Source: a virus
Virus record (IMG/VR): IMGVR_UViG_3300035703_003854
Location: 1 to 33,622 of that record
Length of the DNA: 33,622 bases
Reading direction: 5' to 3' (one strand)
The notes below the pieces were generated by a model. The model saw only the letters and a list, made by a program, of their open reading frames with translations, had not been told where the DNA came from and did no database searches. A program made the translations under genes and the position numbers. Below, one piece after another: positions 1-33,622 of this stretch; position 1 is the stretch's first letter; each line of letters starts with the position of its first letter.

Positions 1-106
1 GAGACAGGGCTGGGGGCCTCCTCGGGTGGAGTCGATTCTTGCCGGAACCTTCTCCTTACCCTAGCAGGGCCTCACCCGTCAGACCGTTGCGCTAATTTGG
101 ACACGA

Positions 107-577
107 GTGATTTTCTTCACACAGGCTATGATTGACGGAATAGCCAACTGGCTTAGTGAGGCTCTTCCGCTTCCAATCAAAGGGGGTGAACGGAATTTCC
201 GGTCTAAACAATTCAAGTGCGAACTGAAGCAGCGCTTTAAGGTGTCGGCGGGTGTGCTGGCGGCGCACGATACGTTCGTTGAGGAAGTCAATCAGTATCG
301 CCAAGTCTGGATACACACCTTGGCAGGAGGCGCCATCCCAGTTGCAGACGACGATCCATTTGTGAATCCCATTTCAGCGGACAAGTTCTTAGGTGTGCCA
401 ATTCATCCCGCCATAAATGTGGATGAGGAGAGCTATACGAATCGAGTGCGCGAGTGCGCGCTGAACAATGGAGGCCGTTACCTGTATCGAGTCGATGAGT
501 TCACGAGAAGAATCTTCGATGGCGCGAGCCAGTTTTACCTCGATTGGCTCCGTTTTGCCCTTGATCACATTCAGTAG
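107..577 (+). CDS. Hypothetical protein, possible HEPN-like fold
   Basis: I do not recognise this 156-residue soluble protein. There is no signal peptide or membrane segment. The start is a GTG with an in-frame stop 43 bases upstream; an ATG seven codons inside (128) is the alternative. The most telling stretch is an R-x4-H motif near residues 65-70 (Arg, Gln, Val, Trp, Ile, His) within a predicted helical part. This pattern resembles the R-x4-6-H catalytic motif of HEPN ribonucleases, which are common in toxin and defence proteins, but one motif is weak evidence. It lies about 110 bases upstream of an HNH-type gene on the same strand, so the two may be co-transcribed. It could equally be an unrelated accessory protein of the island. 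Confidence 0.6.
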   Translation: MIFFTQAMIDGIANWLSEALPLPIKGGERNFRSKQFKCELKQRFKVSAGVLAAHDTFVEEVNQYRQVWIHTLAGGAIPVADDDPFVNPISADKFLGVPIHPAINVDEESYTNRVRECALNNGGRYLYRVDEFTRRIFDGASQFYLDWLRFALDHIQ

Positions 578-690
578 CGAACACGGAGATGCCCACCAGC
601 GCTGAATGGTGCGCGGACAAAAACAGTGCGATTGAATTATCAGTGCCATGTAAAGGGCTGGTGGCTATCAGGTGAGTTAGACTAGCAAAC

Positions 691-1707
691 GTGCGCAGCT
701 ACGCCACACATCAGTGCATCTACTGCTGCCATTTCCTAGCGGAGGACCAATTTACGCGAGAGCATGTGCTTTCGCGCGCGTTCGGCACGTTTAGGGATGC
801 GCCGGTCCTGAAAAATGCTGTCTGTGGCGACTGCAACCAATTTTTCGGTGATCATCTTGAAGCGCAAGTGGCAAGAGGTGCTTACGAGGGTCTTCTGCGC
901 TACCAGCTTGGCGCGAAGACACCAGGCCAAGAAGCCGTACGGTTGCGCTTCGTGGAGTTCACGCTTCCTGAAGAGTCGGCGTGGGCCGGCGCGCGGCTGA
1001 ACATTGCCTGGCGTGATCAAAAGCTTGTCGTTGACCTCATCAACCAAATCGCGTTCTTCGACCGCTCTATGTCGCGGTGGGTCCATTTTTCGGATCGGGA
1101 GATTGAACACGGTGCGCTGTCAAGGGTGACGACATTGGACACGACAAATGCCCGTATCTACGTGCGCTCAGCCAAGGATCGGGACCAGCTGCTGGCGCTG
1201 CTAAGCAGTCACGGAATCACCTTGGGCAGGCTCGATAAATTAATCCCGCCGCAAGGATTGTGCGAGGGTGGAGAGATCGACGTAGAAATCTCGTTCATAG
1301 TAAATAAGTGCATCCGCCGGTGCATGGCGAAATATGTCTTTAACTTTCTTGCAGAAATCGGTGGGGTCACATTTGTGCTTGAGCGCGACTTCGACCCGAT
1401 CCGCCGCTTCATTCGCTACGGAGAGACTCCCAATTACGATCTCGTCCTTGAGAGATACGGCCCTATCCTGCACGACGATTCGGCGACGCACCGCCAGACT
1501 TCCGGCCACCTGCTCACGGTCGGTTGGGCCGCATCCGGTGTTGACTTGGTTGGGCAGGTTAGTCTCTTCAATTCGCTCACCTATTCCGTCTCTCTGACAC
1601 GGCAATATCGCGGCATATGGAGGCCTGTTCGCGGCGGGCTGCATTTCGACCGGCAAGACAGGCGCGTGCACATGCTGCAAGCCGTTTCGCGCCGTCTGAT
1701 TCCGTGA
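691..1707 (+). CDS. HNH endonuclease-like protein
   Basis: This 338-residue protein has the layout of an HNH nuclease of the HNH_5 type at its N-terminus. A CxxC pair (CIYC, about residues 9-12) is followed by an E-H-V motif (about residues 24-26) and then a second CxxC with Asn (CGDCN, about residues 45-49) and FGDHLE. Such Cys pairs usually hold a structural zinc, and the His of the E-H motif is the likely catalytic base. The remaining roughly 270 residues are not recognisable and may bind the target. The start is GTG without a clear ribosome site, so the first codon is uncertain. Proteins of this kind often occur in mobile or defence DNA, which fits the neighbouring restriction genes. The role (restriction, homing or nicking) cannot be read from the sequence. 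Confidence 0.7.
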   Translation: MRSYATHQCIYCCHFLAEDQFTREHVLSRAFGTFRDAPVLKNAVCGDCNQFFGDHLEAQVARGAYEGLLRYQLGAKTPGQEAVRLRFVEFTLPEESAWAGARLNIAWRDQKLVVDLINQIAFFDRSMSRWVHFSDREIEHGALSRVTTLDTTNARIYVRSAKDRDQLLALLSSHGITLGRLDKLIPPQGLCEGGEIDVEISFIVNKCIRRCMAKYVFNFLAEIGGVTFVLERDFDPIRRFIRYGETPNYDLVLERYGPILHDDSATHRQTSGHLLTVGWAASGVDLVGQVSLFNSLTYSVSLTRQYRGIWRPVRGGLHFDRQDRRVHMLQAVSRRLIP

Positions 1708-1898
1708 GTGTAAGCGTAGATTCTAGATGGGCGGATAGTACTACTGTGTTACAGACGAAGAGTGCCACATAGTGGGCAGCACGGAAGTCGAACTGCGAGC
1801 GCGCTGGCGACCAGGATCCGCAGGGTCGCAATCCAGTGAGGGTTATGACATAGCGCCCGCCCGCCCGGCATCCAGGCCAGTGCAATCGCGGGTCGAAC

Positions 1899-2210
1899 TC
1901 ACGCCGAGATCAACCAAGCCAACCCCAGCAAGATGAATAGCGGGATAGCCGCCACGGCCAGGGCGCAACCACCACAGCCTAGCGCAGCATCTTGTGATGG
2001 TTCACGCTTTGCCGGCACCTCCGCTTCGCTGACAGCACCCGGCACCCGCGCATCAGAACCGAAAATCTCACCCTTGATCACGGGTATCGGGTATCCGGTT
2101 CTGGTCTTCGTCAGAAGGCGCTTAATGGTGGCACTGGAACGGCATCCGGAGTCAAAGAATGGCGCAAGTCCGACGGCGATTACCTCAGGGACGTAGCCGA
2201 TGTGAGTACC
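1899..2210 (-). pseudogene. Truncated HIRAN-like membrane-tailed protein
   Basis: An open frame runs on the minus strand from the left end of the IS element to a stop at 1899. The part outside the IS reads G-T-H-I-G-Y-V-P, then ..LAPFFDSGC.. and ..YPIPVIKGEIFG.. This resembles the second half of a HIRAN domain (a DNA-binding domain), followed by a linker and a hydrophobic C-terminal helix of about 20 residues. The frame stays open about 16 codons into the IS as far as a TTG at 2258, but no proper start exists there. The first half of a HIRAN domain should precede this part, and it is not found next to the other IS end. I read this as a gene that lost its 5' part at the IS junction. The family call is tentative. 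Confidence 0.45.
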
Positions 2211-2232
2211 GTTAGCAGCCCGTGGCAAAAGT
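2209..2232. repeat. Left terminal inverted repeat of the IS1182-family element
   Basis: The bases CCGTTAGCAGCCCGTGG and the following CAAAAGT pair with the reverse complement of 3717-3740. There are 21 matches in 24. Confidence 0.8.
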
Positions 2233-2254
2233 GCCCATTTTCCGGAATCCCGCT

Positions 2255-3661
2255 TCAAGCTGCCAGCAGCAGCGGCCGATGCTTTGCAAAGTGCTTTTCC
2301 GCACCAAGTAACTCCCGCAGGCCAAAGTCAGGCCATCCCCGCGTAAAACATGCCATCAAAGCGTCGATCCACCCGCAGAAAACGCTGATAACAAGGCTCT
2401 TCCGCCCCTGGAACCCCCTGGGCGTTCCCACCTCAAACAGGCCCCGCAACACCAGACTCAAATTGAACGCACTGGCGTGAATCAGAATCCGCTTCCGGAT
2501 GTTGTCCCGCCCTCGTAGGTGTGTCCGCCGCATCGCTCCCGTCTCATACAGGTGCGCAAACGATCGCTCGATGTACTCACCCCGCCTCCGCATCAGCCGC
2601 TTGCCGTGCGCGCCCCTCACCCGACGCCGGTTCCCATATACCGCCTTCCGCTCAGCCGCCTTGCCCGCCCACTTGCGCCGTCCCCGCTCCGGCTCCGGAA
2701 TGTAACTGCGCACACCGTTCTCGCTCAGCTTCCGCAGCACCGCATTGCTGTGATACCCCTTGTCCGCCACCACCTCTTGCGGGCCCTCCGCGCTCACCCG
2801 CTCGCCATCCGCTTCGTTGTTGACGGCCGCCGCCGTCTCGGCAATCCAGTCGCCCGCCTCGGCCACCGTCTCCATCATGGTTGTCGTGTCGCCCTGGTCC
2901 GCACCCTGCAGCGTCACCGCTACAATCGCGCCCGTCTCCAAATCCACCGCGTGCTCGGCTTTGTGCGCCATGTGCGTGGAGCCGTCCTTCATCTTGGCAA
3001 TCCGCGCATCCGGGTCGTGCGGGTGCTCCCAATCCGCATTCGATGTGCGCTTCTTCCGCTTCCGGTCCAACTGGGATAGCTGCTCGCGCGTCGGCGTTTC
3101 GATGCCTGACTCTTTGGCCAATTCGGTCAGGAACTCCTGGTAGTTGTCGCCAGTGTCTCGGCGAACGATGCTCCGCATCGCCGCGTTGGCTTCGAGGGTG
3201 GTGGCGTCCACGCCGATGGTCTTGCCTTTCAGCAATCCCCGGGCCGCAATCACTCGCAGCACAAACCCGAAGACCTGCTCATGCGTTTCGACGTCGATCA
3301 GCCGGCGGGTGCGCGAAAGGGTCGAATGATCGGGGCTGCGCTCGTCGAGTCCAATGCCCAGAAAGTGGCGGCCACCGAGCGAATCGGTGGCCCGCCAGGC
3401 GATACCGCGTTCGGAATCGATGCCCTCGAAATAGCCGACCAGGAGGGCGCGGAAGTAGATGCCTGGGGTGAGGCTGGGCCGGCCCATTTTCTTGGCGTAG
3501 AACTGCTTGCAGGCGGCTTCGGCGAACTCGTCGAACCTCTCGGCGTCGAGCAGCTCATTGAGCCGGGTGTAGAACGGGTGGGCGGCTGAGGCCGGCAACT
3601 CCTGTTTGGCGATCCACAATGTCTCCTGACGGACCCTTTGCTTGCGTGTTCCCAGCGCCAT
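2255..3661 (-). CDS. IS1182-family DDE transposase
   Basis: This 468-residue DDE transposase cuts and joins the IS ends. It has the IS1182 layout: an N-terminal helical domain (..MGRPSLTPGIYFRALL.. near residue 60), then the first catalytic Asp in GVDATTLEANAA (about D152). An insert containing HPHDPDARIAKMKDG and AHKAEHAVDLETGA (about 213-244) is typical of the family. The second Asp is in VVADKGYHSN (about D300), and the Glu of the YREK-like block is in GEYIERSFAHLYETG (about E365). All three acidic residues are present and the length is normal. I chose the ATG at 3661; a TTG two codons earlier (3667) is possible. The stop lies inside the element about 45 bases from its end. Confidence 0.92.
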   Translation of the reverse strand: MALGTRKQRVRQETLWIAKQELPASAAHPFYTRLNELLDAERFDEFAEAACKQFYAKKMGRPSLTPGIYFRALLVGYFEGIDSERGIAWRATDSLGGRHFLGIGLDERSPDHSTLSRTRRLIDVETHEQVFGFVLRVIAARGLLKGKTIGVDATTLEANAAMRSIVRRDTGDNYQEFLTELAKESGIETPTREQLSQLDRKRKKRTSNADWEHPHDPDARIAKMKDGSTHMAHKAEHAVDLETGAIVAVTLQGADQGDTTTMMETVAEAGDWIAETAAAVNNEADGERVSAEGPQEVVADKGYHSNAVLRKLSENGVRSYIPEPERGRRKWAGKAAERKAVYGNRRRVRGAHGKRLMRRRGEYIERSFAHLYETGAMRRTHLRGRDNIRKRILIHASAFNLSLVLRGLFEVGTPRGFQGRKSLVISVFCGWIDALMACFTRGWPDFGLRELLGAEKHFAKHRPLLLAA

Positions 3662-3716
3662 ACCCAATTTTACGAGGAAACATTTTCGGCATCAAATGAT
3701 TTCAGCAGGGGGGCCG

Positions 3717-3740
3717 ACTTTAACCACGGGCTGTTAACGG
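3717..3740. repeat. Right terminal inverted repeat of the IS1182-family element
   Basis: Its reverse complement begins CCGTTAACAGCCCGTGG and matches the left end at 21 of 24 positions. The mismatches are one A/G and two adjacent bases after the GTGG. Confidence 0.8.
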
Positions 3741-3778
3741 AGTGAATGTGGAGTGATATCCAGGATGTGGTGTAAAGT

Positions 3779-3790
3779 GGTGATGTCACC
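3779..3790. promoter_or_regulatory. Possible operator for the restriction operon
   Basis: A short palindrome (GGTGA, two bases, TCACC) lies 11 bases before the start of the small ribbon-helix-helix gene. Such regulators often bind short palindromes over their own promoter. The arms are only 5 bp, so chance cannot be excluded. Confidence 0.3.
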
Positions 3791-3801
3791 AGATCCCATA
3801 T

Positions 3802-3972
3802 ATGACGCAGAACCCGAAGGCTCAAGCGACAGTCGTCGTCCGGGCATTGATCACATTTCCCCGTGATCTTTACGAAACGCCTGAACAACTCACGGAGCCG
3901 AAGAAAGTGTCACTGGCGTGGATTGTGCGTGATGCCCCTGAAAGCTACTTTGCCGATGTAAGGGGGCACTGA
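3802..3972 (+). CDS. Small ribbon-helix-helix (CopG-like) protein before hsdM
   Basis: This is a 56-residue open frame starting with ATG. After about 10 residues it reads [14 protein letters not shown], the DNA-contacting strand and first helix of a ribbon-helix-helix fold. Then come [18 protein letters not shown] and ESYFADV, the second helix as found in many small CopG-like proteins. These often act as dimeric repressors of their own operon or as antitoxins. It ends about 50 bases before hsdM on the same strand, so I infer that it controls the restriction genes. The C-terminus (ADVRGH) is shorter than I would expect from relatives, so the end may be slightly truncated. There is no strong ribosome site ahead of it. 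Confidence 0.65.
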
Positions 3973-4022
3973 GAGCCGCGCTCATTCGGACACTGGCAGA
4001 CGTTGTTAAGGAGAACCACAGT

Positions 4023-5603
4023 ATGCATCCGTTAAAGCCCAAGAACACGAATGGCGGGGATTTGGGGTTTGAAGCAGAGCTCTTTAAGGCCGCCGACAAA
4101 CTGCGCGGCAACATGGAGCCGTCCGACTACAAGCACGTTGCACTCGGCCTGATCTTCCTAAAGCACATTTCCGATAGCTTCGAAGCCAAGCGAGCGGATT
4201 TGCTTGCGAACTATCCCGACGGCGCTGAAGACCCGGACGAATACTCCGCCGAGAACGTCTTCTGGGTTCCGAAAGAGGCACGATGGTCGCACCTACAAGC
4301 AAACGCAAAGCAGTCCTCTATAGGCAAGCTGATCGATGAGGCCATGATCGCAATTGAGAAACGCAACGAATCCTTGAAGGGCGTTCTGCCTAAAGAGTAC
4401 GCCCGACCGGCGCTCAATGCGGTCATGCTCGGAGAACTGATCGACCTGATCTCCGGCATCGCGCTTGGTCAAGAAAAAGGCGAGGCTCGCGACGTACTTG
4501 GCCGCGTCTATGAGTACTTCCTCGGGCAATTTGCGGGGTCGGAGGGCAAACGTGGCGGTGAGTTTTATACGCCGCGCTCCGTGGTTCGCGTGATGGTCGA
4601 GATGCTGGAACCCTACAAAGGCCGAGTCTACGACCCGTGCTGCGGGTCGGGTGGCATGTTTGTTCAGTCCGAAAGATTTGCCGAGGAGCACGAGGGTCGG
4701 GTTGGCGACATCGCTGTCTATGGTCAAGAATCGAACTACACGACATGGCGACTATGCAAGATGAACCTGGCTGTGCGTGGCATCGACGCGGACATCAGGT
4801 GGAACAGCGAGGGCAGCTTTCACAAAGATGAATTGAGGGACCTCAAGGCAGATTTCATTCTTGCGAACCCGCCCTTCAATATTTCGGACTGGGGTGGTGA
4901 TCGGCTCCGCGAAGATGTTCGTTGGAAATATGGTGTTCCACCTGCCAGCAATGCCAACTTCGCCTGGATTCAGCACATCCTTCATCATCTCGCCCCGAGC
5001 GGAACGGCAGGTGTGGTGCTAGCCAATGGCTCAATGTCATCGACCCAGAGCGGGGAAGACGCCATCCGCCGCGCCCTGATCGAGGGTGTCAACGGAGCGC
5101 CTGGTGTCGTCGATTGCATGGTGGCTTTGCCCGGTCAGCTTTTCTATTCGACGCAGATCCCGGTGTGCCTCTGGTTTCTTGCTCGCGATAAGTCCAACGG
5201 CATTGCTCGCAACGCAAAGTTAAGAGACCGGCGCACCGAGATCTTGTTTATTGATGCTCGTAAGCTCGGCCATATGGTCGATAGGACTCGAAAAGAATTC
5301 TCCAACGCTGACATCGAAAAGATCACCCGTGCCTATCACGCGTGGCGTGGCGAAGCGAACGCGGGCACCTACGAGGACCTCCCGGGCTTCTGCAAATCGG
5401 CGAGCTTGGACGAAATCACAGGACACGGATACGTGCTGACGCCGGGGCGGTATGTCGGCGCGGCAGAGGTTGAAGATGATGACATGCCTTTTGCAGAGCG
5501 CTTCCGCGCATTGCAGGCGAAACTCGAAGAACAATTCGTGGACTCGGACAAGTTGACCGCTGCGATCCGGGAAAGGCTGGCTGGAGTCAACTTGAATGGC
5601 TGA
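4023..5603 (+). CDS. hsdM: Type I restriction-modification system, methyltransferase subunit HsdM
   Basis: HsdM transfers a methyl group from S-adenosylmethionine to adenine (N6) in the target, and with HsdS forms the methylase core of the type I complex. The protein has 526 residues, a normal length. The N-terminal helical HsdM domain (about residues 12-150, with [20 protein letters not shown]) is followed by the catalytic domain. Motif I is [10 protein letters not shown] (about 204-213) and motif IV is NPPF (about 282-285), the signature of N6-adenine methylases. [16 protein letters not shown] (about 178-193) is also typical. The ATG has a good AAGGAG site ten bases upstream. The last 8 bases overlap hsdS, which implies translational coupling. 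No damage is visible, so it is probably active. Confidence 0.97.
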
Positions 5604-6924
5604 TTGGAAATCTACTTCTATTGGAGAGCTTTTCGAACTGCATCCCGGGTTCGCGTTCAAGAGCGAGGATTTCTTGGAAGCTGGGATTCCTGTCATCAAG
5701 ATTAAGAACATCAAGGCAGGTTACTTTAGTGACCACGACTTTTCGTATGTTTCCCCGAACTTCCTTATTTCGAGAAGGAATAAACTTGCTGCTTTCAATG
5801 ACCTGCTCATTTCTATGTCGGGAAATCGGCACGATGGGTCACCGGAAACTTGGGTAGGGAAAGTTGCACATTTTAGAAGGCAAGAACATTACTTCGTCAA
5901 TCAGCGAGTAGGTGCGCTGCGCCCGAAACCCGGTGCTCGGGTCGATGTCCGGTTTGCTGGATTTTTGTTGTCATCATCTCCTTATCAAGAGTTGTTCATC
6001 TCAATTGCCACCAGTTCTGGTGGGCAAGCTAACCTGTCTCCGCTTCAGATTCTCTCCGCTCCATTCAGATATCCGGAATACGAAACCCAAATAGCCATTG
6101 GTGAGACTCTTGGCGCGCTCGACGACAAGATCGAGTTGAACCGACGGATGAACGAGACGCTGGAGGCGACGGCTCAGGCGATCTTCAAGGATTGGTTCGT
6201 CGATTTCGGCCCGACGCGGTGCAAGCAAGAAGGTGGCACGCCCTATCTCGCCCCGGACATTTGGTCCCTCTTCCCCGACTATTTCGACGATGAGGGCAAG
6301 CCGTACGGATGGTCACGTGTTGAGCTTGAAAGCGTCACTTCTGAGCTGCGCAGGGGCATTTCTCCATCGTATGTTGAGTTTGGGGGGGTTCGTGTCTTAA
6401 ACCAAAAGTGCATCCGAAATCGACAGGTGGATCCCCACTTTTCACGCCGTCACGATCCAGGCAAACGTGCAGTTGACGGCCGACAGCTATTGGTCGGTGA
6501 TATTCTCGTCAACTCTACTGGAGTGGGCACACTTGGACGAACCGCCCAGATTTGGGAGGTCGATGAGCCAACGGTTGTGGATAGTCACGTAACCGTAGTT
6601 CGAGCCGACGGTAATAAGGTTAGCGCTTGTTACCTTGGTCTGGATCTTATGGGGAGAGAGGCCGAGATTGAGGCGCTTGGCGAAGGTAGTACCGGACAGA
6701 CTGAACTTGCGCGAACGCGACTTTCGAAGCTCCCACTGCTCTTGCCGCCCTTGCCCCTGCAAAGCAAATTCCAGAGGACCGTCCAGCCTCTCTCGGATCG
6801 AATTACGGCAAATGCACGTGAGCGCCGAACACTTGCTATAACACTACACTTTCTGCTCCCCAAACTGCTCTCAGGAGAAGTTCGCGTGAAGGACGCAGAA
6901 AAGATCTTGGGAGATGCTACATGA
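5596..6924 (+). CDS. hsdS: Type I restriction-modification system, specificity subunit HsdS
   Basis: HsdS reads the split DNA target and holds the two HsdM and two HsdR subunits together. The 442 residues show the usual two-fold plan. The first target-recognition domain (about 1-160) is followed by the central conserved helix [20 protein letters not shown] with ..[18 protein letters not shown] (about 163-204). The second recognition domain spans about 235-390, and the distal conserved helix ([16 protein letters not shown].. to [12 protein letters not shown]) closes the protein. Both recognition domains are full length, so the target should be an asymmetric bipartite site. The bases cannot be predicted here. 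It starts inside the end of hsdM and overlaps the next gene by 4 bases (ATGA). Confidence 0.96.
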
Positions 6925-7658
6925 GCGCCGACTGGTATCCCGGCATCAAGGCGTTCAGTGCGCACTGGCGGCAAGCTCCGATGCTGCAACAGACATTCGC
7001 GACGCTCGAAAGGGAGTTTGCAGACGACAACGACGCCTGCATCGATGCCGCAAAAGGCTTTGTCGAATGCGCTTGTCGAGTGCTGATCGAGGAGCTCGAC
7101 GACCCGGTTAGTCCGAAAAAGCCTACAGGGTCCGATCCCGCACTTAGCGAGCTCGTTGGACTTGCGACGAGAATGCTCGACCTCGGCACCGTGCGACATC
7201 GGGCGTTCTCTGATTTGATCAAGCAACACAACAAGCTGACCGAGACGCTCCGAGTCCTGCGAAATGAAGCAGGCACGGTCAGCCACGGCAAGGACGGCTT
7301 TATCGCCAAGCTTTCAGCGCACCACCGGAGGTCAGCATTGCTCGCGGCTGATGCTATTGTCACGTTTCTTCACGAAGCCTATCTCGAACGTGAACCCGAT
7401 CCCGTCCGCACCTTCGAACCATATGAGCGCTTTGAAGCATCGAATGCCCTGATCGATGAGCTCACGACCGTTAGAGCTGAACTGGACGAAGAGGGCTTAA
7501 TCCGAGCTATCGTTGTTCTTCCTGATGGCGAAGAGGTGCCACTCGCAATAGAAACATCACGCCTGCTGTTCGGGGTTGACCGTGAAGCGTACAAGCTCGT
7601 GCTCAATGCATGTCGTGAAGCAAAGACGCTTGCGCCTCCTGAAGCGGAGGTCGGCTGA
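6921..7658 (+). CDS. Abortive infection (Abi_C-like) protein within the hsd operon
   Basis: This 245-residue soluble protein sits between hsdS and hsdR. The middle (about residues 75-155) resembles the Abi_C C-terminal domain of abortive-infection proteins. It contains [15 protein letters not shown], then [14 protein letters not shown] with the typical Arg-Asn and His-Gly, and then [23 protein letters not shown]. Abi_C proteins have been linked to phage exclusion, and the fold is close to HEPN-type helical bundles. The N-terminal 60 residues and the C-terminal 80 residues are not recognised. The gene overlaps hsdS by 4 bases and hsdR by 1 base, so it is made together with the restriction enzyme. 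It may be a second-line defence or a helper of the complex; that role is inferred from position. Confidence 0.75.
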
Positions 7659-10600
7659 TGGCTTATCTTTCTGAGGCCGCCGTGGAACAGGTGGTGCTCG
7701 ATCAACTCCGCAGCCTCGGCTACACGGTTTCATCTGACGCCGAAATCGGCCCGGATGGGAAGGCTCCCGAACGTGAAGCCTACGCCGATGTCGCACTCGC
7801 CAAGCGCCTTGTTGCCGCGATCGATAAACTGAACCCCTCAATCCCTGCTGAAGCGCGTGGCGACGCGTTGCGGAAGGTGCTCGCGACCGAAAAGCCATCC
7901 CTTGTCGAGGAGAACCGGCGTCTTCACAGGCTGATGGTTGAAGGTGTCGATGTTGAATTCTACAGTGAGGACGGCACGATCCGGGGCGACAAGGTTCGTT
8001 TGATTGACTTTGGTAATCTGGCCGCGAATGACTGGCTTGCGACCGGCCAGTTCACGGTGATTGAGGGCAGCTTCAACCGACGGCCGGATATCGTGTTGTT
8101 TGTCAACGGTCTGCCGCTCGGCGTCATCGAACTCAAAGCGCCGGGCGGCGAGAACGCTACCCTTACCGGGGCACATAACCAGCTTCAGACCTACAAGACG
8201 CAGATTCCGTCGTTGTTCCGTACAAACGCGGTGCTTGTCACCTCGGATGGTCTGACCGCGCGGATCGGCTCACTAACCTCCGACCTGGAGCGGTTTATGC
8301 CCTGGCGCACAACCGACGGAAAGGTGATCGCCGCGAAAGGACAGCCAGAACTCAAGACCCTGATCGAAGGCATCTTCGAAAAGCGGCGTTTGCTGGACCT
8401 GGTGCACGATTTTACGGTGTTTGGGGAAACCGGATCGGGTCTAGCGAAGATCATCGCGGGCTATCACCAGTTTCACGCCGTTCGGCACGCGGTTGAGAAG
8501 ACCGTCGAGGCCTCCGCGCCGCAGGGCGATCGGAGGGTCGGCGTGATCTGGCACACGCAAGGTTCCGGCAAGAGCTTGTTAATGGCATTCTATGCCGGGC
8601 AGCTGGTGCGCCGCGCAGAGCTTGAAAACCCTACCATCGTGGTGATCACTGACCGCAATGATCTGGATGATCAGCTATTCGGCACATTCTCCATGTGCTG
8701 CGATCTGATCCGGCAAACTCCAGTCCAGGCCGACAGCCGAGATGACCTTCAGTCTGCTCTCAGCCGAGCTTCGGGCGGCGTGATCTTTACAACTATCCAG
8801 AAGTTCTCGCCCACCACGGGCGAAACCATGTACCCCATGTTGTCGGAGCGGCGGAACATCGTGGTGATCGCCGACGAAGCGCATCGCAGCCAGTATGGCT
8901 TTCGCGCAAAGATCGAACAGAAAACCGGAGAGATCTCCTATGGCTTCGCAAAGTATCTCCGCGACGCCCTCCCGAACGCTTCCTTCATCGGCTTCACGGG
9001 CACACCGATCGAAAAAGACGACGTGAACACTCCGGCTGTGTTCGGTGAATACATCGACGTTTACGATATCAGTCGGGCGGTCGAAGATGGGGCAACAGTC
9101 CCAATCTACTACGAAAGTCGTCTCGCCCGAATCGAGTTGCCGGAGGACGAAAAGCCGAGGATCGATGCCGAAATCGATGAACTGACCGAAGACGAAGCCG
9201 TGAACGAGCAAGAGCGAATCAAGCGCAAATGGGCGACGGTTGAGGCCCTTGTCGGCTCCGAGAAGCGGCTTGCGATGGTCGCGGCTGATCTGGTTCGCCA
9301 TTTCGAGAATCGTGTTGCCGCCATGGATGGCAAGGCAATGGTGGTGTGCATGAGCCGCCGGATTTGCGTCGCACTCTATCAGCAAATCATTGTTCTTCGC
9401 CCTGACTGGCACAGCGACGATGATGCCGCAGGCACGATCAAGATCGTGATGACAGGCTCAGCCGCTGATCCGCGGGCCTGGCAACCTCACATCGGTACAA
9501 AGACGCGGCGCGATTTGCTCGCCAAGCGCGCAAAAGACCCGAAGGACACGCTAAAGCTCGTGATCGTGCGTGATATGTGGCTGACCGGTTTCGACGCTCC
9601 GTCAATGCACACGATGTATATCGATAAGCCCATGAAGGGGCATGGACTGATGCAGGCGATTGCTCGCGTCAATCGGGTGTTCCGCGACAAGCCCGGCGGG
9701 CTCGTCGTGGATTATATCGGGATCGCGCAGAACCTAAAGAATGCCTTGGGCCAATATTCTGGTTCTGATCAGCGACAGGCCGGAATCGACGAAGCCGAGG
9801 CAATCGCCGTGCTTCTTGAAAAGTTCGAAGTCGTGAAGGCGATGTATCACGAATTCGATTATTCGCGCGGGCTCGCAGCAACACCACATGAGCGGCTGGT
9901 GGTGCTTGCCGAGGCCCTGGAATGGATTCTGGATCGCCAGCACAAAGCTGCTGCGCGGGAGACTACTGAAGACGGCAAGCGGAGGGAGAATCGGCGCTAT
10001 CAGGACTCAGTGCTGGCCTTGTCGAAGGCATTTGCGCTGGCCTCGGCGAGTGATGAGGCGCGTGCAGTGCGCGACGAAGTCGGTTTCTTTCAGACAGTTC
10101 GTGCCGCGCTTGTCAAATCGGCTGAGGGGGCCGGAAAAACCACGGCCAATCGTGAGTTTGCGATCCAGCAAATTCTGGATCGGGCCGTTGTTTCGACGGA
10201 GATCGTCGACATCCTCGCAGCAGCCGGGATGACAACGCCGGATATCTCGATATTGTCCGATGAGTTTCTTGCTGAAATCCAGCAACTCGAAAAGAAGAAC
10301 TTGGCGCTTGAGGCTCTGCGTAAGTTGTTGAACGATGAGCTTCGATCCCGAACCAAGACCAACGTCGTCGAGACGAAGCGTTTTTCGGAGCGCTTGGAGT
10401 TGGCCATCTCCCGATATCACACGAACGCTGTCAGTACGGTTGAGGTATTGCAAGAGCTTATCGAACTCGCCAAAGAAGTTCGTGCGGCGCGGAAGCGCGG
10501 CCAAGACGAGGGCCTGTCGCAAGATGAAATCGCTTTCTACGATGCTCTCGCCGAAAGCCAGAGTGCTGTCGAATTGATGGGGAACGATTCATTGAAGATG

Positions 10601-10801
10601 ATCGCGCACGAGCTCCTTGTCAGCCTCAAAGGCAGCGCCACGGTTGATTGGTCACACCGCGAAAGTGCGCGGGCGCGCATGCGCGTATTAGTAAAACGAA
10701 TTCTCCGTAAGCACGGCTATCCACCAGACCTACAGGATGCGGCCGTGCAGACTGTTTTGCGACAAGCGGAAGCACTTTCGGCTGAGTGGGCGAACTCGTA
10801 G
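7658..10801 (+). CDS. hsdR: Type I restriction enzyme, restriction/translocase subunit HsdR
   Basis: HsdR pulls DNA through the bound complex using ATP and cuts unmethylated DNA at a distance. The protein has 1047 residues, normal for the family. The N-terminal nuclease has the PD-(D/E)xK pattern: Asp in RRPDIVLFV (about D144) and Glu/Lys in GVIELK (about 158-160). The motor follows with Walker A in HTQGSGKS (about 299-306), a DEAH box in [14 protein letters not shown] (about 406-409) and FTGTP (about 446-450). Later, near [16 protein letters not shown], is helicase motif VI. The C-terminal helical part (from about 800) probably docks on HsdM/HsdS. All key residues are present. Its ATG overlaps the stop of the Abi_C-like gene (TGATG), which makes it the last gene of the operon. 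Confidence 0.96.
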
Positions 10802-10880
10802 AGCCTGACCGATTAGATGGTCATTCCCGACCTGCCCAAATTCCTCACGCTTCGGCGCTCGCGAGAAATGACCCACCCCT

Positions 10881-11117
10881 GCTGACCAAAAGTTGACCAC
10901 CCGTCGGGGCCAGATTCCGCAATATCCGCGCCGAGTGAGGTCTCGTGGCGCCCGGCCGCGCCGCGCGGATCAGAACGCCCCCGCGATACCCATTAAAGGA
11001 CTTATGAGCCTGCGGCGGGGGTGATGAACCAACGCTCGCCGTGCCGTGCCACGTGGCAATGGGTGTTTTCGACGTGGTCAACTTTATCCGAGCACAAGTG
11101 GTCAACTTTTGGTTAGC
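10881..11117. mobile_element. Deleted IS21-like element (ends only)
   Basis: About 237 bases are bounded by inverted ends. GCTGACCAAAAGTTGACCAC (10881-10900) pairs with 11098-11117 with one mismatch in 20. A second partial copy of the end motif, GTGGTCAACTTT, lies at 11074-11085 in direct orientation 24 bases before the right-hand copy. Repeated binding motifs near the ends are typical of IS21 elements, and this GTGGTCAACTTTTGG type of end looks IS21-like to me. No transposase or helper ATPase remains. The rest of the gap 10802-11302 holds no credible gene. Confidence 0.5.
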
Positions 11118-11302
11118 GCCAAAGCTTCCGGCTGTTCTGGACATGGAAAATTCAGCGGGGAAAGCCGGGCCGACCGGCGGTCCCGGCGGACGTCCGATCC
11201 TTGATTCGTACGATGAGCCGCGACAACCGTAAGCGTCCGGTCTCAACCGTCTAGCGAACAGCAGCGCATTTTTCAGCAAGTTCCTAGAATTTGAAGTCTC
11301 GT

Positions 11303-11719
11303 ATGGACCGGATTTCTCCAGAACAGCGCAGTTCGACAATGCGCGCGGTAAAGAGCCAAGACACCTCGCCCGAATTGCGGGTGCGCAGGATGGTGTTTGC
11401 GATGGGGTTCCGCTATCGGCTCCACCGCCGCGAACTCCCAGGCAGTCCCGATCTCACGTTCAGAGGGAAGCGGTGTGTCATTTTTGTCCACGGGTGCTTC
11501 TGGCACCAACATGAGGGGTGTCGCCGCTCAAAACGCCCCGAGGGCAACGCAGCCTTCTGGGCAACAAAGCTGGAACGAAACATTCGTCGAGATAGGGAAG
11601 CGCTCCTGAAATTACGGCAACTAGGTTGGGACGCCCTGGTTATTTGGGAATGTGAACTTCGAAACCCAACAGCCGTCGCAACACGCATCAGGTCATTTCT
11701 GAGTGGGCAAAACTCTTGA
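11303..11719 (+). CDS. vsr: Very short patch repair endonuclease (Vsr)
   Basis: Vsr nicks DNA 5' to the T of T:G mismatches that arise when 5-methylcytosine is deaminated, and so starts their repair. The protein has 138 residues from the ATG at 11303, a normal length; a TTG four codons earlier (11291) is possible. The N-terminal block DRISPEQRSSTMRAVKSQDTSPELRVR is typical. The catalytic Asp lies in LPGSPDLTF (about D50), and VIFVHGCFWHQHEGC (about 59-73) carries the His and zinc-binding residues. W-x2-K and N-x3-RD follow. A Vsr gene normally sits beside a cytosine-5 methylase of the Dcm type, and none is present here. It follows the type I operon on the same strand after an IS remnant, so its partner may have been lost. 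Confidence 0.93.
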   Translation: MDRISPEQRSSTMRAVKSQDTSPELRVRRMVFAMGFRYRLHRRELPGSPDLTFRGKRCVIFVHGCFWHQHEGCRRSKRPEGNAAFWATKLERNIRRDREALLKLRQLGWDALVIWECELRNPTAVATRIRSFLSGQNS

Positions 11720-11765
11720 AAAGTCCGCACTTCTGCGCTACTATGTGCGTCGAGGCGAATGAAAA

Positions 11766-11951
11766 GTGAAAATCACGGTTATCCTCCCGTCCGAAGAATT
11801 TGAGAGGTTCGATTCGTTCTGCCAAGACAGGGGATTCAAGAAGAGCACCCTCATCGCCCGCTTGATTCGCGACTTCCTTTGCTGGAGCGTCGCGGTCGAT
11901 TTGCTCAGCGAGAATTCAGAGGTCGAGTTGCGGTTCTTTCGGGCGTCCTGA
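11766..11951 (+). CDS. Small ribbon-helix-helix protein
   Basis: This 61-residue protein starts with GTG at 11766, with GAGG about ten bases upstream. The first strand KITVILP and the helices EEFERFDSFCQDRG and KKSTLIARLIRDFL match the ribbon-helix-helix (CopG/Arc) fold: a strand that enters the DNA groove, then two helices forming the dimer. The C-terminal 18 residues are unrecognised. It lies 46 bases after vsr and 28 bases before a membrane protein gene, all on one strand. It may regulate that group or be an antitoxin without a visible toxin. The call rests on the fold pattern only. Confidence 0.6.
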   Translation: MKITVILPSEEFERFDSFCQDRGFKKSTLIARLIRDFLCWSVAVDLLSENSEVELRFFRAS

Positions 11952-11979
11952 CGGCGCCTAGTTTGTGTTATCACAGATC

Positions 11980-12729
11980 ATGCGATTCGGACTAGGCTTG
12001 CTTGTTCTCAGCACTGTAATTATCGGCATTTTTGCCGTATTTCCCGAACTTCTGACTGCCCTCTGGGGCGTCCCGCGACCCAGAGAAGCGAGCGCCCTTG
12101 GTGATGCATTCAATATCCTCAATGCGCTCTTCTCTGGTTTTGCCCTTTTGGGTGTTATAACGGCGATCGTCTTGCAAAGCAAAGAACTCGCCCTGCAACG
12201 TGAAGAGCTCAGAGACACAAGGGCTGAACTGCGTCGGGCAGCAGAAGCGCAAGAAAGGCTGGAACTTACGAGTACCAAGCAACTTGATCGAGAGATGGCT
12301 TGGTCGCGGAAGCGCGTGGCACTGGATTTGTATAAGCGTTGGCATGGCCGTGAAATGGCGCTGGTGCGGGCGAAAATGTCCAGAATCATTATCGAAGTGT
12401 TGGAGGACAAGCGACAATTGCGGTCGCTCAACGATCTCGCTTATGTAAGAGAAGCGGAAGCACGCTCACTGTTTCGTTTCGTCCAGTTCTTCGAGCAGCT
12501 TGCGCTGCTTAAGGAAAAAGAGCTTGTTGATTCGGACCTGCTTCTGAGGCTTTTTGGTCCGTATCTGAAATTCTATGGAAATCGGCTACTCAGACCATTG
12601 CGCGAACTGCCGGAACATCCTGACTTCATCGGACGCTTGCAACTTATTGATGAACAATTGTTGCAGCCGGCGGACCAGTTCAAAGGGTACGTGGACAATT
12701 CTGAGGGACTCGCGTTGGGCGGCCCCTGA
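11980..12729 (+). CDS. Membrane protein with coiled coil (DUF4760-like)
   Basis: The 249 residues start with a membrane helix (about 3-21) and a second one (about 44-64, LFSGFALLGVITAIVL). A strongly charged coiled coil follows (LQSKELALQREELRDTRAEL onward, about 65-105), and then a mostly helical cytoplasmic domain. The pattern of paired helices running into QREEL repeats is common in proteins grouped near DUF4760, whose function is unknown. I chose the ATG at 11980; a GTG five codons earlier (11965) is possible, and neither has a clear ribosome site. It follows vsr and the small ribbon-helix-helix gene in the same direction. Membrane-anchored proteins of this design occur in phage-defence islands, but no effector domain is recognised here. 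Confidence 0.6.
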   Translation: MRFGLGLLVLSTVIIGIFAVFPELLTALWGVPRPREASALGDAFNILNALFSGFALLGVITAIVLQSKELALQREELRDTRAELRRAAEAQERLELTSTKQLDREMAWSRKRVALDLYKRWHGREMALVRAKMSRIIIEVLEDKRQLRSLNDLAYVREAEARSLFRFVQFFEQLALLKEKELVDSDLLLRLFGPYLKFYGNRLLRPLRELPEHPDFIGRLQLIDEQLLQPADQFKGYVDNSEGLALGGP

Positions 12730-12770
12730 TTATTGTGTCCTTCCGGCAAGCCTGCGTAGTGCGCCCCCGC

Positions 12771-12970
12771 TCAGGAAGTCTTTTGTTCCAGCAGCCTCCG
12801 AACCGATGTTCGGCCGATCTTCAACCGCCGCGCAATCTCCGATTTGCTCATTCCTGCGAGAAATAGGTCCCTGACGGAGCCCGCTTTGCCAGCGGCCGTC
12901 GGCGGCCGACCGAGTCGTTTGCCTTGCGACCGCGGGTGCGCCAAACCGGCACGCACCCGTTCTCGCATGA
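12771..12970 (-). pseudogene. C-terminal fragment of a serine recombinase (resolvase/invertase)
   Basis: The minus strand encodes RERVRAGLAHPRSQGKRLGRP, then VRDLFLAGMSKSEIARRLKIGRTSVRRLLEQ. This is the end of the catalytic domain plus the Hin-type helix-turn-helix of a small serine recombinase. The catalytic N-terminal part with the active Ser is missing. Homology starts right at the point where the IS66-type sequence begins on the other strand, so the gene was cut there. The piece probably came from an invertase or resolvase of a mobile element and is no longer functional. Confidence 0.75.
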
Positions 12971-13150
12971 TGTGTAAGCGTCCGGCAGAGACTCAGGAGT
13001 TGCAACGGCCTTACGACGAAGGGACGCAATCGCGGGTCGAGTTCTGCGCCGCGCACCGATTGCCGGTCTCTACCTTCGACGCCTACCGGCGACGCTACCG
13101 CACAGGGCCGCGAAGACCAGACGCGCCGGCCTCCGCAACCCACGTATCCC
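12971..13150 (+). mobile_element. Remnant of an IS66-type element (start of the first ORF)
   Basis: The sequence begins GTGTAAGCGTCCGG; IS66 elements typically start with GTAAGCG. An open frame (from ATG at 12967 or 12970) reads ELQRPYDEGTQSRVEFCAAH, then RLPVSTFDAYRRRYR. This is like the N-terminal part of the small IS66 ORF (a helix-turn-helix protein). After about 45 codons similarity ends and the frame runs into the first prophage gene on the opposite strand. No other IS66 gene or right-hand end is seen, so only the left tip survived. Confidence 0.55.
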
Positions 13151-13153
13151 GAT

Positions 13154-13543
13154 CTACGGCTGCGGCGCGCCGGCGGGCGCCGCCTCTTCAAACTGCAGAA
13201 ACGGCTCGACCGCGGCGATTTCGTTTGCGGTCATGGTGATCTGGTCAATGGCGTTGAACGGGATCCGGTCGACGGAGATGGAAATCTCCGTGGCCAGGAA
13301 CGGCTCGAGCTCCCGGCGGAATTCTTCCATGCGGGCTTCGGTCACCTTGATGTTTCCGGCCGCGTCGCGGGTCCCATAGCGCTCGAACAGCTTGGTGTAC
13401 TCCTCATAGGCCGTCTTGTGTTCGGCCGTGATCTTCTGTGCCAGCCGCGCAATCCGCAGGGCGGTGGCGGCGGGCACGGTGGCCTGCAGCAGCCTCTCGA
13501 TGCCGGGCTTGCAATCCAGTATCTGTGCGATGGTCAGGGTCAT
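13154..13543 (-). CDS. Phage protein, DUF1617-like
   Basis: This 129-residue phage protein has a GAGG ribosome site before its ATG. It is helical in the first half (ALRIARLAQKITAEHKTAYEEYTKLFERYG) followed by a D-A-A-G-N turn and a second half ending in LTANEIAAVEPFL-like text. This plan resembles DUF1617, a family of small phage proteins of unknown role. It is the last gene of the minus-strand phage operon, downstream of the fibre gene. Its function is unknown. Confidence 0.65.
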   Translation of the reverse strand: MTLTIAQILDCKPGIERLLQATVPAATALRIARLAQKITAEHKTAYEEYTKLFERYGTRDAAGNIKVTEARMEEFRRELEPFLATEISISVDRIPFNAIDQITMTANEIAAVEPFLQFEEAAPAGAPQP

Positions 13544-13578
13544 AAAAAATCCTCGTGTTGTCTTGAAAATGCTCTCGT

Positions 13579-13833
13579 CTACTTGGCAGAATGGCCGTTA
13601 GTTTGGCCGTTAGTCTGCCCGTTCCCTTGCACACCGGCGCTGCTGCCGCGCGCCGAGTTCATGGCCAGCAGCAGGGCGCCGAAGATTGCCTTGCGGTAGT
13701 CGTCTACGGCCGCGCTGGTGCAGCCGACGGCCGGCAGGAGGCAGAACATAATGAGCAGCAGCACGATATGGCCACCGGCGGTGTTGCAGGAGCGGAGAAA
13801 CCGCTCCCACGCACTGAGTACCCTCTCGGTCAT
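13579..13833 (-). CDS. Small membrane protein, possible holin or lysis protein
   Basis: The 84 residues contain one hydrophobic segment (about 22-38, GHIVLLLIMFCLLPAVGC). It could be a membrane anchor or a lipoprotein signal with the cysteine at about residue 38. The C-terminus carries a short N-G-Q-T repeat. The start ATG has a strong GGGGGGAAGG site and overlaps the stop of the upstream gene by 4 bases. Small membrane proteins downstream of tail genes often take part in host lysis (holin, spanin lipoprotein), but no lysin is next to it, so this role is only suggested. Confidence 0.6.
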   Translation of the reverse strand: MTERVLSAWERFLRSCNTAGGHIVLLLIMFCLLPAVGCTSAAVDDYRKAIFGALLLAMNSARGSSAGVQGNGQTNGQTNGHSAK

Positions 13834-14186
13834 CGTCCTTCCCCCCGTTCGGACCGGAACTGCACGACGGCCAGTTGCACCGCCAGGTCGATGATCCGGT
13901 CGGCGGCATCCGGGGTGAGGCGCTTCAGTTGGATGGCCGCCACCTGCAGGAGGGCCCGTCCGCGCTGCTCACGGGGCAGCGACAGCCAGGTTTCCGCGTG
14001 CGGGATGGCGTAGTCGCGGAACAGGTGGACGATCTCGTCGTCCGAGCGAGTGGGGGTGAGCGCGGCGATCCGCTCCACGATCGGCAGGGCGAGGGCGATC
14101 ATCTCAATGGCGGCGGACACGTCCTGCGAGGCGCGGCCGGAAAAGTAGGCCACCAGCTTACGGGACAGGGATTTGATCCATTTCAT
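13830..14186 (-). CDS. Phage hypothetical protein
   Basis: I do not recognise this 118-residue helical protein. The start is the ATG at 14186 (MKWIKSLSRKLV), which has a GGAG site seven bases upstream; the longer frame to a TTG at 14201 lacks one. The N-terminus is basic and amphipathic, followed by SAAIEMIALALPIVERIAAL and a region with EIVHLFRDYAIPHAETWL. It overlaps the small membrane protein by 4 bases, so the two are probably translated together near the end of the late operon. Confidence 0.6.
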   Translation of the reverse strand: MKWIKSLSRKLVAYFSGRASQDVSAAIEMIALALPIVERIAALTPTRSDDEIVHLFRDYAIPHAETWLSLPREQRGRALLQVAAIQLKRLTPDAADRIIDLAVQLAVVQFRSERGEGR

Positions 14187-14208
14187 AGTAGGTCTCCACA
14201 AACAATGC

Positions 14209-14226
14209 GCCCCGCACGAGCGGGGC
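14209..14226. terminator. GC-rich hairpin between late genes
   Basis: A perfect 7-bp stem (GCCCCGC / GCGGGGC) has a 4-base loop. It lies between the end of the gene at 14328 and the ribosome site of the next gene on the minus strand. The T-run after it is weak, so it may slow rather than end transcription, or may act on the message. Confidence 0.4.
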
Positions 14227-14327
14227 GGCTGGGTCAGAAAAAGCGAATGGCGCGCGAACCAGGTTGAGCGATTCGCGCGCCATGCGCGGGAACAAGGGCG
14301 AGGACTTGGGACGGGTGCCGCGAAGGT

Positions 14328-14786
14328 CTACTTTCCGGGCGTTTCGCGGCCGCCGATCTCCTCCCAGTACTTGTTGAACGGACTGGTGGCGGTGAAGACG
14401 AACCGCCGCTCACCCAACTTGATCTGCTGGCCGAGCCACGGCGAAGAGGTGCTGGTGGTGTAGAAGCGGCCGGGCTGATTCGGGATCGGGCCACCGACGG
14501 GACCGCCGATGGAGGCCTCGTCGGTCCCGTAGGAGGGCAGGAAGCTCTTGGGGTCGATGCTCGAGACCGGGCGGCCGGTGCCAGCGATCTTCATGGTGAA
14601 GAAGTCGTCGAAGCTGAAGACGGCTTGGACGGCTTCGTCGGGACGGGGTTCGCCGCTGGTGCCGCCGTTGCGGGCCCAGTCGCGGGCGGCGTCGAGAAAG
14701 CGCTGCTCGGCGGTCTGGTTCATCTGTTGCGCCATCCGGACGCCGTTGGCGATGAAGTCTGCTTTGACTTGCTCGAGGAAGTTCAT
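14328..14786 (-). CDS. Phage hypothetical protein downstream of the fibre gene
   Basis: The 152 residues start at the ATG at 14786 (MNFLEQVKADFIANGVRMAQQ), which has a clear AAGGAG site. The open frame extends further upstream, but that part is out of character and lacks a start signal. An N-terminal helix is followed by a loop-rich, Pro/Gly-rich second half (IGGPVGGPIPNQPGRFYTT, then FVFTATSPFNKYWEEIG). No family is recognised. It starts about 100 bases after the fibre gene stop, so it could be a fibre-assembly or adsorption helper, or a structural protein. This is position only. Confidence 0.65.
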   Translation of the reverse strand: MNFLEQVKADFIANGVRMAQQMNQTAEQRFLDAARDWARNGGTSGEPRPDEAVQAVFSFDDFFTMKIAGTGRPVSSIDPKSFLPSYGTDEASIGGPVGGPIPNQPGRFYTTSTSSPWLGQQIKLGERRFVFTATSPFNKYWEEIGGRETPGK

Positions 14787-14887
14787 GAATGCTCCTTGGT
14801 TAATGGCCGAGGACGGCCACGTTGCATGGCGGACCGGCGGGACTGCTGCCGGCCCGAAAGGTTCAGAAAGCCCTGGCGCCTGGTGCC

Positions 14888-17800
14888 TTAAAAGGCGCTC
14901 ACGAGGATGCCGCCGCGGAAAACCAGCGTCGAGTAGGCGGCGCCGTTGATGGTGAACGACCCGCTGACGTTCCACGTCTGGCCGACGTAGCCGCCGAAGA
15001 CGTTGTAGCCGCCGGCGGAGACGCCGAAGTAGCTGACGTCGACGCCGTACCCGACAAACTGGCGCGAGGTGTTGATGCAGGTCACGCCCGAGACGTTGAT
15101 GCCACCGGCCGAGGAGACGACCCCGTTACCGTTGACCTGGAAGTTGAAGTTCGTGGTCTGGAAGGCGATGTTGCCGCCGCTGGCCTGGCTCTGAAAGACG
15201 CCCGCGGCGGTGGCGCTGGCGAGGTTCGTGGCGTTGCGGCTGGAGTCGATGACGAAGGTGCCACCGACGCGGAAGCCCTGAGACAGGTTTGCCGAGCCGG
15301 ATCCGCTGATGTTGCCGTTGCCGTCGACTTGGAAGGCGAAGTTGGTGGTCTGGAAGGCGATGCTGCCGCCGCTGGCCTGGCTCTGAAAGACGCCCGCGGC
15401 GGTGGCGCTGGCGAGGTTCGTGGCGTTGCGGCTCGAGTCGATAACGAAGGTGCCTCCGACGCGGTAGCCCTGGGAGAGGTTCGCCGAACCGGATCCGCTG
15501 ATGTTACCGTTGCCGTCCACCTGATAGCTCCCGTTGGAGGTTTGAAACGCGATTGCCGCGCCCGTGGCCGTGGCGTTGAAAGGGGCGGCGGTCACGCCAC
15601 CGGCGACCTGGAGCTTGGCGCCGGAGCCGTTATCGCTCTGGGTAGCTACCAGGACGCGATCTTCGACCAGGGTCAGGGGATAGTAGCGGTTGCCGGCGAC
15701 CGATTCCGAGGTGAAAGTGATGTCGGTCCCCTCGCCAAAACGCATCATCTGGCCAGAAAGAGACAGGTTGACCCGGGGCCAGTTGAACCAGTTGTACATG
15801 TTCCTGCCGATGCCGGCGCCGGTCCAGGTGTGGCCAGGCTCACTGATCCAGAGATAGATACCGGCATCGCCGTTCGAGGCGCCGTTGTTGGCGGCGGGAA
15901 GGATGAACAGTGCATTCTGCCCATGGCCCCAGGTGGTGCGGGTGGAGCCGACGACCTCCAGTCTTGGGGCGTTCGAAGAGATGGCGGTCACACTGGCGGT
16001 ACCCATGCCGACATTGCCCTTGATCCAGACATTGCCGGAACCTCCCCGTACTTCAAACAGGTTGTCCCAACCCGACGAGAAGACGCCGAAGGAGTTGTTG
16101 GTGCCCAGATGAGGCCCCCAGATGGCGCTCACCGCTCCCAGCTTGGAGCGGTTCGATGCGCCTTTGATAATGCCTTCGTCCCAGTTTGCGCTGCCGTCCC
16201 GGACAAAGACATAGGTGGGCCACTCGTCAGCGTTGGTCAGGCTCCAAGCGCTCTGCCGCCAGTAGTTCCCGCTGGCGAGATCCACGTAGGCGCCGCCGTT
16301 TTCGGAGACGCGGAACTTGTTCGTGCCGGAATCGTAGAAGATCCTGCCTTGTCCTGCGGCGGACAAGCCCGCGTTGGCGGCGGTGTCGGCGGTCAGCGTC
16401 AGGGAGCGGGTACCGACAAGGAAGCGGGCCGTGACTCCGCCTACGGTTGCCTGGATGGCGTCCGTAGCGGAAGAGGGCGTAGCAAAACCGGTGATGGCCC
16501 GAGCGAAGCCGTTGACTTGCAGTTTGGCGCCAGATGAATCGTCGACCAACGTGGCAATCAGCAGATTGCCTGAGGCGTTCATGACATGCGTAGCGGCACC
16601 GCTCAGCCAATACTCAATAGCCGACCCGCCGACTACCAGCTTCTTTCCTGAAACGCCGGTGTTGTTGGCGATTACATATCCAAAATCGCTACCTGCCTGA
16701 TACCCGACGCGAACAGCGGATCCTGCGGCATCGCCCGGGTCATACGACGCAGGGCTCGCGGTAAAGAGGCCCTGTCCGAAAACGTGAAGCCTTTGCCTGG
16801 GGTTGGTTTCATTAAGGCCAACATTGCCAGTGGATTGAAACGTAGCAAGGGCACTGCCTGGACTGTTGTTGTTGTTCCAACTCCCGCAGAAAACATCGAG
16901 GTTATAGTTAGCCGAAGTGTCTTGCCTGGGCTGCAGGCGAGCCATGACCGTATTTGCGTTGCCGCCGTTGGTATTGGCGTTCCAGGTCAACGCAGCGCCG
17001 CTGGTCGCTACTTGATAGACCATGTTCTGCCCAGCACTCAATGTGGTGTTGCCATCAACCGAGCCAAGACCTGCGACGGAACCTACACGAAAGGCGCCGT
17101 TAACGAATAATCCGCCAAAGGTAGGCGAAGCGGCCGTATGGATGTTTTGTGGCAGGCTCAGGGTCACGGTGCCCGTCGACGCTGACACGTTCACCTGATT
17201 CGCCGTCCCGGTCAGAGAGGTGACGCCTGCGGTGCTGAGCAGGTCCGCGTAGGCGCCACCGTTTTCCGACACGCGGAATTTATTCGAGGTGGAGTCGAAG
17301 TAGATGCGGCCCTGGCCAGATCCCGAGAGCCCCGCGTTGGCGGCGGTATCGGCGGTCAGTGTGAGCGAACGGGTGCCGATGAGGAAGCGGGCGGTGACGC
17401 CCCCGGAGGGAGCCTGGAGGGCGTCGGTGGCGGAGGATGGCGTGGCGAAGCCGGTGATGGCGCGAGCGAAGCCATTGATCTGCAGGCGGGCACCCGAGCC
17501 GTCATCGGTGGAAGTGGCGACCAGGACGTTGCCGCCCGTATCCCCAATAATCGTGGTGCCGCGAATGTAGTTACGAAAGTCGCCCGGCCAGGGCAGATGG
17601 GTCTGGGCCCCATTCCCGGCGGTCCCACCTCGGGTGTAAAAGTACGAGGCGAGCGTCAGGCCGTCGAAGGTCGGCGCCGCCCCGGTGTGGACGTTCTGCG
17701 GCAGGCTGAGCGTCACCGCACCGGCGGCGGCCGATACGTTGACCTGATTGGCCGTCCCGGTAAGGCTGGTCACGCCGATGCTCGTGAGGTCCTGGAAGGC

Positions 17801-20800
17801 GCCCCCGTTCTCCGAGACCCGGAACTTGTTGGTGCCCGAGTCGTAGTAGATGCGGCCCTGGCCGGCGGCGGAGAGGCCGGCGTTGGCGGCGGTATCGGCG
17901 GTCAGGGTGAGCGAACGGGTGCCGATGAGGAAGCGGGCGGTGACGCCACCGCTGGGTGCCTGGAGGGCGTCGGTGTTGGCCGAAGGCGTCGAAAAGCCGC
18001 TGGCCGCGCGGACGAAGCCGTTCACCTGCAGTTTTGCTCCCGAGCCATCATCGTTGGTGGTGGCCACGAGGACATTGCCGTTACTGAGAAGAGTCAGACA
18101 CGTCAGGCCGTTGTAACTACGGATTCCGCTATGGGGATTGAAGTCCGCCCCCGAGTGGTAGCCGATATCGAGGAACGTGCTGTCCTGCCCACTGGTGCCG
18201 ATGCTCCAGTGCTTGTTGCCATTATCCCCGCTGTTCTTGCTACCCAGCATGATGGTGGGGCCGTGGTTGGGGTTCGCCACCTGGCTCATCAGGACGATCT
18301 GCGGATAGTGACCGGTCAGTCCCAGGCTGGGCCGGTCCGCCCCATCCTGATAGATGGCGCTGATCGAGAGCGGCGTCCCGGCGATGTGCAGTTTGCCGGC
18401 AGGATCCGGAGTCCCGATTCCGACGTTGCCCGCAGCTGTGGCGGTCAGGGCCAGCAACCCTCCAGGCCAGAGCGAAACTGGGCTGCCGTAGACCCGCATG
18501 TCGCCCAGCGCCCGGGTTGCACCGTTTGAAATCATCGAAATCGTTCCGATCGTCGAACTGGGCTTTTGGACTTCGACCACCGAGCCTGAGGTCGCGTACT
18601 GCACTCCCCGGACATGCAGTCCTCCCGTCGCGACATCAACGGCAGCCTGCGGGGCGGTGGTCCCGATGCCAACATTGCCGCCCAGCGGGTTCAAAAGCAG
18701 AGCAGTCGGCGCAACTCCGTTCAGGACACTTTGTACCCACGCCGCCGAGTAAGTGCTGCTGTAGCCCAAGGCCAGACGGTGGGCGGTTGAGGCTCCGGTC
18801 AGCAGAAGGGATCCGGCCTCGGCTTGCGGGTCGGTGGCGCCTTTGGAAATCTGCAGTCCGTTCAGGAAGTTCACCTGCGCCGTGGTTCCGATCAGGACGT
18901 TGCCGCTGTTGTTAATCCGCACCAGTTCGGTAAACGTCGCCGAGTTCTGACGGTAGCCGATCGCCAGATTTACACCGGCAACCGTTCCAAGCTTGTACCC
19001 GTATCCAGCGCCAGACGGACTGCTTTTAAACTCGAGACCCCTGGATCCATCAATCGTGGCGGCCTCATTCGGATCCTGGATCTGTATGTAGCCACGGGTG
19101 GTTGCCTCCCCCGTTCCTGCGACGTACGACCCAACCGTGAGCAGTGTTTGTGCAAGCGGTGTGCCTATGCCCACGTTGCCGTTAATGGTGGCTCCGCCAA
19201 ACGTCGGCGACGCAGCGGTATGGATACTCTGGGGAAGACTGAGGGTCACCGCCCCCGTCGCTGCCGATACAATCACCTGGTTGGCGGTTCCGGCCAGGCT
19301 GATTACCCCTGGTCCGGTGAGGTCCTGAAAGGCGGCGCCGTTCTCCGAGACGCGAAACTTGTTGGTGCTGGAGTCGAAGTAGATCCTTCCCTGCCCAAGG
19401 CCGGACACTCCCGCATTGGCGGCCGTGTCACCAACCAGCGTCAGAGAGCGCGTGCCGATGAGGAAGCGGGCGGTGACTCCTCCGGAGGAAGCCTGGATGG
19501 CGTCGGTGGCGGAGGACGGCGTGGCGAAGCCGGTGATGGCGCGAGCGAAGCCGTTGATCTGCAGCCTGGCGCCCGAGCCGTCGTCCACGTTGGTCGCGAC
19601 CAGGACGTTGCCGCCCCCGTCAGCCAGGACCGTACCGCCCCGGATGTAGTTCCGGCCATCTCCTCCTGCTAAAGGGAGATGAGATTGTGAACCGTTTCCT
19701 CCGGCGCCACCCTTGGTGTACAGGTACGCGGAGATGCTGAGACCGTCGAAGGTCGGTTGCGCCCCGGTGTGGATGTTCTGCGGCAGGCTCAGGGTCACCG
19801 CACCCGTGGCGGCTGAGACGCTCACCTGGTTGGCCGTTCCGGCCAAGCTGGTTACACCTGCTCCGGTGAGGTCCTGGAAGGCCCCGCCGTTTTCCGAGAT
19901 CCGGAACCTATTGGCGGTGGAGTCGAAGTAAATCCGCCCCTGGCCCAGGCCGGACACACCTGCATTGGCGGCCGTGTCTCCGACCAGCGTCAGCGAGCGC
20001 GTGCCGATCAGAAACCGCGCCGTGACTCCGCCGCCGGTCGCCTGGATCGCATCGGTGTTCGTTGATGGCGTGGCGAAGCCGACAGTTGCCCGGGCGAACC
20101 CGGCAATCTGTAGCCGAGCGCCGGAGGCATCATCGGTGTTCGCGCCGACCAGCCAGTTGCCGGCGTCGGTGATGCGACCGCGGGCGGCATTGTTGGTGAT
20201 AAAGACCAGCGGATGGTTGCTGGTGGCGCCGACGGTTGGGCCCCCGTAGGAGGAGACGAAGTACACCCCGGTCTGCGTATTGTTGGTGATCGTTAGACCG
20301 TCGTCGGTGTTCGCGCGCAGGGTAAGCAGTGATGCCGAGATGGAAGAGCCGAGGGTGACTCGCCCCGAGGACCGGTAGATATCGGCGCCCAGCACGCTCC
20401 AGCGGGACGGCTCGAACGGAGTCCACACCCGTGCGCCGGCGGAGGCCGACGTACTTTGCTCGAAGGCCTTGGTCGTCGCGTTGTAGCGAATGAGGCCGAC
20501 GGTATCGGCGAGCAGGTTGGCTTCCGCCGCGGCAAACGTGGTGGCGGCCAGCGCCAGGAACCCGTCGGCATAGAACTTCGACGAGAGCACGGCGTCATCG
20601 AAGGCAGAAGACGTGCGCGCTCCCGTGGCGATCACCCCGCCGACCGCATCGAGGCTGATGTTCAGCAGCGGGCCGCCCGAGCCGCCGCCCGACAGAGCGG
20701 CTTGGTCGAGCAGCGAGAGTACGGACTTGGTGATCGAGCCGTTGGTCCAGTAGGCCCGGAGGTAGCCGTCCTCGCGCTGCAGCGTGGTCTTGCTCTCGGT

Positions 20801-22372
20801 GGCCAGGCCGGACTTGTTCGAAGCAAACTCCCGCGCCGTCCGGGAGCCGCTGGTTGCCGCACGTAGGAACTCAAACGTGTTCGTTCCGTGGAGACGGTTT
20901 CCGTACACCCGGTTGCTGTCGGAAGCGGAGAACGCGAATCCGTTCGGGTCCTCCTGCACAGAGGCCGTGATGGTCGCCGGGCTGTAGTGAATGTCGTTGT
21001 CGGTGACCGTGTTGGCGTAGGCGCGCTGGTTGGCGCCGCTGCCGATGTTGCCAAGGATGATCGGCGCTACCGACGCCGTGGCCGGGTGCTCGATCGTGTT
21101 GCCGGAGACCGTTCCCCGGCGGGAGGCGTACATCCGGATCGCGCCGAACCCACAGTTGCGGAAGCGGTTTCCGGTGACCCGGACGCCGACGGCGGCATCG
21201 GCAAGGTTATTCGTGTTCGAGGTCTGTGCGCCGTAGCAGTAGTTTCCCGCCCAGGAGGCAATCGCGTCCTCGGTGTACTCGGGTTCGCCGGCGGCAGGCA
21301 CGATCACCGTGTTGTCGCTGACGACGCCCTCGGCGAAACCGTCGAGATCCATCGCGGCGCCGTAACAAGAGACGAACGAGTTCCCGCGATAGCTCACGCC
21401 GCGCGTGAGCCCTGCCGTGTCGAGGCCGACCGCCCACTGGCCGTTGATCCACCGGGGGATCCCAGCGCTGACATCATCCGTGCAGATGTAGCCGATGCGC
21501 CGGAAGAAGTTCCCGGCGATGTCGCCACCCACGACCCCGCCCAGCATGATCCCATCGCGGCCGATGTCTTCGAACGTGCAGCCCTGGATCTTGACGTCCG
21601 TGTGCAGTGTGCCGAAGCCGTACAAATGGCTCCAGACCTGGTTGCCGGTACCCCGGCGGAAGCGTCCGTCGCGGACGGTGAGGCCCCGGACGCCGTAGCT
21701 GTTGGTCAGCCCGTCGCCCTGGGCGAGGATCCCGCCGGTCCAGCTTCCGTAGATCTCGCTGCTGGCCGTCGCCCCGAACAGGAACGAGCGGTTGTCGTGC
21801 AGATGCGGTTCGATGATCTCGACGCGGTAGACGTTTGCCGTCCGGGCATCGATGTGCACGGCGTAGCCGCCGGTATGGAAGATCCGGCAGCGGAACAGGG
21901 TGATGTCGGCGGCACCGGGATGAATGCGGATTGACGAGTTCGCCACCAGCGCACTCGCGGACGGATCGCTCAGGCTGCTGTAGAGCGCCGTCGCGGGCGT
22001 CGTGACCTGCCCATCAATCGCCAGCTCGCCGCACCCGGACTTCGCGTCGGCGAAGTTCAGGACCCCGCGCCCGGCCGCGAGATTTCCGATCCTCTTGAGG
22101 ATAGTCCGCGCTGCGCCATCGCCCTGCAGAAACACATTCCCTGGAATCGTCAGGTCCATCACCGGGTAGACGCCCCAAGGCAGATACAGCACGCCACCGC
22201 CCGCGCTCGCCACGGCATTCAACCCGCTCTGCATGGCGCTCGTCAGGTTGCTCGTCGCGGTCCCGGCGCGGACCGCGGCGTGCTGCGCCTCGGGGATGAA
22301 GTCCAGAGCCGAGGGCCGCTCACCCAGTTTGTCGCTCAGGCTCCGCGCGATTCGATTGGCAAACTCAGGCAT
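14888..22372 (-). CDS. Giant tailspike/tail fibre with beta-helix and repeat modules
   Basis: The 2494-residue protein is probably the receptor-binding fibre. The N-terminal region (about 45-520) looks like a right-handed beta-helix of the pectate-lyase/tailspike type. It contains GGGVLYLPWGVYPV, IPGNVFLQGDGAARTILKR and many N-x-(I/V)-x-G-N turns (NRFRNCGFG, SGNTIEHP, VTDNDIHY), which may bind or cut surface sugars. The remainder is a long shaft: five copies of a roughly 140-residue module containing GVTARFLIGTRSLTL, GQGRIY(F/Y)DS and FRVSENGGA, joined by GNVLVAT..DDGSGA(R/K)LQ(I/V)NGFA linkers. Near the C-terminus are about 2.5 tandem 64-residue repeats. No intramolecular chaperone (S74 peptidase) ending is seen. 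The ATG overlaps the hub gene by 8 bases. Confidence 0.9.
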   Translation of the reverse strand: MPEFANRIARSLSDKLGERPSALDFIPEAQHAAVRAGTATSNLTSAMQSGLNAVASAGGGVLYLPWGVYPVMDLTIPGNVFLQGDGAARTILKRIGNLAAGRGVLNFADAKSGCGELAIDGQVTTPATALYSSLSDPSASALVANSSIRIHPGAADITLFRCRIFHTGGYAVHIDARTANVYRVEIIEPHLHDNRSFLFGATASSEIYGSWTGGILAQGDGLTNSYGVRGLTVRDGRFRRGTGNQVWSHLYGFGTLHTDVKIQGCTFEDIGRDGIMLGGVVGGDIAGNFFRRIGYICTDDVSAGIPRWINGQWAVGLDTAGLTRGVSYRGNSFVSCYGAAMDLDGFAEGVVSDNTVIVPAAGEPEYTEDAIASWAGNYCYGAQTSNTNNLADAAVGVRVTGNRFRNCGFGAIRMYASRRGTVSGNTIEHPATASVAPIILGNIGSGANQRAYANTVTDNDIHYSPATITASVQEDPNGFAFSASDSNRVYGNRLHGTNTFEFLRAATSGSRTAREFASNKSGLATESKTTLQREDGYLRAYWTNGSITKSVLSLLDQAALSGGGSGGPLLNISLDAVGGVIATGARTSSAFDDAVLSSKFYADGFLALAATTFAAAEANLLADTVGLIRYNATTKAFEQSTSASAGARVWTPFEPSRWSVLGADIYRSSGRVTLGSSISASLLTLRANTDDGLTITNNTQTGVYFVSSYGGPTVGATSNHPLVFITNNAARGRITDAGNWLVGANTDDASGARLQIAGFARATVGFATPSTNTDAIQATGGGVTARFLIGTRSLTLVGDTAANAGVSGLGQGRIYFDSTANRFRISENGGAFQDLTGAGVTSLAGTANQVSVSAATGAVTLSLPQNIHTGAQPTFDGLSISAYLYTKGGAGGNGSQSHLPLAGGDGRNYIRGGTVLADGGGNVLVATNVDDGSGARLQINGFARAITGFATPSSATDAIQASSGGVTARFLIGTRSLTLVGDTAANAGVSGLGQGRIYFDSSTNKFRVSENGAAFQDLTGPGVISLAGTANQVIVSAATGAVTLSLPQSIHTAASPTFGGATINGNVGIGTPLAQTLLTVGSYVAGTGEATTRGYIQIQDPNEAATIDGSRGLEFKSSPSGAGYGYKLGTVAGVNLAIGYRQNSATFTELVRINNSGNVLIGTTAQVNFLNGLQISKGATDPQAEAGSLLLTGASTAHRLALGYSSTYSAAWVQSVLNGVAPTALLLNPLGGNVGIGTTAPQAAVDVATGGLHVRGVQYATSGSVVEVQKPSSTIGTISMISNGATRALGDMRVYGSPVSLWPGGLLALTATAAGNVGIGTPDPAGKLHIAGTPLSISAIYQDGADRPSLGLTGHYPQIVLMSQVANPNHGPTIMLGSKNSGDNGNKHWSIGTSGQDSTFLDIGYHSGADFNPHSGIRSYNGLTCLTLLSNGNVLVATTNDDGSGAKLQVNGFVRAASGFSTPSANTDALQAPSGGVTARFLIGTRSLTLTADTAANAGLSAAGQGRIYYDSGTNKFRVSENGGAFQDLTSIGVTSLTGTANQVNVSAAAGAVTLSLPQNVHTGAAPTFDGLTLASYFYTRGGTAGNGAQTHLPWPGDFRNYIRGTTIIGDTGGNVLVATSTDDGSGARLQINGFARAITGFATPSSATDALQAPSGGVTARFLIGTRSLTLTADTAANAGLSGSGQGRIYFDSTSNKFRVSENGGAYADLLSTAGVTSLTGTANQVNVSASTGTVTLSLPQNIHTAASPTFGGLFVNGAFRVGSVAGLGSVDGNTTLSAGQNMVYQVATSGAALTWNANTNGGNANTVMARLQPRQDTSANYNLDVFCGSWNNNNSPGSALATFQSTGNVGLNETNPRQRLHVFGQGLFTASPASYDPGDAAGSAVRVGYQAGSDFGYVIANNTGVSGKKLVVGGSAIEYWLSGAATHVMNASGNLLIATLVDDSSGAKLQVNGFARAITGFATPSSATDAIQATVGGVTARFLVGTRSLTLTADTAANAGLSAAGQGRIFYDSGTNKFRVSENGGAYVDLASGNYWRQSAWSLTNADEWPTYVFVRDGSANWDEGIIKGASNRSKLGAVSAIWGPHLGTNNSFGVFSSGWDNLFEVRGGSGNVWIKGNVGMGTASVTAISSNAPRLEVVGSTRTTWGHGQNALFILPAANNGASNGDAGIYLWISEPGHTWTGAGIGRNMYNWFNWPRVNLSLSGQMMRFGEGTDITFTSESVAGNRYYPLTLVEDRVLVATQSDNGSGAKLQVAGGVTAAPFNATATGAAIAFQTSNGSYQVDGNGNISGSGSANLSQGYRVGGTFVIDSSRNATNLASATAAGVFQSQASGGSIAFQTTNFAFQVDGNGNISGSGSANLSQGFRVGGTFVIDSSRNATNLASATAAGVFQSQASGGNIAFQTTNFNFQVNGNGVVSSAGGINVSGVTCINTSRQFVGYGVDVSYFGVSAGGYNVFGGYVGQTWNVSGSFTINGAAYSTLVFRGGILVSAF
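15122..15590 (-). repeat. Tandem 192-bp repeats near the fibre C-terminus
   Basis: About 2.5 tandem units of 192 bases (64 codons) encode AFQ..F.VDGNGNISGSGSANL, SQG(F/Y)RVGGTFVIDSS and ATAAGVFQSQASGG. One 80-base stretch (around 15160-15240) recurs almost unchanged around 15352-15432, which implies recent duplication or gene conversion. Confidence 0.85.
16245..20160 (-). repeat. Five dispersed module repeats in the fibre shaft
   Basis: Related modules lie at about 19745-20160, 19195-19615, 17665-18085, 17115-17545 and 16245-16580 (the last shorter). Each encodes the sequence from the LQ(I/V)NGFA linker through GTRSLTL and FRVSENGGA, and four go on to VTLSLPQ.IHT. They come as two close pairs plus one single, suggesting pairwise duplication. 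All stay in frame. Confidence 0.85.
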
Positions 22373-25300
22373 AGGAGATTCCCACCTCGGCGGCCGCTAC
22401 GGTGCCCGGATCCCCGGGCAGGTAGACTTCGCGCCACTGGTTGTTTTCGCTCGCCGAGGCCACGCCGAACTTGTCGATCGTCTGCACCTCAACGAGCAGC
22501 GTCTGGCCGAGCAGGTTGTCGACGGGTAGCGTCAGCGTCATGGCATTGTCGGGCGCGTCGTTGTCGATGGAGTCCGAGTCGGCGGCGTAGGAGTAGCTCG
22601 GCTCCTGGACGATGTACACGCTGGTTGCATCCGGCGTAACGTCCCAGGGTTGATCGACGGTGTGGGTAGTTGCGGTGTTGGAGACGACCCGGCGCACCTG
22701 ACCCTTCCCGGTTCCGCCAATGATCCGCACGAGCAAGCCGCGCTCCTCGTTCGGCGTCATTCCGGACGGGTAGCTCGCGTTCTGCCACTTCGCATCGCCG
22801 ATCGTAGTGGCGGAGAAGCTGGTGGCCTTGGTGCGGAGGATCAGCACGTCACCGGGCTCGACGCCGTCCGCCTGGGGCGTGCCCGCGACCGTGAAGGTGT
22901 CCGCCGTGTTCGAGGAAATGATGTAATCGCGGATCTGCGCGGAACCATCGCTGGCGTCGCTGATGATGGAGACCATGCGGCCTGCCCACACGTTGGCCGT
23001 CCAGCCGGCACCGGTAATCGTGATCGACGCTGTCCCGACCGATCCGATCTGCAGGCCGTCCACGCCCGAGTGCTTCAGCCGGTAAACCAGCATCCGCACC
23101 CGGCTGATGGCGCTCGACGGGAGAGTGTAGTTCCGCAACGCGGCGAGGCTCGTCAGGGTGAACGAAGCCGGTGCGCCGGAGGCGGCAATCTGGCGGCACA
23201 GCGCGCCGTAGTTGGTCGAAGCAAAGACCCAGTAGCCGGTCACGCCCGCCGGCCAGGTGATCCCGCCGACGTTGATCTGGTTCGTGTTCCCCGGGCCCAC
23301 GCGGACCGTTACCGGGGAGGAGGGCGAGGTCATCTTGCCCGACGCATCGATTCCATAGAAGACGATGGTCACGTAGCTGTTGGCGGGGATCGTTCCTCCC
23401 GTGGTGCCCGTCGAGTAGGACGTGGCAACCGGTGAGGCGTCGGTATAGAAGCTCGTCACCGGGGCCGCGCCGCTGACCTCGACCTTTGCCAGCGTCCCGA
23501 CATCGGCCAGATCCTCGTACACCAGGCGCAGGCCGAAGAACTTCTCACCTACGCTGTACAGCGGGTTGCCGGCAAGCGGTGTTTCGACGTTGCCGCCCCA
23601 GGGTGGAACCGGGAGCTTCGAGAAGCCGATCTCTGCCGGCACGGGCGCCGCGGCAACATCCGCAGGTTTCGGGCCCACCGCCAGGTCGTACATCTCGTCG
23701 GTGGTGGTCCGTCCGGAGACATCAATCGAGTAATCTCCGTTCAGCCGCCAGCCCGAGACGCGGAACTCTCCCGCACCATCCGGCATGTCGGGATGCGTCA
23801 TCGAGCAGACCATGCCGGGTTCGACATTCAAAGCCAGCACCGTCGTGCGGAACGAGATCCCCCGGGCCTTGCGCTGCTGGGTCAGGTTGAAGCCGCCCAA
23901 CTCCTCGCGCAGCCGTGTGGTGACGACGCGCGCCGCCTGCGACTTCGACGGACAGCCGACGAGGTTCATCTCGCTTTTCAGGAACACTGGCGCCGTGGCC
24001 CCGCCCATCAGTTGGGCCTGGTCGATGTCATAGAGCGTGACCGTGTTCCGGAGAAACTCAAACTCCTCATCCGCGAAGTTCGCGGTCAGGTGGTTGAAGG
24101 TCGGGCGGACGGGCTTCAGCTTCAGGCTGTTGAACAGGATGTTGCCGTTCGTGAAGGCCTCGACGACGCTCGAGTTGTTGCGGATGCCCACCTTCAGCCG
24201 GCCGAAGGCGAAGGTGTAGTAGCCGAGCGCCGTCATGAGGATCTCCTGGATCCAGTCCCGGAGCGGCTTCTCCTCCTGGAGAATCCCGTTGAAGCGGAAC
24301 TGCGTCTCGGTTCCCGTGCCCACAATCTTGGTGACAGAGCTATCGCAGGTCGCCGCCGCCGCGATTGCCGCCGACACGTCGAAGTACTGTTCGCACTCGG
24401 CCGCGGTCGAGAAGCGCAAGCCGCGCGCCCGGAGCAAGCAGTTGATGGCGATCCAGACCGGATTGGTGAGCAGTTGCTGGGAGCGGACCCCGGGGGCGCT
24501 CCAGACCCAGCCGGAAAGACCCTGCGATACGGAGACCTGCATCTGGTGCTGGGTGAGAGCTGTTGGCTGGATCCCTTTCTGGTCGGTGCGGCGGATCTCG
24601 GCGAACGCCGTCCCGGCGGCAAAGATCGATGGCGGGGCGGCGCCGGTTTCGGTCAGGACGAACTGGTCGCTGGCACCGGCGGGATCCGTGCCAAGGGCTG
24701 TCCGGAGGCCCAGTGGCGCGGGCCCGTGCGGTGGCTGGTTGTCGAGCAGCTGCTTCAGTGGGTCGGGGTCGAAGGCGCCCAACGGTCCCTCGCCGACGAT
24801 CCCGAGCGCGTCGTAGAACTCCCCTTCATCGCGCCCGGCGATGATCTTGGCGGCCACCGGGATGGCGACGTTCGTGTAGATCTCGGGGACGGTCTGGCTG
24901 TAGGCCGAGTCGCCAATGATGCTGGTCGCCGTGATCGCGCCTTGGCCGTTGGCGTTGTCGCGGATGCGGACGCCCTGCGGTGAAGCGACGATCCCACCGA
25001 AGTAGCGCTGCATGCCATGGGAGGCGCAGCCATTGGCGGTATCGAGACCCTTGTCGCAGGATGCCGGGTTGCCGCCGGAGCCGGCTGTCGCATAAGGACA
25101 GGCGGGCCCGTTGAACACCTTCCAGCAGCCGCGATCCACCCGGCGGGTCGGATACGGCAGCGTCAGCTCGTAGATCCCGTCGGTCGCGCGGACCGGAAAC
25201 TCAGGACCGGCGTCGAGGTCCCAGTCGACGATCTCGCCGCGCCAGAGGTCGAGCTTGATGCCCTGGCCCACGTGGAAGAGGGCGAATTCGATGGTGGCTC

Positions 25301-26006
25301 GCCACAGATCGGCGACGTTCGCAAGATCCCGCATTACCCGGTCAGCGTTTCCGAAAACAAAGCTCGCGTCGTCGGCGTCATTGCCGAGTGACTGCGAAAT
25401 GCTCGACCATTCAAGGAGCCGAGCCAGGTATAGCTGTCCGCCCACGGTGCACCGGCGGTCGGAGAAGTAGATCGCCGGATAGCCGGTGGCGCGTGCCTGG
25501 ATCTTGACGAGCGGGATCAGTTCCTGGACCTGGGACAACAGCGCCGCGGGAAGGCCGGCAGCAGGAAACCGCGTCTGCGTCGAGTTCAGCGTGTAGCTCG
25601 GGGAGGTCGAGGGAATTTCGACGAGGACGACGCCCACGGAGGCGACGGCATTCGACAGATGGTCAAACGTCAGCGGCGCGTTCTCAAACCGGCAGGTGGT
25701 GGCAGTAGTCGTGCCGTCTGGATTCGGCACCTGAAACGTAAAGGCACCGTACGGCCCACTCATCGCCTCCCAGAAGTCACGCAGCGCCTCGCGCTCGATC
25801 TGGCTCATCGTGCGCCGGACGACAAAACGGCGCGCCCCGGTGCCCAGATAGAAACGCTGCTCGATCTTGGCGTTCGCTGAGCCGAACTGGTGGGTGACGA
25901 CCGATGGGCTCAGCGTCTGAACGAACGGGTACTCAGCGAGGATCGGGAACGGAGTCCCGCTGACGCTGATTTCTGGGACGCCGATCGTGCCAAGAATGTC
26001 GGGCAT
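22365..26006 (-). CDS. Phage tail tip protein: L-like iron-sulfur domain fused to baseplate hub
   Basis: The 1213 residues start at the ATG at 26006 (MPDILGTIGVPEI), which has a GGAGGTG site; the longer open frame overlaps the upstream gene. Residues about 1-135 look like a minor tail domain (GPYGAFTFQVPNPDGTT). Residues about 220-350 resemble the DUF2163/BR0599 tail-tip domain, related to lambda L, with WRGEIVDWDLDAG and four cysteines at about 294, 303, 317 and 327 (..CWKVFNGPACPYA.. and ..GCASHGMQRYFGG). Lambda L binds an iron-sulfur cluster through four cysteines. Residues about 500-790 resemble the hub (gpJ/Phage-tail_3). The last 400 residues are beta-rich, Fn3-like. It probably caps the tape measure and carries the fibre. 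It overlaps both neighbours by 1 and 8 bases. Confidence 0.85.
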   Translation of the reverse strand: MPDILGTIGVPEISVSGTPFPILAEYPFVQTLSPSVVTHQFGSANAKIEQRFYLGTGARRFVVRRTMSQIEREALRDFWEAMSGPYGAFTFQVPNPDGTTTATTCRFENAPLTFDHLSNAVASVGVVLVEIPSTSPSYTLNSTQTRFPAAGLPAALLSQVQELIPLVKIQARATGYPAIYFSDRRCTVGGQLYLARLLEWSSISQSLGNDADDASFVFGNADRVMRDLANVADLWRATIEFALFHVGQGIKLDLWRGEIVDWDLDAGPEFPVRATDGIYELTLPYPTRRVDRGCWKVFNGPACPYATAGSGGNPASCDKGLDTANGCASHGMQRYFGGIVASPQGVRIRDNANGQGAITATSIIGDSAYSQTVPEIYTNVAIPVAAKIIAGRDEGEFYDALGIVGEGPLGAFDPDPLKQLLDNQPPHGPAPLGLRTALGTDPAGASDQFVLTETGAAPPSIFAAGTAFAEIRRTDQKGIQPTALTQHQMQVSVSQGLSGWVWSAPGVRSQQLLTNPVWIAINCLLRARGLRFSTAAECEQYFDVSAAIAAAATCDSSVTKIVGTGTETQFRFNGILQEEKPLRDWIQEILMTALGYYTFAFGRLKVGIRNNSSVVEAFTNGNILFNSLKLKPVRPTFNHLTANFADEEFEFLRNTVTLYDIDQAQLMGGATAPVFLKSEMNLVGCPSKSQAARVVTTRLREELGGFNLTQQRKARGISFRTTVLALNVEPGMVCSMTHPDMPDGAGEFRVSGWRLNGDYSIDVSGRTTTDEMYDLAVGPKPADVAAAPVPAEIGFSKLPVPPWGGNVETPLAGNPLYSVGEKFFGLRLVYEDLADVGTLAKVEVSGAAPVTSFYTDASPVATSYSTGTTGGTIPANSYVTIVFYGIDASGKMTSPSSPVTVRVGPGNTNQINVGGITWPAGVTGYWVFASTNYGALCRQIAASGAPASFTLTSLAALRNYTLPSSAISRVRMLVYRLKHSGVDGLQIGSVGTASITITGAGWTANVWAGRMVSIISDASDGSAQIRDYIISSNTADTFTVAGTPQADGVEPGDVLILRTKATSFSATTIGDAKWQNASYPSGMTPNEERGLLVRIIGGTGKGQVRRVVSNTATTHTVDQPWDVTPDATSVYIVQEPSYSYAADSDSIDNDAPDNAMTLTLPVDNLLGQTLLVEVQTIDKFGVASASENNQWREVYLPGDPGTVAAAEVGISYA

Positions 26007-26410
26007 CAGTTCACCTCCACGAGCTGGATCTGGACGTCGGTGCGTGCCATCCCCATCGACTGCTGCCACGGCCCCTCGAAGCGGACCGTGACTCGTCCCG
26101 TCGCACTCGCTCCCGTGGGATCGTAGTTCGATCCGATAGGAACCACGGCGAAGGGATCGTAGTAAAAGAAGGGCTCGGTCCCGCCGCGCCGGGCCAGGTA
26201 GAAGGAGCGCAAGGCTGCGAGTGCGGAGCCGGAGAGCCGGGCAGCGAGGACCCACTTCCGGCGACTGCTCGCCACCTGGAGCGCCCGCTGGGACTCGCCG
26301 TTGCGGTAATCGTTAGCCTGCAGCGCGATCTCCCGCGTCTGCTGGAAGGCGGTGCAGAGCATCTGCGGGAGCACCGATGCGGGTGCCGCGTTCGAGACAT
26401 TTCCGGGCAT
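26006..26410 (-). CDS. Minor tail protein (gpM/DUF2460-like)
   Basis: The 134-residue protein contains LRSFYLARRGGTEPFFYYDP, then IGSNYDPTGASATGRVTVRF and a closing MARTDVQIQLVEV. This is the pattern of small tail-tip proteins that sit between tape measure and hub (lambda M and the DUF2460 group). It would form part of the ring at the tail end. The ATG overlaps the tape-measure stop (TAATG) and its own stop overlaps the hub start (TGATG), so translation is coupled on both sides. The assignment rests on pattern and gene order. Confidence 0.75.
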   Translation of the reverse strand: MPGNVSNAAPASVLPQMLCTAFQQTREIALQANDYRNGESQRALQVASSRRKWVLAARLSGSALAALRSFYLARRGGTEPFFYYDPFAVVPIGSNYDPTGASATGRVTVRFEGPWQQSMGMARTDVQIQLVEVN

Positions 26411-29400
26411 TAGGAGGTTACTGTTCCCGGCGCCAACTGCAGGCTCAGAAACTCACGGCGGCCAGCGCTCGATCGGGTCGCGCTCAGCACGGCGGACTGG
26501 GCCGCGCGCGGGTTCTCCGCGATCGCCTGGACCGCCTCCCCGCGGAGCAGATCCGTCGTCGCCGCTCCATCGAGCTGGATCACGACGGACAGCGGTGCGT
26601 TCTGCGCGGTACCCGCCGCGATTACGCCGCCACCAACCAGCGGCATCGGCATCCCGTTGGCAAACCCGGGCTGCTGGTAAAGCGATCCGCCGGACTGCAT
26701 GAGGGTCAGCGGCTGGGCCTGTGGCGGCATCCCACTGGCCTTCTGACCCGTCATCTGGCTCCACAACTGGATCAGTTCGCGGATCTGCGGGCTCTGGACG
26801 GCCAGCATGTAGTTGCCGCCAAAGGCCGACTTCGCGGTCTGTGCGACCTGCCCCAGGAGACCCTTGTCCCAGACATCGACGCCGTAGGTGGCCCGAATGG
26901 CCTCCCGCGCCTTCTGCTCCGGGGTCTTACGCATCGCGCTGATCAGCCCGATCGTCGCGCCAATCGCCGCACCAATTGCAGCGCCGATTGGCCCACCAAT
27001 TGAGCCGATCTGGGCGCCGATTGCCAAACCCGCAAGAGCGCCGCCCCCAGCGGTCAGGCCGAACTTCAACGCCTTGTTCTGAGCCTTGTAGCCGGCCATG
27101 ATCATCAGTGGGCCTGCCAGTAGTGCGGCATTCGACGTCCCGACGCCGGCAAGCGCCCCTTTGACGCCGCCGATCCCGGCAGCCGTTGTCGCCGCACCGC
27201 CGCCCAGCGCGATCGAGCCGGAGTTGAAGAGCAGGCTGCCGAACCCGGCGAGACCACCGGCAGCGCCCAGCAAGCCGCCTGCGCCGCCCGTGGTGGCGCC
27301 CGGCGCCGCGTTCCCGGACACGGAGCCCACCGGCCCAGCGAAGCCGCCCGTGCCGCCCGGCGCACCAGGAATCATCACGCCCGGCATCCCGCCGGTGAGC
27401 GAGCCCAGGCTGCCCAGGCCCAGCATGCCCGCCAGCCCCGTCGAGCCGCCGCCGGGGCGCGCGCCACCGAAGACCGGACTGCCGCCGAGCTGTCCGCCGC
27501 CGGGGACGAAGCTGACCTGCCCCAAGCCGAACAGCTGCATCAGCGAGGCCGCCACGCGGCTCGTGATGATCTCGCGGATGGCCGTCAGCACGGCTACCTT
27601 GAAGGCGTTTCCGATCGCGGTGAATACGTTCTGGCTGCGGTTGAGCAGGGCGTCAAAGACTTTCTCAGCGCCACCCTTCAGTGACTCGTAAGCCCGCCGC
27701 TGCTGATCAATGATCAACTGCGTTGAGGTGACACTTAACTCCTGCGCCCGCTTCTGCTGGGCTCGTTTGAACTCATCATCGAGCCCGTCGACGGTGGCGG
27801 AGTACCGCTGCCAACTCGCCACACGGATGGCGCTGATCTGATCTTCGGTGGTGCCGGTGGCCCGCAGCCGGGCTTCGAGCAGGAGTAACTCGCCGTTGAA
27901 CTCGAGCTCCAGCATCCGCTTCTTGTGCTCCAACAGCTTCTGGTCCGCCACTGTTTCGATGGCAAACTTCTGCTGCTCGAGGGCGATCTTCTGGGCGACC
28001 GTGACCGCCTGGATCCGTTCGAGGCTCTGCAACTGCAGGTCCCGCGAATGGGTGATCGCCTCCTCGTCGCGGCGTAGCCGGTCCAAGTCGGCCGACTGCG
28101 CAATCTGCATTGCTTCGCCGGAGAGCCCAAGCCGGTTCGAGAACCGCTCCGCTCCCGGGGCCAGCACCTGTTGGGCGAAGGTCTCCCGCTGGGAATCTAT
28201 CTGTTCTGCCAACTGCTGCTGCCAACTGCCGAAGACGAAAGGCCCGGGTTTCCCGTTCGGGCCCGTGATGCGCCCACCAAAGAGCGCCGACCTCTCCCGT
28301 TCGACCTCCACGGCCACCGACTGCCGCAGCAACCGGATGGCCTCTCCGGCGCCGGCATCGCGCGCGGACTTGAACGCCTCGGCGTACTCGGGCTCTATCT
28401 TGAAAAGCCCCACGGCCAGCTGGCGCCGGGTCTGCTCGAGCTTGGCCCGGGCACCGTCAACGGCAGCTTTGATGGCGACCTCGTTCGCTTTGAGCAGGTT
28501 CTGTTTGATCTCCTCGTCCTGTTTGGCGCCGGCCCGCATGGTTTCCCGCAAAAGCTCCGAGTACTCGGTGTCGCCGAGCGAGCCGCGGGACGGGACCTGC
28601 ATGCCCCGGCGCCGCATCGCCTCCTCCATCTTTCCGATGGCGAAGGTCAGGTTGCGGTCAGCCTGCTGGCCCATCTCCGCGTCGCGGTTCGAGGCGAAAC
28701 CCAGCTTGGCCCACACGCTGTCCTGCAGCCAGTTTGAAAACTCCTTGAGCGGGCCCACGTTCTCCCGCAGCCATTCGCCCATCTTCCATCCGGCGAACGC
28801 TGCGCCCACCACCGCGATGGCCTTGCCGAACCGCAACAGCGTGGCTTCGCTCCCGATCAGCGCGCCGCTCATCCCGGTGAGCACGGCGACAACGACGGTC
28901 CGCAATGTCGTGAAGGCCGCCGCGGCACGGGCGAGATTCGCCGGCAGGAAGGAGAACACGCTCAACAAGCTGGGCAGGATGGTCAGCGCCGCGGTGAGCG
29001 CAATGAGGGCGGCCGTCGTGTTGCGGACGGGTTCAGGGAGTTCGCGAAACGCCTTGAGCGCGGGCGTCAGATAGTCGAGCAGGGCCCGCAGGCCGTCGAC
29101 GGCACTCTTGGCGGCGGGCGTGAAGGCCTCACCGAGTTCAACGGCGGCGAACTTGGCGGCATCGGCAAGCTTCGAGAACTGGGCGCCGATCACATTACTG
29201 GTCGTCGCCGCGCCGAGGCCCCCGAACTGCCGCTCCATGCCGCGCAGGATGGCCTGCAGGCCCACGTCAGCATCGAGGCGCTGCTGCTCGGCCAGCTTCA
29301 TAACCTCGCCCGGGGTGACGGTCTTCTTCGTCTGGCGCGAGAGCTCTTCGGCGAGATAACGAGACGCCGCGATGCCGGCTTCCCCCAACTGCTTGTTGAT

Positions 29401-29946
29401 CTCCTCGGCGTTGAGCCGGCCCTTGACCTTGATCTGGCCGATGGCCAGGCCAATCTGGTTTAGTTTCTCGACCGTCCCGCCGACGCCGGCCGCCGAGTCG
29501 GCCACTGCTTTTACGGTGCGCAGAAGTTCCTGGCCCTGGAAGCCGAACGCCGAGAGCGACGTGGTCAGGTTCTGCAGATCTTGGAACTCGAAGGGCTGCT
29601 GGAGGGAGAGTGCTCGCAGATCGGTCAGCGTCTTCCGCGCCGCTTCGGCCGACCCGGTCATCTGGGTCATGGTGATCTGCGCGCGCTGGAAGTCGGAGGT
29701 CAGTTGCAGCAGTCCCGCGCCGGCGCCACCGGTCACCAGGCCCAGGAGCGCAGCCTTGGCGCGCTCAAACTGGCGGGACATCAGCTCGACCTGGACGGAG
29801 ACTCCGCGCAGGGACCCGGTGGCCTGGGTGGACGCCGACTGCGCGGCGCCGCCGATCTGGCGGATGTTCTGATTGAGCGTGTTGATGGCCGCACCGGCCT
29901 GGCCGGTCTGGAAGTCGACCTGAACGTAGATGCGGTTGGCTGCCAT
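26410..29946 (-). CDS. Phage tail tape measure protein
   Basis: The tape measure sets tail length and later helps DNA pass into the cell. The 1178 residues show the expected features: an N-terminal coiled region (FQTGQAGAAINTLNQNIRQIGG), then the tape-measure domain (about 80-280, with LTSDFQRAQITMTQMTGSAE, LSAFGFQGQELLRTVKAVAD and GRLNAEEINKQLGEAGI). Hydrophobic helices follow at about 300-375, long helices at about 440-800, and a Gly/Ala-rich hydrophobic stretch at about 870-1040. By the common rule of 0.15 nm per residue the tail would be near 175 nm. It lies after the chaperone genes and before the tail tip, the usual siphophage order, but the toxin-antitoxin pair separates it from the chaperones. 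Confidence 0.94.
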   Translation of the reverse strand: MAANRIYVQVDFQTGQAGAAINTLNQNIRQIGGAAQSASTQATGSLRGVSVQVELMSRQFERAKAALLGLVTGGAGAGLLQLTSDFQRAQITMTQMTGSAEAARKTLTDLRALSLQQPFEFQDLQNLTTSLSAFGFQGQELLRTVKAVADSAAGVGGTVEKLNQIGLAIGQIKVKGRLNAEEINKQLGEAGIAASRYLAEELSRQTKKTVTPGEVMKLAEQQRLDADVGLQAILRGMERQFGGLGAATTSNVIGAQFSKLADAAKFAAVELGEAFTPAAKSAVDGLRALLDYLTPALKAFRELPEPVRNTTAALIALTAALTILPSLLSVFSFLPANLARAAAAFTTLRTVVVAVLTGMSGALIGSEATLLRFGKAIAVVGAAFAGWKMGEWLRENVGPLKEFSNWLQDSVWAKLGFASNRDAEMGQQADRNLTFAIGKMEEAMRRRGMQVPSRGSLGDTEYSELLRETMRAGAKQDEEIKQNLLKANEVAIKAAVDGARAKLEQTRRQLAVGLFKIEPEYAEAFKSARDAGAGEAIRLLRQSVAVEVERERSALFGGRITGPNGKPGPFVFGSWQQQLAEQIDSQRETFAQQVLAPGAERFSNRLGLSGEAMQIAQSADLDRLRRDEEAITHSRDLQLQSLERIQAVTVAQKIALEQQKFAIETVADQKLLEHKKRMLELEFNGELLLLEARLRATGTTEDQISAIRVASWQRYSATVDGLDDEFKRAQQKRAQELSVTSTQLIIDQQRRAYESLKGGAEKVFDALLNRSQNVFTAIGNAFKVAVLTAIREIITSRVAASLMQLFGLGQVSFVPGGGQLGGSPVFGGARPGGGSTGLAGMLGLGSLGSLTGGMPGVMIPGAPGGTGGFAGPVGSVSGNAAPGATTGGAGGLLGAAGGLAGFGSLLFNSGSIALGGGAATTAAGIGGVKGALAGVGTSNAALLAGPLMIMAGYKAQNKALKFGLTAGGGALAGLAIGAQIGSIGGPIGAAIGAAIGATIGLISAMRKTPEQKAREAIRATYGVDVWDKGLLGQVAQTAKSAFGGNYMLAVQSPQIRELIQLWSQMTGQKASGMPPQAQPLTLMQSGGSLYQQPGFANGMPMPLVGGGVIAAGTAQNAPLSVVIQLDGAATTDLLRGEAVQAIAENPRAAQSAVLSATRSSAGRREFLSLQLAPGTVTS

Positions 29947-30046
29947 GGATTTGGGTTAACCTCGCCCTCCGCCATCTATCCACGCGGCTCGGGTGAAAAC
30001 AAAGACCGGTCGAATACGAAAAAACGCTCTCGACCGTGACGGCTTG

Positions 30047-30070
30047 AGTATTCGCAAACTTGCGAATACT
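30047..30070. promoter_or_regulatory. Palindromic operator before the toxin-antitoxin genes
   Basis: A perfect 11-bp inverted repeat with a 2-base gap (AGTATTCGCAA, AC, TTGCGAATACT) lies 10 bases before the toxin ATG. Such palindromes are the usual binding sites of XRE-type antitoxins that repress their own operon. It probably also covers the start of transcription. Confidence 0.75.
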
Positions 30071-30080
30071 ATGGAGGTGG

Positions 30081-30449
30081 ATGCCACGGTCGCGAGTTGT
30101 CCTATTTCGGGAAATTGACGGTGTGTGTCCGTTCTTGGACTGGTTTGCAGGCTTGCCCGCCAAGGCTCAGGATAAGTGCTTCCTGCGATTGGAGCGGCTA
30201 CGCGAACTGGGGCACGAGTTGAGACGACCGGAGGCGGACCTTCTTCGAGACGGGATCTATGAACTGCGAATCATATTCCAGGGAATCAACTACCGCATCC
30301 TGTACTTTTTCCACCGGACCGAGGCTGTCGTGATCTCGCACGGAATCATCAAGGAGCGGATCGTTCCGCCAACGGAAATCGAGCGGGCGATCGATCGGAA
30401 GAAGCGATTTGAAGCCGCGCCCAGCCAGCACACTTATCAGGAGGGATGA
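30081..30449 (+). CDS. higB: HigB/RelE-family toxin (Gp49-like)
   Basis: This 122-residue protein belongs to the phage Gp49/HigB-like branch of RelE toxins, which cut mRNA at the ribosome. It reads RVVLFREIDGVCPFLDWFAGLP, then LRELGHELRRPEADLLRDGIYELRI, NYRILYFFH, VVISHGIIKE and a C-terminal HTY. These are conserved blocks of the family. I chose the ATG at 30081 because a GGAGG lies just ahead of it; a TTG at 30060 would lie inside the operator. The antitoxin gene follows after one base. It lies on the plus strand inside a minus-strand phage operon, so it is a separate unit (a moron) that may protect or stabilise the prophage. Confidence 0.9.
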   Translation: MPRSRVVLFREIDGVCPFLDWFAGLPAKAQDKCFLRLERLRELGHELRRPEADLLRDGIYELRIIFQGINYRILYFFHRTEAVVISHGIIKERIVPPTEIERAIDRKKRFEAAPSQHTYQEG

Positions 30450-30450
30450 G

Positions 30451-30771
30451 ATGACGAAACGGACGAAGGCAACGAGTGACGCACTAGCGATCCTTCACAA
30501 ACGCCACTACGAAGGTGATCCAGCTCGCTTGCGCGGCTTGAACGAAATGCGGACCAATGAGGAGATCGCCCGGCAGATCTTTGGCCTACGCACTGCCGCC
30601 GGTTTGTCTCAGGCGCAACTGGCCAAGCTGATCGGCACAACGGCTTCTGTCATCTGTCGGCTGGAAGACGCCGACTATGAAGGACATTCGCTGGCGATGC
30701 TCCGCCGAATCGGTGCCGTCCTCGACCAGCGGGTCGAAGTTCGTTTTGTGCCGCTTGGACGTTCCGCCTAG
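30451..30771 (+). CDS. higA: HigA-family antitoxin (XRE helix-turn-helix)
   Basis: The 106-residue antitoxin starts at the ATG at 30451, with GGAGG ahead of it inside the toxin gene's last codons. The N-terminal 40 residues (..DALAILHKRHYEGDPARL..) are likely the toxin-binding part. The XRE helix-turn-helix spans about residues 41-90 (ARQIFGLRTAAGLSQAQLAKLIG, TTASVICRLEDADYEGHSLAML), and a short strand VEVRFVP closes the protein. It would bind the HigB-like toxin and repress the operon through the palindrome upstream. The longer frame from a TTG at 30409 has no support. Confidence 0.9.
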   Translation: MTKRTKATSDALAILHKRHYEGDPARLRGLNEMRTNEEIARQIFGLRTAAGLSQAQLAKLIGTTASVICRLEDADYEGHSLAMLRRIGAVLDQRVEVRFVPLGRSA

Positions 30772-30781
30772 CGATATAGTT

Positions 30782-30847
30782 GCGGTTTCGATGGGACCTC
30801 TCGCTACGACGAGTTCCGTGCGTCCCGGTTGCAACCCCAGAAACCGC
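30782..30847. repeat. Nested inverted repeat between convergent genes
   Basis: GCGGTTTC (30782-30789) pairs with GAAACCGC (30840-30847), and inside it GGGAC pairs with GTCCC. It fills the 90 bases between the antitoxin and the chaperone T-domain, which end towards each other. It may form a large stem acting as a terminator on either strand. Confidence 0.35.
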
Positions 30848-30861
30848 TCAAAGCTCTACCA

Positions 30862-31152
30862 CTACGGCCTCTCCGTCAATGACTCGTTCCGCCAAGCCTC
30901 GCGCTCCTCGTGCAAGGCGCGAAGCATCCGGAAGTCGTCATAAGCCACGTCGTCCAGATCCACGGCAAACCGGGCCGTAACCGCGAAGTCGAGGTCCACG
31001 ATGTTGCGCAGTTGCGCGCCCATGGGCGACTCGAGCACGGCATCGAGATAAGCGAGCGGACATTCCATGCACGGGGTCGCATCGTCCGGGGCCCCCGGGC
31101 ACATCCGGGCTCCCGGGCAGAGCGTGTCCCGGCGGAACATCATCCGGAACAC
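30862..31152 (-). CDS. Tail assembly chaperone T-like domain (made by -1 frameshift)
   Basis: The frame at 30862-31152 encodes 96 residues from a GTG, but it stays open upstream to 31194, where it joins the end of the G-like gene through a -1 slippery site. It is therefore probably made mainly as the C-terminal 110 residues of a G-T fusion of about 309 residues. Such fusions bind the tape measure and recruit tail tube protein in lambda-like phages. The start of the domain carries four cysteines (C-x5-C-x9-C-x2-C, about residues 12-31), perhaps a metal site. The second half is acidic and helical (LDFAVTARFAVDLDDVAYDDF). It lies between G and the tape measure as expected. Confidence 0.75.
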   Translation of the reverse strand: MFRMMFRRDTLCPGARMCPGAPDDATPCMECPLAYLDAVLESPMGAQLRNIVDLDFAVTARFAVDLDDVAYDDFRMLRALHEEREAWRNESLTERP

Positions 31153-31164
31153 GCGCCGGGGCGT

Positions 31165-31200
31165 GGGCGAGTCGGGTAGCTCGCCCGCTGCTAAAAACCC
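31165..31200 (-). other. Programmed -1 ribosomal frameshift signal
   Basis: On the minus strand the end of the G-like gene reads GAG GGT TTT TAG. The heptamer G-GGT-TTT fits the X-XXY-YYZ slippery rule in the correct phase, one codon before the stop. Seven bases after it a perfect stem forms (GGGCGAG / CTCGCCC, 8-base loop, 31165-31186). A slip of -1 avoids the stop and enters the T-like frame. Confidence 0.8.
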
Positions 31201-31790
31201 TCGCAGCCGTCGACCTCGGTCTCGATGTAGTCGATCATTGCTCGCAAGGCCCGGTCTTTGTGGAGAATCGGGATGGGCCCGTCATAGCCTTCGGCGGATA
31301 CGAAGCAACGGTCGAACAGTGCTCCGGCCTCGCCCAGCCGGCTGATCATCTGCGTCCGGCCATGCGGAAGCGAAATCAACTGAAACGCCCGCTTCCGGTA
31401 GTCGAGCACCGCCTTCGTGGTCGGAGCCTTCAGGCGGATGGCCACTGCCTGGGCGTGGATCATGGCCTCGATGACGTAGGCATCGCCCTCCTGCCGGCAG
31501 TCGCGGATCTCGAACGCGCCGAGCAGCTCGATGACGCGCCCCGCCTCGACCGCGTCCAGATCCGGGGATCCGTCGACGCGCACCGTGTTGTAGAGCGCAT
31601 GGTCGGCCTTGGCGCTGTCCACCTCGGTCTCCGATTTCCCGCGGCCAAGGTTTTTGAAGATCGTCCGGCACAGGGCGGCATGGCGTGCCCAGTCCTCGTC
31701 GGTCGGGAAACGGACCACGACCGCAGCCGGGCCGCTGTCGAGTCGAAGCGAAAAGCAGAATTCGTTTTCAATGCTGAAGGGTTGATTCAT
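31191..31790 (-). CDS. Tail assembly chaperone G-like protein
   Basis: This 199-residue protein lies between the tail tube and tape-measure genes, where lambda-like phages encode tail chaperone G. It begins MNQPFSIENEFCFSLRLDSG with a beta-rich part (PAAVVVRFPTDEDWARHAALC), and continues with a helical and strand region (AYVIEAMIHAQAVAIRLKAPTTKAVLDYRK). An AGGA lies five bases before the ATG. Sequence family is not certain, but position, size and the frameshift site at its last codons support the role: most copies stop as G, and a few continue as the G-T fusion. Confidence 0.75.
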   Translation of the reverse strand: MNQPFSIENEFCFSLRLDSGPAAVVVRFPTDEDWARHAALCRTIFKNLGRGKSETEVDSAKADHALYNTVRVDGSPDLDAVEAGRVIELLGAFEIRDCRQEGDAYVIEAMIHAQAVAIRLKAPTTKAVLDYRKRAFQLISLPHGRTQMISRLGEAGALFDRCFVSAEGYDGPIPILHKDRALRAMIDYIETEVDGCEGF

Positions 31791-31808
31791 GGGAGTCCTG
31801 TTGGCGCC

Positions 31809-32846
31809 TTACGCCAGAATGTTGTCCTGATTGGTGGTCACGACAGCCGTCATCAGGCCGTTGGTCGTGTGCCAGAGCGGCTGCACGGTCACCTCGACGG
31901 TCACGATCCCGTCGGCGTCGTTGACGACTGCGGTGGCAAAGCGCACCCGGTGCCAGGTGACCGAACAGCTGTGATAGGTCGAGCCGCTGATCAGCGCGCC
32001 CTGGAGCGACCAGGTGATCGTCCCCTCGGTCTGCGCATAGAGGTCCGTGAGTTCCGTCGACCCGGTGTCGAAGCGCGCCTGGAATTTGAAGCCGGGCACG
32101 CGGTCGCCGAACTCCATCCGGCCGCGGATGGCGGCGCCGGTATCGGTGCCCGAGCCCGGATAGAAGCCCGTCTGCTCCCGCACCGAGTTGTTCCAGGTCT
32201 GCTCCAGCATGACGAAGTTCCGGTTCGTCACATAGTTCACGCTGTTGATGGTGATGGCGGCGGAGGCGGAGTTCAGGAACTCTTCGCTGACCGCCGAGGG
32301 AATGGTGATCGTCGAGGGCCGCACGACCTTGCCGGCGCCGATGAAGTTCGCGGTCACCCTGGCGTTGGCGCGGCCCGGTCCGGAGGCGAGCGTGACGTTG
32401 AACTCCGAAAGCACGCAGCCCACGGCGGCCCGGTCGAGCACCGGCGTCGCGCCTTGGCGAATCGCCTCGACGTAGGTGAACGCCTTCATGTCGATGCCGT
32501 CGGCGACCGGGTCCTGCGGCGCGCAGGTGTAGGTGTAGGCGCCGGCCACGGGTGTCGTCTTGGTCGTCTTGCCCAGGCCGAAGCAGAAGACCCAGGCCAG
32601 GAACTGACTCGAGATGTACTTCTCAAACGAGCCCGTCACGTTCCAGTGGCTCTTGTAGTTGTTGAGCGCAAACTCGTTACCCTTGCCGATCTCCGCGGCG
32701 TCGTTCTCGGTTACCATGTCGACGACCGAGAGCGCGGCGTTGAGCTTGGTGAACGACCAACAGTCGGCGGCCGCCAAGGGCGTCTGCAGCGCGGTCTGTT
32801 TGCGGAAGCTGATCCCGATGCGGGTCTCGCGGATATTAGCGGACAT
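31809..32846 (-). CDS. Phage major tail tube protein
   Basis: The 345-residue protein forms the stacked rings of the tail tube. It shows the long beta-rich sequence expected, with an N-terminal block (RIGISFRKQTALQTPLAAAD), repeated short strands and turns (NVTGSFEKYISSQFLAWVF, RANARVTANFIGAGK), and a C-terminal part (GTITWSLQGALISGSTYHS, DGIVTVEVTVQPLW) that may be a surface Ig-like decoration. It starts 1 base inside the stop of the small gene upstream and is followed closely by the chaperones, the usual order in siphophages. It is longer than the roughly 250-residue lambda tube protein. Confidence 0.85.
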   Translation of the reverse strand: MSANIRETRIGISFRKQTALQTPLAAADCWSFTKLNAALSVVDMVTENDAAEIGKGNEFALNNYKSHWNVTGSFEKYISSQFLAWVFCFGLGKTTKTTPVAGAYTYTCAPQDPVADGIDMKAFTYVEAIRQGATPVLDRAAVGCVLSEFNVTLASGPGRANARVTANFIGAGKVVRPSTITIPSAVSEEFLNSASAAITINSVNYVTNRNFVMLEQTWNNSVREQTGFYPGSGTDTGAAIRGRMEFGDRVPGFKFQARFDTGSTELTDLYAQTEGTITWSLQGALISGSTYHSCSVTWHRVRFATAVVNDADGIVTVEVTVQPLWHTTNGLMTAVVTTNQDNILA

Positions 32847-33031
32847 TATTGCTGCTCCTCCTCAGCGACGGGCGCCCAGGGATTGGACACGGCGGTTTCA
32901 ATGGCACTCGGGAACACCTGGCTATACCCGGCCACCATCTTCCGGTTGATCTCTTCCGTGGTGGCCGGCACCTTTTCAGCGGTTCCGCCGGGTAACGCCA
33001 TCCACACGTAATCTCGTAAGTGCTCCTGCAT
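32846..33031 (-). CDS. Small phage protein before the tail tube gene
   Basis: The 61-residue protein (MQEHLRDYVWMALPGG.., then ATTEEINRKMVAGYSQVFPSA and an acidic Gln-rich end) is unrecognised. Its ATG has an AAAGG just ahead, within 7 bases of the upstream stop, and its stop overlaps the tube start (TAATG). That tight coupling shows it is a real gene of the tail operon. It could help tube assembly; nothing more can be said. Confidence 0.65.
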   Translation of the reverse strand: MQEHLRDYVWMALPGGTAEKVPATTEEINRKMVAGYSQVFPSAIETAVSNPWAPVAEEEQQ

Positions 33032-33037
33032 GGGCCT

Positions 33038-33490
33038 TTAGTCCCCCGTCTCCTCGATCTGTACTTTGACTTCGAAATGGTCGATCGCATCGCCGTCGGT
33101 GACGCGCTCGATCGAAAGAACTTCCGGCGGCAGCGTGCCGGCCAGCACGGGTGAATGCCGCAGCTTCAACCCCGCATTGCTGGCCGGTGTGCCGTCGACG
33201 ATCCCGTTGACCAGCGGCAGGACCGGTCGGTCTTTAGCGGCCTTCACGTAGATCGAAAACGTATGCGCCCAGGCGTTCATCGCCTCGGCGGTATTCACTG
33301 TGGTCGAGACCCAGGCGACGAGAATCCGGCCCGGAGACATCTCATACACTGCCCGGGCGAGAGAGACCGCCGTCGGGAAAGCGTCCGCGTAGAAGGACAC
33401 GTTGGCGGGCGAACCGATCTCGGTCGCCACCAGCGGGATCTCGCCGATCTTGGCCGCCAGCGCGGAACCGAGCTGCGTCAGGCTAACCAA
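33038..33490 (-). CDS. Tail terminator-like protein
   Basis: This 150-residue protein lies directly upstream of the tail tube block, where phages encode the tail terminator that closes the tube and joins it to the head. It mixes strands and helices (ILVAWVSTTVNTAEAMNAWAHTFSIYVKA, then a C-terminal IDHFEVKVQIEETGD). It starts with TTG at 33490, since no ATG or GTG lies in the right place, and overlaps the upstream gene by 8 bases. The role is taken from position and size; a motif is not certain. Confidence 0.65.
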   Translation of the reverse strand: MVSLTQLGSALAAKIGEIPLVATEIGSPANVSFYADAFPTAVSLARAVYEMSPGRILVAWVSTTVNTAEAMNAWAHTFSIYVKAAKDRPVLPLVNGIVDGTPASNAGLKLRHSPVLAGTLPPEVLSIERVTDGDAIDHFEVKVQIEETGD

Positions 33491-33622
33491 TGGGGATCAC
33501 CGCCTTCTTCACAAAATTGCCGTACTGTTTCTTGGTTTCGGCCAGCACGTCGGCGACGTTGCGGCCCTCCCACCCGAACATCTGCGAGGTGCCCAGGGTT
33601 GCGGTAACGCCCTTGTTCTTCC
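33483..33622 (-). CDS. Partial phage neck or tail-completion protein (C-terminal end)
   Basis: The reading frame enters from beyond the right edge and encodes the last 46 residues (..GTSQMFGWEGRNVADVLAETK, then KQYGNFVKKAVIPIG) before a TAG at 33483-33485. It overlaps the terminator-like gene by 8 bases. Its position before the terminator suggests a head-tail connection protein (an HK97 gp10-like or similar part), but the fragment is too short for a family call. Confidence 0.6.
   Translation of the reverse strand, partial: KNKGVTATLGTSQMFGWEGRNVADVLAETKKQYGNFVKKAVIPIG

Follow-up and report, generated by a model that had tools for sequence, protein, structure and literature searches.

Among the genes of a virus record of 33,622 bases, analysed here over its whole length (the window), a G-like gene for a putative tail assembly chaperone ends where a second, T-like reading frame begins in the −1 frame. 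This layout raises the question of whether two independent proteins are made from the overlapping frames, or whether some of the ribosomes that translate the first frame shift back by one base and thereby add the second. In the following we address this question from the layout of the site itself, from its conservation in relatives, and from a comparison with known frameshift systems.

Two overlapping frames in the window

The relevant features all lie on the minus strand, so that higher coordinates are upstream:

31809..32846, minus: major tail protein-like gene, 345 aa, directly upstream of G (role by position)
31790-31191, minus: ORF of the putative G-like tail assembly chaperone, 199 aa, the zero-frame product
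31200-31194, minus: slippery heptamer G GGT TTT, in phase with the G-like ORF
31193-31191, minus: zero-frame stop TAG, directly 3' of the heptamer
31193-31187, minus: 7-nt spacer TAGCAGC between heptamer and stem
31186-31180, minus: 5' arm of the stem, GGGCGAG
31179-31172, minus: loop CTACCCGA, 8 nt
31171-31165, minus: 3' arm of the stem, CTCGCCC
31194-30862, minus: T-like domain in the −1 frame, 110 codons plus TAG (30864-30862)
31152-31150, minus: GTG that a gene caller would take as the start of T, probably wrongly
26410..29946, minus: tape measure protein, 1178 aa (PHROG tape measure, E 4e-21; Pfam TMP_3, E 6e-18)

The G-like ORF ends in GAG GGT TTT TAG, and the heptamer abuts the stop, since TAG comes immediately after it. 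GGGTTTT is unique within positions 31830-30740, and a slip by −1 would re-pair GGT as GGG in the P site and TTT as TTT in the A site. The spacer is followed by a perfect 7-bp stem, GGGCGAG paired with CTCGCCC. A first-pass annotation of this DNA had proposed these elements, namely a phased G-GGT-TTT heptamer at the end of the G-like gene, a 7-base spacer and a perfect 7-bp stem; the heptamer was indeed found, abutting the stop, at 31200-31194, and spacer and stem could both be located at 31193-31165. That annotation had also described a −1 frame open for 110 codons into the T-like frame and a fusion of 309 residues. We confirmed this reading frame from position 31194, so that the predicted fusion comprises 199 + 110 = 309 aa, with ...CEGF-LAAGELPDSPTPR as the predicted peptide across the G-T junction. 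As anticipated there as well, a gene caller would end the first protein at the stop and open the second at the GTG: calling by start codons gives an ORF of 96 aa (30862..31152) that begins at GTG 31152.

Conservation of the slip site and of T in relatives

Neither G nor T matched any family in Pfam or PHROGs, and a tblastn search against phage records found no match for G or for the tail protein, the tape measure gene being matched over only ~19% of its length. Homologues were therefore looked for in IMG/VR, where profile searches retrieved 80 loci via the tail protein and 80 via G. A further full-length match (L180) was found among 396 Acidobacteriota genomes. After identical copies were dropped, the set held 105 loci with a G-like gene. 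T could be placed in 96 of these; in eight of the other nine the contig ends within G, and the ninth (L182) is a distant match. The closest relatives share 89% (L001 and L002), 87% (L003) and 60% (L009) identity with the window in G. A copy with 80% identity in G (L004) lies in an Acidobacteriota genome bin and is a decayed prophage remnant (L004:5001-5722), which retains the GGGTTTT TAG slip site but has broken frames for T and the tail protein. A search of the literature turned up no tail chaperones described for Acidobacteria prophages.

In all 96 loci with a placeable T, this frame lies at −1 relative to G. One locus (L039) at first appeared to carry T in the same frame as G, an artefact of ORF pairing that was gone once T was placed by its domain. 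A slippery sequence in the overlap and in phase with G was found throughout the set: 86 of the 96 loci carry a canonical X XXY YYZ heptamer in phase at the 3' end of G, and the remaining ten keep alternative slip sequences. As a background, the 16,568 codon pairs examined across the bodies of the homologous G genes contained the same heptamer pattern 14 times. The canonical sites are CCCAAAC (70 loci), GGGAAAC (6), GGGTTTT (4), AAATTTT (4), AAATTTC (1) and AAAAAAC (1). Most abut the stop (69 loci), with one codon in between in 16 and 45 nt in a single locus, so that a stop follows within 0-3 nt in 85 of the 86.

The seven exceptions of one kind are GGTTTTT (L001), AAGTTTT (L014), GGGGGAA (L034, L036, L037 and L040) and CCCGGAA (L042), and three more loci have C CCT TAG (L016), T TTT TAA (L050) and T TTT TGA (L172). 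Even close relatives can lack the strict heptamer, since L001 and L002 have GGTTTTT; when read as G GTT TTT, the P-site tRNA is unable to re-pair perfectly. In L009, AAATTTT stands in place of the GGGTTTT of the window, a change that replaces Gly by Asn and keeps the slippery pattern. Over the G tree (41 rows, with several long branches unsure) the slip sequence changed at least 15 times and the −1 relation was never lost. The first-pass annotation had named relatives that lack the heptamer while keeping both proteins separately as the case that would speak against a frameshift; no such case appeared in the 96 loci, in which T is always at −1.

We compared the substitution pattern of T between the window, L001 and L003. 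In the −1 frame, dN was 0.014-0.027 and dS 0.31-0.50 (dN/dS ~0.05-0.07 in these close relatives), and in the other two frames of the same region the pattern was reversed and stops were present. This pattern indicates purifying selection on T as read at −1, including the part upstream of GTG 31152. Indeed, the 14 T codons upstream of this GTG are conserved as protein in relatives: the residues LAAGELPDSPTPRR recur unchanged in L001 and L003 and with little change in L009, and a Gly, a Pro and an Arg in this part are kept down to 19% identity.

The conserved residues of T begin around the stop of G, where start codons are rare. Within −30 to +6 of the G stop, 3 of the 96 loci have an ATG, GTG or TTG in the frame of T, and in 51 of the 96 no T-frame start codon was found from −30 to +120. 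No Shine-Dalgarno-like sequence precedes GTG 31152. As judged from these start-codon positions, T, a second ORF that overlaps G at −1, is without a plausible start of its own in most loci.

The downstream hairpin and the probable shift mechanism

The hairpin of the window is unexceptional on its own (z −0.8 against synonymous shuffles). We therefore turned to the family, with shuffles in which neither the T protein nor its codon usage changes. Over 45 non-redundant loci, the folding energy directly after the slip site had a mean z of −1.53, and further down T the mean z of these loci stayed between −0.47 and +0.27 in all windows; over 92 loci the mean z after the slip site was −1.59. By this measure, the hairpin just after the slip site is under selection beyond that on the protein sequence. 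The suggestion of the first-pass annotation that the stem-loop stimulates the frameshift thus gains support from synonymous sites across the family.

The main group of relatives has a stem in which GCGGGGAG-T-GGCC is paired with GGCC-CTCCCTGC. L048 and L147 carry a compensatory change, in which two synonymous substitutions turn a G-C pair of the stem into C-G. Covariation was modest in the main group as a whole, with two pairs showing changes on both sides and an equally high value in 58 of 500 shuffles. The 3' arm in the clade of the window lies ~6 bases nearer than in the main group, and the stem seems to have been rebuilt there in another register, which would favour selection for having a stem at this place. 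RNAalifold found no structure in a mixed alignment of all clades, probably because the register of the 3' arm differs between the window's clade and the main group; the main group alone folded. Pairing of CCCA in the slip site with a conserved TGGG, as seen in the main-group fold, was disregarded, since the TGG encodes a conserved Trp and the slip site is inside the ribosome at that moment.

We conclude, with a probability of about 0.93, that a programmed −1 ribosomal frameshift yields two tail assembly chaperone products from one mRNA; the slippage, its rate and the roles of the proteins we infer from the nucleotide sequence and its conservation. Most ribosomes would read GAG GGT TTT and terminate at TAG, releasing the 199-aa G-like protein. 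For a minority, the downstream hairpin would cause a pause while tRNA-Gly and tRNA-Phe occupy GGT TTT, and both tRNAs could then move back by one base, to GGG TTT. Translation would resume with TTA GCA GCG and extend the product by the T-like domain of 110 aa. The predicted task of the G-like part is to coat the tape measure protein, and that of the rarer fusion is to recruit the tail tube subunit. Simultaneous −1 slippage of two tRNAs, aided by the hairpin, is most likely the exact step.

The main rival for this step is a slip of tRNA-Phe alone (T TTT to TTT), with TTT in the P site facing a slowly read TAG, which would give the same fusion peptide. Such a slip would be possible in the window and in L001, where a T precedes TTT, and the stop that it calls for is directly next to the slip site in 69 loci and no more than 3 nt away in another 16; in L050 (GAT TTT TAA) and L172 (TCT TTT TGA) only the last sense codon re-pairs well, and L016 (CGC CCT TAG) is similar. 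However, 86 of the 96 loci keep the full two-codon heptamer, and the changes at X (GGG, AAA, CCC) preserve a P-site re-pairing that is needless if a single tRNA slips at the next codon. In addition, a sense codon separates heptamer and stop in 16 loci, and the stop is some 13-15 codons off in L014 and L063. We consider the single-tRNA slip unlikely as the general step, and it may operate in L050 and L172. A role of the abutting zero-frame stop as part of the signal, with slow termination driving the −1 slip and the single-tRNA slip being the whole mechanism in L050 and L172, would similarly surprise us; if the stop does act in this way, the ratio of GT to G would respond to the supply of release factor.

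We regard it as very improbable that T is translated independently, from GTG 31152 or the ATGs just after it, by re-initiation or translational coupling, with the heptamer being incidental. An ORF from this GTG exists and coupling is frequent in bacterial polycistronic genes, but the GTG has no Shine-Dalgarno-like sequence, T-frame starts are missing in the 51 loci mentioned above, protein-level conservation of T extends upstream of the GTG, and chance would have to keep the heptamer in 86 of 96 loci. Still less credible is transcriptional slippage at the T run, or a sequencing error that splits one gene. There is a run of five T at the site, yet this is short for slippage of RNA polymerase, for which runs of A over 7 or of T over 8 are cited (PMC3711429). 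Moreover, the site is CCCAAAC in most relatives, where no run exceeds three, and the two-frame layout recurs in 96 loci.

Known systems, the two proteins and the gene neighbourhood

Among the closest known systems is the −1 frameshift of the tail assembly chaperone G/GT of phage lambda, reportedly treated by Xu, Hendrix and Duda (2004). The gene order here is that of the lambda G/GT arrangement and thus of an already known kind: both systems have the order tail tube protein, G, T and tape measure, a T frame at −1 that overlaps the end of G, and a canonical X XXY YYZ heptamer close to where G ends. The proteins have no detected sequence relation or confident fold relation to those of lambda. 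Further differences from lambda are the apparent tandem duplication of G, the four conserved cysteines of T, the position of the heptamer directly at the G stop, and a downstream hairpin that is under selection. The lambda G/GT frameshift is not known to need a downstream hairpin. In long-tailed phages, G/GT −1 frameshifting is widely conserved despite low sequence similarity, and in lambda gpG and the rarer gpGT, at 30:1, bind the tape measure and recruit the tube protein (PMC5009743).

Two further systems share single elements with this one. The g-t frameshifts of the haloarchaeal siphoviruses HCTV-1, -2 and -5 use G_GGA_AAC and A_AAA_AAC sites, both of which are found here too (PMC5009743). 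These viruses have archaeal hosts and are likened by their shift sites. The −1 frameshift of dnaX gives a shifted product that is shorter. It is bacterial and, as here, combines a slippery heptamer with a downstream hairpin, but it lies in a cellular gene, uses A AAA AAG and has an upstream Shine-Dalgarno-like stimulator (PMC3711429).

The actinophage tail chaperone frameshifts catalogued for PRFect have the same gene role (PMC10885494). The training set of PRFect consists mostly of tail chaperones, and GGGGGAA and CCCGGAA are quoted as the common sequences of two of its motifs, with G:U pairing as the proposed explanation. Seven of our ten non-canonical slip sites fit its backward-shift classes (PMC10885494): the classes fivetwo (GGGGGAA) and threetwotwo (CCCGGAA) match by their exact sequences, and twofive (GGTTTTT) and twoonefour (AAGTTTT) by motif name only. 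The distance from slip site to stop differs, with a mean of 26 nt in the PRFect actinophages, as given in the preprint (PMC10274946), against 0-3 nt in nearly all loci here.

With these results, the G/GT frameshift of the lambda type is extended to a large group of uncultured phages, represented here by 105 non-identical loci. The group includes a decayed copy and a relative in Acidobacteriota genomes, and its chaperones have no PHROG or Pfam match. Automatic annotation would miss the G-T fusion and start T too late. The family offers ~13 natural slip sequences in one gene, at the same place by the stop and usually with a hairpin, and this set may serve as a comparative panel for which slip sequences bacteria tolerate. 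The understanding of the frameshift mechanism is unchanged by the finding.

An AlphaFold2 model of G (mean pLDDT 94) has a repeated strand-strand-helix pattern. In hhalign, the N-terminal half matched the C-terminal half with E 2e-4 and a probability of 46%, against E values of 0.06-0.6 for column-shuffled controls; this match points to a tandem duplication, and G probably consists of two tandem copies of a related domain. A PHROG scan with 41 G and 41 T members gave no match. Fold searches with G gave no confident chaperone match and no PDB chain with Z of 5 or more among those compared; the best viral match, the tail assembly protein FS-gp41 of phage Mu (E 0.03, TM 0.21), is only a hint. Four cysteines of T are conserved, with C32 and C45 invariant and C26 and C42 present in at least 90%, and are spaced C-x5-C ... 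C-x2-C in the window. Their conservation suggests a metal site in T, a feature that is not known from lambda T. The model of T (pLDDT 83) had no usable match in fold searches.

The major tail protein-like gene had no Pfam or PHROG match. It is kept upstream of G in relatives, and from its position and conservation we infer that it encodes the tube protein. With the order tail protein, G, T and tape measure, the pair lies between the putative tail tube gene and the tape measure gene. T and the tape measure gene of the window are separated by an insertion on the opposite strand (30060-30771, plus), a toxin-antitoxin-like pair made up of an HTH antitoxin-like protein and a member of the Gp49/DUF891 family (E 3e-17). 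In L003 and L009, T is directly followed by the tape measure gene.

Elsewhere in the window, the tail region holds an ORF of 2494 aa (14888-22372, minus) with no significant Pfam family, possibly a tail fibre or tip protein. A DDE transposase (DUF772 and DDE_Tnp_1; 2255-3667, minus) lies near the left end. A Type I restriction-modification operon with HsdM, HsdS and HsdR (4023-10801, plus) carries, between its S and R genes, a protein of 245 aa with an Abi_C (abortive infection) domain.
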